A stretch of DNA of 64,000 bases from Kappaphycus alvarezii (taxonomy: Eukaryota; Rhodophyta; Florideophyceae; Gigartinales; Solieriaceae), in the NCBI GenBank assembly GCA_002205965.3, contig NADL03000635.1:806001-870000 (forward strand), read 5' to 3'. Every line of letters begins with the position of its first letter. Position 1 is the first letter of the stretch. The notes under the pieces are model-generated. The model searched no databases. It saw only the letters and a program-made list of their open reading frames with translations, and was not told the origin of the DNA. Position numbers and translations under genes: made by a program. This document shows positions 1 through 64,000 of the stretch, in pieces.

Positions 1-247
1 AGTCCCGAGTAGAAGGAAGTTGAGAGTCAACTTCAGACCCAAGAAAAAGTTTTCCTATGCTGGTCGCAGAGCACCAGTGGTAGACCCTGCTCCTTTCATA
101 CTTGCTTGTAGCCCTCTCAACTCTCTTCCATATACATTCCTTTTTGTTTGTTCAACTATACCTCGGTAGCACTTTTTTCGCTCGCAACACCTCCTTCTTG
201 GGTGGTTGGTTCTGAATATCTCTTCTCCCGACGATTTACCCCTATCA
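1..247 (+). repeat. LTR remnant of the G2 gypsy family, cut by the window edge
   Basis: This stretch matches the LTR at 34186-34453 and the inverted copy at 52085-52350 almost throughout. Shared blocks include the AGTCCCGAGTAG start, the TATACTTGCTTGTAG block, GGTAGCACTTTT and the terminal CCCCTATCA. All three copies diverge directly after the final CA, which fixes the 3' boundary at 247. No gag or primer-binding site follows, so it is a solo LTR or a 3' LTR whose body lies outside the window. Confidence 0.85.
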
Positions 248-1329
248 GAGATGTTGGCTGAAACCCGTAGAGTGCCTGTCAAGGCAGTATATCCGGAAGC
301 CTTTTCCGTTGCCTCGGGTTTGCCAAAAGCTATCCCGTACAGAGGCATGGGGCATTTTTCACTTGGAAATGTGTGCCTTCTGAATTGTTTCTGATTGGTT
401 GCCAAGGAGTTGCTCACAATTCGAGACGCCCTGACGTAATTATTGACAGGTACGAGGCACCCAGCGGATCTGTAACCTCAGTCATTTCGTGTGTTAAGAT
501 GATTACAAACAGATCACTTCACAAGGGATTGTTGTCGATTCAACTTGTGGTGTTGAGTGCCCCCAGTTTGTATGTATAAGAGAGAGAGTCTAGTCCTACT
601 GTAGGTTTATGCAGACCAGGGGAGATGGGACTGGAGATCAGTTTGTTTCGGGAGGCTGAGAGGAAGTGTTGAGCTCGGAGAGCTCACATCTGTGGACATA
701 AATGTCTCTTCTCATGGAAGTAACAATGCTTTACTCCGAACTAGTATAGCTCGTAGTCCGTGTTAAGTGTATTTAAATCTAGTCCTGGAACACTGCAGTA
801 CATTCCAAAGGAGTACGCGGGCATCCATCTTCTCAAAAAGCGAAGTTTTTTCGATGATGAAATCGATTCTTTGTCACGTCGGACCAATGTCTATCCGACA
901 TAGAACTGTTCCCGTATATGGGCAATGTCGTGCTGAAAACAGGAAAGAGCGAAGTAGTTGTAGTCAGTACTGACACATTGAGAGTACGATTTAGTTTTGC
1001 GCAGGTATCGACAGTAGAACCGACAGTAGAACTAACACGTAGTCTAGTGCAAGCGCACTCTCACTGAAAAAGACTTTAGCGTATGTTTTCGCTATCAGAG
1101 GTTGTCAGGAGCGGGCTTGCAGCCTACTTGCGAGACACTATTAGTGAAGTCCCGCAGAGGCATCAGTAAAGAAGAAAAGACCGGCTGGTGCGTGATAAAG
1201 TTCTAGTGCCTCCCTCCGCGAGCGTTTACCGCATTTTTCCCAATCGACTACCAACTGTCGATGAACAAGAGCTAACATGGGTGGGCCGGCATCTAACGTG
1301 ATGGAAGCTCTTCCTCTCCGTCTAGAAGC

Positions 1330-1551
1330 ATAATTAATGCTTTAACTGCATCCTATGTGAAGCTCGAGGAGGAATACTATGAATTGGTCGTAGCGAATGT
1401 TCAAAGCTACAGTCAAGTAGAAGCTAAGATATTTAATGACAGATACGAAAGAGTTGAAACTGAACGAGCTGAAGTCATGGATCATATGGAAGAAGTGTAC
1501 AAACGTATTGATAATACTCAATCGATATTTCATTGTTCTCAATCGAGCTGA
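1330..1551 (+). pseudogene. short charged ORF, possibly a gag coiled-coil fragment
   Basis: An open frame without an upstream ATG runs about 70 codons and ends at 1551. It is rich in Glu, Tyr, Val and Lys (for example KLEEEYYELVVANVQ followed by RVETERAEVMDHMEEVYKRI) and should be mostly helical. Its heptad-like charge pattern resembles the N-terminal region of some retroelement Gag proteins. That is only a guess, because no zinc knuckle, protease or polymerase follows. It could also be an isolated exon or chance. Confidence 0.2.
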
Positions 1552-4489
1552 GTTGCTGATTAGGTCACTTTCAAACCGATGTAATCGCGTCATAGGGTAC
1601 CAACTCTATCGTGCTTCCGAGGTTCCGAGCCTACGGCAATCAAGGACCCATTCGAATCCCTTGGAAAAGTACGAGCAATGCTCTCTGCTCATGAAATGCC
1701 CGAAAGTCATGAGCAGATAGCATGCTCAGACTTGAGCAGGCGCGCACGATAATACGTACAAATAGGCGAACCTTTGCAGAATGTGCTTGGACTAACACAG
1801 CTCGAAAACGAGGGCGTTTGTGTCGAGTGTCCTCAAACGCTTAAGTTTCCTCGACAATTGGACAGGTGGCAGAACTATTCTATGGTGCTACCGGTATTAA
1901 TGTACCGTACAGTACCTATGAAGCTACGGTATATCTACTTCTATATGGCCTTCCGAACAGCCATATAAGGCAGTCGTCACCACCAGATCGGGGCGGTTGG
2001 AGGACAAGGGCTTCTGGAAGACTAAGATATTACCACTAGAATCCACCTTTCTGTTCTATTAGATTACACTATTAAACTACTCAAAAATGGGACTTCAACC
2101 GCATCACGGGGAAAATTTGTACCTGTTCACTGTGCATGCCCTTTCTCGATCCCCCTCGCTTACACAGCGTAGACCACAAAATCATATAATTACAGTTGCT
2201 CAGTAGATCCGTAGCTTAAAAATCCAAAGCAGACATCTCAAAGAAATACGAGTGATACTGCGGAAGAGCCAGTACTTTTTCTAAAGCCAAAATTTAATAC
2301 AGCAACAGGCAATTTTTTAGTCAACTACAAGGAGATTACAAATTTTATACAGGTCTACTGTGAAGACTACCAACTACCCGAAACTCAAAAAACTACTTTA
2401 AGAATACAGTCTAACTGAAGTAGACCGCCTTTTATTGAATGAGGCGATTAATTGCAATATTACTCAGTCTTTAAATGTTGGAGTGATCTCTTTTCCTACA
2501 AACAGACACCAGTTGAACTGTTCACACCCTTTCTCTGCATCAAAAAGTACACACTCACCAAAAAATTCCAGAATCCCCCATTTTGAACCTGCAACCACGA
2601 AAAAAGATTGACTCCAACACTATGCCCCGCATAATTCCCCCATCAGGGCCCAGGCCTACCTTCGATACTCAGACTGATACTGAGCGAGAAATATGCCCAA
2701 TATACATACACCAGGTAAATCAGGCGCCGTTGTTTCTAGCAGACGCGGCAGGAGAGCGCGATGCCGGCCTAGAAAATTACCTAAGAAAGCGAAAATGACA
2801 AGGACCCTGGCCGTTCTGACACATTTCATGAGACTGGCGGTGTTTGGTCTATTTCGAGCATGATATATTTCAGTGAGGAGAAATTTCAGAAACTTTGGTA
2901 TCTTTTTGGAGCTTACATAGAACGTAACTATAACGTGATATAAAGGCGAGAAAAAGCGAGATCATAGATAAGGATGCGCTTTCATGATGTTGGTAACACT
3001 GAAGACTGGTGGTCAAAGGGACTGGGTAGCCCTAATTTATGCGAAAAAAGGGGCTTCGTTTGAATAATTTATGAAAATGTTTTTTATTTAAATTTCCGAT
3101 TTATTTTTGAAGCTACAGTCACAGCCTTTGGTGCGTAGTATACAATGCAAAAATTAATTTTAGAAACGAAGATATTTCATTCTTTTTCACAGACTCGTTA
3201 CAAAACTGATGTGAATTTGCACTAGTCATGCGGGCCTAGTGGAAACAACAGGAAAGTAAGAATTATTTCAGTAGGAAGCAGAAACTGTGTAAATATAAAG
3301 TTGAAGTATCTGTGATTCCCAACGGTGTCGCGACTGGTTGTTCTCTACAGTATACAGGGTCTATTTGTGATTTAAAAATGTTCCAAGGAAATCTTGAGTT
3401 TCATTTTTTTGGAACTCAAGAAGGAATATGGAGAGGTTCGATCTCATGACGAGGGAGAATTGGCAAATTAACATTCAAATTTTTGGGCCATCCTTATAGA
3501 TAAGGTTTTCTTTGGAGCAGAAGAGATTTACAGGGAAATTATTCCGAAGGGTACCCACACAATTGGAATCTATCGAGTTCAGATGAGAATAGAACTCTCA
3601 GGATTTCTAGTGAACATATAGTTGCTGAACATTTTTTTGACGGCTCAGAGGTCTCTGAAAGGTTGTAGGCGGGAAGTGGAAGGGGGCAGAGGAAAATTAT
3701 GAATATTTTTTTAAACTTTGTGTGTCCCTTACAAATCTTCACATCGGTTGGCACCCTATGTGCTCTGTAGATCATATTTGCTTTTACTGTATGCGCAATT
3801 GCATAGAAGAAATTAGCCCAAGCCGGATCCTGAAGCGAGATCGCATTCAGAATATGTACAGACATAGGCGCAAGGCATGTATAGATCTGCACTCTAGGTA
3901 CACTGAGGACCGTGAGAGGTAGCTCAGTGATGATTTGCAAGGTTATTTATGAGTTGCGTGGTTTAGAATAAAAGCTTCAATTATTTATTTATGTTTGTTT
4001 TCGAGGTGGTTCAGTATATGTACAAGAATTCTGCTGCGTATTTTAATCAATTACTGATGTATTCTTACAATATTGAGTCGTTTTCATTTTTCGCTGCTCA
4101 CTAGAAGATCATTTAGTGTTTGATGAGAACGACACTATCTGGTTTATAGACCTAGTACACGAGTTTAGCTAAATCATCCACCTGCAGTACTGGAAGGGCG
4201 AAATATGGGATATTGGCTCAAAAATCGAAGGTACTCGAGTGGTAAATACTGTAGTTGGTCTTACTTTGACAAGCTTTAAAATTAACCAAAAGTTTGTGTT
4301 GATATAGCTTAATCACTGCTCAAAGTATACGTTTTCGCACTCTTAAAATTCAAATAAGTTATTATATGAAAAAATATCCTCGTGTTTACACGGTTATTGG
4401 TTTGCCTGCTGTAGCTGTACGTAAATATCAGTTGGTCAGCTCGCTGAACCCAATATACTTTCGCCATGATTTTTTCAGAAATAAGATAC

Positions 4490-4564
4490 AACGAGGGTTA
4501 CAGAAGGTATCTGAAAAAGTATGAGGCAACGAGGGTTACAGAAGGTATCCGAAAAAGTATGAGG
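4490..4564. repeat. two-copy 38-bp tandem duplication
   Basis: The unit starts AACGAGGGTTACAGAAGG and ends AAAAAGTATGAGG. It is repeated head to tail with a single T/C difference at its centre, indicating a recent local duplication. No coding role is visible. Confidence 0.9.
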
Positions 4565-7500
4565 AAAAAATTCTGGTTGTTGGCTTGACTTATGGAACCC
4601 TGAGTTGGTTTTTGCATTTGGGAAGGTGCAGGTATCGCTCGATTCTTTGAGATGGTGCCATACAATGGCCTAGCACTGTCTATCAGCTCCCTGAGTAAAA
4701 ATTGATCCGTAACTGGGTAAGCATGATTGCGCAACTATTCGCGTAACCCAATTTCGGGAACCCGGCATTGATGGGTGGATATCCTTAAAATTCATTTTAT
4801 AAATTCATCTTACTATCAGCATGATGTCTTCAGTTCAATCGAAGGTTTCATATATATATAGTAATGAGATGTTATGGAGGGAATTACTGGTTCTTTAAAA
4901 GTATATGGATTCAAATTGGTCTCTCTAGAACTACTTAAAAATAATCTCGAAAATGGCCCCTGTCATGTCCATTATGGTCCGCCTGGCAGCCTGCCTCAAG
5001 CAATATTTTCCACAATTTTAGCACTGCTTCCTTATTTACTGATACATAGTACCAATTATTTGATAATTTTGGTAAATCAGCCTTGTAATCCTTTGGATCA
5101 CAGGTGAATATAGTTTTCATTCAAAAAAATACCAAATGTTTTACCTAATGTAAATGTCCGGAAAGAGAGGGGGACACTGTGTCGGTGTACTGAAACATGT
5201 AAACTAGCAGATGCTAAGCTAATTTGTATGCTGGTAAGGAGAATGTACCTGAAAGGTTGCGGTAGGTTTTGATGGCTTATAGCTCTACTAGAATTATTTC
5301 ATGCACTTTTGAACATAACCAATCCTGTTTTCAATCATTAAAACACCCCAATTTCCCCTATTCCAACAAGCACGATTTTTTGAAAGTGAATCAAAATGTA
5401 CAGCGTATATATAAGCGAACTATTATTAAAAATAGTACCCATAGAAAGCCAATTTGTATATGTTTAGTCGGGTCAAAATGCACACGTCAAGTTATCAGAA
5501 AGAAGTTTTGAATTTTGAACCGAATAACGTGGTGATGTTGGACGATGTGCTTGTTACACAGGAGCTGTGCCCCTCAGACTGGAGTGAGAGGTAGAACAAC
5601 CAGAACAATCAAAACTTTGATGGAAAGAGTTGACTAGATTTAGGTTGATAAGCGGGTTAAGTGGTAAAATACCTCTACAGCGAATTCCTTGTTTATGCAT
5701 CCTGTTTGATTGACTATTCCCACGAAACATTTTACGTACACAATAGTTTACGCCTATAAAAAATGTCTATGAAATTACTTTCATTGCACTGCTATGATTG
5801 CGTTTGCAATTTGAGGGTACACTTCGGCACCTCGCATTCAAAGTATTTATGATTTTCATTATGAATGTGAAGTTTTTCTATACCTCTAAGATATATGAAC
5901 ACAGAAATGGGGACGCATGCATATCTCTTCTCTTGACTTGTGCTTTACCTGAGATGCACATGCGAATACCACACTTCAACAGTGTAAAAGTTTTTAGTTG
6001 CAGGAAAAACACGTTGTTTGAGTCAGAAAAGTAATTTCTAGAGCAGTATAGTTGCTACAAGAGGATATAAGACTCGACTGGCTTGTAGTGAAGTAAAACT
6101 TGAAAAAAGACGGTTAACTCTTATCGGGTGAAGCGCACTGTTTTCGCAAAAAAATATAAAAAGGTTCGGTCTTCGAAAAAGTCAACAGTGTAAGAAGAAG
6201 AAAAGATAAATTTCATTGTTAATATTTGAAACATGTCGGAAAAAGAAAATCAGGGAGAAGAAAGGAAGATTGATCAGTACACTAAAATATATTTGCGGTA
6301 CATGAACTGATCGCAAACAAGAAATATGTTTTGATGTTTTAATTTACAATGAAATATTCAACACCATCCCAAATCAATCAAGATAGCCAATATCGATTCT
6401 TAAAGGCGTTCCGACACATCGTAGTTACATTAATCGGAATTAGAAAATGCACAAGTTTCGGCTGGTGAATGCGGTATTATTATAAAGATCTTCATTAGTC
6501 TTCAATGCAATTTTACTTCTATAATGAACGCGCAGGCATTCGCTCACTGCCTTTGCAGTACTAAAACTAAACTTGTTTCACGTAGATATCCAATAACATG
6601 ATATTGCGCCTGATAGTTTATCAATAAATCAGTACAGTAGACTAATTGCTACAATCTGATCTTGCGCAATTCCGTTTTGCGCCTACACCAAAGATTTGTC
6701 AGACCCTTGCATTTCAGAATGTATATGGGCTAAAGGCACAATTGCTGTCATTCAGGATTTTGTAAAGATGTGCTACATAATCAATGCCACATCAGACATC
6801 CTGTACGTTTGCAATACTAAATTACATCGCATTCAACTGTAACAGGGATACTGCTCTTCCTGAAGGACACCCCAATCTTAATCGTCAAAGGAGTTGCCCT
6901 ATTCATGACATGTAGGCGTTTTAAACTGTCTTCTATGAGGTTATCAAGGAATAGGTGCTATCATTCAGAAAAATATTCTATAACAAGCAGAAAATATATG
7001 CTTATTTTTCTGAAGTCACGACAGCAAGTGCTGTGCTTAGCTCTATTTTCCTTCGAAAGTTCATTGTGAAATTTTGCGCATTTGAAACGTCAAAGACGTT
7101 GATTTAATCTCAACTTGCAGGAAATTTTGCAGGAAATATCCGCTTAGATGGCATTTCAGGAGCAGAATATTTTGTTATATACATAAACTAAAACTGAGGG
7201 TGTTGCTCGGACTTCAACAGAATCAGAAGAGAATGAATGCACAATTAATGGTAAAAAGATGTTCCGCTACGTTCATGCAGGGCTATAGAGAACAAGAATA
7301 GTTTATTGAACTGAAATGAGTTCTAAGAGATTTCAAATTTGTCTCCGCTGTTTCTGAAGATAGAACAATATATTAATTTTACTCTATTAATGAACACGTA
7401 TGAAAGTTAAACATACTGCAGAAAATACGATCAACTCTTTTGTTCAATTGGTATGGCTTATAGCCATGGGGACTAGGAATTTTTATACTAAGTTGGATAT

Positions 7501-8448
7501 TTACGAAAAAATTTAATCTACATTTTTCTTAGTCGTAATTCCTTTGTCACCGAGCTGGGAAAACTACCTCTCGGTACGGAAGTTTACCGATACCCGCACA
7601 GAGAATTGAATAGTGATTTTTCTTACTGTAGGGATATTTTTTCCACTTTGATTCACAATTTTTGTGACATTTTGCAGCGAGGTTGAGAAGATTGAAAAAT
7701 ATTTTCACATTTTTTGGAATGCAATTTAAATTGTTTTCCACTCCTAATAAATTAATGATAATTTGTAGAATAATATTTTATCTGCGACTCACAGTCTATA
7801 CATTTCTATATTAATATTTTATCCGAGACAAAAAGTTTATATATTTATTGTGAATCATTGAAGAAATTTTTATGTATTTTGACTTGCCCGTGTTTTCAAT
7901 GTAATAATTACGAAGCAATTTTTTTATTTCCGAATTTTTCAATTCTACAGATGAAAGTATTGGAATGATATTAAAAGCAAATTTTTATCTTGTTTTATGC
8001 GTGATTCGAAAAAATTCTATGATTTTACTGAAGGTCAATTTTATCTCAAAAATATTTAGATTGCTATGATTATTTTGTGGCCAGCTTTACTCGGCTCTAC
8101 AATATAAATATTCCTGTATTTTTAGATTTAGTTTAGCAAGCTTTAGGATATAGAACTATGAGCTTCGATTAGCTATCAATAAATATTTCTTTTCTATTTA
8201 TTAATATATACAGTTCTAATCAGTTAACTATCTGAATAATTATTTTAAATTATCTAATTTGTATCTACGCATTTCGATAAATTTATACAAAGGGCCCAAC
8301 TATGGCTTCCAATAAGTGGTGCTACAGGGAAAAGTATTATAACTTAAGACAGTTGTTGTCGGTAGGCATAAAAGGGTACAAAGATAACTAAAAGGTATGC
8401 ATAAACCGCATTTATACATGCTGTGAGCCGCATACTTTAACGACCAAA

Positions 8449-8633
8449 CGATCAGAATTTCGAGACCATTTTCTTCTACAAATTGACGCTCACAATGCGT
8501 TTAACAGTATATCTCGCCAGAAGGTTCTCGACTGTGTTTGAATTTATCCCCTAAATACCCCTTAATGGGTCTACCACTATTTTGATGTCAGAATTGGGCT
8601 TAACTTTTGTCTTTTATGTAGTAATATGGCCCT
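8449..8633 (+). pseudogene. non-LTR retrotransposon reverse transcriptase fragment
   Basis: The frame starting at 8449 reads LLQIDAHNAFNSISRQKVLD. This is the motif A pattern of LINE-type reverse transcriptases (hydrophobic-Asp-Ala-x-Asn-Ala-Phe-Asn-Ser), with the metal-binding Asp codon at 8485-8487. A stop follows, then PLMGLPLF and further stops, so the copy is dead. It is cut at 8633 by the G1 LTR. It is probably the polymerase part of the same superfamily whose C-terminal endonuclease fragments lie further right (for example 16559-17930). That link is inferred from family architecture, not from overlap. Confidence 0.7.
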
Positions 8634-9306
8634 TGAGGACCACGCACCATGTGGTTTGTTTCGGAAGCTGGCGCTTCTGCGGGAGACCAGTCTAGGAGGC
8701 CTGGAAAGCTACTTGGTAGTAGTGGGGTAGAGCGACGTAGGTCGCGCTCGATAGGCGTAGGAGGATGCCCTACGGTCCTCCATGATCTTTCTCTGGGGAA
8801 TGAAGGATGGGAAAAGGGTGGGTAAAGGATAGGGTAGGCAGTCCTACTCCGGGACTGGCCAAGTAAAAGGGTAGCCACGACTACTCCGGCCGCGCGATAA
8901 AGTGGTAGCGCCGACTACTCCGGCCGCACGCTAGAAGGGTCTAGCTGTAGTGATCCGTGCAGCGCTAGGCTTGCCGCTCACAAACTAGGAGTCCTAATTA
9001 AGGTTGAACTTCCGGACTACTCCGGTCACGGAATAAAAAGGTAACCTGGGCTCGGGGGCTTTTGTTTATGGTTTACTGTGGACGGCCTAGGGTGGTGACA
9101 CCCAAAGTAGTGTAGGACGGCGCCACCTAGTGTGGCACTATCAGCTAGACTAGTCTTACAGTAATTACTAAAATAAAGGAATAATTGGGGAATTAAAAGT
9201 AATTTCAAAGAAACTACACGTGGCCCTACTGGCCCGGGACAGGAAAGCCTGTCCTTAGTTGTAGGTAGCTTATGCGCGCGCGAAAAATAACGGCCAGGTT
9301 CCCACA
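8634..9306 (-). repeat. 3' LTR of chromovirus element G1
   Basis: Read on the minus strand it begins TGTGGGAACCTGGCC and ends in GGTCCTCA, so it has TG...CA termini. It matches the copy at 22425-23183 along its whole length. A polypurine tract lies immediately upstream, and the chromodomain and integrase lie further upstream on the same strand, so it is the 3' LTR. It contains many short inverted repeats, for example GAAGC-tggc-GCTTC at 8664-8677 and GGACAG...CTGTCC near 9239. No flanking target duplication can be tested because the 5' LTR is missing. Confidence 0.85.
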
Positions 9307-9322
9307 TGCCCCCTCACCCAGC
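9307..9322 (-). other. polypurine tract of G1
   Basis: On the minus strand GGGTGAGGGGGCA abuts the LTR start TGTGGG. This is the expected position and composition of the plus-strand DNA synthesis primer of an LTR retrotransposon. Confidence 0.7.
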
Positions 9323-9981
9323 GTCGAGTACGTAGTACGAGTAACGCGAGAAGACAGACCAGGGAGCCTGGTCGGGGTGTGGTACCGCGCGCATTAGTCC
9401 GTAGAAAATCAGGATATCCTAAGGTCATAACGCAGTTAGGGTTTTCCAATTGCGTGGCAAGCCAGTACTTCGGTTGCCGAACTAGCAATGCTAGTTACAC
9501 GTCGTTTCGTGTAGGGTCTATAAACGGTCAAGGGGTTCCTTGACAATATTGACGAGGTATGGGGGCTGGGTAAACTCATCCTCTTAAAACTTTGCGTTGA
9601 GCCAGGTGATCCTGGCTGGACCCGGTTAGCAACGCTTAACTGTGAATCCAAATAGTAGCTTCTGCTACTAGACATTATACCGTCGTCGGTGATCCCCTGG
9701 GGAGCAGTCGTTGCGCTGTTCCATATTCCTCGAACCCGTGTTCGTGCGGGGTCATCCAATACATACCAGTTAATCCGGGTAAGAATCCGTTGTGGGGCGC
9801 GCCCGGTTTTCGGGCGGCTATTGACTTCCAAAAACCCGGATCGGGTGTCCCGATCAATGACAGGGAGCGCCTTCCTGGTCGAGTTTCCCCGGCCACCCTC
9901 CCGTGAATTGATTGGTAAAAGTAATTGTCATTCACGGTCGTATCTGGGCACTCCCCAGGAAAAGGGCATATCCCCTGAAAA

Positions 9982-10867
9982 ATGCAGTATCACTTTTCGG
10001 TGAAGCGCTTTATAACCAGGACTACTGGTGGGTTGGGAGATTTCTTTCACTCTCCCCAGAACACAAACCCGGACAGCCCGAGTGTTCCGCACAGCGATTT
10101 CATCCGGCGCGTCCTCTTGCTTCCCGCTGCCCTGTCCCCAGTCTAACAACCCGTTTCCTCCTTCCTCCATTTCAGCTTCATGTCAGGGCTTTTTTCTGAG
10201 GCGGATTCCGCCGAAAGGGCAGATTATCTTGCCCATGCCGCACCGGGGATTCCTTGGGCGATGAAAACCAGAAAAGACTGGTTAATTCGTTTTGACAGCA
10301 ACGCTGTTAGTCAGCGTCGTTTAGACAGGCTGGGGTCCTGTGCTCGTCTTCGGAGTCAGTACTTTTAACTCCGTTTTGCGGTCGAGGATCGACATTGTGT
10401 TGGCGCGTTGCGCAACAGAAGCACCGTATGCAACGAGGATTGCCGCGTTAACTAAGGACGACATGGACTGCGACGGTTATCAGTCCGCAGCCCTGTTGTT
10501 CGGGAAGGAGCGTAGGATCCTTGAAGGGCGCGCGGCGTTGCCGCGTGCTGTCAGCATTCACGCTGACCGAGACTACTACCCCGGTCCTTCGGATCGCAAA
10601 TTCGGAAGAAAGATGTGCCATGCTCACCGAGTATTTGTGAGCTATCATAACCTCGAAGCGGATATTATCGAACCAGCGGCGCTGGGTGACAAGTACGTGC
10701 CAATCCCTGTCGGGAGGAACAAGTACGAAGTTCCGTACGGCTTCCTACCAGAGACTCCCTGGTTCATTGCGTACCGCGGATTGGACATTGCAGCCCCGTA
10801 TGCAAATGACGAGGATTCCTCGCGGAATGTCATTGTATCCGAATGGATACAGAATTGCGTCATATAG
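9982..10867 (+). pseudogene. antisense gene orfA of G1 (unknown conserved protein)
   Basis: It runs opposite to the pol gene of G1, between chromodomain/integrase and 3' LTR. ATG 9982 opens a frame interrupted by TAA at 10144 and resuming in the same frame to 10368. A frame change near 10340-10368 then leads to an open frame ending at 10867. The translation is collinear with the G3 copy at 55615-56529: SDFIRRVLLLPAAL (10093) against SDWLHHIALPRQAL, GIPWAMKTRKDWLIRF (10246) against GIPVYRDMGADTWCLR, and SYHNLEADIIEP against PYQCREAEAIEP. The distance from IEP to the stop is 200 bases here and 197 there. I recognise no family. No signal peptide or membrane segment is evident. The sequence TCTAAC plus a pyrimidine run and CAG at 10142-10168 resembles an intron 3' end, but homology continues through it, so a nonsense change is as likely. 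Confidence 0.65.
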
Positions 10868-10925
10868 TTGATCTATGATGCTCGTCGAGGTAGGCTATGC
10901 TACCTTCCGCCCGCAACTGTAGACG

Positions 10926-11648
10926 GTGCGAGGAACATTTGCCTGTAATCTTTGCTTTCCTCAATCGACAGCGGCGGACCGCGCCGATGCCAGCGCCCTG
11001 CTGGACTTTGTTGACCAGGTACACTGGTCACAGGTTCCTGCGATGAACCGAGTCCTTCCGGAAACTCAGGACATGAGTACACCAGTCTATGCTGGTGGAG
11101 ACTGGGTCGAGTTTAACCCAGCAATCTGGGCTCCGAGTAGCCCTCCTGGGGGGCTCACCCCACGTAGTACAAGCCGTTCGATTTCCCGTGACGATAGGGG
11201 TCCTCGCTTGACGGGTAATTTGCGGTCGTTGCCGCAAGAAGGCCGTCCGACAGGGGTGGCCGGGACATTTGGACGGTCCATTGGGTCGGGCAGCTTCCCT
11301 ACCGTAGCTCAACGCGGGTGTTCCCGTGAGGAGTACAAACAAGCCGAGAGAATCCTTGGTACCATTTCATTCAACCGGTGGGGCCCAGCGTTTCTCGAAG
11401 CGCTTGCACGCAACGGTTGTCCAGGACGATTGACCATTGTTGGTCTCCTGGACTTGCTCCAAGATATCCTGGTAAAGGGGAGGGAGGTTGTCCTCCCAGT
11501 GGTGGTCGGTGATGACGAACTGGTTGAGGAGGGGGGGAGAATCCTCCCCAGTCTGGCGGTAATGAGGGCCGAGAGGGCCAGGCGTAGCCGAAATGTAGTC
11601 AGGCTTCGCAGTGGTTGGTATGTAGATAGCCCACACGTAGTTGAATAA
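10926..11648 (+). CDS. antisense gene orfB of G1 (unknown conserved protein, 240 codons)
   Basis: This is the longest open plus-strand frame of the spacer, 59 bases after orfA. Its N-terminal part aligns with the G3 copy near 56600-56800: an acidic Asp-Ala-x-Leu-Leu helix (DASALLDFVDQVHW), then GDWVEFN at 11097 against GDYVFYN at 56759. The distance from the orfA IEP motif to GDWV is 430 bases here and 427 in G3. Later parts are Pro/Ser/Arg-rich (residues about 70-120) and then probably helical (EEYKQAERILG, LTIVGLLDLLQDILV). No known domain is recognised. The ATG at 10926 is the first in frame, but a start further upstream or fusion to orfA cannot be excluded. It overlaps many short hairpins. 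Confidence 0.55.
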   Translation: MRGTFACNLCFPQSTAADRADASALLDFVDQVHWSQVPAMNRVLPETQDMSTPVYAGGDWVEFNPAIWAPSSPPGGLTPRSTSRSISRDDRGPRLTGNLRSLPQEGRPTGVAGTFGRSIGSGSFPTVAQRGCSREEYKQAERILGTISFNRWGPAFLEALARNGCPGRLTIVGLLDLLQDILVKGREVVLPVVVGDDELVEEGGRILPSLAVMRAERARRSRNVVRLRSGWYVDSPHVVE

Positions 11649-12881
11649 AGGACCTGGTGTCCCAGATTTGTCTTGTGAGAAGTATCCTTCCCTCTTCCGT
11701 CATAGTTCGATAACTAGAGTAGAAATTGTAGATCCAGGTTAACCAAGATATTTAATGTAGCATCTCGGGTTGAGTCATTCCCAACAGAGTTGTAACAAGT
11801 TTATCCTTGTTGGTGCCATTGGTTCCCTCGGAACATTCCGTAGGGACTGTTACAGTACCAACAGATGTTGGTCAGCGCCTGCACGAAGAGTTCGTGAGAC
11901 GTTTGTTGATGTACTGGATTGCTCAGTAATTTGTCTGCCGGCGTAAGGTAGCCGTCGCGGCGAGGGTGGCCTCGTCTATTGTCTATAATCGTAGTCCAGG
12001 TTACCTGAGTATGCAGTGAGCAAAAGTAGTCACTGTGTAGTGGTTGGCGGGATGGTTTTTCCCATCCAACGTGGGGCGGAGAAACACGTTGTTGGCCAGC
12101 CAAGCTGGTTGAACAGAAGTTGAGGGGTGATTTCCCCAACCTAGAAGAAACCAGGAGTCCTGATAAAGGGCAGTGCAGTCCCGGTTGATTGCACAGTTTA
12201 GACCAGGTGACCTGGTTCAAGAGGGCAAGGATGAGTTTTTCCTTGACAGAGAATGGGGGATCCCATTCCAAATTGTCACGAGGGTTCTCGTGTGTATCTC
12301 CACGGCGCGTGGAGCCTTGTTCGGACATAAGGAGGCTCTTCTTCCTTCTGGAGGCATTGTCTCCTCCAATTAAGAGCCGTGCTGCGCGCCGGTCCGTACG
12401 AATGTATTGGGATACCCAATAGGAAGTGGGCGGTCGTGCCGCTTCAGTATTTTTTTTGCCAAGGATTGCGTTGGGTGGGGGAATATTTCCCAGCTCACCT
12501 TAAGTTGAGCATATCACTAGAGCTATCTCGAGTGGTAGGCGCGAGTCGCCTAATTTCCAAGTGATCGGGTTGTCCCGGTCTGTCGTTTCAAAGGCCGAAG
12601 TTCGGCTCTCAACAGGATTTGGGAATTCCCAATTGTAATAGCGGTAGGGAGGTTGTTCTCCCCGGCGTGGTCGAAACTGGATTCCCGTTTGAGGAGCAAA
12701 TACTCTTCCCCGTCTACCTTCATGGTAGGCGTAGTTCACCTCTCCAAGGACACCTGTGTGGTACTGTGTAGTCGAGGCATCCTTGACGTCTATTTGGCTT
12801 AGCCAAGTCACAAGGCTACCCTTGTTCCAATATCGTCTTTTGTCAGACGGACGAAGGGTAATACTGAGGGTGCCTTAGTCT

Positions 12882-13038
12882 TTTACGCCGGTGGTACTGT
12901 GCCACGGCGTTGAAAGGGATGAACGACCTATGTTCCCAGGTATCCTCACTAGGCGAGTAGTTCGTCCAGCGGACGCGGTACAGCCCGCTATCAAGATCGT
13001 GATCTATAATCCGATCGAACGCGTAGGGACCTAAGTCA
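12882..13038 (-). pseudogene. chromodomain at the C-terminus of G1 pol
   Basis: On the minus strand, in a different frame from the integrase, the translation reads FDRIIDHDLDSGLYRVRW, then TNYSPSEDTWEHRSF and NAVAQYHRR. This matches the chromodomain pattern: Ile-x-Asp-His start, Lys/Arg-Trp strand, Tyr-Ser-x-x-Glu-Asp-Thr-Trp-Glu and a C-terminal helix. Chromoviruses (Ty3/gypsy) carry this module after the integrase, where it directs insertion to histone-marked chromatin. It identifies G1 as a chromovirus. Frame breaks between 13220 and 13100 separate it from the integrase, so the copy is inactive. Confidence 0.8.
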
Positions 13039-13219
13039 CCTGGTTCTTGACTGAGGTTGTCCTCATTTCTTTCCGTAGTCGGCGTTGCCGACTCGGTATT
13101 ATTCTAAGCCATCCGAGGTATCCTCGTTCGTTCCTGTCCTTGCGCAGCAAGACGGGATGAGCGACAAAGCTGCGCTTCGCGTGACGCTTCACCAGCGTTC
13201 GAGTGTGTGTCCCTCTGTC

Positions 13220-14355
13220 CTAATCGAAGAAGCGGGCTTCTTGTTCTTGATCGACGGTGGTGGTTTGGCCCTCCATCGTTATTGGTTCAGGCGATTCCTG
13301 AGAGCCTTTCGTCCCTTCCTGAGGAGGGGACGCTGATGTAGGTCTTGAATCAGGGTTTTCTTGATTTTCTTCAGTATAGAGAGTTCCCGATACCCGTGTA
13401 CTCGGCAGCGACCGAGTCGGTGCCTTCGCGATACGGTCTCGCGAAAAAGTATCCTCGGGTACATCTCGCAGGATCGTGACTGTGTGTGAGGATGTCCTCA
13501 CAACTGGGTACGGTCCCAGCGCTTTCGTGCGGAGCTTTTGCTCCGGTAAGTTGTCGACCGGTTCATTTGTCGGTGCGTTTGGCTCGTCGCTCTTCGTTCG
13601 TTCGCAGCTCATGAAGACCGAGTCACCCACTGAGATAGTCCCAGTGCTTACTCTCAAGCGGCTATCATAGCCTCGCTTGTATGCGTCCTGAGCTTTGCGC
13701 AGTCTTTTCCTTGAAGTTGCCAACATGGCCTTCAAGCGGTCATGAAAGCGACGCTTCACTTGACTCGGGTGAACATCCCCGAGGTTAATCGTCCTCACTT
13801 GCGCCAGGGCAAGCGGGTTTGGTGGGTGGCTGAGCATTAGCTCAAACGGAGTGTGACCGGCTGCCCGGTGCAATGTATTGTTGTAACCGTAGGTTACAGT
13901 GGAGTGGTACTGATCCCAGTCCCTCCCGTGCTCACTGCAAAAGTGACGCAACGCTGACAGGACTGTCCTGTTAAATCTCTCAGTCTGACCATCGGTCTGC
14001 GGATGGTAGGCTGTCGTAAACAGATTACGCGTGCCTAGGATAGAGCATATGCACTGAAAGAACTTGCTGGCAAACTGCCCTCCGTTGTCAGACAGTAGGT
14101 ATACGGGACTTCCGTATGTAAACACCCATTTTTCCTAGAAGGCTTTGGTGATCGCCGCAGCAGTTACTCTGCGTAGCGCGACAGTTCGAACTAGCTTTGA
14201 AAATCTATCTGTGATAACTAACGGATAGCGGTAGCCCAAGGATGTCCTTGGAAGGGAACCGAGGATATCGATCCACACGAACTCGAGAGGACTCGAGGCC
14301 GGGAATATTTTGAGGAAGTTTGCGTGCTTCCTAAGAGCGGTAAAGCCCACGCAAG
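13220..14355 (-). pseudogene. Ty3/gypsy integrase of G1
   Basis: The core domain is clear. The first Asp is in EFVWIDILGSLPRT, the second in YLLSDNGGQFASKFF and the Glu in HPQTDGQTERFNRTVL, so the DD(35)E triad is intact. Next come DWDQYHSTVTYGYN and the C-terminal segment (GPYPVVRTSSHTVTILRD) typical of the GPY/F module. The frame is open for 301 codons (14125-13220), and a short break near 14130 separates the first-Asp segment. The Pro/Thr/Glu-rich tail before the stop at 13220 is likely the linker to the chromodomain. Upstream pol and the 5' LTR are absent because the copy is cut near 14355 by the RLE-B fragment. Confidence 0.9.
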
Positions 14356-14790
14356 AGCCAGGGCTTTCAACCCACTCACAAGCCTCAACGCAGCTCACGC
14401 AGAGAAGCAGCGGAAATACCAAGGGTTCCTTGCTGAGCTGCCTGGGAGAAACAGGCTGGTGCCTGTTCCCATCTCAACGCTTGGAGGTTGGCATCCAGCG
14501 GCGTTCTCTGTCGTCAAGGAACTCGCGAGAACCGTTGCCACCCGCGCAATGGAACGGTTTTCGAAGGTTAGAGCCATTCTTTTACAGCGGCACTCCGCTT
14601 TGACAGTAACCTCCAATGCCGCTTGTTTGCTGGCTGGCCTCCCTTCCACCTTCTGATAGATTGGAGTGCCATCCACAGCTTTCGACGCATTGTACGGTTT
14701 CGCAATTGCCTTGACAATGGTACGATATCTACGCTCCGGTACAAATTTACTGGATACCAACCCACATATCTACCACAGTAAATTAACCCC
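14324..14790 (+). pseudogene. non-LTR element C-terminal endonuclease fragment, family RLE-B, with 3' tail
   Basis: The plus-strand frame reads FNPLTSLNAAHAEKQRKYQG, then NRLVPVPISTLGGWHPAAF and SNAACLLAGL before a stop near 14656. This resembles the second half of the restriction-like endonuclease domain that ends many non-LTR reverse transcriptase proteins (hydrophobic-NPL, Ala-rich helix, Glu-Lys-x-x-Lys-Tyr, Pro-x-x-x-x-Thr-x-Gly-Gly/Ala). The catalytic Asp region is lost at the junction with G1. The tail at 14668-14790 recurs in inverse orientation at 27317-27445, so it is part of the element's 3' end. Other pieces of this family lie at 17990-18150, 27640-27888, 46785-46878 and 47016-47340. 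Confidence 0.6.
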
Positions 14791-15949
14791 CCATTTACAC
14801 AATAGTTGGTACAAGTGGTTGGCATGGGGGAACTAGGAAACGGGGCTAATCCTGTTCAAAGTCGCTAGATCCGCTGAGTGCCGTACCTGCAGTGGATCAA
14901 GTGATCGCCTTGGACGTCCACAGTTTCTGGGTACCCCGTCTCTTGGGCAAGCGGCTCCAGGTTCGAAGAGCGGGGCTTGACAATAGTACTTGGACTACAC
15001 CGAGAGGTGCCGGGTGCCAATTGCGGTCCTTAAGCCTGCTGTAGGAGGGCAATGGACCCCATTCCTTGGCTCCTGGAAGAGTTATCAGGCCGGGAAGAAC
15101 TGGGTGTACAACTACCCAGCTGAAGCTACTCGTCTGCCAGAGATGTTTTATTATAGGTATGATGTACCAGAGAGGGGGAATGATGGGGTAGTTTACTTCG
15201 TCGTCTAACACTTCTAGCGAGGAGAATCTAAACGGAGCTTGGAGAGAACGAAAGGAGAAAACAGAAACGGGTCTGCGCTTCTGTGACCCTGTCATTACAT
15301 CGACGGGCCAGGGCGCCTTTATCATAGGTATATGCCAGAGAGGTTTTGTCGACAATGACGGCTAAACTCTTTCTGCTTAGAATGTTTGTCATAAGATAAG
15401 ATAAAGACATTCATCACCGGTGTACAGTCAAAATATGCAACGTTGCAGAGTACTTAAAATAAAGTTGGAATTGGGTGACTAGGTTCTGCGTGTTGCGGTT
15501 TGCGACAAATTACGGATGCTGCACATGTTGACTAGATTGAGGAGCTATGCTTCTGATACAGACGAGTATTCACTCCTCCCGTCGAGCATCCGCTACGAGA
15601 CGCTACTGCTGCCGCGTATGTCTCTATAACCTTGGATGTTTCTAAAGAGGGTGATCCTAACTAGTCAAAGGCTAGTGGTACAAAATCCCATCCTAGCCTT
15701 GATCGTCCCGGCATGCCTCGCCTGGAATCGCTGACACTTTCGTAGCTAAGTCCCTCTTCTTCCGCTTTTCTGCTGCGTTTGCAACAGCTCGCGCTTCCCG
15801 TGCTGCCATTGACTTATAGCTCTCTTGGAATGTCATAATATCTTAGTTCAAACTGTATCTGTACGGTCCACTGATTGGTCCAACTACTCCGGTAAGAGCT
15901 AACTTAGCCGGATGTCTCACGTTGGCAAGTTTTGGATCTAAACTTACGT
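14791..15949. other. no recognised gene; one short plus-strand ORF
   Basis: The frame at 14990-15208 (+, 72 codons) contains an aromatic-rich stretch (QAGKNWVYNYPAEATRLPEM) that looks protein-like but fits no family I know. It may be an exon or a repeat fragment. The rest, to 15949, shows frequent stops and no motif. A few short hairpins like those of G1 occur near 15050-15120, such as CTGGGT...ACCCAG. Confidence 0.3.
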
Positions 15950-16425
15950 AATCCCCTATAAAGTGTGGCAAATCTTTCTGGGTTGTGCAATGTTGCACAG
16001 AAGCGTGCGGAGGGTATTCATAAATTAACTACGGATGCGGGCGGCGGGTGGAAACCTGTCGCGCCTACAGTACTTGGAGACTAAACGCAAAGCGGGTGTC
16101 GAAGTCGCGGAGCTCCTGTTGAGGGAGGAACGGCGACGGAAAGCAGCGAAGGAAGCAAGGCGGCAGAAAAAACCCTTGCCGTCGTCGCCAAAGGCGCCAT
16201 AGATATCAATCCCGACGGGGAAGAGGAGGATATCGTTTTGGTTGCAGTATGTGCCGTAATGACGATGTTTCTCGCGCTCTGCGAGTGTTGCGGGACCGCC
16301 TGCGGTGACCGTAGTTGGTGATATGTGGCGGCGTGAGAGGGGTGGGCAACAGTAGCGTCGACGGCGATATCGGTACTGTGAAGCTCGTATGCCCATATAA
16401 AGAGTACCAATGTAGCATCAACCAT
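15950..16425 (-). pseudogene. RLE-A endonuclease fragment, copy 1
   Basis: On the minus strand the sequence gives STDIAVDATVAHPSH with the catalytic Asp. A frame change follows, then TLAEREKHRHYGTYCNQNDI and FPVGIDIYGAFGDDGKGFF, a second frame change, and QQELRDFDTRFAFSL before the stop. This matches the other RLE-A copies, which are the restriction-like endonuclease ends of non-LTR retrotransposon proteins. The 3' untranslated part down to about 15950 matches 51640-51730 in inverse orientation. At least two frameshifts make it non-functional. Confidence 0.75.
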
Positions 16426-16558
16426 GACCATGCCGACTGCTTTCTGCGTTCTCAATTTCCTCACTATTAAATTACCATGACTGTGAGGTTATTCAAATTT
16501 TATGCGTTTTGATCCGTCACCAGTAGATGCACAGGTGGAAATGCGGGGTGATTTAATT

Positions 16559-17930
16559 TTTGTGTGTGTGTAATCTTTACGGAATTTGGAAAAAGCATGT
16601 GGGAGAACATGCTGAGGGGGAAATTTGGGGTGTTTTTAGTGCATGAAAAATATGGTCAGCTGTTCCCTGAGGGGGATTACAGAGAAACTAACATGCGAAG
16701 GGGGATGAGAGAGGAACTAATCGGAAATGCATCTGGTAAGAACTTGACGCGCTTGCAACCCATGCAAGCAGAACACAAAGCGCGTGATTAGGAGGTGCAG
16801 CTCCCATTGGGGAGTGGTGCCTCGACGGGCAGCAGCAAACGTAGAAAGGCGCCGGAAGAAAGTCGCACCCTCGGCCCCAAGGGCACCGAACACATCAATA
16901 CCAACAGGAAGAAGGCGTATATCGTTCGTGTGACAGACTAGACCGTAGTGCGTTTGTTTCGCACGTTCAGCCATTGAGGCAGCTGCGCCGCCAGATAGGG
17001 CACACTGGGAAACGCGAGAAGTGACCTGTGGATGGGCCACTGTGACATCCAAAGCGATATCCTTCCAAAGCGATATCCTTCGGGTCGAGGCCATATGCAC
17101 CAGGGATAAAAAGATCTGTGCGGAGGGCGGACGAGGGAGAGGACGAAGGGGGAAGGGGAGGAAGCAGATGTTCAAGAGAGGCAGAAATTCCAAGCTCCTT
17201 AGAGTAACGATGGAGAGCGTTACGCAAGACATTGTGGCGACGAGTCTGCCCATCGTCGTACTTACAGGTGAGGGCGTGTTTGCCCAAGGGATCGAGCAAC
17301 GGGGCGATGTCGTTGGAACGGCGAGCACATACCCGACATCGATCATGACCGGAGAAAGTCGCGCGGCCGAGGCGTAGCGAGACAGCCACTATCCAGGCTT
17401 GCGAGGACAGATAGATGCCGCGGTGAGGGTGCGGTAAAGTTGAGAACGCGGAACAGGAGGACGACTCACGGAAGGACATGAGGCGACATCTGTCGTGGTC
17501 AGAGGATGAACGGAAGATCCGATTGAACGTCAAACTGTGAAGCTCAGACGAGATAGAAGACTGGAGCCGTTCGCCGGGGACCGGCGTTTGACATCGCTGA
17601 AACAGAGAAATGGGCGACAGGGAAGCCGAAAGATCTGGATAACGAGTAGATAATAAAGAGATCGCGGCCCGAGGCACTTCCTCAAGGTGTAGGTCTCCCG
17701 AGAATGAGAGCAGATCTGAGAAACGGCTGAAAACATCAATCATCGAAGCCGCATAAGCGGACTCAGGGATTGAAGAAGCGATAGGAATGCCGAGACCACC
17801 GTAGGAAATAGGAAGGCAGGATTGCTCCCATTCGGAGTCGGTGCAAGGACCATGAATCTGTGCGAACGCCTCCCGCTGCTTCCGGTCGAAGCTGACGGCC
17901 AGAGCCGTAGATTGGTGGGATAATTTTTGA
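16559..17930 (-). pseudogene. RLE-A non-LTR retrotransposon 3' part, longest copy
   Basis: This is the best preserved copy. On the minus strand from about 17906 it starts with the polymerase thumb-like segment (CLPISYGGLGIPIASS). It continues with SLRLGRATFSGHDRCRVC and a CCHC motif (Cys-x2-Cys, LDPLGKHALTC, TRRHNVLRNAL), then RTDLFIPGAYGLDPKDIAL and the catalytic DVTVAHP, AERAKQTHYG, PVGIDVFGALG and HGLQARQVLTRCISD before the stop near 16717. This order (reverse transcriptase C-terminus, CCHC, PD-(D/E)XK-like nuclease) is that of R2/NeSL-type and related site-preferring retrotransposons. A 16-bp tandem duplication at 17051-17082 breaks the frame just before the catalytic Asp. About 160 bases of 3' UTR follow. 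Confidence 0.8.
17051..17082. repeat. 16-bp tandem duplication at the endonuclease active site
   Basis: AAAGCGATATCCTTCC is followed by AAAGCGATATCCTTCG. On the minus strand this duplicates the codons for Asp-Ile-Ala-Leu directly before Asp-Val-Thr-Val. Because 16 is not a multiple of three, it shifts the reading frame of the RLE-A copy around it. Confidence 0.9.
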
Positions 17931-17962
17931 AAGATATGGTCGGTTGTGGCCCGGAATATCCT

Positions 17963-18212
17963 ACAGGGAAATTTTTGGGTTATTTTAATCCATGGAAGAT
18001 GTGGTCGGTCAAAGAAGTCTTAACACAGCGTCATGCCGCAGCAAAAGCGACGTCCAATGCGGCGTGCCTAATGGCCGGCCTCCAGCCAGTTTTCTATCGT
18101 TTTGACGGCTTCCCGCCATTCCTTTACATTGCGAGCCTTTGCTACATCACGACATCCCTCAGGGAACAGCTGACCATATTTTTCATGGATTAAAAACACC
18201 CCAAATTTCCCC
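17963..18212 (+). mobile_element. 250-bp element with about 45-bp imperfect terminal inverted repeats, carrying an RLE-B fragment
   Basis: The left end begins GGGAAATTTTTGGGTTATT and runs to ATGGAAGATGTGGTCGGT. The right end, read in reverse, begins GGGGGAAATTTGGGG and runs to ATGAAAAATATGGTCAGC. Between them is a plus-strand frame with LTQRHAAAKATSNAACLMAG, the RLE-B C-terminal motif. A further copy of the end motif lies directly to the left (17929-17962). The structure resembles a MITE, or a retro-fragment flanked by two insertions of a short repeat. No clear target duplication is visible. Confidence 0.45.
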
Positions 18213-18465
18213 CACGTAAGTCACCCAGTTTCCTATATCAGACCCCTGCCGAGAAGAAAATCTCTTGCGACACTTTTCTCCAATAGATCGCCCTCACATT
18301 GTCCCATACAGTATATGCAAAAGAAGAAGTTTAATTCGTTCAGTCTCTACTGTCGCGGCTCACGCGTTATGCGAGACAGGGTGACGAAGATGTACAGTAC
18401 TGTATACAGTACTTGGTGCAATCCATCAATGAAAAGTACAGCCTTGTCACCTTTTGTTGCTCTAC

Positions 18466-18749
18466 TGATGTGTTCGGTGCCCTTGGGGCCGAGGGTGCGA
18501 CTTTCTTCCGGCGCCTTTCTACGTTTGCTGCTGCCCGTCGAGGCACCACTACCCAATGGGAGCTGCACCTCCTAATCACGCGCTTTGTGTTCTGCTTGCA
18601 TGGGTTGCAAGCGCGTCAAGTTCTTACCAGATGCATTTCCGATTAGTTCCTCTCTCATCCCCCTTCGCATGTTAGTTTCTCTGTAATCCCCCTCAGCATG
18701 TTCTCCCACATGCTTTTTCCAAATTCCGTTAAGATTACACACACACTAC
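18466..18749 (+). pseudogene. RLE-A 3' end, inverted copy of 16559-16897
   Basis: It encodes DVFGALGAEGATFFRRL, then FVFCLHGLQARQVLTRCISD and a stop near 18646, nearly identical in protein to the end of the minus-strand copy at 16717-16900. The 3' UTR also matches to about 18749 (GTAATCTTAACGG...). The two arms form a long inverted repeat about 1.6 kb apart. Relative to this arm, the left arm has a 55-bp extra segment flanked by CTGAGGGGG direct repeats. Confidence 0.85.
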
Positions 18750-18829
18750 TGTATTGCACACCAACAAACTGTACAGAATTACAAACTGTAAAGTACAGTA
18801 CAGTAAAGAAAACACAGGAGAGCCCTCTT

Positions 18830-18872
18830 GGATATTCCGTGCCTCAACCGACCATATCTTTCAAATATTAGA
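18830..18872 (-). repeat. copy of the dispersed GATATGGTCGGTTG motif
   Basis: Read on the minus strand it gives TTTGAAAGATATGGTCGGTT followed by GAGGCACGGAATATCC. It is closely related to the copies at 17929-17975 and 27847-27888. It is an isolated end-like fragment with no adjacent coding remnant. Confidence 0.7.
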
Positions 18873-19116
18873 GCAGCCCTCATCCCCCCGGAAAACGCAG
18901 CGGCATACTTACACTGGACTTTTGCCCCTATCTTTCTATATAATCGACATCAGCTCCGCCCTCTTAAATATTTCGTGGCCACAGCTGATGCTCCAGGGAA
19001 ACCAACAACTCAAGGAGAGGTTTTTGAGTTAAAAGCGGTCCACACCCCTTCCATCTTGGACTACGACTTTTATCGGTAAAAAAGCGAAGGCCCTGCAGCC
19101 TTTTTCAGAATCTGCA

Positions 19117-20316
19117 ATGGAATTCTCACTACTTCGACACATGTGCTTCCTCCTCCTCACCTACCATTCTGTCAACTCCATGAAACCTGACGCAATCTCT
19201 TTCCCACCCGATGACCTCTCTTCGCCAACTATCCGTCAGCGAAACCCTCCTTGCGGATCTACATGCCGCTTCCGTCTTTGCAACGCGAACGGAATTGGAA
19301 ATCCTCGGGTACTGCCCCCCAGTTCCTTCGCCTTATTCAACCAATTCGGTGTTGTTTCAATTCCCTTTATCTGTCTTCCTTCGGAGCCAGACATTGGGGC
19401 TATTCTTGATTACGATATCCCAAGAGTAAGTGTGAATTCCCGTCTTTTGCCAATCACGCAATGGTCCCCGCCTGGTCTCGACACCCCTTTTACCGCATCA
19501 TCAGTCCAAATAGGGGGTATTCGAGGGACCCATGGAGTGGTGTAACCACTAGTCGTCCGTCGGGGAATCAGTGGGGCTTCTTGAACCGTCGCTGTATGGT
19601 AATCCCTATTCGATCGTATAACGTTGTGAACCAGACTACTGGAAATGTGCAAGGTAATGTTACCTTGTCTACAAGTCCAGACAACTGCGTGGCATTTCGT
19701 ACCCTTGCACCCTTCCTGCAAGTGAAAGCGCAATGGCCTACTCCAGATGATTTCGACCTTGAAGTAGTTGAACCAGACAGGACAATCATAGATTGGATAA
19801 CTCCACGCTCTAGTGCCGGAAGGTTGAATGGTGACAACAATGTGAATACTTGTGGTACAACAGTGAACGGGGGCCGGGAAAATATCTTGTATGACTTTAA
19901 CAGCAACTTGCAGATTGGACAATATATTGTCCGGCTAAATCACTTTCAGAGATGCAATAGTACACCATCAAGGTGGCGAGTTGACATCGTGATTGGCGGC
20001 ATAAGAACAGAATCTTTCAGAGGAGTTTCGAATAACAGTACAGGGATTGCCCCGGCATTTGGGAGGACTGTTTTGGATGGAACATTCGAGTATTCGTGAA
20101 ATGGGAATCTATTTGTGAGTTAACATCCACAGGCCGACAGGGAAGATAAACCTGGATACAAAGTACAACGTCGAAGTGGCGGAGCATTATTCATACAAAA
20201 CAGAGCACACAATTCCTGCAGATTACTTCGTGGTTATCACTACCAGACAAGTTGACTCGGTATCAGCCAGCTTACTTGTTACAATAAATGAATACCTGTG
20301 CCCCTCTGTGTGTTAA
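19117..20316 (+). CDS. putative secreted DUF2135/YfaP-like protein gene, possibly with introns
   Basis: The central frame (19461-20098) encodes a beta-rich domain with WPTPDDFDLEVVEPD, then SSAGRLNGDNNVNTCG, GGRENILYD and GQYIVRLNHFQRC. This is the pattern of the DUF2135 (YfaP-like) domain: Asp-Asp-x-Asp-Leu-x-Val-x-x-Pro-Asp, Gly-x-Leu, Asn-Val-x-x-Cys-Gly, Glu-Asn and Gly-x-Tyr-x-Val-x-Val-x-x-Phe. Cys residues suggest disulphides and an extracellular place. Removing 20096-20132 (GTGAAATG...CCACAG) joins TATTC to GCCGACAGG in frame and extends the protein by 60 codons to the stop at 20314-20316. That would be a very short intron, so a frameshift is the alternative. Upstream, ATG 19117 starts a hydrophobic, signal-like segment in another frame, so a further intron or frame break is needed. 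No retroelement features occur here, making it the best host-gene candidate. Confidence 0.55.
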
Positions 20317-20499
20317 CTGTTAGAATTGTTAGAATTCGATAGATACAGTAGCTTCCATCGACCGACAGTGAAAGCTATTGTCTGCCTAAAGTAGTTACAT
20401 TTAAGCCGACCTGCATCCCTAATCAGTAAAACACAACAATTTCCCACCCTGGTAATTACATACATATTTTAACTTCCAGTGAAATAACTGAAATCACTG

Positions 20500-21170
20500 G
20501 ATGCGAAGCGGCCCTCCCGGCGAAAGGCTCCAGTTTGTGATCACAACTGAACTCATGCTATCGAAGTCAGATAGGTTGTTCTTGTCCGCGGAAGCCCACG
20601 ACCGAGCATGGCTCCTCTCCGTGCGCTCATACTCCGAATCATCTGTTTTCTCTTCGCTTCCTCACCCCCACCGCAGCACATACATGTCCTCTTCTACGCG
20701 GAAATTCGCTCTGGCTCTCCGTCTCGGCATCGCGCTATTCCCTGGATCTACTCGCTGTTCGGTCTGCTCCGCCGCTCTGCCCACATTGCATCAGTCTTAG
20801 ATCCAAGTGGTCAACACGCGTTGACCTGCAAATATGAAGACGGAATGACTCGTCGTCATCATATCCTCCGCAACGTTCTTGCCCCCTACTGCAAGGAAGT
20901 TGGGGTCGTCGCCCTCGTCAAACATCCGCTCCTCTACCAGGTAACTCATCTGGGCATTCGGAGTCCCCCGCGCTACGAATGAAAATTTACGTACCCGCTG
21001 CATACGGGCTTCACAGTAACGATACCGCCATCGACGTTACTGTTACCCACCCCTCTGCACGCCGCCACATATCGCCAAGTACGGTTACCGCAGGTACTGC
21101 CGCAACACTCGCAGAGCGCGAGAAACATCGTCATGACGGCACTTACTGCAACCAAAACGATACCCCCCTC
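20500..21170 (+). pseudogene. RLE-A non-LTR element C-terminal part, copy 4
   Basis: It contains RKFALALRLGIALFPGSTRC, the CCHC motif (CSVC, then LDPSGQHALTC in a second frame), TRRHHILRNVL, KIYVPAAYGLHSNDTAIDV with the catalytic Asp, and AEREKHRHDGTYCNQNDT. One frame change falls between the first Cys pair and the His-Cys part, and another before the nuclease. The copy is cut exactly at 21170, where the C2 LTR begins, so the LTR insertion postdates it. The 5' end near 20500 looks truncated, as is usual for non-LTR elements. Confidence 0.8.
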
Positions 21171-21728
21171 TGCAAAATAAGTGGGATAGGTAGATCCAAA
21201 AAAAATAAATAGTTCCAACTTGAATAAATAAATAAATGCCACAATTGGACTTAGAATGAATAATGAATAGAAAACCAAATTTAATGATAGCTGATCGAGG
21301 GGAATATTTCGATGGCCCTAGAATATAAAAAGTATTTCCAACAACCTAGGACTATTTATACTCTGCATCATGATGAACCTGCTACAAAAATCAGGTAAGC
21401 CGTACAATAATTTTGGTAGACATGATTAATGCTCAGCAATACTGTAATTATTGCAGTATTTTCCAGGTAAGCACTCATCCAGATAATATTTTTGGCAGCA
21501 TAAGTGCAATACTTATAGCCTGTATCATATAAAAACCCAACAGTAGGACATAAAATTATTTCACACTGAATTCAGCAAACAACAGGGCCAGTGTAAAATA
21601 GATCAAATTATTCCTTGATGATTCACAATAAATATAAATTGCGGGCCTCATAAAAAAATATTGGTCCACAATTCAGCATCATTGTAGGACACCTGGATAG
21701 AGATTAAAATATTTGGTCAATTTTCACA
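21171..21728 (-). repeat. 3' LTR of copia element C2
   Basis: The plus-strand ends are TGCAAAATAAG and CAATTTTCACA. The stretch is collinear with 50763-51367: GTAGATCCAAA, AATAAATAGTTC, a GATCGA block, TGATGATTCACAATAAA and the terminal ATTTTCACA. A polypurine tract and the C2 RNase H domain lie directly upstream on the minus strand. It is AT-rich like its partner. The left side abuts the RLE-A fragment. Confidence 0.75.
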
Positions 21729-21742
21729 CCACTTCCCCTTTG
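21729..21742 (-). other. polypurine tract of C2
   Basis: On the minus strand AAAGGGGAAGTGG abuts the LTR start TGTGAAAATTG. Position and composition fit the primer site for plus-strand synthesis. Confidence 0.75.
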
Positions 21743-21752
21743 AAATATTGAA

Positions 21753-22424
21753 CTAAATGTATTCTGTTGACTGAGATGAATCCCGAGATAAAATATTACT
21801 CATATCGATAGGTATAGATCCATCAAATAAAAAGAGCTTGAGCATGTAAGATACAGGACTGTCCCTTTTTGTGAGCGGGTCGGAAGGATTAATTGAACCA
21901 GGTACCCATAGCATTTTCTTGATTTTGTTCGTTTCGAAATTATATCGAATTAATTGAGCATCCGTTATAATAGATTTTTCTTCAGGCACACGATAAGTAG
22001 ATAAATAGCTGAATAGATCTTTTGAATCAACAGCAACATGAAGAGGAATATTGATATTGAGAATTGTACTCTATGCTGCTACAATAGTTTTTTCTTCCTC
22101 GATAGCTTCATTAGCAGCCAATATTTCACCAGATGCAATAGATTTAACAGGACGCCGAGATAGATGTGAATGCCAATAAATTGTATGAAATATTGATTTC
22201 TAATTTAAGGAGCCAATTAGCAACCCACCAATACATCCAAGTTGCGCATTTATCGAACCGGCTGGTTTTCCAGCATTAGAAAAAAACCAACAACTAATAA
22301 ATTGAAATTTCCAGAAACTTACGGGAGCTGATACGTGCTCGTAGAACCAAAAGATTTTAAATTCCGAAGCATAGAAAATTGAATAGATAAATCACCAACC
22401 AATGGATTTTGTAGTATAATAGAG
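21753..22424 (-). pseudogene. Ty1/copia RNase H end of C2
   Basis: The minus-strand frames give NAGKPAGSINAQLGCIGG, then RRPVKSIASGEILAANEAI and finally ITDAQLIRYNFETNKIKKML and WVPGSINPSDPLTKRDSP. This is the copia RNase H pattern (the Gly-x-Leu-Gly strand, Ser-x-Ala-x-Gly-Glu, Asp-x-Leu and the C-terminal Asp-Pro-Leu-Thr-Lys). Several stops and frame changes occur between 22420 and 21990. The end at 21753 lies 11 bases from the polypurine tract, as expected for a complete 3' end. Confidence 0.75.
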
Positions 22425-23183
22425 TGGAGGGTCCACGCACCAGGTCCCCACCTGGGGGGTTTTAGAAGCGAGACTTCTTCGGGAGACCAGTATAGCTGGG
22501 CTAGAAAGCTATGACAGTAGCAGGGTAAAGCGACCGTAGGTCGTGCTCGAAAAGGACTAGGAGGACGCCCTAAGATCCTCCAGGTGGGCCTGGATTGGGG
22601 ATTTGAGAAGGGAAAAGGGGAGAAAAGGAGAAAGGAAGGAGGAGGGAGATGGTTAGTTACGGTAGGCGATCCTACTCCGGGAAACGCCCGAAAGGGTTAG
22701 TAAAATATGACTACTCCGGTCACTGTGTCTACTACGGACACGAATAGCGCCGCCCACTCCGGACCCACGCTAGTTGGTCTAGCTGTAGTTATCCTGTGCA
22801 GCGCCAGGCTTGATGGTCACTCACCTAGGCAAAAACTAGACAAACTACACTGGAATACTCTGGTCTCGGTGGTGCTGGTTAGGGAATTTTGGGGATGGAA
22901 GTTGGTCCATTGGTTCGATCGTTTACTGGTAGGGATCCTAAGGCCGACGGCCCTAAGTAGTAACGGTGCCACCTACTGTGGAACGGTCAGCTAATTAGTC
23001 CTACAGTAATTACCAAAATAAAGAAATAACTAAGGGAATAAATGTAATTGCCTTGGCCTTAAACGTGGCCCTCAAACGTGGCAATCACACGTGGCACGAA
23101 ACGCGTGCCAGGGACAGGGCAGCCTGTCCGTACTGTAGTGAGAACAGTATGCGCACGCGAAAATAGAAGGCCAGGTTCCGACA
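22425..23183 (-). repeat. solo LTR of the G1 chromovirus family
   Basis: Plus-strand ends are TGGAGGGTCCACGCACC and GGCCAGGTTCCGACA, and it is collinear with 8634-9306. It lies between two copia fragments (C2 to the left, C1 to the right). No polypurine tract follows it and the 5-base flanks (TAGAG and GATTT) do not match. It keeps the hairpin layout of the other copy with different arm sequences: CAGGT-cccc-ACCTG at 22441-22454, AGAAG-cgaga-CTTCT at 22464-22478 and CGACC-gta-GGTCG near 22530. Confidence 0.85.
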
Positions 23184-23199
23184 GATTTGACCTTTTCTG

Positions 23200-24857
23200 T
23201 TGTAAATAACCTACTGCAAAAGCAGGCACTAGAGATGCAACCATGCCCAAACAGAAAATTGAACCATTTAACGAATTGAAATTGAAGTTTTCGAAAGTCA
23301 GGTTTTCCTCGACGATTTCTTGATATTGAATGCCATTTTCGATAAGTTCTCGTTCTTGGTGGATTCGGACATTTATGTGCTTGTTTCGTTTTAAGTTAGA
23401 AATGTCAGTAGCCCAGACAAAGGAACAACTGTTGTCTTGGCAGATTTTCGTAGGGTGTTTTTGTTTATATCCGAGTTCCGAAGATAGATTTCTAAGCCAA
23501 TGTACACATTTTGCAACTGTCGAGAGGCTCATGTACTCAGTTTCTGTAGATGAGAGTTTTACACATGATAGTTTCTAACTTTTCCATGAAATTGGCTTGC
23601 CGCCAAAGGGTACGACATTTTCGGTCACAGATTTGCATTCAGCCGCTCCTGCCTAATCTGAGTCAGCATGTGTTGATAAAATTTGTGTGTTAGGAGATAT
23701 GAGGAGGCCAAATGATTTGGTCCCACAAAGGTACCTGAACACTCTTTTGACTGCGGTCCAATGTATGTACTGTGGTTCGCTCAAGTGTCTGCTCAAGATG
23801 TTGACTGCGACCGCAGTATCGGGTCTTGTACGTGTCGTTAGGTAAAGAAAATTTCCAATCGTTTCTCGATAAGGTACTTTTTCCATCTCCAGAGCCTCGG
23901 AGGAAGTTCTCGTCTGCCTCGTAATTAGAGCCTTGTAACTTCCTTGGTCAATAGTGGTTCTTACTGCGCGAGACTTGTGCATATGAAATGTCTCAAGAAA
24001 CTCCTCTACGTATTATTTTTGTCACAAATAGAAATTTTTGTCCAGGCGCTCGATCTTAACACCAACAAAACTGCTCACTGATCCTAATTCGGTTAGGTTG
24101 AACGATGACTGTAATCCATTTTCCACATTCTGTAGTGTTTTTTCTGATTTTTTGATACCCAGAATATCATCGACATATGCTAGAACGATCGCTTTTGTAC
24201 CATGTTGTTGCGAAATAAATCCACACCCTTCATGCTTGAGCGGTTAGATCAGCATGCTTGAGCGGTTAGAAACCCATTTCGATGATTTTTTCACGAAATA
24301 GATTGTACCAAACTCTACCGGATTTTTAAGTCGTATATGGTCTTAATAAGACGGCATAAATGATTTGGCTTGTCAGTATTTTCAAAGCCTCTTGGTTGTT
24401 CCATATAGATACTTTCATTGAGTGTGCCATATAGGAAGGCGCCTTTGACATCCGAATGATGTATTATCGCTCCTTCGAATGCAGAGATACCAAGTGCGAA
24501 GCGGATGGTTGCTTACCGGGGAGAAGTGTTTTTCCTAATCAAACTTATTTTGTCGATGCACTTATCTATTGTACTATCCAGATTTCGCTTGACCTTGAGA
24601 GCGAGCTTGCATAGTAGTACATGATCCCCCACTGGTCTCAGTATGAGCTCCCATGTTCCGCGGCTGTTTAATTCTTGCAATTTCTTTTGGATCTCCATGT
24701 TCCATTCAGCCTTTTGTGGGGACTTCAAAGCTTCTTCGAGAGTCATTTCATCGGAATGATATCTTGAGATATCATTTAACTGTGCTCGGTTCAGTGCTAA
24801 AGCTCTATTCCGAGTTCTCCCATTTGTACGTAAAGGCGCGAGATAGTAAATCAGCAT
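23200..24857 (-). pseudogene. Ty1/copia reverse transcriptase and RNase H of C1
   Basis: On the minus strand, MTLEEALKSPQKAEWNMEIQ and RGTWELILRPVGDHVL begin the copia polymerase. The active-site motif follows as VLAYVDDILGIKKSEK, with both Asp residues present. Then come VPYRETIGNFLYLTTRTRPD, HWTAVKRVFRYLCGTKSFGL and the RNase H end KICQDNSCSFVWATDISN and KRNKHINVRIHQERELIENG. Stops and frame changes near 24500, 24250, 24000 and 23640 break it into four pieces. The order and strand agree with integrase and gag upstream at higher coordinates. Confidence 0.9.
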
Positions 24858-26099
24858 TTATTCAATCTCCTCAGCGCTTGGCTCCTTGATTGTGCGACTA
24901 CGATTTTCATAATTAGTGATATCATCATCAGAATCATTATGGGTATCATCGAAGTCCTCGAGGAAGATTTTGCTGATTACTTCTTGGTTTTCTTGTGGTT
25001 CAGAACTTGTTTGTGTAATAGCCGCATCATTTCCATCATCTGATTAGGGGTATCCAGAAACCACACTTTCGTCACGCTGTACATGTCCTTTTCGAAGTAG
25101 CTTCCAAGTTTTGGGGTTGAATGCCCGCAGCATTGCGCCATTTACTGAACCCATTAATATCATAGGTATAACTTCTAGATCAAGTCTTTTGCGTTTCGCT
25201 GAAGGTACATGGACATATACCAGGCATCCGAATGTCCTGAGTGTGCTTGGGTTCGGCGTCTTTCCATGCAGTGCTGCATGAGGTTATTTTCCATTCAGTG
25301 AGCTGTGTAGGCAAGCGTTATACATAAAAACAGCGTAAAGCAAGGCCTTCCCCCAGAAATGATGGCTTAAATTTACCTGGTAAAAAATTGCACGGACTTT
25401 TTCAATTAGAGTTCTGTTCATTATCTCGACCCAAACATTCAACTTAGCATTTTATGGTGCCTTCGTTGAGTGCATGATGCCCTCTTGTCGAAACAGAGTC
25501 TCAATCTCTCCATTAACAAATTATGTACCTTTGTCAGTGTGGATAATACTCTTAACATATATTGCCGTTTGAATAGTTGTAGAAATTATTTGAAGATATC
25601 GACTGCTTCGTTCTTTCTACGCAGCAAATAGGCCCATGTGTATCGAACGGTACCATCAATAAAGAAGAGGACGTATTTATCTTTTCTCGACTCTGTTGTT
25701 GAATTGGTCCACATATATCTGCGAATAGAATGTCTCCTACTAACTTTTCGGTTTCAGTAAGGCTGTGATTGTGCGGTTCTCTGCTCTTCTTTTCCTCAAC
25801 ACAAATGTCGCAATCGACTCTGTCGATTTTAGTGTTCTTTTCAATTCCGTAATATTTCTTTCTTTTTAGAATTTGCTGAATCGCGTTTTTGTTGATGTGT
25901 CCCATCCTTGGATGCCAGGTATCGATTGTCTCTGGTGTCTCTTTGAAGAAAATTTTCTTTCATGTTTTATGACCGAGTTTTTGTCCATCTCATTTTTCTT
26001 TAAATGAGTGGAGTTGGCACAAACTTGTGCATTTTTGTTCATAAGCTCTTTGTATGTCCAATATAGTCCATCTTGTTTCCTTCGTGCTGTTTCAGGCAT
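24858..26099 (-). pseudogene. Ty1/copia integrase of C1
   Basis: The zinc-binding start is MGHINKNAIQQILKRKKYYG, then VDCDICVEEKKSREPHNHSL and DILFADICGPIQQQS with the first catalytic Asp. The second Asp region follows near 25530 (IIHTDKGT, then a stop), and the sequence continues through NRTLIEKVRAIFYQVNLSHH and FWGKALLYAVFMYNACLHS to TLRTFGCLVYVHVPS. These are hallmarks of the copia integrase, which precedes the polymerase. The frame changes at least three times. The linker to the polymerase (25100-24860) is acidic. Confidence 0.85.
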
Positions 26100-27316
26100 T
26101 TAATTTAACTTATTGCTGTATATGGAGCATTTTAAATTTATCATGCGTACATTAATACTTATTTTATTCAAACTTGGTACGGAAAGTATGTTGAGGCTTA
26201 GTTTACATTCCAGTCTTGTTACTCTGCACTGCGGTAGAGTCTCCAAGTAATATTTCTTGACTTTGAGTATTCCACATGCAAAGTAACATCCTCTTGTCAT
26301 ATCACATGTGGTTTGTTGCTCCACTTTCTACCATAAACTTGCATTGTTTAGGTTCAATTTCGGATCTCGCTGTTAAAACAGTCAATGATGTTGACTGCAG
26401 TGCTCTTGATTGTGCCAAAACAGGCTTCTTCTTGACAATTTTAGCGGAATTGCCTCTCTTGTATCTCTGACTGCCTTTGTAGTTCTTGGAATCTATATTC
26501 AAGAAGAAGTCACTGGCTTTATGTTCTTTCTCATGGCAGAAATGGCATTGAAATGTTTTTCTTTTCGAAAATGCAGCCGTAACGTCGCTTTAATCTGTGG
26601 CGGACGCTTGATATTTCTCCCTGTACTCTTCAATGAGATTGACACTAACTACGTGCCCTGTTGTCTTATCTTCATCCTTGGTTCGGATAGTTGCTACCGT
26701 GGATTCATAGTCAGGGCATTCTTTAAATGAAGCTGATAAAGTTGAAACCTGCATCAATTCAGTTAACTAAATTCCTGCGTTACTCAGCTTAGGGGAAATT
26801 TTTGGATTATTTTAATGCATGGAAGATGTGGTCGGTTATACCCACGAGGCTATTACGTTATGCTGGATAAGTCCTCGCTGATCGGTAACACTACAGTTGG
26901 TGAAGCATGTTTCAAGTTCTCCTACGTGATCTTACATGTTTTCATCAGAGGTAAGAGATTTGCTGAACACTTCAGTAATAAATAAACTTAGATTATTGCT
27001 GGTGTTTTTGCCTGCGTAACGAGTGGAGAGCCTTGTCCACATTTCATGTGGATCTTGGCAGTATTTTTGCGCCACCTTCCGTGACTTGTCTCCGAGTGCA
27101 ATTATGAGTAATTCGGGAGCTTTTGCTTTACGTTTTTAATATGATGCTGGTAATTCTTAGTAGTTTTCACTTCTCTCATTCGGTTCCTCTTCAGTCCCGT
27201 CTACAATTTCGATGCAATTCTTAGTTTCAATTATTGCGTCTAATCGTAGTTTCAATAGATGAAAACACTCTGTGTCCTTGCTGCTAAATTTGCGCACGGA
27301 TATTTTGTCTGTGTAC
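26100..27316 (-). pseudogene. Ty1/copia gag and protease start of C1
   Basis: On the minus strand the gag part runs from a 5' truncation at 27316 (KISVRKFSSKDTECFHLLKL) through KYCQDPHEMWTRLSTRYAGK to FITEVFSKSLTSDENM. The zinc knuckle reads CHFCHEKEHKASDF, so its last Cys has become Phe. The protease motif reads FMVESGATNHM, with Glu in place of the catalytic Asp of the usual Asp-Ser-Gly-Ala. The gag is interrupted at 26797-26840 by the dispersed GATGTGGTCGGT motif. Together with several stops this shows the element is dead. Confidence 0.8.
26797..26840 (+). repeat. dispersed GATGTGGTCGGT motif inserted in C1 gag
   Basis: GGGGAAATTTTTGGATTATT continues to ATGCATGGAAGATGTGGTCGGT. It differs from the left end of the 17963-18212 element by only a few bases. 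It sits inside copia gag sequence that resumes on both sides. Confidence 0.75.
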
Positions 27317-27445
27317 AGGGGGGTTAATTTACTGTGGTAGATATGTGGGTTGGAATCCAGTAAATTTGCACCGGAGCGTAGATATCGTATCATGGCCAAG
27401 CCGATTGCGAAACAGTAGAATGCGTCGAAAGCTGTGGATGGCATA
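27317..27445 (-). repeat. RLE-B 3' tail, inverted copy of 14668-14790
   Basis: The plus-strand text GGTTAATTTACTGTGGTAGA through CGTCGAAAGCTGTGGATGGC is the reverse complement of 14668-14790 with few changes. It marks the truncation point of copia element C1. The next 190 bases (27446-27639) hold no recognised gene. They include GGGCTATGCTGTCAGGGTAA, also found near 39752. Confidence 0.8.
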
Positions 27446-27639
27446 TTTTGTCTTATTTTGTGTCCATTTTGTAAAGAAGTGGCTCATTGATAATACAGGG
27501 CTTGAGACTATAGCGATGCTGCCACTGAAAAAAAGCCGCCTCAAGGGCTATGCTGTCAGGGTAAATTGTGCACGTGATTACTGTCTTGCAGAGAAGTGAG
27601 GGATCTTGTTTTGTCAGAATTTAATGGACGTCATAAGGG

Positions 27640-27888
27640 CCCTTTGGGGATGCAAATGGTAGGGAGATAGCAATGTAAATTCGCGCGGAACGTGGCCGTT
27701 GGAGCGATGGAGGCATATGGTAAGGTCCGTGCGGTACTTACTCAGAGGCACGCTGCCGCGGCCGTATTGTCCGACGCAGCCTGTCTGCTGGGGGGCCTCG
27801 AGCCGGCTTTTGAGGGTAATTTCAGAGGTATTACTGGGCACTCTGTAGGATATTCCGGGCCACAACCGACCATATCTTTCAAATATTA
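27640..27888 (+). pseudogene. RLE-B C-terminal fragment followed by an end motif
   Basis: The frame at 27692 reads VRAVLTQRHAAAAVLSDAAC then LLGGLEPAF, the same C-terminal signature as at 14560-14655. It runs into an inverted copy of the GATATGGTCGGTTG motif (27847-27888). The arrangement, RLE-B fragment then inverted motif, is the same as at 18013-18212. Confidence 0.65.
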
Positions 27889-28129
27889 AATCACCCTACA
27901 ATTACCCCTGTATTACTGTACAGTACAGTACTTTAGGTAGATAAATCTGTTATACAGAAAGGGTGTGCGAATGTGCCAGCGCAGCACCTTTGACAGCTCA
28001 GCAGGAATGCTTAGATATTTTATGATATTAATCTAGTACCAAATGCTACTGTAGCCATTAGATTTAATTTTTTTTGGTAGACTAGTTCTATACTGTACTG
28101 TACTGCACTTCCAAATACAGTGCAGACGG

Positions 28130-28568
28130 GCTACAAAAAAGTCTATATAAGGGCTTGCGTACCGAGTAGCGGAGCAAGTCCAAGATAATAATCATCAGCC
28201 ATCAGACAGAAGAAGTAAACAACTGTTCTTGCCGCAATAAGGGGAAGCCAAACCGTCGAGCACAACGGCCAGTAGTTGTGTCAGACTTTGTAAGCTCGGC
28301 TTGTAGGGCTTACAGTAGACTTGCACCAGCAACCTTGCTGCGTGCTACACGTGTCATACCTTTTGGGCTGTGATACTACATTCGCGAATTATCCTCACAG
28401 TGTCCTCAGTTTTATTCCACACTTTGTTCTTACAACTGCATGCTACTCTACTGAACAAAAGCCTGGAAATCTCTTCGTCAACGGTGAACCAGAGTATTAT
28501 TGCTCACACAATAAATTTCTGTTGGAAACAAGCCAGAACTTATCCTTATTTCTAGGTTATTGATCAAC
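28130..28568 (+). promoter_or_regulatory. presumed 5' LTR/leader of copia-order element C3, with TATA box
   Basis: TCTATATAAGGGC at about 28142 is a good TATA box followed by a GC-richer leader. AATAAA occurs near 28510. The gag frame opens at 28569, just after TAGGTTATTGATCAAC, which could contain the primer-binding region. No second copy of this LTR exists in the window, so its limits cannot be set. Confidence 0.45.
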
Positions 28569-30305
28569 ATGGATGAAGGAAGCACTGCCGATACATCGGA
28601 CTTGTTTCTGTCTGAGATAGCACTGGAAAATGTCTCTCAAGAGGTTTTAGGATTCATCAACTCAATTCGAATATTCGAGAATCGTGTCTCCGCTTGGTCT
28701 ATGACTGGAACTCAAGTATTCGATGAGATTGCCGAAGTTTTTCCACCTGCTGTATTGTTCTCTCCTGCTATACAAGCTCTGCCTATTGCTTGTAAAGCAC
28801 TTCGTGACTGGTTGAATGACCGTGGTGCAAATATGCCGCCGCATTGCTCCCGTCGTGTTATCCGCCAGCTAGCCGCTAATCTCTATACCGAAGACGAAGA
28901 CAAGTTAGCTGCAGAAGAAATAACAAAGGAAATAATGAAATCAGGTCGTCGTACAACCCGAAGAGGTCAGGAGCAATCAACCACCGAAGATGGACAATCT
29001 CTTGCTACATCCGTCACCACGCATCAGCACAAATTGGCGTACTACATCGGCTCTAGATTCCGTGACAAGGACCAAAAGTTCTCGGGAGACCTTGGTGAGT
29101 CATGAGTGGAATATGTTGCCGAGTACCAACAAGTCGCTCGTGACTATGGTCTCAGCGCTGCGCAGAAGAAGCAATACCTTCATAACCTTCTACGTGGGGA
29201 TGCTAAGAGATTTTACCTGGACCGAATTGATAACGAAGTTAATTCGTTTACTGAGTCCATAAACCTCATTGGTAATGAGTACAACTCCGTGGTTCGTCAA
29301 AATCGAGTGAAGAACTATCTCGGTGGACTTAGGTTATCTAAGTATACTTCTGAAGGCCTTGATTGGCTTGCAGCACTTGAAAAAATGTACAAGCTAATAA
29401 CAAAGCTTTCACCGCAAGTTCCTGTTTCGCACAGGAGTGAAGCACACAAGATTGAATTTCTTCGTAATGCTACCGTCAGTTATGCATGGCCAACGGAGCC
29501 GTTAAGTCGCGTCGCTACCCATGGACTCTCATTTCAGCAACTCTATGGAGAACTTGAAGCAGCCTTGCATCTCTCTAGGGAAGCCAAATTGGCAAACATG
29601 AGAGATAAAGTTGCAATTAGGTCACGTACTACTTCAGATGAGGACGAAAAGGTCCCTTGGATACTATATGAAGAAACTGCTCGCTACGCAAACCGACATA
29701 GTGGTGTCGGCGATACACGTAGTTACGGCCGTAGGAAGAATCCATCTGGACCAATTTCGGTCATGGGATGCTTCAATTGTGATTCCCCTGATCATATGGT
29801 AAGTTCATGTCCGCATAAGATCGATCTTGCTAAAGCCGCTCGTCGAAAAATGGAGTGCATGTCTAAGAGAAATGGAAACAACCAAAATGCTCAGGTTGTA
29901 TTGTTTGAATTATGTCAACAGTTCGACTCTGTAAATGAAACAAAAGAGGAAATGAGTCAAGAAGTACCAGATGAAACAAATGTACATGTTAACGATGAAG
30001 TTGAAGAAGAAAAAACAGGCTTTGATATCTTCGATGCACTTGTTAATTATGTCAGAGACACAAATGATGAAAAATCTGTAGCTGACGCTACAATCAACTT
30101 TACTTCTCCTTCGGCCCCAAAAGGCATTGAAAGGATCAATGGATCCTGTTTGTATACTGGAGCTCAGAGCTCCGTATTAGGGAAGAGTCAAGCTGAGGCA
30201 TACTACCGCCTTATGGGAATCCCTCTAGCTCTCATACCGTCAGCAGCAAAGGTCTACAAATTTGGAGAAAACAGGAAGGAAATCATCGGAAAAGCAAAGT
30301 TTTGA
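28569..30305 (+). pseudogene. gag and start of protease of C3, split by one in-frame TGA
   Basis: One frame runs from ATG 28569 to the stop at 30305 with a single interruption, TGA at 29103-29105. Downstream are helical gag segments (EYQQVARDYGLSAAQKKQYL, RGDAKRFYLDRIDNEVNSF), a perfect CCHC zinc knuckle (CFNCDSPDHMVSSC near 29770) and an acidic linker. The protease start reads SCLYTGAQSSVLGKSQAEAY, where Tyr occupies the catalytic Asp position of Asp-Thr-Gly-Ala. The rest of the protease (GDKRHMKIVLDVVDIEIPLL, LLGLDVLDK) follows to about 30400 after the stop. Gag packages element RNA; the protease would cleave the polyprotein. Confidence 0.85.
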
Positions 30306-31372
30306 ATCCCATATGGCGACAAACGTCACATGAAGATCGTTCTGGATGTTGTAGATATTGAAATACCACTTCTCTTAGGACTCGACGTACTTGATAAGTA
30401 AAATCTTCTAGTAGACACCGTGGACAATCGTATCAGATGCAAAGATACTGTCTGGAGCGCACTTCTCAGTCGAAATCTGGGCCATGCCTACTATGAATGG
30501 AACTACGAAGTTATGTATACAGAGCCCAAATTGAAAAGGATCCACCGACACTTTTATCACCCGCATCCGCTGAGAATATAAAAAATGATGAAGCAGGCCA
30601 AGGATCCTCAAGCGACACCAGAGACACTTAAGGCACTCGAAAAAGTTACTGAATCTTGTGATGTTTGTCAAAGGATTTCGAAACAACCTGGTCGTTTCCG
30701 CGCCGTACTGCCAAGCGAAGACGTAGTCTTTAACCGAACTGTGCTTATGGATCTTATGTACTTGGAAAGCATGCCCGTACTACACATGGTTTGAAAGGAT
30801 ACGTTGTTCAATGCTGCAGTATTCCTCGATGTAAAGTCGGCAAACAACGTATGGACAGCTTATGTCCGCCAATGGGTTACAAAGTGCGTCGGATACTCGA
30901 AAGAAATTCACACTGATCATGGACCACAATTCGATAGTGACCGGTGGCGTCACTTGCTGCAAGCGAGTGGGATAACACGCTTGGACTCAGGTATCGAAAG
31001 ACATAATGCTATTGGCGTCGGTGAAAGTACCATGAATTCCTCCGACGAATTTATCGTAAGGTACGAATGGAGCACCCAAATATTTCGAAACATGACTGTC
31101 TTTCTCTTTCTTACCATGCCATGAACAACACCGCCGGGCCAGATGGATTTTCTCCCACTCTTCTCGTGTTTGAAATCGTTCCACAATTTCCGCTATGATT
31201 CTCAGATCCTCCCGAGCAGCGTGAGCGAATTAAATCATTACAAAATGCTCGCTCTGAAATGTCTAAGGCTGTTGCTTCTGCCCGCATCCGCACTGCTCTT
31301 AATCGTAACGTCCTGATTGCATCAGACCTTGAGATTAAAATTTGATCTCAAGTACTATTCTATCGCGAAAAG
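30306..31372 (+). pseudogene. integrase of C3
   Basis: The frame gives RIHRHFYHPHPLRI, then a stop, and CDVCQRISKQPGRFRAVLPS, the HHCC zinc-binding region. The core follows as NRTVLMDLMYLE with the first Asp, VGYSKEIHTDHGPQFDSDRW with the second, and GIERHNAIGVGE with a Glu. The C-terminal part appears as NTAGPDGFSPTLLVF and SEMSKAVASARIRTALNRNV. The place before the polymerase is the copia order. Stops at about 30580, 30793 and 31120 plus a frame change disrupt it. Confidence 0.8.
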
Positions 31373-32920
31373 TTGAAAGCATGGGAAGGCCCATACAAGG
31401 TTGTTGCAGGAGATGAAAAAAATCTTTGGATCAGTATCAATAACGAACTTAAAAGGGTTTCGATTGACAGAGTCCGTGAGCATATAACGGATCCGGATCA
31501 CCAGAAAGGACAGGCAAAATTGTCTGATAATGAGCGTGACGAAATAGATACCGTCTTTGATAGAGTATTCTCGGGCGAAACATTTCTTGCAACCGTTCAA
31601 GAAAGAATGGCTGAAGTTCGGGTCAAAACAGAGGGAAAAACTGATGTCTTCGAGACTCCAAGCCTAACTTATATCATGGAGAAAATTCCTACTGCTGAGA
31701 AAAGATCTAACTCCGCAGCATTTGAAATAGCCAAACGCAACGAGATTCAGGGTCTTTCTGATCGCAAGGTCTGGGAAGTCGTCAATATTTCGTCTCTTCC
31801 CCCGAAGGCAAACATTATCGGTGGAAGATTTGAACTTACGCTAAAGAATTCTGGTAACGACCGTCAGAAGGCCAAATCACGTTTCGTTGGACAAGGCTAC
31901 AAAGATGACATGAAAGGTTTTGTAGTGCATAGCTGCCCAACGCTACGCCAAAGCTCCACAAAAATAATCCTTTCAGTATCTGCTATTCTTAATTACCGCC
32001 TCGCAATAATTTTATTTCGTTCAAGCTTACCTCCACGCGAAAGAAAAGCTAAGTCGTGATATATATCTTAAGATCCGTGAGGCAGATCGAAAGTTCTTCG
32101 ACATCCGGGGAGACCAAGCACTGAAGCTGAAAAAGCCTCTTTATGGTATATGTGATTCTGGCGACTACTGGGGCGCTACTCTCGAATTTTTCATCAAGAA
32201 AGAACTAGGAATGCTACCACTCGACGGAGATCCATCTCTTTACATGAAAAAAGGTACCGAAGGTACCGACGGACTTCTTATAGCCTATGTCTATGATAAT
32301 TTGTTTGCTCGAAATGAAATTTTGATAAGCTCATTGAACTCACAGCTCGTTCGTTTCAGTCAAAACCGGTCGACTATGAAAATCTTGAGTTCGTCGGCAT
32401 CCATAGTGAAACTGAAAAATCGATTGATGGTCAGCGAAATTTCTACGCCCATCAACCAGACTATCTTGACAAGCTCAGGACAATACTAAAGGATTCTACC
32501 TTTGAACTCTTTCGTTCCGTCAGAGCCGCATTAAGTTGGCTATCGCACTCTCGTCCAGACATATGCTGTGCAGTCAATCGTGCAGCACAAATAACCGTTG
32601 AAAAGTTCGGAAAAAAGGCTATAGACGAGCTTAACACTTCCATAAGCTATGTGAAAGATACCAAAGACATCCGTCTCAAATATTCTCCGCTCAATTTCAA
32701 CACTCTTAATATTCGTGCTTATGCAGATGCATCGTTTGCGACAAACACAGATCTCACTTCGCAGTTAGGATTCATTATTTTGCTTTGTGATGACGCAGAC
32801 CGCTGCCATGTTTTGAACTATAGCAGCAGCATACTCCAACGAATTACCGCCCACTTTGCCTCTTATCTCAATGCCGGAAAGCCATGGAAGGAGGTCTCGC
32901 CTCTCTCATAGCCGATCTCA
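31373..32920 (+). pseudogene. copia-type reverse transcriptase and partial RNase H of C3
   Basis: The first frame (31373-32059) gives AWEGPYKVVAGDEKNLWISI, RNEIQGLSDRKVWEVV, ANIIGGRFELTLKNSG and KAKSRFVGQGYKDDMKGFVV, the copia fingers. The palm continues in shifted frames with LKLKKPLYGICDSGDYWGA and LLIAYVYDNLFARNE, where Tyr replaces the first Asp of the usual YVDD. RNase H appears as ADASFATNTDLTSQLGFIIL and stops near 32910 without its C-terminal motif. The 3' end and LTR are missing, so the element is truncated as well as mutated. Confidence 0.85.
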
Positions 32921-33423
32921 CAGACCTCCACCCAATGCAATTTGGCTTCCAATGAAGAATGTGCCCCACACGCTCATAGCCACGGAAGCAGCTGTAATAC
33001 AAAAAATGGTCCTCCCTTCATGTAATACAGGAAATGGTCCTCTCTTCGTGTAATCCAGCAACCTACAACGATCCCGCCCCTAACTTCTCCCACCGTAATT
33101 TCCAAATTTACTTCCATTTCATCTAGATATTTTTATACTGTATTTAACCCCCTGAATCGACCCCAAATCAAGTTCCTTTTTCCTTTTTAGCTTACCTCCT
33201 CCTCCAAATTCGCCTTTTTGAGAACAAGGGCGGAAATGCACTACTGCAAAGTCCCTTGTAGATTTATTTTACCTATTCCTAATCTATAGAACCTGCCCCG
33301 GGAGCTTATTTAAACCCATTTATTCTAAGTTCCAAATGCCCCTGATCATTTTATTCAGCACTCCTCTCCCCCACACACCCAAAAACACCCTACATTGCCT
33401 CCCATTCCCCAACGTCTATCAAA
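32921..33423 (+). promoter_or_regulatory. gene-free stretch upstream of the acidic ORF
   Basis: No coding motif is seen. TATTTAAACCC at about 33308 lies 110 bases before the ATG and could be a TATA element. The leader is C-rich (CACCCAAAAACACCC) and the start context is TCAAAATGAAC. An ATGTAATACAGGAAATGGTC-like duplication occurs at 33000-33045. Confidence 0.35.
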
Positions 33424-34011
33424 ATGAACAACCTTCGCCCCTCTGTCCCTGTTTCCAAAAACCGCCCTTCCCGTCTCATCAATGGCCTTTGTCTCGCCGC
33501 CTACGGGCCAACCGATGCCGACGACTACATCCGGCGGCAAACAAAGAAGCAAATCATCGAGTTCGTTCGCCGCCTCTTCATAGAAGAAGAAGCGAGGGAG
33601 GTAAGTCAGGGAGAGGCTGAGAAGGTCGAGGAGGAGAGCGGGGAGTCCTTCGAGGAATGGTTAGCCCCTGAGCTAGTGTTCGAGGCTCGGGAAAAGGAGG
33701 AGGAGGAGGAAGATGAGGAGGAGAAAGAGGAGGAAGAGGAGGAAGAGGATGGGGAGGAGGAGGAGGAGGAGGAGGAGGAGGAGGAGGGAACAGGGAGCAT
33801 GGAAAGTGTTGGACTGGTGGAGCCTGGAATGGAGAGTATGGATCAGGCTGTGCCCACGATGGAACCGGATGGAGATATCTTCAGTAGTCTAGATATCTCC
33901 CAGGGGGGAATAGAGAGCTGTGAGCCATTCGCAGATATTTGTAAGGACTGCTTGGACAGCATGGATATTTTAGAGGAGTTGCTTGGATCTGATTTAGAGA
34001 ATGGGAAATAA
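33424..34011 (+). CDS. acidic Glu-rich protein, unknown, single exon
   Basis: A complete frame of 195 codons with a favourable start context. Residues 1-60 look folded and helical (DADDYIRRQTKKQIIEFVRR). Residues about 90-122 are a run of Glu with some Asp encoded by a GAG/GAA microsatellite. The C-terminal third is acidic with repeated Met-Glu-Ser/Met-Glu-Pro turns, then CKDCLDSMDILEELLGSD. No retroelement motif occurs, and it lies intact between two dead elements (C3 and G2). It could be a host gene for an acidic chromatin or nucleolar protein, but no family is recognised. The microsatellite alone could be prolonging the frame. Confidence 0.45.
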   Translation: MNNLRPSVPVSKNRPSRLINGLCLAAYGPTDADDYIRRQTKKQIIEFVRRLFIEEEAREVSQGEAEKVEEESGESFEEWLAPELVFEAREKEEEEEDEEEKEEEEEEEDGEEEEEEEEEEEGTGSMESVGLVEPGMESMDQAVPTMEPDGDIFSSLDISQGGIESCEPFADICKDCLDSMDILEELLGSDLENGK

Positions 34012-34059
34012 GAGGACCTTATTGATTGTTATTTTCTTAAGTATCTTTTGTTTAGAGTA

Positions 34060-34453
34060 TGTCACCCACACAAATTGTTTCTGTGCATTTCCTGGTACCT
34101 TTAGTAGTTTTGTTCGGACTTTAGGGGTAGCCAAAAGTCTATATAAGCTGAGTAAACTGCTTCCTCATGGAGAGGTCAAGCAAGTTGGCAGACAACTTCA
34201 AGCCAAGTCCCGAGTAGTAGGAAGTTGAAATTCAACTTCAGACCCAAGGAAACTTTTTCTTACGCTAGTCGCACAAAGTCGGTGGTAGACCCTGCCCCTT
34301 TTATACTTGCTTGTAGCTTCCTCAACTCTCTTCTATATATACTCCCTTTTGTTCGTTCAAAAATACCACGGTAGCACTTTTGTCGCTCGCAACACCTCCT
34401 TCTCAGGGTAATTGGTTCTGAAGATCTCTTCCCCCGCCGATTTACCCCTATCA
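34060..34453 (+). repeat. 5' LTR of gypsy element G2
   Basis: The 3' limit is firm. All three copies in the window agree up to CCCCTATCA (34453) and differ afterwards. The conserved U3 contains TATATAA at about 34139. The left limit is uncertain: strong similarity to the 52-kb copy reaches back to about 34100, and TGTCACCC at 34060 is a plausible start. The primer-binding site follows two bases after the end. Confidence 0.75.
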
Positions 34454-34455
34454 TT

Positions 34456-34473
34456 TGGTACTCTTGTGGAGGG
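34456..34473 (+). other. candidate primer-binding site of G2
   Basis: TGGTACTCTTGTGGAGGG begins two bases after the LTR end with TGG, the complement of a tRNA CCA end. The tRNA cannot be named from here. Confidence 0.6.
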
Positions 34474-34542
34474 GGTTGCACCCGAGGTATTCGAGTTGAG
34501 CAGTAGTAAGGAACACTTCGGGAGGATTTCTTTTCTGTAATC

Positions 34543-35744
34543 ATGGATCTCAACGCTCCTCGTATAACGTTCACAGGGGGCAAGACTGAAGACGTTTAGG
34601 AGTTTGTTTACACATATATCAACGTTGTGATGCGTGAGAAGGGCGATGAAGAGAAGGTCGCAAGTATCTTCGCCTATCTTCATGGTGACGCAAAGCACAA
34701 ATATAAGTCCAAGTTTATCGACGGGTGGTCTCTTAACGGGAATGGGCATAACTTCGGTGAGGTATTTGACTGGCTTGTGAAAGAGTATGCTAAGGAGGTA
34801 GAAACAGATGAGATGATTCGTACCGCCATAGAGGCCCGGCTCAACTTCGACGATTTGTTAAGCTCATTGGTGTACTTGTGTGATCTTTTTGAAAAGGCTG
34901 GGTTCAACGCCCAAGCCAAGTACGGAATGCTGCGTAAGGCGGCGATGGGGATAAGCGGCTCTCCGATTTCCTCCTCATCAAGGGCCCTCACACTTTTGAT
35001 GAACTGAAGGGTACCATAGTAGAATTTGTCAAAAATTCAGAGACGTTTCAGTCACTGAGTGAGATACCGAGGGAAAACCGCACATCGATGTCTATCGTAC
35101 ATCCTGAAAAGAATTATCAAAGGCCGGCTACTAGTGCAACGGCATTAGAATCTGTCAAGAGCGATGTCAAAAACTTTGAAGAAAGGTTGGAAACCCGATT
35201 CGATAATCGACTTGACATGATAACCTCGCAGTTGGAAAGTCTTACTCTTACCATTAAGAAGAACCAGTCTGGGGCCCCTAAAGCCGCAGAAGTCTGTTCT
35301 TACTGTCACAAGCCTGGACACTTTGCAAACAGGTGTCCTGATAATCCACATAGAAACACTCGTTGTGCAAAGTGCGGTCGATATGGGCATCATGAAAGTA
35401 ACTGCTGGTCTAAAGACAACAGAAGAGCAAATTTATCGGAAGCAAGGAGTGAGTCAGGACCAGAGGTGAAAATCTTACAAAATAGAAGAGATCAAACGTT
35501 GACGGATGCTGGTAACGTATCCATCGCTGAAGAGATTAGTCAAGTCAATGTGACAAAAAGGGATGGGAAAGGGAACATTTTATCGAAAAACCCGAGGCTA
35601 GAGTATGGAATGCTGGAGCATATCCCAGCACCTGTACCTCTCGAACCAAGAGGTCTGATCAAATTGTTCCAGGAGTGGGCGTCACTCCGGCCAAAAAGAC
35701 GAAAAAGATTAAGAAAGCTAGGAGTATTCCGAGGGACGTACTAG
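34543..35744 (+). pseudogene. gag of G2 with two zinc knuckles
   Basis: ATG 34543 starts a frame with TAG at codon 19 (34597-34599) that continues to about 34950: FAYLHGDAKHKYKSKFIDGW, AIEARLNFDDLLSSLVYLCD. A frame change then leads to SEIPRENRTSMSIVHPEKNY, a coiled-coil-like segment (VKSDVKNFEERLETRFDNRL) and two CCHC knuckles, CSYCHKPGHFANRC and CAKCGRYGHHESNC (35296-35405). The frame ends at 35744, overlapping the protease frame by about 70 bases, which suits a programmed frameshift in the intact ancestor. Gag forms the particle and its knuckles bind RNA. Confidence 0.85.
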
Positions 35745-36544
35745 AGTATTTGAAGAAGTACAATTTGGTGGCTGAGCTTGCATCGGCCCCAACTGGGATA
35801 ACGTTTGGTCAACTTTCGAGGAGCGACGCAGAGGATGCGAGAAAAGAAATCAAAAAAATTATCAGGCCTAATAAGTCCGCTAAGGGTAAGAAACTGTTTC
35901 TTAAATCGGCCTCGACAGCACCAAGACGTCTTAAGCTGGTACCAGTCAAAGTATTGGGAATGAAAAACCAAGCTCTTTTCGACTCGGGGGCTGTTCCAAG
36001 CCTCATTTCAGAAAATTTGGTGACAGATCTAGGTGTTGAAATCATTCCAACTACTCGAAGAATAACTATGGCGGATGGAACCTTCTCAAAATGCATAGGC
36101 ACTGTTGACAAGGGTACCGTGTTCTTTGGGGACTCTAAAGTTGTTGTAGACTTTCCCTTCATGCCAGATCTCCCTTTCCACGCAACCTTTGGATGCCCTA
36201 CCATGGAAAGACTAGGTACCTGCATTGACTTGGGCAACCAAATTGTTTCAGTTAATATTGACGGCATAACCGTGAAGATGCCCCTGGATTTCGACAAAAG
36301 CACACATCAGGAAGATTTAAGAGAAACGAACAGTGAAGATTTCACTTCTAGCTACGACAGCGAAAAGTTTGAACCAACTAACACTTTGGGAAGTGGTAAA
36401 GGGTACGCTCGGGGGATAATGAACATGGCATGGGATGATTATGATTCCGGGTTTGAAACTGATGAAGACTGGGATTCTAGGGTAGGTTTGACCCTTGAAT
36501 GTCTTTTTTTTTGCGATAACATCGAATCAAAGGACGGAATTTGA
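35675..36544 (+). CDS. aspartic protease region of G2
   Basis: An open frame of 289 codons. A basic N-terminal stretch (TPAKKTKKIKKARSI) precedes a retropepsin-like domain. The active site is ALFDSGAVPSLISENLV (about 35975), followed by RITMADGTF, the flap region VDKGTVFFGDSKVVVDFPFM and the ATFGCPTMERLGTCIDLGNQ turn. The C-terminal 90 residues are acidic (DDYDSGFETDEDWDSR), perhaps a linker to the polymerase. Catalytic Asp-Ser-Gly is kept. The domain would mature the element polyprotein, but the surrounding gag and pol are broken. Confidence 0.8.
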   Translation: MGVTPAKKTKKIKKARSIPRDVLEYLKKYNLVAELASAPTGITFGQLSRSDAEDARKEIKKIIRPNKSAKGKKLFLKSASTAPRRLKLVPVKVLGMKNQALFDSGAVPSLISENLVTDLGVEIIPTTRRITMADGTFSKCIGTVDKGTVFFGDSKVVVDFPFMPDLPFHATFGCPTMERLGTCIDLGNQIVSVNIDGITVKMPLDFDKSTHQEDLRETNSEDFTSSYDSEKFEPTNTLGSGKGYARGIMNMAWDDYDSGFETDEDWDSRVGLTLECLFFCDNIESKDGI

Positions 36545-36548
36545 AGCA

Positions 36549-38335
36549 TGAAAGAAGATTACAATTGCAAGGAAAACAAGAATTTATCGAAATCCATATC
36601 TGAAGGTGTGAGCACGCCGAAAGAGGTCCTTCAAAATTTGGAGGGTGAGGATCAAGAAGAGGAACAGCGCCAAATTGGAGAAATTCAAGAAAAAGTACAG
36701 CTCCTTCCAGCCCCCGCCTCAATGAAAATATCCGACATTTTAACATCTTCCTAAGTAATTGCATGGAGCCTTTCCGATCTAAGACAAGCAAGTGTACCGG
36801 TCACTTACTCATTTGAACTTACCGATACTCAACAAATTTACCACAGGACTAGACGTCATCCGCCAAAATATTGCCAATTTATCTCAGCGAATGTTACAAG
36901 TATGCTGGAAAATGATATTATTCGGCCAGTTTCATCCCCATGGTCATTTCTAGTTGTAGTAGCACCAAAGAAGGATGGAAAATGTCGCTGTTGCGTCGAT
37001 TACCGACAACTGAGGCAGAGAATGATATCCGATCGATTTCCGATTCCACATATGGAGTAAATCCTCGAATACTTGAAGGACGGGAGATACTTCACATAAA
37101 TTGATCTTTACACTGGTTATTGGCAGATTACATTGGATGGAAATGTATGTAGAAAACCACTTTTACCAGCAAAGCCGGTACATTCAGGTTCGTAGTGATG
37201 CCTTTTGGTCTCATGAATGCCCCAGCTACCTTCCAAAGAATGAAGAACAAGGTTTTGAAAGGATTTCCATTTGCAAAAGTTTATATCGATGATGTGGTAA
37301 TATTCTCAAAACCCTTGGATCAGCACATATCGGATGTCAAGACAGTAGTGAAGAGGATAGTGGCATACAGTCTGAAAATTAAGTTGAGCAAATGCTTCCT
37401 TGCGAAAACGTCTATCCAATTACTCGGCCATATCGTCGATCAAGAGGGAATTAGAGTGGAGCCACAGAAAACGAGAAAAACAAGTTGCACCAAGGCCCGC
37501 CTCAAAGACGGAGGTTCGAAGCTTCTTAGAACTGGCCTCATATAACAGAAGATTTATCAAAGATTTCGCCAAAACTGCAGCACCGTTACATGCCAGCACT
37601 ACAAAGAACGGAAAATTTTACTGGAACAAGGAAATGGAAACTGCATTTCAGGAGCTTAAAGATTAGCTATGTGCTATGTGTCCCCCAGTTCTCATGTACC
37701 AAGATTTCAAGAGACAATTCGTTGTGGAGACAGATGCCTCAGAACGGTCTTTGGGTGCCGTTTTGTCCCAAAAAGGATGAAAACGGAAGATTACACTCGG
37801 TTCAATTCGCAAGTCGCACTCTGAATGATGCGGAAAGGAGATAATCAGTCTGCGATAAAAAAAAGCTCTCGCTGTTGTCTTCCCACTGAAAAAGTTTCGC
37901 GCGTACCTTTTATCACTAGAGAAATTTGTCTTGATAACTGATCACCAGGCACTTAAGACAGCATTCCAAAAGAAAGAAGTACATCACCGTTTAGCCCGAT
38001 GGCTCGAAAATTTTGCAGAATATCGGTTTGAAATTATGTATAGGCCAGGACGCAATAATCAGCCTGCCGATTACCTATCCCGTTTGAGGGATCCAATGAG
38101 TCCAAGTGAAAAGGCTTCCGAGGATATCGTCGGAGTTGCCGAGGGGCAAGCGCAGAACAATAACGAGTACGAAGGTAATCTTCACAGACTAATTAAATTC
38201 CTTGATGGACTACAAATGAGAAGGGTTGATCTGGAACACAGAAGTTGGGTACGCAGGAACCAAAAGGCTTTTTCATTGTGGAATGGGAAACTCTTCCGAC
38301 ACATAAAAGCTGGTCCTCGACTAGTAGCCCCTGTG
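36549..38335 (+). pseudogene. reverse transcriptase, RNase H and integrase start of G2
   Basis: Polymerase motifs appear in order: LENDIIRPVSSPWSFLVVVA, KKDGKCRCCVDYRQL, IDLYTGYWQITLD, MPFGLMNAPATFQRMKNKVL and the catalytic VYIDDVVIFSKPLDQH (37285-37330) with both Asp residues. Then come LLGHIVDQEGIRVEPQKT, the RNase H pieces FVLITDHQALKTAFQKKEVH and RPGRNNQPADYLSRLRD, and the zinc-finger start of the integrase. At least five frame changes or stops occur. The element ends abruptly near 38335 where an endonuclease fragment begins, so integrase core and 3' LTR are absent. Confidence 0.9.
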
Positions 38336-38760
38336 AAAGAAAGAAACGCAAATCGCATATGATGTCACCATTCGCAATCCAATGGCCCGATCTCACCTCA
38401 AACAAGCTGCATTAGCACTTTGCGGGGCAGCCGAATCGGCCTACGCAGACAAGGTGAAGACCTTCGACCGCTCAGTGAGAGCTGCGTTTAACCTGACCTC
38501 AGACGCTATTTTTCCAAACCGCGGTTTTCACTTTGTCCCGTTGCTTTCGACTCCTTCGCCGCGCCTTGTAAGTCAACCTCTGGGGTGATTGAGACCCATA
38601 CGAAATTGATATCGCGACGACTGTTCAGTACACCAGCGGCGGCCCTTGACCACCTGCGGCAACGAATCTCGTCGACCATATGGTCTACCTTTGCAACATA
38701 AATCCTAGCGCGAAATCCCAAGCTGGGAAGCGACGAACTTAAACTATCTTAGCTTACACT
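38336..38760 (+). pseudogene. third type of non-LTR endonuclease end, RLE-C
   Basis: The frame reads IAYDVTIRNPMARSH with a catalytic-type Asp, then CGAAESAYADKVKTFDRSV and RGFHFVPLLSTP. A frame change gives SGVIETHTKLISRRLFSTPA, DHLRQRISSTIWSTFATNIL and a stop near 38755. The pattern (Asp-Val-Thr-hydrophobic, Ala-rich helix, Lys-x-x-x-Tyr/Phe, Phe-x-Pro-hydrophobic, C-terminal helices) is that of restriction-like endonuclease ends of non-LTR elements. The sequence is clearly distinct from RLE-A and RLE-B. It is 5' truncated within the nuclease, and fused directly to G2 DNA. Confidence 0.6.
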
Positions 38761-39180
38761 GTCAGCTATGCTTTTACGCCTCTTCTAATACATGAGAGAG
38801 CTTACGCCAAAGAATACAGAAATAAAACTGCCAAATTTCAGCAATAGAATTACAGTCTGTAATTCAATTGCAGAATTCTGGAATGAGGTCGTGCGTTAAA
38901 TTGCTGAAATGTGACCAGTTAGTGAAGAACCGTGAGAAATGGTTGTGAGGAAAAAATGGTGCATTCCCATTTGTCAATGCGTAAACACGTTTTCAAATTT
39001 TCAAAAATAATTTCAGAAATACTTTTCAGAAATTTATCATACTACGTCCTTCTGAAGACTTTTCAGAATTCTCTTTTTGCGTAAGTTCACTATGAAGTAA
39101 AGATAATTATATATATCATACATTATCTGTTAGGTGTGGCCTTGCCCTTCAGCACTTGGTGTTGACGATTACATTCCAGG
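38761..39180. other. no recognised gene
   Basis: AT-rich DNA with short A and T runs and no motif. It may be the 3' tail of RLE-C or unique sequence between two endonuclease fragments. Confidence 0.4.
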
Positions 39181-39532
39181 GGCTTGCGGCCCGGATTACC
39201 GCGATCTAGCCTGGGATGTTACTGTCGCCCATCTTCTCGTCCAGTCACGAGTCTAATAGGGCACCCTGTGCGGAGCCACCGCAGCAGCCTTTGCCGAACG
39301 GTCCAAACATTCACACTACGGGGACTTTTGTCGTTCCCCCGATATCCTGATTATTCCCATCGGCATCGACATCTGTGGTGCCCTCGGGCCCGAATGCCTA
39401 CAGTTCTTTTGCCGCCTTGCCGCCTACGCCGCTAGGCGCCGTAATTCCCCTCCCCGTCAAGAGTTTCACGATTTCGTTTCCCATTTCACCTTTTGCCTGC
39501 ACGGCATGCAAGCCCGTCCGGTCCTCTCCTGA
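39181..39532 (+). pseudogene. RLE-A endonuclease fragment, copy 5
   Basis: One frame with two adjacent stops (near 39258) gives LAWDVTVAHLLVQSRV with the catalytic Asp, FAERSKHSHYGDFC, PDILIIPIGIDICGALGPEC, FFCRLAAYAARRRN and FTFCLHGMQARPVLS before the stop at 39530. It is otherwise nearly intact. It is diverged enough from the 16-18 kb copies to belong to an older subfamily. Confidence 0.8.
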
Positions 39533-39621
39533 CGTCTCTCTGTTTAGTTTCTATCCTACTCCTCCCCGGCGCCTCTAATTGATTGTTCCTACCACCGTAA
39601 AGATCTTACTTCCATCCTTTA

Positions 39622-39656
39622 GGTGTGGTTGTGGTGTGGTGTGGTGTGGTGTGGTT
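39622..39656. repeat. GGTGT microsatellite
   Basis: A short run of GGTGT units with one GGTTGT variant. The ORF at 39822 starts about 165 bases downstream. Confidence 0.9.
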
Positions 39657-39821
39657 AACATTTATTTATTCTCCGGAATAGATCTCATATACCTTCCAAG
39701 ACTATAACACCCAACCCTTTTTCCCTTTACTCCCGTGACTAAAATAAGCCTAGTGGGCTATGTTGTCAGGGTAACCTTGCAAGTGAATAGCTTGGCTTAG
39801 AATTGTAGAAGTTCGTCGTAA

Positions 39822-40590
39822 ATGGCGATGAATCGACCGCGTGTGAGGCGTATTTCCGCACCCACAGTACCCAAAAGATCTGTTCGCCGTCGCTTAGTCG
39901 GCAGAAATGTTGAAAAGGAGAATGCAGACTCCAGCTTACTTGGCGAGTTCCAGAGAAGTATTGTCTCCGCTCGCGAAGGGAGCTTTTCAAATTCGGTCTA
40001 TGATCAGCGCTCTCTCCAGTCGGAGCAGGTCATTGATTTGATCACAGCCGGATCCTCTCCCACACCTGGGCATGCATCATCACAGCTATTACCAGATTCC
40101 GGGCCCATACTAGGAAGTACCCTAGTTCTTCCCAGTGGATCAATGAGGGAGACCGGGCTGAATACTTCAGTTTTCGAGGGATTGCGCGGTAACCATGGTG
40201 GACTTGTTGCTATCGGGGGCCAACTCCCTTCGTTGGATCGCTCGGACTCTGGAGTCCCAGTAACTCGGAGGTTGTTTCACCCCTCGACGGCCGCTGACTC
40301 TTTTGAGAATACCACCCCTGCAAGAGTTGACAAAGATCTCGCAGTTGACGTAGAGCTTGTCGACGAGGACGAAAAATCAATGGATAGCCCTCGAAGCCCG
40401 AGTTCAGTCGGGGCACCAGTGTAAGGAAGGCATTTCAGTCTGCCCCGTTGGAAAGCTTGGAGGACTTGACTCCTTTCGATCTTACGGCAGAAAAACCTCT
40501 CTTAAGCCCTCTGGCTCAACGGTTGACAATGCAACTCCACTATCCACTGCGCATCGGACATAGTCGGCCTAGTCTGGTTCCATAGTGATC
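39822..40590 (+). CDS. Ser/Pro-rich unknown ORF, frame-broken near 40424
   Basis: ATG 39822 opens 200 codons. The N-terminus is basic (NRPRVRRISAPTVPKRSVRR) and the remainder low in hydrophobic residues (SLQSEQVIDLITAG, SPTPGHASSQLLPDSG), suggesting disorder. After the stop at 40424 another frame continues in similar style (APLESLEDLTPFDL, PLAQRLTMQLHYPLRIGHS) to about 40590. It could be the N-terminal part of a retroelement gag or a separate gene. It overlaps, on the other strand, the presumed spacer after RNase H of G4, so at most one of the two is the true coding strand. Confidence 0.3.
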
Positions 40591-40739
40591 AGTGGATCGA
40601 TGTCCTCCGGATCTTCAGTATCTTCTCAGGTTAAGACGTCCCCGGGCTCTTGCCTGATTTTCTGCTGACGTGTCGTTGGCGTTACTGCGCTCATAATGAG
40701 CACTGTTATGGTTTCATCGATTACTTCTTCCTCGGTTTC

Positions 40740-42400
40740 GTCGGTTGAATTCCTCAATCGCAAAAGAGCATCCGAAACTTGATGTACTCGACCAGGCTTG
40801 TACACGGTAATGAATTAGAACTCGGCCAATTGTAACCTCCAGAGACTCAAGCGCCCCGAGGGATCGGTGAGTACAAGCAGCCATCGTAGGGCATCATGGT
40901 CAGTTCGCACCGTGAACTTCGTTCCTTCCACGTATGGTCGAAGGGTTATAATCGCCCATACAATTGCCAAAAATTCCCTTTCTGCGGCGGAATAATTCTG
41001 TTCTGCCTTTGTCAAGGTGCGTGACCATTATCCAACAGGAATTTATTCTCCATCTTCTTATTGTTGCAGCAGGGCACAACCGACCTGGTAGCCGCTTGCA
41101 TCTGTATCCAGCATGTAATGCCGACCAAATTTTGGTAGTGCTAATATGGGAGGGGTCACGAGAGCTTCCTTTAACCTCGCAAAAGCTTGCTGTCGTTCCA
41201 AGGTGGGTGATTGGAAGTCTTCCGATTTCGCATCCTTACGTAGCATATTGGTAAGGCGCCTTGCAATCCCAGAAAATTCTTTCACAAATCTTTTGTACAC
41301 ATTGCACGCTCCCAAGAATGAGCGGAGCTCGGTCAAAGTGCGAGTAAAGAGGCTTTTAGAGATCGCTTCCTTGTTTTCTAGAGCAATCTTCAACTTCCCT
41401 GGAATACCTATGAGTCCGAGATAGTTTACTGAAGATAGAAAAAAATGACAATTTTCAACTTCAGGGATATACCGGTGCTTTGCAAGAGGGTTAATGTCTG
41501 ATCCATATGGTCTAGTTGTGCCTTTATATCTTTAGAAAAGACGAAGACTTCATACAAGTATACAAGGCATATCTGCCGAAGAACACCTGATCAGATAATA
41601 CGTAATGCTCTTTGGAATGTGGCAGGTGCGTTCTTGAGCCCAAAAGACATACAAAGAAAACGATATACTCCTCGGAAAGATGTGAACAAAGTTTTATCTC
41701 GGTCTTCTTTTGCAACAGGAACTTGTCATTATCCCGTGTTTGCATCCAGAGTGGAGAAAACGGCCGCATCAACAAAGGAATCGATACAATCGTCTATTCG
41801 CGGAAGAGGATGGGAATCGCTTATAGTTTTGGCATTCAACTGGCGCTAGTCAACGCAGAGGCACTTCGATCCGTCCGACTTGTGTACAAGAACCACAGTT
41901 TTTGCCCATTCTGAATTGGCCAGTTCAATAACGCCTAATTCTAACTGACATTTGATTTTCTCTTCTACGAGGGTTAGTCTTGCTGGCCCCTGTCTATAGG
42001 GCATGGACCTTATTAGCCGCGTCCAGTTCCCACTCCAATACGATGGTAAGTGGCATTAACTTCTCCCAGATGCCCACTCCACATTGATGAGTGTATACGG
42101 AGTATGGCCATTGTCTCGTCCCTCCATTTCTCACCGCAGTGTGATAGGTCAACCTGGTCTTCCCATTTCGGATTTTTAGTCGATGACTCAACAGACTTAT
42201 CTTCCAGTTCCCTTGTGCTTTCGTTTGATTCATTCTTCCTATTTTCAGATAATATACCTTGCGTCCTTCCCATTTTGCACCCAAAGTACCTTGGCGGAGA
42301 GAGGATGGCCAAAGGGTGTCTGGAAGCGTACCCTACCACAGCAGTTGAGTGTAACCTAACTTCTTTGCGACTCCAATCGATATCATTACCTTGAACAGAC
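40740..42400 (-). pseudogene. reverse transcriptase and RNase H of gypsy element G4
   Basis: On the minus strand: SEWAKTVVLVHKSDGSKCLC, VDYRQLNAKTISDSHPLPRI, VFSTLDANTGLWQVPVAKED and FLCMSFGLKNAPATFQRALR. The catalytic position reads LVYLYEVFVFSKDIKA, so the usual YLDD has become YLYE. Then LTELRSFLGACNVYKRFVKE, YMLDTDASGYQVGCALLQQ and [15 protein letters not shown] give thumb and RNase H, ending in the shifted frame with VYKPGRVHQVSDALLRL. A stop and several frame changes are present. An acidic spacer may follow to about 40420. No integrase is found, so the element is 3' truncated. Confidence 0.88.
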
Positions 42401-43860
42401 TCCCTTATTCAATCTCTGCCACTCCGTTTGCAATTCGTACACCGTGGCAAGCAGTCAAGGACCATTTTGGTTCCAAAACACAGAGACCGGATGCAGTGCT
42501 TGTTACATCTGCCATCATTTTTGTCCTTGCTGGTACGACTAATCCCTTCTTTAACCGGATAACATCAGCGTGGTGTCTCCAGGGCACCAGATCTTCCTCG
42601 GCTTTCGGAAGAGGCTTCTCAATATTCGAATCACCCTGCCCAGCTCCACATGACTTATCAATTATCGGCACAGTACATCCACCATAGAAATCAACGTACT
42701 GGTCTCGACATCGTAGGTTCTGTACGTTGGGGTCGTGAAGCATGTACCCTGTAACAATGTAACAGCATAGTTCGTTTTAGCCACAAGAAAGTCAGCCTTC
42801 CATGATCTGTTAGCCAAACTTACCGTAAGTCTTATTACTGCGCTGAATCCCAAAGGGTTCCGGTTGGCATCTCCCTATCTCGGATCTTCGTCAAGGGGCT
42901 GGATGTAAGTTAACCATTGGATCGGCAAATCGCTTTCGCGAATGGTATATCGCGGTGAGCAGGTGTCAATTTCGATCGAGGATGGCAACATCTCGCATAA
43001 AATTAGCCCCACAGATCCGGATATAGTGTATATATTGAATGTAAGAGCTAATACAGTAATTTATTCTTCTCTGTTTGGCACTTCACGACCCAACTGTGGC
43101 CTGTCTTCTTCCTTTTTTCTAGACTTTCTGCAATTTGCTGGCTCTAAAGTGGAACTTAACGCTTTCAGAGTATTTTTGTTGTTTTTTCGAGACTGTCTAA
43201 GCCGCTCATTTTTTGCTTCATGAAGAATACGGAAATATTTCGATGAATCTGACCTTTCCGACAAGTACAGAGACCAGTCAGAGGGTATTGCAAGATACTT
43301 CCGAACATGCGATGTTGCGGAAACCATTATTTGGCCCGACTTAGGGGTGAAATTGGATATTCTTACAAAAGAAAGTTGCCTATAACGGGCATGGCCATAG
43401 TTTCTTGGCGATAGCCCCTCCGTTCGGGGTATCTCGAGAGCCACTTGAGATACCACTAATTCCCTCTTCCCTACTCCTTCACGTCAGAATTGGTATCCTC
43501 TGCGACTAACATCATATTAATTTGCCGAGCATCATGGGTTGGCGAGCACACTGGCGGATGGGTAATAGTGACTTTCTTGGCCCTAAACTGCATGCAATAC
43601 GGCCCAGATCCCCGACTTCTCCCGTTTTCTTCTGTATCACGTCTTTCTTTCTGGAAGATGTAATTTGCAAACCCGAAATAGAGACGGACAGAAAGCATCA
43701 AATACGGGCACACATACAAATCATGGTCATCCTCCCGACAACCTCAGCAACGGTGCATGGCCTTATCACCATGCAACATAAACATGGCATTCTGAATCTC
43801 GTTGTGAGTTAGGACGGGTGGCTCTTTCACGGCTTCATTAGAACTTAGCGTTGTGTTCCA
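42401..43860 (-). pseudogene. zinc knuckle, linker and degenerate protease of G4
   Basis: Near 43750 the minus strand yields a Cys-x2-Cys-x4-His-x4-Cys-like segment in broken frames. A 131-codon open frame (43456-43061) follows, basic in its second half (ERLRQSRKNNKNTLK). At about 42980-42940 SIEIDTCSPRYTI could be an eroded aspartic protease site. Downstream FSAVIRLTVSLANRSWKADF and FLVAKTNYAVTLLQGTCF fit the C-terminal half of a retropepsin. The element order (gag, protease, polymerase on one strand) supports this, but the active site itself is doubtful. Confidence 0.5.
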
Positions 43861-44056
43861 ATTTGGTATAAGAACAGCTCCGTCGCTTCAATGTTGACTA
43901 TTATATCCTCTATCGCCCTCACCACTCGTCACTGCCAGCACGGAAGATTCTGTATTTTCGATCGGAGGGTCCTTCCAGAGGTGGCCATCATCGTTTTTCG
44001 TTGTCAATGCCAAGACACCACTGTGTCTCTTTTTGGATCTTTGATAATGAACGGAC

Positions 44057-45502
44057 TTAGGCACGATGGGTGTCTCCAGCTGACATGTCCATCCGTCTAG
44101 CAACCGAGAAGTCCACAGACCCAGCTTTCTGAATAACACTCTCATTAACTGCTGAACGAGCGGTTGGATTCAGACCTTTGACAAAGTTGTGAATCAGAGA
44201 TTGCTCCGTGAATAAATCTGGACATACCAACGCGGCATCTTGTATATGATCGACAAACTCCGCTTCCGTCTCTCCATCCTTTTGACGCATTCTCGTGACT
44301 TTATTATATGCTGTGGCCAGAACTTCTTCGCTACAATACCTTTTGAGAAAATCGTGAACCACCATCGGCCAAGAGTTCGTTATGACGGCACCAGATCTAT
44401 TCCGGTTGGAGTAGGGCTGCCTCACTCCAGCGCTCGACTTCGTCATAGAAAATCGTCTTGCGTCCCCTTCCAAGAAAGTACTCAGAACCCAGACGGCCGC
44501 CCCTTCGTAAATGCCCAAGGTATCACAGTCATCTTTAAAGTTGCGCAGGAACGAAAGAAGTTGTATGCCATTTCTCCCGTCGAAGTTTTCAAGATGAGGA
44601 AACGAAACTCTAATAGACTGGGCCACTTTAGCCACCTGAGAAATTTCAGAAAACTAAAGGTTAGACCACATATCGACCAAGCGGTAGGCCGTATAAGACA
44701 TGAAATGCTGAAAAGGCTCTTGCAGGGTTTTCAAAGATGCTAGATCAGGGACCGCGGGCCCCAACTCGATATCCCTTGTAACAAATCGATATTCTTCTGC
44801 TGCCGTGCTGTATACTGCTTCGTCGTCTGTCAAGTTTCCGTAGCTGTCCCCCCTTCCATCGGATAATCCTTGAGGATGTAATATTGATGGCCTAGATCTT
44901 TGAGACGTCGTTGGCCTAGTTTGCTGGACAAGTTCCGATTCAGTTCCATGATGTTCATGGTTAGAGAGTTCTAGTGAACTATGATGAACTTTTTCAGTCC
45001 GAATTGTTCTTCGGATTCCTTCTACAATGGCCTTAAGTTCCTTCAAGCGAGGATCAAATCGATCACTTAGGGCCGCAAACAGTTGATCGTACAACGTTAC
45101 CTGTACGGAATGACTTAATTCGGCTGACAGAGAAAGAATTAATGTTTCCTGCATGGCAGTCTGGGACGTTATACGCTCCCGAGCCATTGCAACAAGAACT
45201 TCTCTCATAAAGCTTACGGTTATAAACTCATTGTTTGGCAGGAATCCACTGGAACTCTGGGTTGCGCGGTGAGACTGACCATCTCGAGCCTCTGCCGAAG
45301 AAGGTGATCTCAGGGGCTGCCCAGTCCGGACCTCAACCGGTGAAGGGGGACCCTCGGATGTACCCAGAGAATGCGGACTTACGGTTGCCGGTGCGACCGG
45401 AAGTGAGGTTTCTGTTGTCTCCGTAGGTGGCGATTGGAAAAAATCCTCTCTCTCGGATGACAAGGCCAAGAGTAGTTTGGCTGGTGAAGAAGGTGTTGAC
45501 AT
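44057..45502 (-). pseudogene. gag of gypsy element G4
   Basis: Two consecutive minus-strand frames: 45502-44654 (282 codons) and 44635-44057 (192 codons). The first starts with a Ser/Pro/Thr-rich region and has a helical middle (QVTLYDQLFAALSDRFDPRL). The second matches the retrotransposon Gag fold: FPHLENFDGRNGIQLLSFLR, YEGAAVWVLSTFLEGDARRF, VVHDFLKRYCSEEVLATAYN, KDGETEAEFVDHIQDAALVC and HNFVKGLNPTARSAV. A stop plus frame change near 44650 separates them. This protein would form the intracellular particle. Confidence 0.85.
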
Positions 45503-46260
45503 CGTCCCAGCAGTTGACTAAGTTACTGGAATCAACCCTTTAGTCCTTGGAAACCGTCTTGAGCGAGGAAGCCTTGGTTGATATTTGGAACGTTACTTTG
45601 CTACATTCGGGCTCAACCACTTGAGCAGCTCAGTTACTCGAGAAACCAAATTCGACGAAACGCACCTCCAGAAAAATCTTTCTCGATAAAACAAGCAATG
45701 TTAAGAAGCGGACAGGGGTCTATCTTGAGCTCTTCTCGGTCGGGAGACCTATCCTGAGCTCTTCTAGGTCTGAAGACCAATGTAGTAGTGTGGGGTTCGC
45801 CACTTTTACTCAGATGTGCGGAGCACATGTACCTCGCAGTATACGTACAAAAAGGTCTGAATACTGTTTCGGACAAATTAGGGTAGAATAAAGAGATAAC
45901 AAAGGAACTAAACAAGATGGGTATGGGTAGGTAGTGAGATCGGCGAGAGAAGCGTAGTGCTTGAGAAAACAAAGGTCGACTACCAAAACTGCCCACGTTT
46001 AGGGGACAAATCGCCTACCCGTGATATTGGGTCTAGGCCGGGTACGAAAGAATAAGTAGTAAGCTACAATAAAGGAAACTACTTGGCCGAATAACTGAAA
46101 AACGGGAAAAAGGCGGCCGGTATTGACTATTGTTTGTACGGAGCCCATGTCAGCGTGGCAATATTTGATGCTTATGAGTAATTTGGCCTCCTTTCGGCTC
46201 GTAATGGTGGCGGTTGTTGTTAGTTGGCTAGCGATTGGTCGAACGAGCGAGAAAGTTAAT
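45503..46260 (-). other. leader and probable 5' LTR of G4, limits not defined
   Basis: The region upstream of G4 gag should hold the primer-binding site and 5' LTR. TTTGGTTTCTCGAG (minus strand, about 45655-45642) may include the priming site. No second copy is present to set boundaries. It contains the tandem duplication at 45721-45779. Confidence 0.35.
45721..45779. repeat. two-copy 29-bp tandem duplication
   Basis: TATCTTGAGCTCTTCTCGG plus GTCGGGAGACC is followed by TATCCTGAGCTCTTCTAGG plus GTCTGAAGACC-like sequence. The copies differ at a few sites, so it is older than the one at 4490. Confidence 0.8.
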
Positions 46261-46398
46261 GATCTCGATAATCAGTTGACAGTAGATGATTGAGAAGACC
46301 CACCGTAATGAGGTGACTTGTGTCCTGAGTGCGGGCGGTTTGGAGAGTACGAAAGTCTTTGATGGCCACTGTGCCATGGTAAAACTACAGTACAGGTG

Positions 46399-46707
46399 TC
46401 ACCGGTGTAATATGGGTGGATGACCCGCGAAATTGGGGCACGGATACCAACTTCGGTCAGCCAGGGAAATGGCCACAAAAACGCCAAAACTTTGGTACCA
46501 TATGTCCTTTTCCTGAGGTAGAAGATGAAAAGCCTGCTCAACCCCATTATACCACAAGTAGCATGGGGTCATGTCATCAGTGAGGAGCGTTGCGTGTAGA
46601 AGGAACTGGGTGCCTTGTGGGGTACGTTGTGCCCTGTAGATGGTTCCGTCGGGGTGTTTCCATATGGGGATGATTGTCGTTCCTTCTGTAGGTAGTGACC
46701 TTGTCAA
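46399..46707 (-). CDS. short unknown ORF
   Basis: A 102-codon open frame with balanced composition (TTIIPIWKHPDGTIYRAQRT, CYLWYNGVEQAFHLLPQEKD) that looks like real protein, yet matches nothing I know. It sits between the G4 leader and RLE-B fragments. An exon of a host gene, or a piece of an unrecognised element, are both possible. Confidence 0.25.
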   Translation of the reverse strand: MTRSLPTEGTTIIPIWKHPDGTIYRAQRTPQGTQFLLHATLLTDDMTPCYLWYNGVEQAFHLLPQEKDIWYQSFGVFVAISLADRSWYPCPNFAGHPPILHR

Positions 46708-46784
46708 ATAGAGGTATCGCTATAGTAGATGGACTTACGATTTCCTTCTAGGTTTCCCACTACAGCCATGAGACGTACTGGAAG

Positions 46785-46878
46785 GTTAAAAGAAGTCCTC
46801 ACTCAAAGGTACGCCGCAGCGGCATCAATGTCCAATGCCGCCTGCCTGATGGCCGAAGTCCGGCCCGTTTTTTAGAGT
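46785..46878 (+). pseudogene. RLE-B C-terminal fragment
   Basis: The frame VLTQRYAAAASMSNAACLMA ends in a stop at about 46876, matching the C-terminus of the RLE-B family. Only about 90 bases are preserved, and the piece is 5' truncated. Confidence 0.6.
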
Positions 46879-47015
46879 GAAGTGGCCACTCCGCTAACCC
46901 CGAACTCTGTTAGTTCACACCCACTAATCACAACCCCTAATGGAACGTATGGCCTCACTTCAAGAAATTGCATTACATTCCAAATAAGGGGGAACGATGT
47001 TGGGCCAAATGGGGT

Positions 47016-47340
47016 TTACTTGAATAGTTTGGTACACTTAATTTTCCTGATAAGGGATATTTGTTGAGTGGTTACTGCGAGTAGTGTAATGGTTAGGATC
47101 TCTGCGAAAACATTGCTACTGCTGGGTCTGCAGTAAGAGCACAGTTCAGTGAGCTTTCCAGCCAACATAAACGTGGCTGAGAGCCCTTGCAGCAGGCACG
47201 CGGCGTCGGATGTGACCAACAACGTGGGATGTCGCTGAAGGGGAATGGCCCGCACCTTGGAGTATTAATCCATACCTCGGCTGGCTACAGAACGTGTGAC
47301 TTCCGTTATGAGAGGAAACGCGTCGGGTTGCCACTTTTAG
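47016..47340 (-). pseudogene. RLE-B C-terminal fragment, opposite strand
   Basis: On the minus strand VRAIPLQRH-type sequence continues to LLVTSDAACLLQGLSATF and about 45 more codons before a stop. The segment upstream (47340-47255) is frame-broken. The two RLE-B fragments face each other across 140 bases. Confidence 0.6.
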
Positions 47341-47559
47341 ATATACACCCTGCTAAGGAGCACTGCAATAACTTTCATTCAGTGCTCAGACCACAGAAGC
47401 AGTCAACAGTTAGTTCAATTATTCAGTGAGCTCCTCTCTTTAGTTCAGATCCTTTCTGTGGTGCAACACCTCTTTTTAGTGCAATAATTTCTTCTCCCCC
47501 TTAGTTCATCTACTCTACAGCAACTATAGTCTAGTCCTACTCTGGCTCTATACATAAAG

Positions 47560-48640
47560 GACCCAGTACATCGAGTAGCGGACAGACTGGGCATAAGCAT
47601 ATGCAGCACTCCACAGCATCTCAACTACTTCGCCACTCCAGCCGACGTCCCCAATGGACCCAAATTCCGGAATATACGTCCTGGAAAACGCGTCAGGAGT
47701 GAGTTGCAAAACACTTCCAGCCAACACTTGACCAGACTTGAAATACCACATTACGGTATGCCAAGCCTAGCCAGTTGACTGACACGTGTATTCTAATTAT
47801 TTATTCTGGCGTTATCGAAACAATGACCGAGATAAGAACCCTCCCCATCACTGTACCTGCCGAGTGGCTGGGCAAAGAAGAACCAGCTTCTCGTTCGCAT
47901 ACATCATCTATGGATACGGAAGAAAATTTGAGCCCACCCGCTGTTCATCCAAATTGCATAGTCGTCGGAAGCTAACCGTCACCTCTGATATCTACAAGGT
48001 CATCCTCTCGCAATATTCGCACTTTATCATCTCTGCTCAATACTACGAAAAACTCTACTTGTTATACAGCCCGCGTCCCAATCTCTGTTCATCCGCTAGC
48101 GCGCGCGTCTCTTCGCAACACTACCACCAACGTAGCTACAAGAACGTTCAAAAACTGGAAACTATCACTGTCTGAAGCACATGGACGATAGAGAAAATTG
48201 TCACCGCTTTCGCATCTCCGAGTTGCGCATCGCTAAGAACCGCGGTCTTCGCACTACTAGAATTCAGCACGTGCATCTATCCCCTTCACGACGCACCTCC
48301 ACTCCCAAATTCCGCTATTTCTTCTGCGACAAACAATTTTTTACCGCTCTCCTCCTCTACGACCACGTCATCTCCTAGGAACAACGTAACACCTACGCCG
48401 AGCGACATACCCATTTTTTTCTCGCTTTATGACATAACACTCCAGCCCACGTGCAACTTTAAACTCCATTGTAAAAGCACTTTACTGTACTGTAACGTCG
48501 TAGAAAAATTGAAGAGTGGTTTTTTTGTTTTTCTATTTTAATTTACTTCAAGTTCAATTGTTTTCATCATTTATTTTTTCGAAAACTAATTACTTGAAAT
48601 ATAGTATTTCAGCCTTGGCTCAAGTGCATAAATTAGCTCA
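47560..48640 (+). other. weak plus-strand ORFs, nature unknown
   Basis: Three short frames (47775-47975, 47786-48175, 48181-48378) overlap or abut. RVSSQHYHQRSYKNVQKLE and HRFRISELRIAKNRGLRTTR are basic. No motif is recognised. They could be pieces of one gag-like coding region leading into 48646-49834. The last 200 bases are AT-rich and empty. Confidence 0.2.
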
Positions 48641-48645
48641 TCAAA

Positions 48646-49834
48646 CTATTTTTGATTACTGGAACACGTGACTGTAACTCTCAAATAGGATCCTCGCCTA
48701 ATACACGAAGTGGGACTCGCCGTACACAAGCAAACGTACGGGAGACTACAGAAACCTCTGATAAAACAGCCACTGCTAAGTACTTGCCGTACACAAGCAA
48801 GCAGCCAGAAAGATACAGTAACTACCGGTACATCGACTACCACTTCTAAACCCACACCATCTACAAGCATTGATTATCTTGCCCCGGATATTTCCGACAT
48901 AGTTACGTACGGGGCAGATATACTATGTACTCAAGCTGCCGCCAGCCTTAGCTCGGAACCCGGACCTTCTTCCTCTGGAAAAGATCCTGAACTAAAAAAC
49001 CGTCCTTCGAACCACTTGCCTCCTAAAAAGAAAACCCGTCCCGTATACCACAACCAGGGATGAAAAGACGCTCATTTCAAAACAAAAATCATCTCAATAC
49101 AGCCTACGTGCGCAATTTGATCCAAATAAACCCTCATTAGCACCAAATCTTCACCAAAATCAACAATTTTTTGCCTTCTTCCACAGCTTAAGTTTTGCAA
49201 CGGAAGAGAAAGAAGTAGTTTTTTTACCTTATCCGTCGTTAAGAAAGCGATAATAACCTGTTCGATGAAGAACTTCGTCAAACACTGGCGAATAGTTTTC
49301 AATATCAGCTAATTTTTTCGAAATCTATTATTCGAAACTCACGAGTACTTGCTATTTCCTGCATTTCTGCGAAACGAGTTATATAACAGTCGTAAAAATT
49401 TACCAAGGACTAGTCTCCGACGTTTATACACACTATACAGTGAAAAAACTTGCTCTATGGCAAATAAATACATCAATATACTTCTCAACGCCAAATCCCT
49501 GCACAATATCATCCAGTTAGACACCAAGACTGCAAAAACTCCTCACAAAGCATCTCATAAACCGATTAAAACTGACTTCACCAAGATCGAATCAGCGATG
49601 TCCGCTGGATTCAACCAACACAGCCGTACATTTTCTTGAAGTATGCACGAAAGCTTCCAACTGTTTGTTCAGGAATACAACTACGCTTGTGGAGACTTCA
49701 ACCTTACGCCGGAACAAAAAATGTAATTTCTGCGTCTACTATTCACTGCAAGCGCCACGAAATACTACCAAACACACTTTGAAGGACAAGTACAGCACTT
49801 TGAGGAAGCTATAGCAATTATAGATGGGTAATGT
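48646..49834 (+). pseudogene. retroelement gag remnant, family unknown
   Basis: A Ser/Thr/Pro-rich frame (48710-49063) ends with a basic tail (KKKTRPVYHNQG). After an AT-rich gap, 49349-49639 and its continuation to 49834 give FQLFVQEYNYACGDFNLTPE and FLRLLFTASATKYYQTHFEG, then EEAIAIIDG. The last part fits the helical core of LTR-retrotransposon Gag proteins (Leu-Thr-x-Glu-Gln-Lys, Phe-Leu-x-x-Leu-Phe, Ala-x-x-Tyr-Tyr). TAG/TGA and frame changes break it. No zinc knuckle is seen before the C2 gag begins on the other strand. Confidence 0.45.
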
Positions 49835-50211
49835 TACAGAATTACGGCCCGAAAACGCCTATTTCGCTTTTTATTCAATTTTTTATTTCAGAAGTTCGAG
49901 TTGAAATGACTTACCCACAGCGCAACGCTGGATGAATCCCATAGCATGATCTCAGAATATTGATCCCGAGCCCTTCCTCATTGCGAGAGTGAAGGAGAAA
50001 AGTGGAGTACTTGCAAAACGCAGTCAGAAGGTTTGACTGAGCACGCGAAAATCTCGTTCGCGCCACTTCTACGGCAATGAAATACCACCACATGTACACG
50101 CAGCTAGTTGCACCATTAGAAATATGGAAGAAACCCGATTTTTAGTCCAATCAGTCTATCTAGGGCAATCACTCTGGATAAAACCCTAAAACCCCCTTTT
50201 TCCATATCGGC

Positions 50212-50700
50212 TTATTCATTGTGCTTCGGAGATGCAGAAACCAAAATAGGTACAGGCCGATTTGAATTAATTTTCGAGTTAGTCAGGAATATTAATGATG
50301 TTAGTGCTTTAGATAATTTTGAAGTGCCATTAGATATGAAATCGGGTAGGTTGAACATCAAACCGTGATTCAAATAGTGTAAAAGACTCATAATCACCAC
50401 GAGTAGTGTGCAAAAGATCCAGAAATTTATGGAATGTATCTGATATTCATGGCGGAGAATACACCTTATTAATACCATCGGCAATCGCCAATGCACCATT
50501 TTTAGATTAAATTTCTGTATCTGGAAATTTCTTACAGATGTCAAGAGCTTGTCTATACAATTGTGATTATAAAACAAGACCTTGTACTGTTTTCGGAACC
50601 TTATTATTAGATTCTGGTAATAAATTTGAGACAATTTTTCCGTTTGTGTAAAGCATCAAAATATTTTTCCTGAGGTCCTTCACCATCCGTCCGTGGGGCC
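50212..50700 (-). pseudogene. gag of copia element C2 (5' part)
   Basis: In alternating minus-strand frames the sequence gives YRQALDICKKFPDTEI, GALAIADGINKVY, SDTFHKFLDLLHTTRGDYES, FESRFDVQPTRFH and SKLSKALTSLIFLTNSKI. This resembles the Gag of a copia subgroup, including its Arg-Gly-Asp-x-Glu-Ser-Phe turn and the Ser-Lys-Leu-x-Lys/Glu-Ala-Leu helix. It lies just downstream (minus strand) of the LTR at 50763-51367, so this is the 5' end of a C2 copy. The body beyond 50212 is missing. Confidence 0.6.
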
Positions 50701-50762
50701 GTTCTGAGATCACATGAAACTTTCGGCCTTGAAAGAAGTTCGGGGCGATCTGGGCCCATGAC

Positions 50763-51367
50763 TGTAAAAATTAAATAATATGCGTAGATCCAAAATAAAT
50801 AGTTCGAAATAAATGAATAATAAATTACCAGAATAGGATTGAGAAAAATGATAAAACGAAAACTAATATTTATTGATCGAAAGGGATAGTTCGATTGCTT
50901 GGAGGCTTGCTAAAACTATATAAATGCCTAAGAATATTTATAATATATATCAGAATAGAAAGCTTCAAAGATGATTCCAGCAGTATAATAATTATTGCAG
51001 ACCAAACTCATGCCCAATAATAAATACAGAATAATCATCCATGGGAGCATTAATCCAAATAATAATTTACCGACAATATAATACCAGTAATTATAACTGC
51101 AGAATATAAAAACCAACTGAAAGACATAAGAATTTCTTCACGTGTAATACAGTAAAAAAAATGGATCAGTGAAAAATTGATAAAAAAGTTTTCGATGATT
51201 CACAATAAAAAAAATTGGTGACCTCTGAAAAAAAAATCCATGGATAAAAATTGTGTAGAACAATTTTCATCACATTCTTTGTAACAATTTTTCATCAATG
51301 CACCCGATATTGAAAACCAATTAAATAGTTTTCCAATGCTTGTAATCTTATATTTCCAATTTTCACA
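50763..51367 (-). repeat. 5' LTR of copia element C2
   Basis: Plus-strand ends are TGTAAAAATTAAAT and CAATTTTCACA. It is collinear with 21171-21728 with several small indels. On the minus strand it is followed after one or two bases by CATGGGCCCAGATCG, a candidate primer-binding site, and then by gag. Its right flank (GGCTGACAAG) is not the polypurine sequence seen at 21729, consistent with a 5' LTR. Confidence 0.75.
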
Positions 51368-51553
51368 GGCTGACAAGACAAGGGAGAAAACAGAAAAGGG
51401 ATGCGGCTGTTTCAGGACGGAGAAAACTAATAGGTGACAGATTGCAGTACTGAAATGATAGGGTGAGGCCGATCAAACCCATTGCACTGAAATATGCATG
51501 CACGGTAGCCTGAGGGCCAATGACTGTTGCACCCAAGTTATTCATTCTTCCAG

Positions 51554-51730
51554 TCGAGCTTCCACCCTTCAGCAGGAGCTCCGCGATTTCGTTACCCGTT
51601 TTGCGTTTAGTCTTTAAACGATACAGGCGCGAAAGGTTTCCACACGCCGCCTGCATTCGTAGTCAATTTCTGCATGCCCTCCTCACGGTTCTGTGCCATA
51701 CTCTATACAACTCGTAAAGATTTACTACCC
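51554..51730 (+). pseudogene. RLE-A C-terminal end and 3' UTR, copy 6
   Basis: One frame reads QQELRDFVTRFAFSL, a stop, then TIQARKVSTRRLHS and the final stop. It matches the end of the copy at 16025-16130. The homology continues through the untranslated part (GTAGTCAATTTCTGCATGCC) to about 51730, in inverse orientation to 15960-16060. Confidence 0.75.
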
Positions 51731-52084
51731 CTAGTCTCGGAAAACAGCCGCCCTACATCCCAAATCAGAAAAGCACCTCATATTTCCTGCTCACACTTGC
51801 TGGTGGAGTGGAGCTCCATCTGCGTCTGCTGCAACATTTCACATATATGTGCACTAAACACTCGTCTTCCCCTTTATGCAACTCATTATGTCTCGAAAAC
51901 CCCGATAAGCGCTTCACGAAATATAGCACACTTCATTGACACTACGAGGCCTGCTAACTAAACACAAGAGCATTTACGCCTAAACTCTACTGGTGCTCGT
52001 CGAGTGATCTACGTTCTTCGTTGCACCCCGTCGCGTCTCTCCATCTCCGGATCAGAGGCCTTCGACTCTGGACTGTAAAGAATG

Positions 52085-52440
52085 TGATAGGGGTGAAACG
52101 TCGGAAAAAGAGATAGTCAGAACCAACTGCCCCAAGAAGGAGATTTTACAAAGGAAAAGAAGGCTACCGTGATAAAGTTGACCTAACAGAAAGAGATGGG
52201 TCAAGACGACAGTTGAGAGGGCTACAAGAGAGTATAAAAGGAGCAAGTTCTACCAGTTATGCTCGGTGAACAGCTCAAAAAACGTTTCTTGGTTCTGAAT
52301 TTGACTCTTGACTTCCTACCTACTTGGGACTTGACTTCAAGTTGTTTACAATTTTGCTTGGGCTCTCCTAGAGGAAACAATTTACTTAGTTTTTATTGAA
52401 TTTTCGGCTAATCATAAATTCTCAAACGAACATACTAACA
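52085..52440 (-). repeat. LTR of the G2 gypsy family, minus strand
   Basis: The reverse complement matches 34100-34453, including AGTCAAGTCCCAAGTAG, TTTTATACTCTCTTGTAGCC, GGTAGCCTTCTTT and the terminal CCCCTATCA (ending at 52085). The U3 part extends to about 52440. No gag follows, so it is a solo LTR. The flanks of the sharply defined side give no clear duplication. Confidence 0.8.
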
Positions 52441-53206
52441 GCCTTAAAATCCATTAAAGGGAATTAAGTGAACAAGAAAGACTAATTGTAGATAATATCA
52501 GGATAAATATCTAAATTTACTCCTCATGATCTCAGTCCTCAAGATCAGAACAAAAAATTGCTACAATAAATCCATACCTCAAATGCGGTCCATAAATATT
52601 CTTTCGAATGGTTCACAGCTTTTCATGGCCTCCAAATTCAATATATAGATAACTAAAAATATAACTATTCAGCTTTATGAATGGTGCCTCCGGGCAACCC
52701 TTCTTATCTCCTTATATACAGTTACAAAATAAAGAAATCTGTGGCACCTGAGCAGTAACTATGCCAGCGCAGTACTACTATTTCACAATGCACAGCATCC
52801 CTCTAAAGTTACTTGAAAAAAAATTTGTTAACATAGTTCCTGGGCGGCCAACGCAGCATACCAACTCAGCCAGTGCAGCATTACAGCTCAGAGAGCACTG
52901 AAAAGTTTTTTGTTCGCCGGGTTTGATGATATAAAGCCCTCTCGCTCAACAATGTCCGGTACTTCCCTATTTTTCTTCTGTCTCAATGAGAGTTTTTTCT
53001 CTAATTTCTATAATATAAGCCCTTTTAAACGTATAAGTATGCGGTTCATTGCCAACAAGATGTTCCAAAAAGTAATTTCGCGTCATTGGGGTTTCCCTTC
53101 CTACCATGGTTTCCTGTGTAGAGTTGATAACCTCAAAATAAGTCTGAATAAACTCTTCTTACGTGACTATTCTGATTCTACCAAAAGTGAAAAAATATAC
53201 GTGATA
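52441..53206. other. no recognised gene
   Basis: AT-rich sequence with one plus-strand frame at 52910-53248 (112 codons, aromatic-rich, no known motif) that overlaps the G5 integrase end. I see no repeat termini. Confidence 0.4.
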
Positions 53207-54190
53207 TTAGAACTCGTCTGGGAAATTCTGAGAAATGGATTTCGATAAGAGAAGAAGACACACAGCAAGAGAAATGAGTCTCCGTATGACCAATGCGGTC
53301 CAATTCACAGCCTGTTGTATTGCTTTCACATGTATAAGAAGTGCTCTAAAGCCGACTGAAAAGGTTCTGATGGGATGTCCTGTACTATCGTTTCTTGCCT
53401 GCGTTAACGCGAGCCGTGGTGTACAACGTTCTTTGGTTAGCAGCTCGAAACGTCCACTCTCCTCATGGATATTATTTGTTTCTATGTCCTTCTCTAGCAT
53501 TCTAGGAACCCTTACGTAAATTATTGCAAATGGTGAGCGTCCACTTTTTCCTCTTCTTCGGTGATAACCGTAAATTAACTTTGGTAAGTCATCTTCCCAT
53601 TGGACTTCCTTCTCCGACATGGTTTCCAATGTTGCTCGTTTGATGGTCGCAACCCTTCCTTCTGCTTTCCTGTTTGACTTAGAAGCGTAAGAAAGAACTT
53701 TTTTCAATTGAATATCTTTCTATTTCAAAAAATTTAGCACTGAAGTTTCAGTTCCAAACGTGTGTCATCCGAGATGATATCTTTTGAAAGACAAAACGAC
53801 TCCATTATTTATTTTTCGATGAACGTTGGGACCACATTAGCACTCGCCTCCTCAACTATAACGGCTACATATCATTCAGTAAGGTTTTCCACACCACAAG
53901 GAGATATTTGTTTCCAGAAAACTTTTCCTTGAATGGACCAGCAAAGTCAATTAAGAAGATCCCAAAGACCAGAAAGTGCAAATCTTAGATTAATCTAGTT
54001 CTTTCGGATTGGAGTAGATTTTTGAAAGTTGTCACAGCTTTTCAAGAAATTATAGACGTCCTCATGGATACTAGGCCACTAAAATCTTTCTATAACGAAT
54101 TGATTGGTGGTTTCGAGATCCGAATGCCCTAAAGCATCATGGAAAGTCCCCAAGTTCTTTATTATGTCGTTCATTGTAGTGCAATGTACT
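53207..54190 (-). pseudogene. integrase fragment of gypsy element G5
   Basis: On the minus strand from 54190: FHDALGHSDLETTNQFVIE, then stops and VYNFLKSCDNFQKSTP, the HHCC region in which the last Cys has become Phe. After several frame changes, SNRKAEGRVATIKRATL contains the catalytic Glu. EDDLPKLIYGYHRRRGKSGR, SPFAIIYVRVPRM and a C-terminal region follow down to 53207. The element is interrupted at 54217 by the LTR of G3, so its upstream pol would lie beyond the 5' end of G3, outside the window. Confidence 0.75.
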
Positions 54191-54216
54191 GAACTGGACC
54201 TAGAAAGATAACGCTC

Positions 54217-54942
54217 TGTAATGCGTAAAGCGATGACTACCCGGTGTTGGACGCCACTTTCTCTTTATTTTTTCTGCAGGGTAGTAGATCGAGAGTTCTA
54301 GCAACTCAATTGGTAGAGGCTTTGAAAAGCAAGGGGCAACCATGGGCAAAAGAGAGTTGATACGACCTCTGCATAAGATAACACGAAGGGCAAGAGCCAC
54401 CGATACTCGTCCTTGGCGCAACAGGACACAAGCGATACACGTCCTCCGTATAGGGACAAAAAAACTTAAAAAGTACAAACCTGAACAATGAACAGGGTAT
54501 TAAGCCAAGTTGGCGGCCAGGGGCCGAGGGGGATTGATAATACTTTAGCTGCAAGCACAAGAACCTTTGCGAAAAGGGGCGTGACGTTGTTGGAGCAACA
54601 ACTAGAGCCAAACCAAACAACGGTGAAGAAATCGGTACCTTCGGTACCCGTTTAATCGTGTTAGCACTGAGGCCAAACAATAAATACTAAGTTAGAAGTT
54701 AGCTCGTTAAGCAAGATTACTAGTTAGGATACTCGTCGCTCTGTTTGCGTGTTAGCAATAAATAAATATCAGGGTCATTAAGGGGACCACTACTAGGCCT
54801 AGTTGGGTCAGTTTACTGTAAAGAGTCACTGTGAGGGTGCTAACAAAAGATGCGCCGCGTGCTTTCACCATGATGCTCGAAGAATAAATACAAAATTACG
54901 GAAGTAGAACAATTAAATCAATTACGGTGCTATTTCATTACA
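54217..54942 (-). repeat. 3' LTR of gypsy element G3
   Basis: The ends form a 7-base inverted repeat, TGTAATG...CATTACA, and a polypurine tract abuts the minus-strand start. Its length is 726 bases. It interrupts the integrase of G5. The five bases on the outside are CGCTC, so the same five bases should flank the 5' LTR beyond 64000. An internal GTTAGCAC/GTGCTAAC inverted pair lies at about 54660 and 54837. Confidence 0.75.
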
Positions 54943-54957
54943 TCCCCACCTTTGGAG
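54943..54957 (-). other. polypurine tract of G3
   Basis: On the minus strand CCAAAGGTGGGGA abuts TGTAATGAAATAGC, the LTR start. The composition and place are typical. Confidence 0.75.
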
Positions 54958-55041
54958 CGCTAAGGCTCTGGCAATACGTTTGCATTTGTCTGGTTACGAA
55001 AAGCAAAGCGTGGCCTTTTCGCCGAGTGTTTCAAAACAAAG

Positions 55042-55563
55042 TTGTACCCGTGGTCAGGTGTTTGGTGGCTCGAAAATCTCGAGGGTATGACCGAGTATGA
55101 GCAAGATCAATTTGACGAATTTTGGCGTAAGGCCTTTCTCCAACAAGATCGTTTACGATCAGTTCCTGCTGTCCACGTCCCAAATTGTCTCACTCCATCC
55201 TCCACGGATGGGCGTTCAAATTTGGAAAGTCTCGAGAAGATTTCTTCGTTACCTGTTGAAGGCAATAATTTGTTCAGTAGACTCCCGCCAGGTCGACGGA
55301 AAATTTTGTCAAGGGCGTCGTTGTCAATTTCTCAGGAGGTTTCTTATGTTTTGAAAATAAAAAAATTGTCAAAAGACCAAGGCGGCTGGCGCCAAAAACG
55401 TGGACAGCTCGGACGGGGCGTGCAAAAAATGTTCGTTGGGCGACGCGTTACTGTAATTCGACCAACAGGTACATTTGTGCCGCCGAGAAAATCGGTATTT
55501 CAACATGCCTGTGGCAAATCGCTTCAGTCGCATCGATCTCTACAACAATCACTTCATTCGTAA
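55042..55563 (+). CDS. antisense ORF next to the G3 LTR, unknown
   Basis: An open frame of 173 codons begins 100 bases from the LTR edge on the strand opposite to G3 pol. It starts with an acidic, aromatic helix (GMTEYEQDQFDEFWRKAF), has a Ser/Leu-rich middle and a basic end (KLSKDQGGWRQKRGQLGRG, FVGRRVTVIRPTGTFVP). The internal Met in EGMTEYEQ may be the true start. I could not align it to the equivalent G1 region, which has no long open frame. It may be the first part of the same antisense gene as 55615-56529. Confidence 0.4.
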   Translation: MYPWSGVWWLENLEGMTEYEQDQFDEFWRKAFLQQDRLRSVPAVHVPNCLTPSSTDGRSNLESLEKISSLPVEGNNLFSRLPPGRRKILSRASLSISQEVSYVLKIKKLSKDQGGWRQKRGQLGRGVQKMFVGRRVTVIRPTGTFVPPRKSVFQHACGKSLQSHRSLQQSLHS

Positions 55564-55614
55564 GGATCTTGTCATAACCCTCATAGGGAGCTTATTATTT
55601 CAACAAATCATCTT

Positions 55615-56529
55615 ATGGATAATGTATTCAACAACCACCCTTGGAAAGATCAACAAAAAATGACTTCTCGCGCTTTCGACGACGAGTCTGCGCACGATAT
55701 CCTTGAGGACGGGCCATATGCGTCTGTTACAGCCATTGCAAACAGAAATCCTCACTATAACATTGATGCGCATGTTTTCGCTTCTTACTTTTGCCCAAGG
55801 GGCGTTATGAGTCGCGCTCGTATTAACGAGACTACTGTGATGGATCTGGGTTTCTACGCTGTATCGGGCCTTATAAGGAAACCTTAACTTCAGATTGGCT
55901 ACACCATATTGCATTGCCCCGGCAGGCGCTCAAAATGTCTCTTACAGAGCCAGTCATGCATGCGTGTGGGCTCTTTATTCGTGCGGTGTCGGACCGACTT
56001 TTATTATTGCCTGGTGGCATTCCTGTGTATCGCGATATGGGCGCGGATACTTGGTGTTTGAGAACCAACGGGAAACGCCTTTGGGGCGATAGCGTCATAA
56101 GTCTGATGACAGAAAAACTAAAACCTATCGAAGTGATGGACGAGCGTTGGCGCAAAGTGCGTCGGGTACACCAAGAGGCCATTTTATGGCAAGAACCGAT
56201 ATTTCCATTGCCTTTTTGCTTAGAAAAGCGCAATCATATGCCGTTCTTCAAGAAAAAAAGTGCGTCTTGAACGCAGAATTTGCGACAAAACGGGATATTT
56301 GATCCCATATCAATGCCGTGAGGCAGAAGCTATCGAACCTCAGCATCCTGGTCATTGCTATCAGGTTACACCTGCTATATGGCCTCGCATCGAAGTGTGC
56401 CAAGACTTGTCGTCCGAGTTTGCCCCTTCATTGACCTATTTTGAGTCTTGTCCTGCTGATCGCATGGATGGGATATGGTATCCGTTTTTGACGGATAGTT
56501 TTGTAAAGCACGCTGCTTTCTTTTTCTGA
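55615..56529 (+). pseudogene. antisense gene orfA of G3 (unknown conserved protein)
   Basis: Three consecutive open frames cover it: 55615-55887, about 55888-56270 and 56260-56529. They join into one coding line with two frame changes. Motifs shared in order with G1 are SDWLHHIALPRQAL (55890), GIPVYRDMGADTWCLR (56016), ERRIC, PYQCREAEAIEP (about 56305-56340) and a stop 197 bases after IEP. The first part contains HYNIDAHVFASYFCPRG and INETTVMDLGFYAVSG. No catalytic motif or known fold is recognised. It lies between the 3' LTR and the integrase of G3, on the opposite strand, so transcription could start in or near the LTR. Alternatives are a captured host gene, or an element of another class carried along. 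Confidence 0.6.
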
Positions 56530-56599
56530 GATGAGTACGGCACATGGCGACTACGGTTCTAAACCAAAATATTGATATCTCTTATGAAGGACCTTGACA

Positions 56600-57433
56600 T
56601 GAGCATTCCCCATGGGAGAAAGGAAAATGATGCCGTGTTAAAACGGCTATTGAGAAAGATCGAAGAGATCTAGTGGAAAGAGGGTCCCGTTCAATGGAAC
56701 TTGCGCTCTAAATGCGGCAATCGCCAAACTGTCTCGACGGGGGAACGATCCGAATGCCGGTGATTATGTTTTCTATAATCACCGGAAGGGAGTGCGTGTC
56801 ACGCCTTTGAAGGCGTTGGAAGGGCGAATTGAGCCACCTGAATATGCGGCCACGATGGACATCCATCATTCTCTTCCGGGTCCTTCTGCAGGACCAATTT
56901 CAGCCGTCATGGCTCTGGAAGTAGATTCCCCTCCACCGGCTCTATCCGGAGAAATTACTAATAATCCCAAAACGCGATAATAGTATGTCGAAGGCGACTA
57001 AACTAGGACTACAGACGATAAAAGCAACGAAGGTGACGTCGCAATGACAAATATCGCTTCAAGAAATGCGATGTCGTCATCTGCTTCAGCCACTGCGCCT
57101 TCTGAGGCTGACGTTGTCCGTGACTTTCTTAAGCATTTGGGTTAATCTGATAAAGAGTTTGATAAGTCTTTGGCAGAACTCGAAACGCAGCTCAAAAATG
57201 CAATGCGGAGCCTGCATCAGTCCCGTTTATCGGTCCTTTCAAAACCGCAATCGAGCTCCAAGAGCTCTAAATTGTCATGTTCCCCATTGGAAAGCTCTCC
57301 GTGTTGTCTAAGTGTGCTCCTCATAAGCAACTCCGAATTCGGACCATTCGATCTAGTTTGCCTGCTAGAGGCTATATTTCTCCCGCAACGGCAGGTCGTT
57401 GATATCCTGAACAAACTTCGTTTATGCATGTGA
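56600..57433 (+). pseudogene. antisense gene orfB of G3 (unknown conserved protein)
   Basis: An acidic helix with Asp-Ala-x-Leu (NDAVLKRLLRKIEEI), a stop, and after a frame change LNAAIAKLSRRGNDPNAGDY precede GDYVFYNHRKGVRVTPLKAL (56759), matching GDWVEFN in G1. The frame ends at about 56980. A second piece from ATG 57043 (SEADVVRDFLKHLG, a TAA, then SDKEFDKSLAELETQLKNAM) may correspond to the EEYKQAERILG part of G1 orfB. The C-terminus is Ser-rich. The distance from the LTR to the GD motif is 1817 bases here and 1791 in G1. Stops make this copy non-functional. Confidence 0.5.
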
Positions 57434-59405
57434 ACCAAAAGTTACTACTGTAGTGTAGCCTTGTAGCTCTTTGATCGTTTGCGTAGAACGCGTAGCGTAG
57501 GTGTCAATGGTGACAGTACAGTATCATTTTTTGGGATTGTTGTACTTAAATTTTCAAGCTTCTTTTCAATATGCGCAGTAGGACATCTGCGTGTCAAGCG
57601 CTGCTAATATACTGCCCAAATTGAGGTTTCTTGCGGTTTCAATTTTCCAAGTTCACTTTTTTGGAGGTTTTACACCTCGTGTGCAGTACCAGTAGTATCG
57701 TTAATATCATTGCCGTTGTTGGGCGGCTGTGTTGGTGTTACCGATGCTCCCCATTGCCCAGTCCGGACTAGGATATTGTTCAACGACCAATTTGTAACTG
57801 ACACAACTGTGGTGCAACCATAGAGCCTCGTCCTCTGCGTTTCAATATATTTGATTCCAGATGAATCGCGTAATCACTGGGTGCATTCACCCTGGAACAA
57901 TCTTATAGGACTGCGTTTTACTTGTATAGCAATGAGGGCCGTCTTATATTTATTCAGCACTTCGGATTGCAATGGATTCACTGAGCTATATGGCTCTTCT
58001 GCGTCTTGGTAAGCAGTTCATTCGTTATTCTATTCGATGACGTTATTGTACATACATTTGCCCTCTTGGAGGGTTCGCCTTCAGTCTGGCGTATTAATCA
58101 CGCGGTGTGTGAACCCGCCATGGGCTACCTTGCTATCTTACGTGAGACTGTAGTGTTACCTATTAAAGAACATGACATATAGCGCTCTTCTTTGATCTAA
58201 AACTCCTGTAGCATACAATTCGATAATTCCAGGGATCTGTAGCCCCTTCGACGTCAAAGGTGCCTCCACTGCACTACCTCCACACAGCATTGTGTTAAAT
58301 CGCTTCGGTAGCGTCTTCGCTTTGTTCCTTGGTGAGCTATCGTCGTTTCCTTCCCTAGGGGTTGAGTTCTCCGTTATAACTCAATCGAGTGGTGTCGAGA
58401 TCTACAAGACCCAGCATGGGTCGATCCGCTAATGTCGCTCTCCTGAGTGTACCTGAAACCTTTCGAATGTAACTGATATCAAAACTCCAAAATAACGACT
58501 GTAATACCTTTGATGAGGACCACTTCTTTGTCCTTTGCAAGACTTTGCGTTATCTTTTATCGATGAACATGCTCATCCTACCTTTTGGGACTTCACTTGA
58601 CATCGCTACCGTGACGTTGACTCCCGTTTGGGGTTTTTGTTGGCGTTGACGCTCGAGTTAAGTGAATTTGATACAGAATCTTTTGACGTGGTAGCAGTCA
58701 ACACACTCAGGTCAGGGTGCGAGCACTTTTTGCTATACAGTGTACTGTTACAGTATTTTTTTGTCATCATACAATATGACCCATTACTGTGTGGTAATGC
58801 ACTTTATCACACCACAAATATATTCGTTTTGGACCACCACTTGGCGTTTGCATATAGCTGTTATAGCTAAATGGTTGCGGATTCTATCTAATTCAAAAAA
58901 AACAATTAAAAATAAAACAATTCAATAAAAAGTTGCCTTGGACTGCTTCTGGTTGAGGGTTACACTAATCATTTTTTGTATATGTGTCCCCCATGGTGGG
59001 TCTCTCTTGAACCTGAAGTTCTCAACGTTTATATCGCTCGAAAACATAGTTATCCTACTTCCCACAGCGGGTAGCTACACAACATGTATGGAATATACAC
59101 TTCTGTATAGATTGTGAAGGATGCAGTCGACTACTAAGTCAAGGGAACTTCTGTTTCATCAAGCGACATCCTCTTCCAGACACCTTTAGTCTATTATTTC
59201 AACTATCCATTATAGATATTACCTACTCTTTTGTAGTTACAACTTTTGCAATTGTACTTAAACACTTTTGGTATCCCAAGAAGTAACATGCCTTGGGTTA
59301 CATAAGCATTTTTCTTATCCTTCACGGATGAAATAACTGGTACTTGTCGGTTAAATTTGGGTCTTTAAGCATGTGAATCACATGAAGAAGGCCTTCTTAT
59401 GCGGT
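57434..59405. other. spacer between antisense genes and integrase of G3; no recognised gene
   Basis: Only short frames without motifs occur (for example 58628-58870 +, 58355-58540 -). I looked on the minus strand for a chromodomain after the integrase, as in G1, and did not find one. The spacer is richer in T than the antisense genes. Confidence 0.4.
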
Positions 59406-60521
59406 TTACTTACTATAATATTCGAGAAAAGGTCCACAAGACCTCACGGTACTGTATCCCCTTCTGAAATACTTGCTGGTACAGTTCGACTTTTGCAAAG
59501 TCGCTTGCTGTGGTGTCAATTCAGTGACTTCTGTAATCCAGGTGTTGATACGCGGTTCATTTACCCTATCAATGGGACTAGGAGTTAATTCCACTCGGGG
59601 TTTTGGGACTCGCTCGACCACGTCTCCATATTGGATAATGAAGGTGTCACCATCGACTTCTTTTACCCTGTAGGGTCCTGTGGCGACCAATGCTAGGTTA
59701 TGATTGCGGTCTTGCTCTCCAAATTATTTCCTTCTAAGAAAAACTTAGGATCCTACTTGAATGTACTACTTAGGCTTTCGAAACCGTGCATCGAATTTAT
59801 GTTCATTACATGCTTATTCCTTATGCATAGAAGCACTAGCTGTGCGAAAAACGCCCTGTAACCATGATTTACCCTTCAAATTGTACTGTCTTTCTGTTCC
59901 AAAGTCTTTTAAATAATATTGGGCTTGTAATGCCAAGCTCTTTGGAGTGTTTGACAATACCAACTCAAGAGGAGCTAAATTCGCGGTCCTGTGGACCGGA
60001 TTGTTATATGCGTATGTCAATGCAACGGTGAACAAATCCTAATCCTTTGGGTGATCAGCGACATAGTGCCTCAAGGCATCGATGATAGTTCTGTTGAACC
60101 TTTTTGCCCAGCTATTGGTCTGGGCGTGGCACGTTCTTGTAAACGTTAGGCTGACTCCAAGGATCCTTGATACGTTCTGGAAGAACTTTGCAGTGAAATA
60201 TTTTCCGTCGTCGGACAATAACTTAGCCTGTGGCCCATAGACAAACACTCAACGTTGCATAAAGGAAAAGGCTATGGAAGCAGCGGTTATAATCTAGGGA
60301 GACACTGTTCGAACTAATTTCGAATAACGATCAGTTATTTACAAAAGGTAACGGTGACCATGTCTGTTCCTCATCAATTTTCCAAGAATATCTATCGCAG
60401 CGAACTCCAACCGAGCTTCTGGTGGAAAGAGCTTCAGCTCCATACGGTTTTTCTGCAACTTGACCCTATTACTGGCGCATTTTGTACAATGGCGCACTAC
60501 GGCATAACAATACAAGGCCAT
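59406..60521 (-). pseudogene. integrase of gypsy element G3
   Basis: On the minus strand: HCTKCASNRVKLQKNRMELK (zinc end), FAAIDILGKLMRNRHGHRYL with the first Asp, and YGPQAKLLSDDGKYFTAKFF with the second. HAQTNSWAKRFNRTIIDALR has Lys in place of the catalytic Glu. Then LTYAYNNPVHRTANLAPLEL, and finally ATGPYRVKEVDGDTFIIQYG with RVPKPRVELTPSP (59690-59600), the GPY/F module. Stops near 60290 and 60038 and a frame change near 59810 break it. Overall layout equals G1. Confidence 0.88.
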
Positions 60522-62510
60522 GGGGGGCCATTAATAATCCTTCGATAGTGAATTGAACATTTGTTTCCCTCCCGGGTAACCTGGCGTCTGGGCATAGTGC
60601 TCTATTATTAGTATCCTGTCATGAAAAGACTTTGAAATGACAATCTGGATCCTTTTTGAGGATGTTCTACACAAGTATCCTTCATAAAGATTTGCATCCA
60701 TTTGGAACGGTTTTTGTTCTCCGTTATCTAGTCTAGCTCTCAGAGCTTTACAAAATTTATCTTAATCCTGTTCACGTATTTAATATTCAGAAGTTATGGC
60801 CACAAACTCATCGAGCGCCGTCGGGATCTGAAGAGAGAATACCTTATCTACTGCTTCATCGAAGATACCGAGGTCTTCATCAGGAAGACTTGCTGGTTTA
60901 TTCTCCTAAGAAAGGAGACATGATTTCGTTTCTTCATATAAGAAACATGGAATCTCTTTGTTGACTTCAACACGTTGCTCCCGCAATCTCAAGACGTGAA
61001 AGTGCATCTGCTTGGGTGCTAGCAGGACCTTTCTTGTTCTTGACTCCGAAGTCATATTTAAATACGTGTAGAAGCCATCGAGTTACACGTCCTGATGGAT
61101 TCGAACCATTCCTAAGCCAACTTAGGGATGCATGATCGGTGTTCACAATGAACTTCTCAAACATCAAGTAAGGCCTTAATAGGTCTAATTCCCATACTAC
61201 TGCTAGAAACTATAATTCTGTAATGGAATATCTTGTCTCTGCATCATGCATCATTCTTGAAAAGAAACCTGAAGTTTTTCGTTTACCATTAGTGTGAGTG
61301 TGAAATAACACAGCTCCAACCTGTACCTTTGATGCATCTGCATCAATAGAATATGTTAATACTGGCTTCCGCAAAGCCAATACTGGTGACGAAATAATGA
61401 CACCTTTAAATGTTGGAACGCCTGTTTCTCTGCGGGACCAAAAGGTCGTAAGTAAATTTGTTCTCCTTACTTAAGAAGTTTGTTCAAAGAATGCGCTATA
61501 AGCGTTAAATCCTTACCGGATTATTTTTGGACGTTACAAAAACCTCAAAAACCTAATTTCTGAGTCTGAGTCTTGGGCATTTTTGCCTCTCGCAAAACCA
61601 TGAGACCGACCTGATCTATCTGTAACCTTCCTTGCTTAATAAAATGACCAAGGGATTTGCTCTTGTCAGTAAAAAAGTCATCCTTTTTCTCCTTGAGAGT
61701 TATTCATGCCCTTTGAAGGGTCTTCAATGTGGCACCTACGTGTTCGATCTTTTCCTTTTCTGTCCGGAAAAAGATGATGACATCATCAAGATATACGAGA
61801 CATTATGTCACCTGCACTGTGAACGTAATATGCCAAGCACGTTGGAACTTGGCTGGTACATTGTTTAAACCAAGTGGAATCCGTTTAAAACGGCCCAGTC
61901 TACTGTAACATGAGAATGTCGTCTTATTTTGATCCTTCTCCGTCACTGGGATCTGCCAATATCCCCAATTAGCAAATAACGCTGTGAAGATGTTCATCAC
62001 TCCTAGAGATTCTGTACAATCATCCATACGAGGAATAGTAAATGTATTCTTGACAGTAACTGTATTCAAGTTTTCTAAAATCAACGCAAAAGAGAAAGCG
62101 AGCATTGGGCTTGGGTACCAGTAATACTGGTGAAGCCCATTATGGTTGTGCATGCTCTATTATGCCGGCTTGCAACATCTTTTGGACTTCTTTTCCTTCG
62201 ATCTCTCCGGCTTTATGGCCTGCTCGATATGGTGCTTGAGCAATACCTCGGGTTCCTGGGACTCGTTTAATACAATGAGTCGTAGCTTTATTTTCTACAA
62301 GGGAGCCATCTCCCATAGGGGAGTACTTCCTCAGCATGTCACGAAAGCGCTCTTTTAGAGCCTTTGGAATATGACTAAAGTCAAGGTCATCGCTTCCCAC
62401 GAATTTTTTACCATCTGCGACAGCTTTGGTAGATTCTCTACATGTTCGATCTTCGGGATCCTGATACATTAGGTCTCCCTTAATGGAAGTGATTTCTTCT
62501 GTCTTCACGA
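60522..62510 (-). pseudogene. reverse transcriptase and RNase H of G3
   Basis: From high to low coordinates: FRDMLRKYSPMGDGSLVENK, CIKRVPGTRGIAQAPYRAGH, EVQKMLQAGIIEHAQP, NIFTALFANWGYWQIPVTEK, RIPLGLNNVPAKFQRAWHIT and LVYLDDVIIFFRTEKEKIEH (about 61800-61740, YLDD intact). LGHFIKQGRLQIDQVGL follows, then thumb fragments, and RNase H with KFIVNTDHASLSWLRNGSNP and GPASTQADALSRLEIAG (61167-60967). Several stops and frame changes occur, notably near 62150, 61800 and 61450. The order is that of Ty3/gypsy. Confidence 0.9.
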
Positions 62511-63542
62511 CATCCGGTAAGGGAGCTTTTGCCTCTTCGACTAATAGTGCTACCTAAGCATCTTCTGCTCGCTAATCGTCAACTATACTTAGTACCACTC
62601 CTGTTCTTATAGAGCTTTGGGCCATAGCGATCGGATGCCTTCGCAGCAACCACTTTATGTTTACGTATTCTTTTTGGATTCTTACCAAAGTTGGCTATAA
62701 GCAACTTAAAGAGTCAATTTTGTTCGACTTGGAGGGACAACACTATTGGCCACAGTCAGTCCTAATGTTTTGTACAAATGGGGCAATGGTTGTGCAACCA
62801 ATAATCCATACCTATTAGTGGTAATCTTTACTACCATCTATGATTCAGGGGGAATCGTAAACGCCTGTGTACTGCACATCTTGTTTGGAATTCGATTTTG
62901 CGACCCTAACTTCTGTTCTTCGGGAACAGGAAATGTATACCCTGCTTTCTATAAATGCCTTCTCGTAGTTGGGCCGGATGAACCGTCATAAAGCTCAACG
63001 TTTCAAGGTCTGAGCCTTATTGCTTCGAAAAACCTGTTGCAATATTATGCACCAAGGATTACCGGTGCTACTCGTCTATCGCAGACTATGAACTCCACGA
63101 ATGCTAGTCTTGTTCCTAGATTCACAGGCAATTTGATTGATCCTATCATAGAGAGGGGATTATTATTTGCATCATAGATATCAGCCAATAGACCGGAGCG
63201 AATTTGATGTTACATCTTCTCTGGAAGTTTGTTCCTTCCAATAAAGTTGGATTCTTCGCCAGTGTCTAACACTGCAATAGCTCTCCTCATGAGTACTGAC
63301 GAAATTCCAATGTCTACATAGACTTTGTAATTTATCTTAGCGAGAACATAAATCCGATCCGGTTGTCTCGGATTCTTGTAGCGGACCCACGGTCCCTTCA
63401 ACATCATGCGGGTTACTACCCTTTTTACGATCTTCATAATCTCTTTAGATTCTTCCGAAATCAAGCTTTCTACAAAGGCCTTTTCAACGTTCTCTTGAAC
63501 ATTCTTTGCCACCAACTGGTCATGGGAGCGGGGTGACGACAC
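62511..63542 (-). pseudogene. aspartic protease region of G3
   Basis: The frame 63542-63210 includes RQPDRIYVLAKINYKVYVDI and AIAVLDTGEESNFIGRNKLP. The catalytic Asp-Thr-Gly is kept, and the usual following Ala is Glu. The C-terminal half of the fold should lie at 63200-62700, where the frames are broken and no clear motif remains. The stretch to 62511 is presumably the protease-polymerase linker. Confidence 0.7.
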
Positions 63543-64000
63543 TCCAGAGTGAGGTATAACGTCTTGATGGATTGATTAGGCTCGACGGAGCCTTGTTGAG
63601 GAGTCTAATACTCTTTATAAACATTGGCTTGAGCCGTTTGGCCGTCCGACAAGGACATGCTTGCCGATGTGCCAATTTCTTGTGTGGCAAGAATTGGCGA
63701 ACTCTTTCATAACTTGTGTGGGGTTCATTAGATTTCTCCATTTGAATTAAAGGTTCATAGGTCTTCAGAACTTGTTACATATGCTTCATAGAATGTACGT
63801 AGTCCGTATACACATGTCCATGATTATAAAGTTCATAGCAAATAATGCCATACCGTCGTTGTCCCTTCTGAGGTTGCTTTTGCATTGGTCTTTGAATCTA
63901 TCAGGGTCGACTATTTCTATTCCTACTGTCCTGGTTAGGAACGTACTAAGCTCTTCAGGTCCTAGAGGAGACTTCTAAGGCTAACTCTGGTTCAACTTGA
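63520..64000 (-). pseudogene. gag C-terminal part of G3, running off the window
   Basis: Short minus-strand frames (63741-63520 and further right) contain basic, Cys/His-bearing sequence such as FLPHKKLAHRQACPC, compatible with an eroded nucleocapsid region just before the protease. Position is the main argument. The 5' LTR and most of gag are outside the window. Confidence 0.35.

What the first reader, a model, noticed from the sequence alone, without database searches (positions are those of the whole stretch)
9307..11648. Antisense gene pair between integrase and 3' LTR of chromovirus G1, shared with G3
Two plus-strand coding lines lie opposite to the element's own genes. They share collinear motifs with the same region of G3: SDFIRRV/SDWLHHI, GIP, EADIIEP/EAEAIEP and GDWVEFN/GDYVFYN. 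Spacing also agrees: 430 against 427 bases from IEP to GD, 200 against 197 from IEP to the orfA stop, and 1791 against 1817 from the LTR edge to GD. The two LTRs show no obvious similarity, so these are separate lineages that kept the same antisense genes. In plants some Tat-lineage gypsy elements carry extra ORFs at this site, some antisense. I know of no such conserved pair outside plants and recognise no family.
Basis: partly seen in the sequence, partly recalled or inferred. Interest (0 to 1): 0.9.

Follow-up and report, generated by a model that had tools for sequence, protein, structure and literature searches.

The report
Backwards gene in algal gypsy retrotransposons
A large clade of gypsy-type jumping genes, in what is probably a red alga, carries one unknown protein gene written backwards between its integrase and its end repeat, and that protein has been kept by selection about as strictly as the element's own enzymes.

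Summary
The plus-strand coding lines opposite G1's integrase are real, but they are pieces of ONE antisense gene (about 10180-11648 in G1, 55660-56980 in G3), not a pair. Compared directly, the two window copies align no better than shuffles. With genome copies the homology is clear: an open 444-aa G3-type ORF matches a 421-aa G1-type frame at E=4e-14.

The frame is under protein constraint: dN/dS 0.17 and 0.19 (G1 type) and 0.26 (G3 type), against 0.27 and 0.16 for integrase and chromodomain. Genome-wide, 98 merged places match protein P0001 of a third lineage. 44 of 98 have a listed G3-type integrase within 10 kb, and in 44 of 44 it is downstream on the opposite strand (about 0.9 expected by chance). 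Antisense-gene and integrase divergences track each other (r=0.95). No known domain scored above noise.

It is an unnamed accessory gene of a gypsy clade including chromovirus G1. The layout resembles plant Tat/Retand antisense ORFs, but the protein differs. Its function is inferred only: most likely regulation or protection of the element. The same elements are packed with short hairpins, unexplained.

The parts
10180..11648 (+). G1 copy of the antisense gene, decayed: ATG at 10180; open pieces 10147-10368 (frame 1), 10325-10867 (frame 2), 10923-11648 (frame 0)
   Evidence: start codon; first part found in 22 of 24, second in 23 of 24 divergent copies; third-position changes, dN/dS 0.17 and 0.19; one frame in 21 of 33 copies
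55660..56980 (+). G3 copy of the same antisense gene, decayed: pieces 55564-55887, 55827-56270, 56224-56529, 56654-56980
   Evidence: the relative L048 is one open 444-aa ORF; G3-type dN/dS 0.26
8617..9306 (-). 3' LTR of G1 (element reads on the minus strand; TGTGGG...CTACA ends, set by eye)
   Evidence: sequence; matches 22474-23049 at 80-86% in pieces; LTR match found on this side in 12 of 12 close and 18 of 24 divergent copies
9307..10179 (+). leader between LTR edge and start codon of the antisense gene; no codon structure seen
   Evidence: codon-position mismatches .165/.214/.227 over about 1,500 aligned bases of 9310-9970 in 24 divergent copies, so only partly alignable; the frame 9979-10143 is found only in close copies
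11649..12845 (.). spacer between the antisense gene and the chromodomain; specific to the G1 subfamily (the 232-aa minus frame 11801-12499 is not conserved)
   Evidence: no aligned bases of 11650-12840 in 24 divergent copies; tblastn of the minus frame hits the 12 close copies only
12846..13103 (-). chromodomain of G1
   Evidence: Pfam PF00385 E=2.3e-8
13223..14473 (-). integrase remnant of G1 (13223-14134 and 14135-14473, one stop between)
   Evidence: 49% aa identity over 177 residues with G3 integrase, E=1e-50, stops read through by tblastx; weak rve hit below Pfam's cut-off
59406..60458 (-). integrase remnant of G3 with a GPY/F-like end (motif recalled); no chromodomain recognised

Best explanation
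SHOWN BY SEQUENCE: a clade of Ty3/gypsy elements that includes chromovirus G1 carries one accessory gene of about 440-490 codons. It is read from the strand opposite to gag-pol; in the two window copies it starts 0.7-0.9 kb from the inner edge of the 3' LTR and ends 1.2-2.4 kb before the end of pol. It has been inherited together with pol through several element lineages and kept as a protein while those lineages were active; after insertion the copies decay. INFERRED: it is transcribed from a promoter in or next to the 3' LTR, towards pol, giving an mRNA separate from the gag-pol RNA. Its product is a soluble intracellular accessory protein (no membrane-like segment) that acts on the element's own life cycle. 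The most likely role is control of the element's expression or its protection from silencing, as proposed for plant antisense ORFs and known (recalled) for retroviral antisense proteins. A separate antisense promoter would let the element time this protein independently of gag-pol.
For: One ORF: L048 is open for 444 codons from its ATG, L056 for at least 466, and 21 of 33 G1-type copies join both parts in frame. Homology of types: E=4e-14. Constraint: third-position mismatch 0.48-0.51 against 0.17-0.25 at positions 1 and 2; dN/dS 0.17/0.19 with 0.7%/0.5% stops, while the minus frame sharing the wobble position gives 0.36/0.32 with 4.6%/1.9% stops and the other four frames 0.9-2.2; G3 type 0.26. 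Part of the element: 44 of 44 and 25 of 26 integrase neighbours are downstream on the opposite strand; distance correlation r=0.95 over 190 pairs of 20 loci, 0 of 2000 permutations reach it. Family size: 110 matches, 98 merged places, a lower bound. Further homologues in public protein data: P0001, P0003, P0004 and P0007. No membrane-like segment: highest 19-residue hydropathy mean 1.61 in four members.
Against: No RNA evidence: transcription, promoter and splicing are untested. Function rests on analogy only: nothing above noise in Pfam, PHROGs or PDB, and both structure models are too poor to use (mean pLDDT 41 and 37). No fetched G1-type copy was seen open from start codon to stop. dN/dS is a pooled pairwise estimate against one reference, not tree-based. 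The minus frame sharing the wobble position also has dN/dS below 1 (0.32-0.42), expected as a shadow of the plus frame; its stops are about 4-9 times as frequent. Among close copies the plus frame gives 0.61-0.64, but other frames give 0.47-1.71, so close copies say little. One of 26 G1-type neighbours (C704) is an upstream same-strand integrase at 7.5 kb, probably another element. 54 of 98 places had no listed integrase within 10 kb, but only 150 of 1805 candidates were listed. 11 of 24 divergent loci showed no pol and 6 of 24 no LTR match in the fetched stretch.
Confidence: 0.85

Rival explanations
1. The protein counters host silencing: overlapping sense and antisense transcripts would make double-stranded RNA, and the antisense protein (together with the pervasive short hairpins of these elements) lets both transcripts coexist.
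For: Antisense gene and hairpin excess occur in the same elements: hairpins are 1.9-2.6 times shuffles in the window's G3 regions, 1.6-3.9 in its ten fetched relatives and 3.4-5.0 in the 12 close G1 copies, against 0.96 and 1.07 in two other gypsy elements of the window. G-T and A-C mismatches in stems are about equally enriched, so neither strand is favoured.
Against: No silencing-suppressor domain recognised; no small-RNA data; hairpins also fill the LTR and integrase, outside the antisense gene; only two gypsy elements without the gene were compared.
Confidence: 0.2
2. Transcriptional or copy-number regulator acting in the nucleus, like the retroviral HBZ protein (recalled) or the nuclear product of maize Grande gene23.
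For: Same position and orientation as the plant antisense ORFs, for which nuclear localisation (Grande) and a regulatory role are reported or proposed (PMC7264820, passages and section 7 read; PMC11963269, passages).
Against: No bZIP, SMC or TRP28 match; calculated pI 5.05 to 8.96 across four members or parts of members shows no common basic character; localisation untested.
Confidence: 0.4
3. The antisense RNA, not the protein, is the functional product; open frames are incidental.
For: Non-coding antisense RNAs of LTR and other elements are known (micropia, TART, IAP; in PMC7264820, passages). The alignable part of the leader before the start codon shows no codon structure.
Against: Codon-position pattern, dN/dS 0.17-0.26 and low stop rates in one plus frame in two types; open frames of 444 and at least 466 codons.
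Confidence: 0.04
4. Envelope-like or other structural protein, merely in reverse orientation.
For: Position between pol and 3' LTR, where env-like genes sit.
Against: Antisense orientation in 44 of 44 placed copies; no membrane-like segment; the PDB near-hits to gp120 are E=0.87-0.96 and a totivirus coat hit is E=1.3, i.e. noise.
Confidence: 0.05
5. The reader's similarity is chance and the ORFs are by-products of base composition or of palindromes in a hairpin-rich sequence.
For: Two-copy alignment not better than shuffles; hairpin excess in the region.
Against: E=4e-14 between types, constraint strongest in one plus frame, 98 places genome-wide.
Confidence: 0.01

Closest known systems
Plant Tat-lineage elements with antisense ORFs between pol and 3' LTR (Retand, Grande, RIRE2; 'aORF-3R')
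   Same: Gypsy element; extra ORF in antisense between pol and 3' LTR; long pol-3'LTR region; kept in most copies; function unknown (PMC7264820 and PMC11963269, passages read)
   Different: Different protein: no TRP28 (PF04195) match in any member scanned. Retand is a non-chromovirus lineage; G1 has a chromodomain. No long tandem-repeat array between pol and LTR in G1 or G3. Probable host is a red alga, not a flowering plant.
Retroviral antisense genes (HTLV-1 HBZ, HIV-1 ASP; recalled; HTLV antisense promoter mentioned in PMC7264820)
   Same: Protein gene on the strand opposite gag-pol, expected to start from the 3' LTR side
   Different: No bZIP match; the gene lies in its own stretch rather than overlapping env; expression untested here
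Bdelloid rotifer LTR elements with additional ORF3 (PMC5408684, abstract start and passages read)
   Same: Accessory ORFs in addition to gag and pol, shared between diverse LTR elements
   Different: ORF3 types named env, DEDDy, GDSL and others; the passages read do not report antisense orientation of the ORF
Env-like sense ORFs of plant elements
   Different: Sense orientation and membrane segments; neither is met here

Membership tests
Ty3/gypsy chromovirus (host element of the G1 copy) | Chromodomain at the integrase C-terminus | tested here: met
   PF00385 E=2.3e-8 at 12846-13103; the G1 chromodomain is found by tblastn in 11 of 12 close and 12 of 24 divergent loci
Ty3/gypsy chromovirus (G3 copy) | Chromodomain at the integrase C-terminus | tested here: inconclusive
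   59409-59723 has no Pfam match; minus frames 57000-59800 are heavily decayed
Plant aORF-3R class | ORF antisense to gag-pol between pol and 3' LTR | tested here: met
Retand/Tat antisense TRP28 protein | TRP28 domain (PF04195) | tested here: not met
   absent among matches at E<=1 in 24 members and at E<=10 in P0001, P0003-P0007, L048 and L056
Retand/Tat lineage | Non-chromovirus pol lineage | tested here: not met
   G1 has a chromodomain; no pol tree was built
[quoted passage not shown]
   only arrays of 28 bases (in the LTR) and 42 bases in the two element regions
HBZ-like retroviral antisense protein | bZIP domain | tested here: not met
   no such Pfam match
HBZ-like retroviral antisense gene | Antisense transcript initiated in the 3' LTR | not testable with these tools
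   no transcriptome data
Env-like protein | Sense orientation with transmembrane segment | tested here: not met
   opposite strand in 44 of 44 placed copies; highest 19-residue hydropathy mean 1.61 in four members

The most novel reading that the evidence does not exclude
An old and very large clade of gypsy elements, centred on red-algal chromoviruses, has an antisense accessory gene as a standard part of its genome, encoding a protein family unrelated to any known one. The gene works together with an element-wide excess of short hairpins so that sense and antisense RNAs of the same element can coexist without triggering silencing.
Probability: 0.2. Interest if true: 0.85.

Novelty: new variant of a known kind. 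Interest (0 to 1): 0.62.

Why it matters
As far as the papers seen here go, antisense ORFs of LTR retrotransposons are described in flowering plants, where their purpose has stayed open. A second, apparently unrelated antisense protein, kept by selection in a clade containing chromoviruses and probably in a red alga, points to convergent gain of a reverse-strand accessory gene. Having at least 98 diverged places, some with long open frames, makes it possible to ask what such genes do. It also suggests that gypsy pol-3'LTR regions outside plants should be annotated on both strands.

Tried and rejected
REJECTED: gene pair; chance similarity; antisense RNA without protein; env-like protein; TRP28 membership; the minus frame 11801-12499 as a conserved gene (found only in close copies).

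Weak database hits taken as noise: Pfam E=0.16 and 0.2 (one of 24 members each), 1.3, 0.064 and 0.069, 0.017; PHROGs 0.017, family of unknown function; PDB 0.87-0.96 and 0.51. Hairpins as recent mutation clusters between close copies: only a small excess over random changes. Paper searches for a non-plant antisense ORF or a red-algal description: none seen in the listings (25 of 88 papers listed, 12 of 43); searches for the presumed host genome gave nothing usable.
Full report
WHERE IT IS. The window is G000:C631:806001-870000 of an unnamed 336-Mb assembly in 884 contigs. It is rich in retroelement pieces (gag, protease, RT and integrase matches; no tRNA and no Rfam hit). Phycobilisome-domain frames occur on three contigs (PF00502, E=2.7e-20, 2.7e-20 and 2.1e-5; of 14 control genomes only Synechococcus rings), which points to a red alga. 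The size matches my memory of the Kappaphycus alvarezii assembly; that name is recall and was not confirmed.

THE ELEMENT. G1 reads on the minus strand. Its 3' LTR is 8617-9306 (ends TGTGGG...CTACA in element sense, with a purine-rich tract next to it, judged by eye). The chromodomain is at 12846-13103 and the integrase remnant at 13223-14473. An LTR-like stretch at 22409-23183 matches the 3' LTR at 80-86% in pieces, but comparison with G3 showed no RT of G1 in between, so G1 is a remnant. G3 has its integrase remnant at 59406-60458, RT pieces further right and an antisense gene at 55660-56980; its 5' end lies outside the window, and its LTR edge (about 54945) is judged by eye only.

CHECK OF THE OBSERVATION. 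tblastx finds the G1/G3 integrase match (E=1e-50) but nothing for the plus-strand frames.

COPIES. A DNA search of the own genome with 10000-11600 gave 40 places: 13 nearly full-length at 89-100% including the window, one partial at 93%, and 26 at 65-74%. I fetched 36 of the 39 others (12 close, 24 divergent). The first part of the protein is found in 22 of 24 divergent copies and the second in 23 of 24, at about 33-74% amino-acid identity per matched piece, while the minus-strand frame 11801-12499 is found in the 12 close copies only. The G3 region gave 29 places including the window, of which 10 were fetched as stretches of 0.9-1.4 kb.

ONE GENE. In 21 of 33 copies with both parts, the end of the first and the start of the second share a frame; in 16 of these the link has no stop. 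L016 is open for 421 codons across both parts, though its upstream part carries a stop and its end departs from the other copies; no fetched G1-type copy was seen open throughout. The G3-type L048 is open for 444 codons from its ATG to a stop, and L056 of a further lineage for at least 466 codons. L048 against L016: 24% identity over 231 residues, E=4e-14. An alignment of ten sequences from several lineages has nine invariant and seven nearly invariant columns.

CONSTRAINT. In 24 divergent copies the mismatch rates at codon positions 1, 2 and 3 are .24/.19/.51.24/.19/.49 and .25/.17/.48 for the three parts; close copies show no comparable pattern (.07/.08/.05.06/.04/.06.06/.04/.08). Pooled dN/dS is 0.17 and 0.19 in the plus frame with 0.7% and 0.5% stops. 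The minus frame sharing the wobble position gives 0.36 and 0.32 with 4.6% and 1.9% stops; the other four frames give 0.9-2.2. On the minus strand integrase gives 0.27 and chromodomain 0.16. Close copies give 0.64 and 0.61 in the plus frame, not distinct from other frames (0.47-1.71). In the G3 type, ten other sequences against L048 give 0.26 with 0.65% stops; other frames give 0.42-1.51 with 3.0-5.5% stops. Position 2 changes less than position 1 on the plus strand, which also favours that strand.

ALWAYS REVERSED WHERE PLACED. Of the 36 fetched G1-type loci, an LTR match lies on the expected side in 12 of 12 close and 18 of 24 divergent ones, and pol on the opposite strand downstream in 12 of 12 and 13 of 24; several loci end about where pol would be reached. 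Three same-strand integrase hits (L020, L025, L027) lie at the far left ends, away from the gene. A search of the own genome with protein P0001 gave 110 matches (509 candidates, 109 scored), 98 places after merging. Against the 150 listed G3-type integrase hits (of 1805 candidates), 44 of 98 have one within 10 kb, and 44 of 44 are downstream on the opposite strand. With five hits added the figure is 45 of 45, at 2.0-5.7 kb; about 0.9 is expected by chance. Against the 130 listed G1-type integrase hits (of 5873), 15 of 98 and 26 of 40 have a neighbour; 15 of 15 and 25 of 26 are downstream and opposite, and the exception (C704) lies 7.5 kb upstream on the same strand. Antisense and pol distances correlate at r=0.95 over 190 pairs of 20 loci (those with enough of both), with 0 of 2000 permutations as high. 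This is what joint inheritance predicts.

WIDER. Protein searches found P0001, P0003, P0004 and P0007 (ENA) and P0002, P0005 and P0006 (lgn); in each search only the 7996 candidates sharing most words were scored. By eye P0002 and P0006 match L052 and L057 almost letter for letter, so they are probably from the same or a very near species; the others look like further lineages, host unknown. Nothing was found in prokaryote, viral-contig or phage collections; the one viral-contig hit covers 16 residues and is taken as chance.

WHAT IT MAY DO. Nothing above noise in Pfam, PHROGs or PDB; structure models are unusable. Four members have no membrane-like segment; conserved positions include R, E, Y, P, V, G and W. 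Function is therefore inferred from position, selection and analogy: an accessory protein made from its own antisense transcript, most likely a regulator or protector of the element. The steps shown are the gene, its selection and its linkage; transcription, promoter and activity are inferred.

COMPARED WITH WHAT IS KNOWN. Plant papers describe antisense ORFs between pol and 3' LTR (PMC7264820; passages, including the abstract, and section 7 read) and, in Retand, a TRP28 domain in 97% of clusters (PMC11963269; passages, including the abstract, read). The architecture is the same kind; the protein, the chromodomain of G1, the absence of long tandem arrays and the probable host differ. I saw no report of a red-algal or other non-plant retrotransposon case with such a protein gene in the listings, nor in the passages read of PMC12477816 and PMC5408684; that is not a full literature review.

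HAIRPINS. The same elements are packed with short perfect hairpins: in the window 22-25 per kb between 10 and 14 kb against about 5-6 in shuffles. The 12 close copies are 3.4-5.0 times enriched, the ten G3-type stretches 1.6-3.9; the 24 divergent loci run from 1.15 to 3.8, and three of the five lowest have neither LTR nor pol match. Two other gypsy elements of the window are at 0.96 and 1.07. Perfect 7-base arms are 14.6-fold enriched in 11 of 12 close copies and 9.8-fold in 18 of 24 divergent ones; the six left out include the five weakest. Positions are only weakly conserved (antisense gene: paired cells unchanged .585 against .464; double changes restoring a Watson-Crick pair .444 against .364). 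Cause unknown.

Noticed in passing
8617-14473 and 55660-62553; L010-L055: Short perfect hairpins (loops about 3-9 bases) are several-fold over dinucleotide shuffles across LTR, antisense gene, spacer and pol of this gypsy clade, but not in two other gypsy elements of the window; positions only weakly conserved, no strand bias in G-T against A-C mismatches. A few other 1-kb blocks also reach z of about 3 (1-1000, 38001-39000).
   Followed up: partly
39822-40424 (+): 200-aa ATG ORF beside a minus-strand gypsy element (gag 44060-45502, RT about 40.7-41.8 kb), on the opposite strand; no Pfam match. Could be another antisense ORF or a chance frame.
   Followed up: no
G000 contigs C460 and C695; C749: Identical or same-scoring copies at paired places (for example L021 and L022, distance 0.000) suggest uncollapsed duplication in the assembly.
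   Followed up: no
22409-23183: LTR-like stretch 80-86% identical in pieces to the G1 3' LTR; no RT of G1 is recognisable between them, and LINE-like and other repeats lie in the gap.
   Followed up: partly
16000-18900: LINE-like (by eye) coding fragments with near-identical inverted copies (for example 16667-16900 with 18463-18696 at 99%), a possible recent inverted duplication.
   Followed up: no
G000:C74:183737, C669:240962, C837:1087743: Phycobilisome-domain frames far inside three contigs, perhaps nuclear.
   Followed up: no
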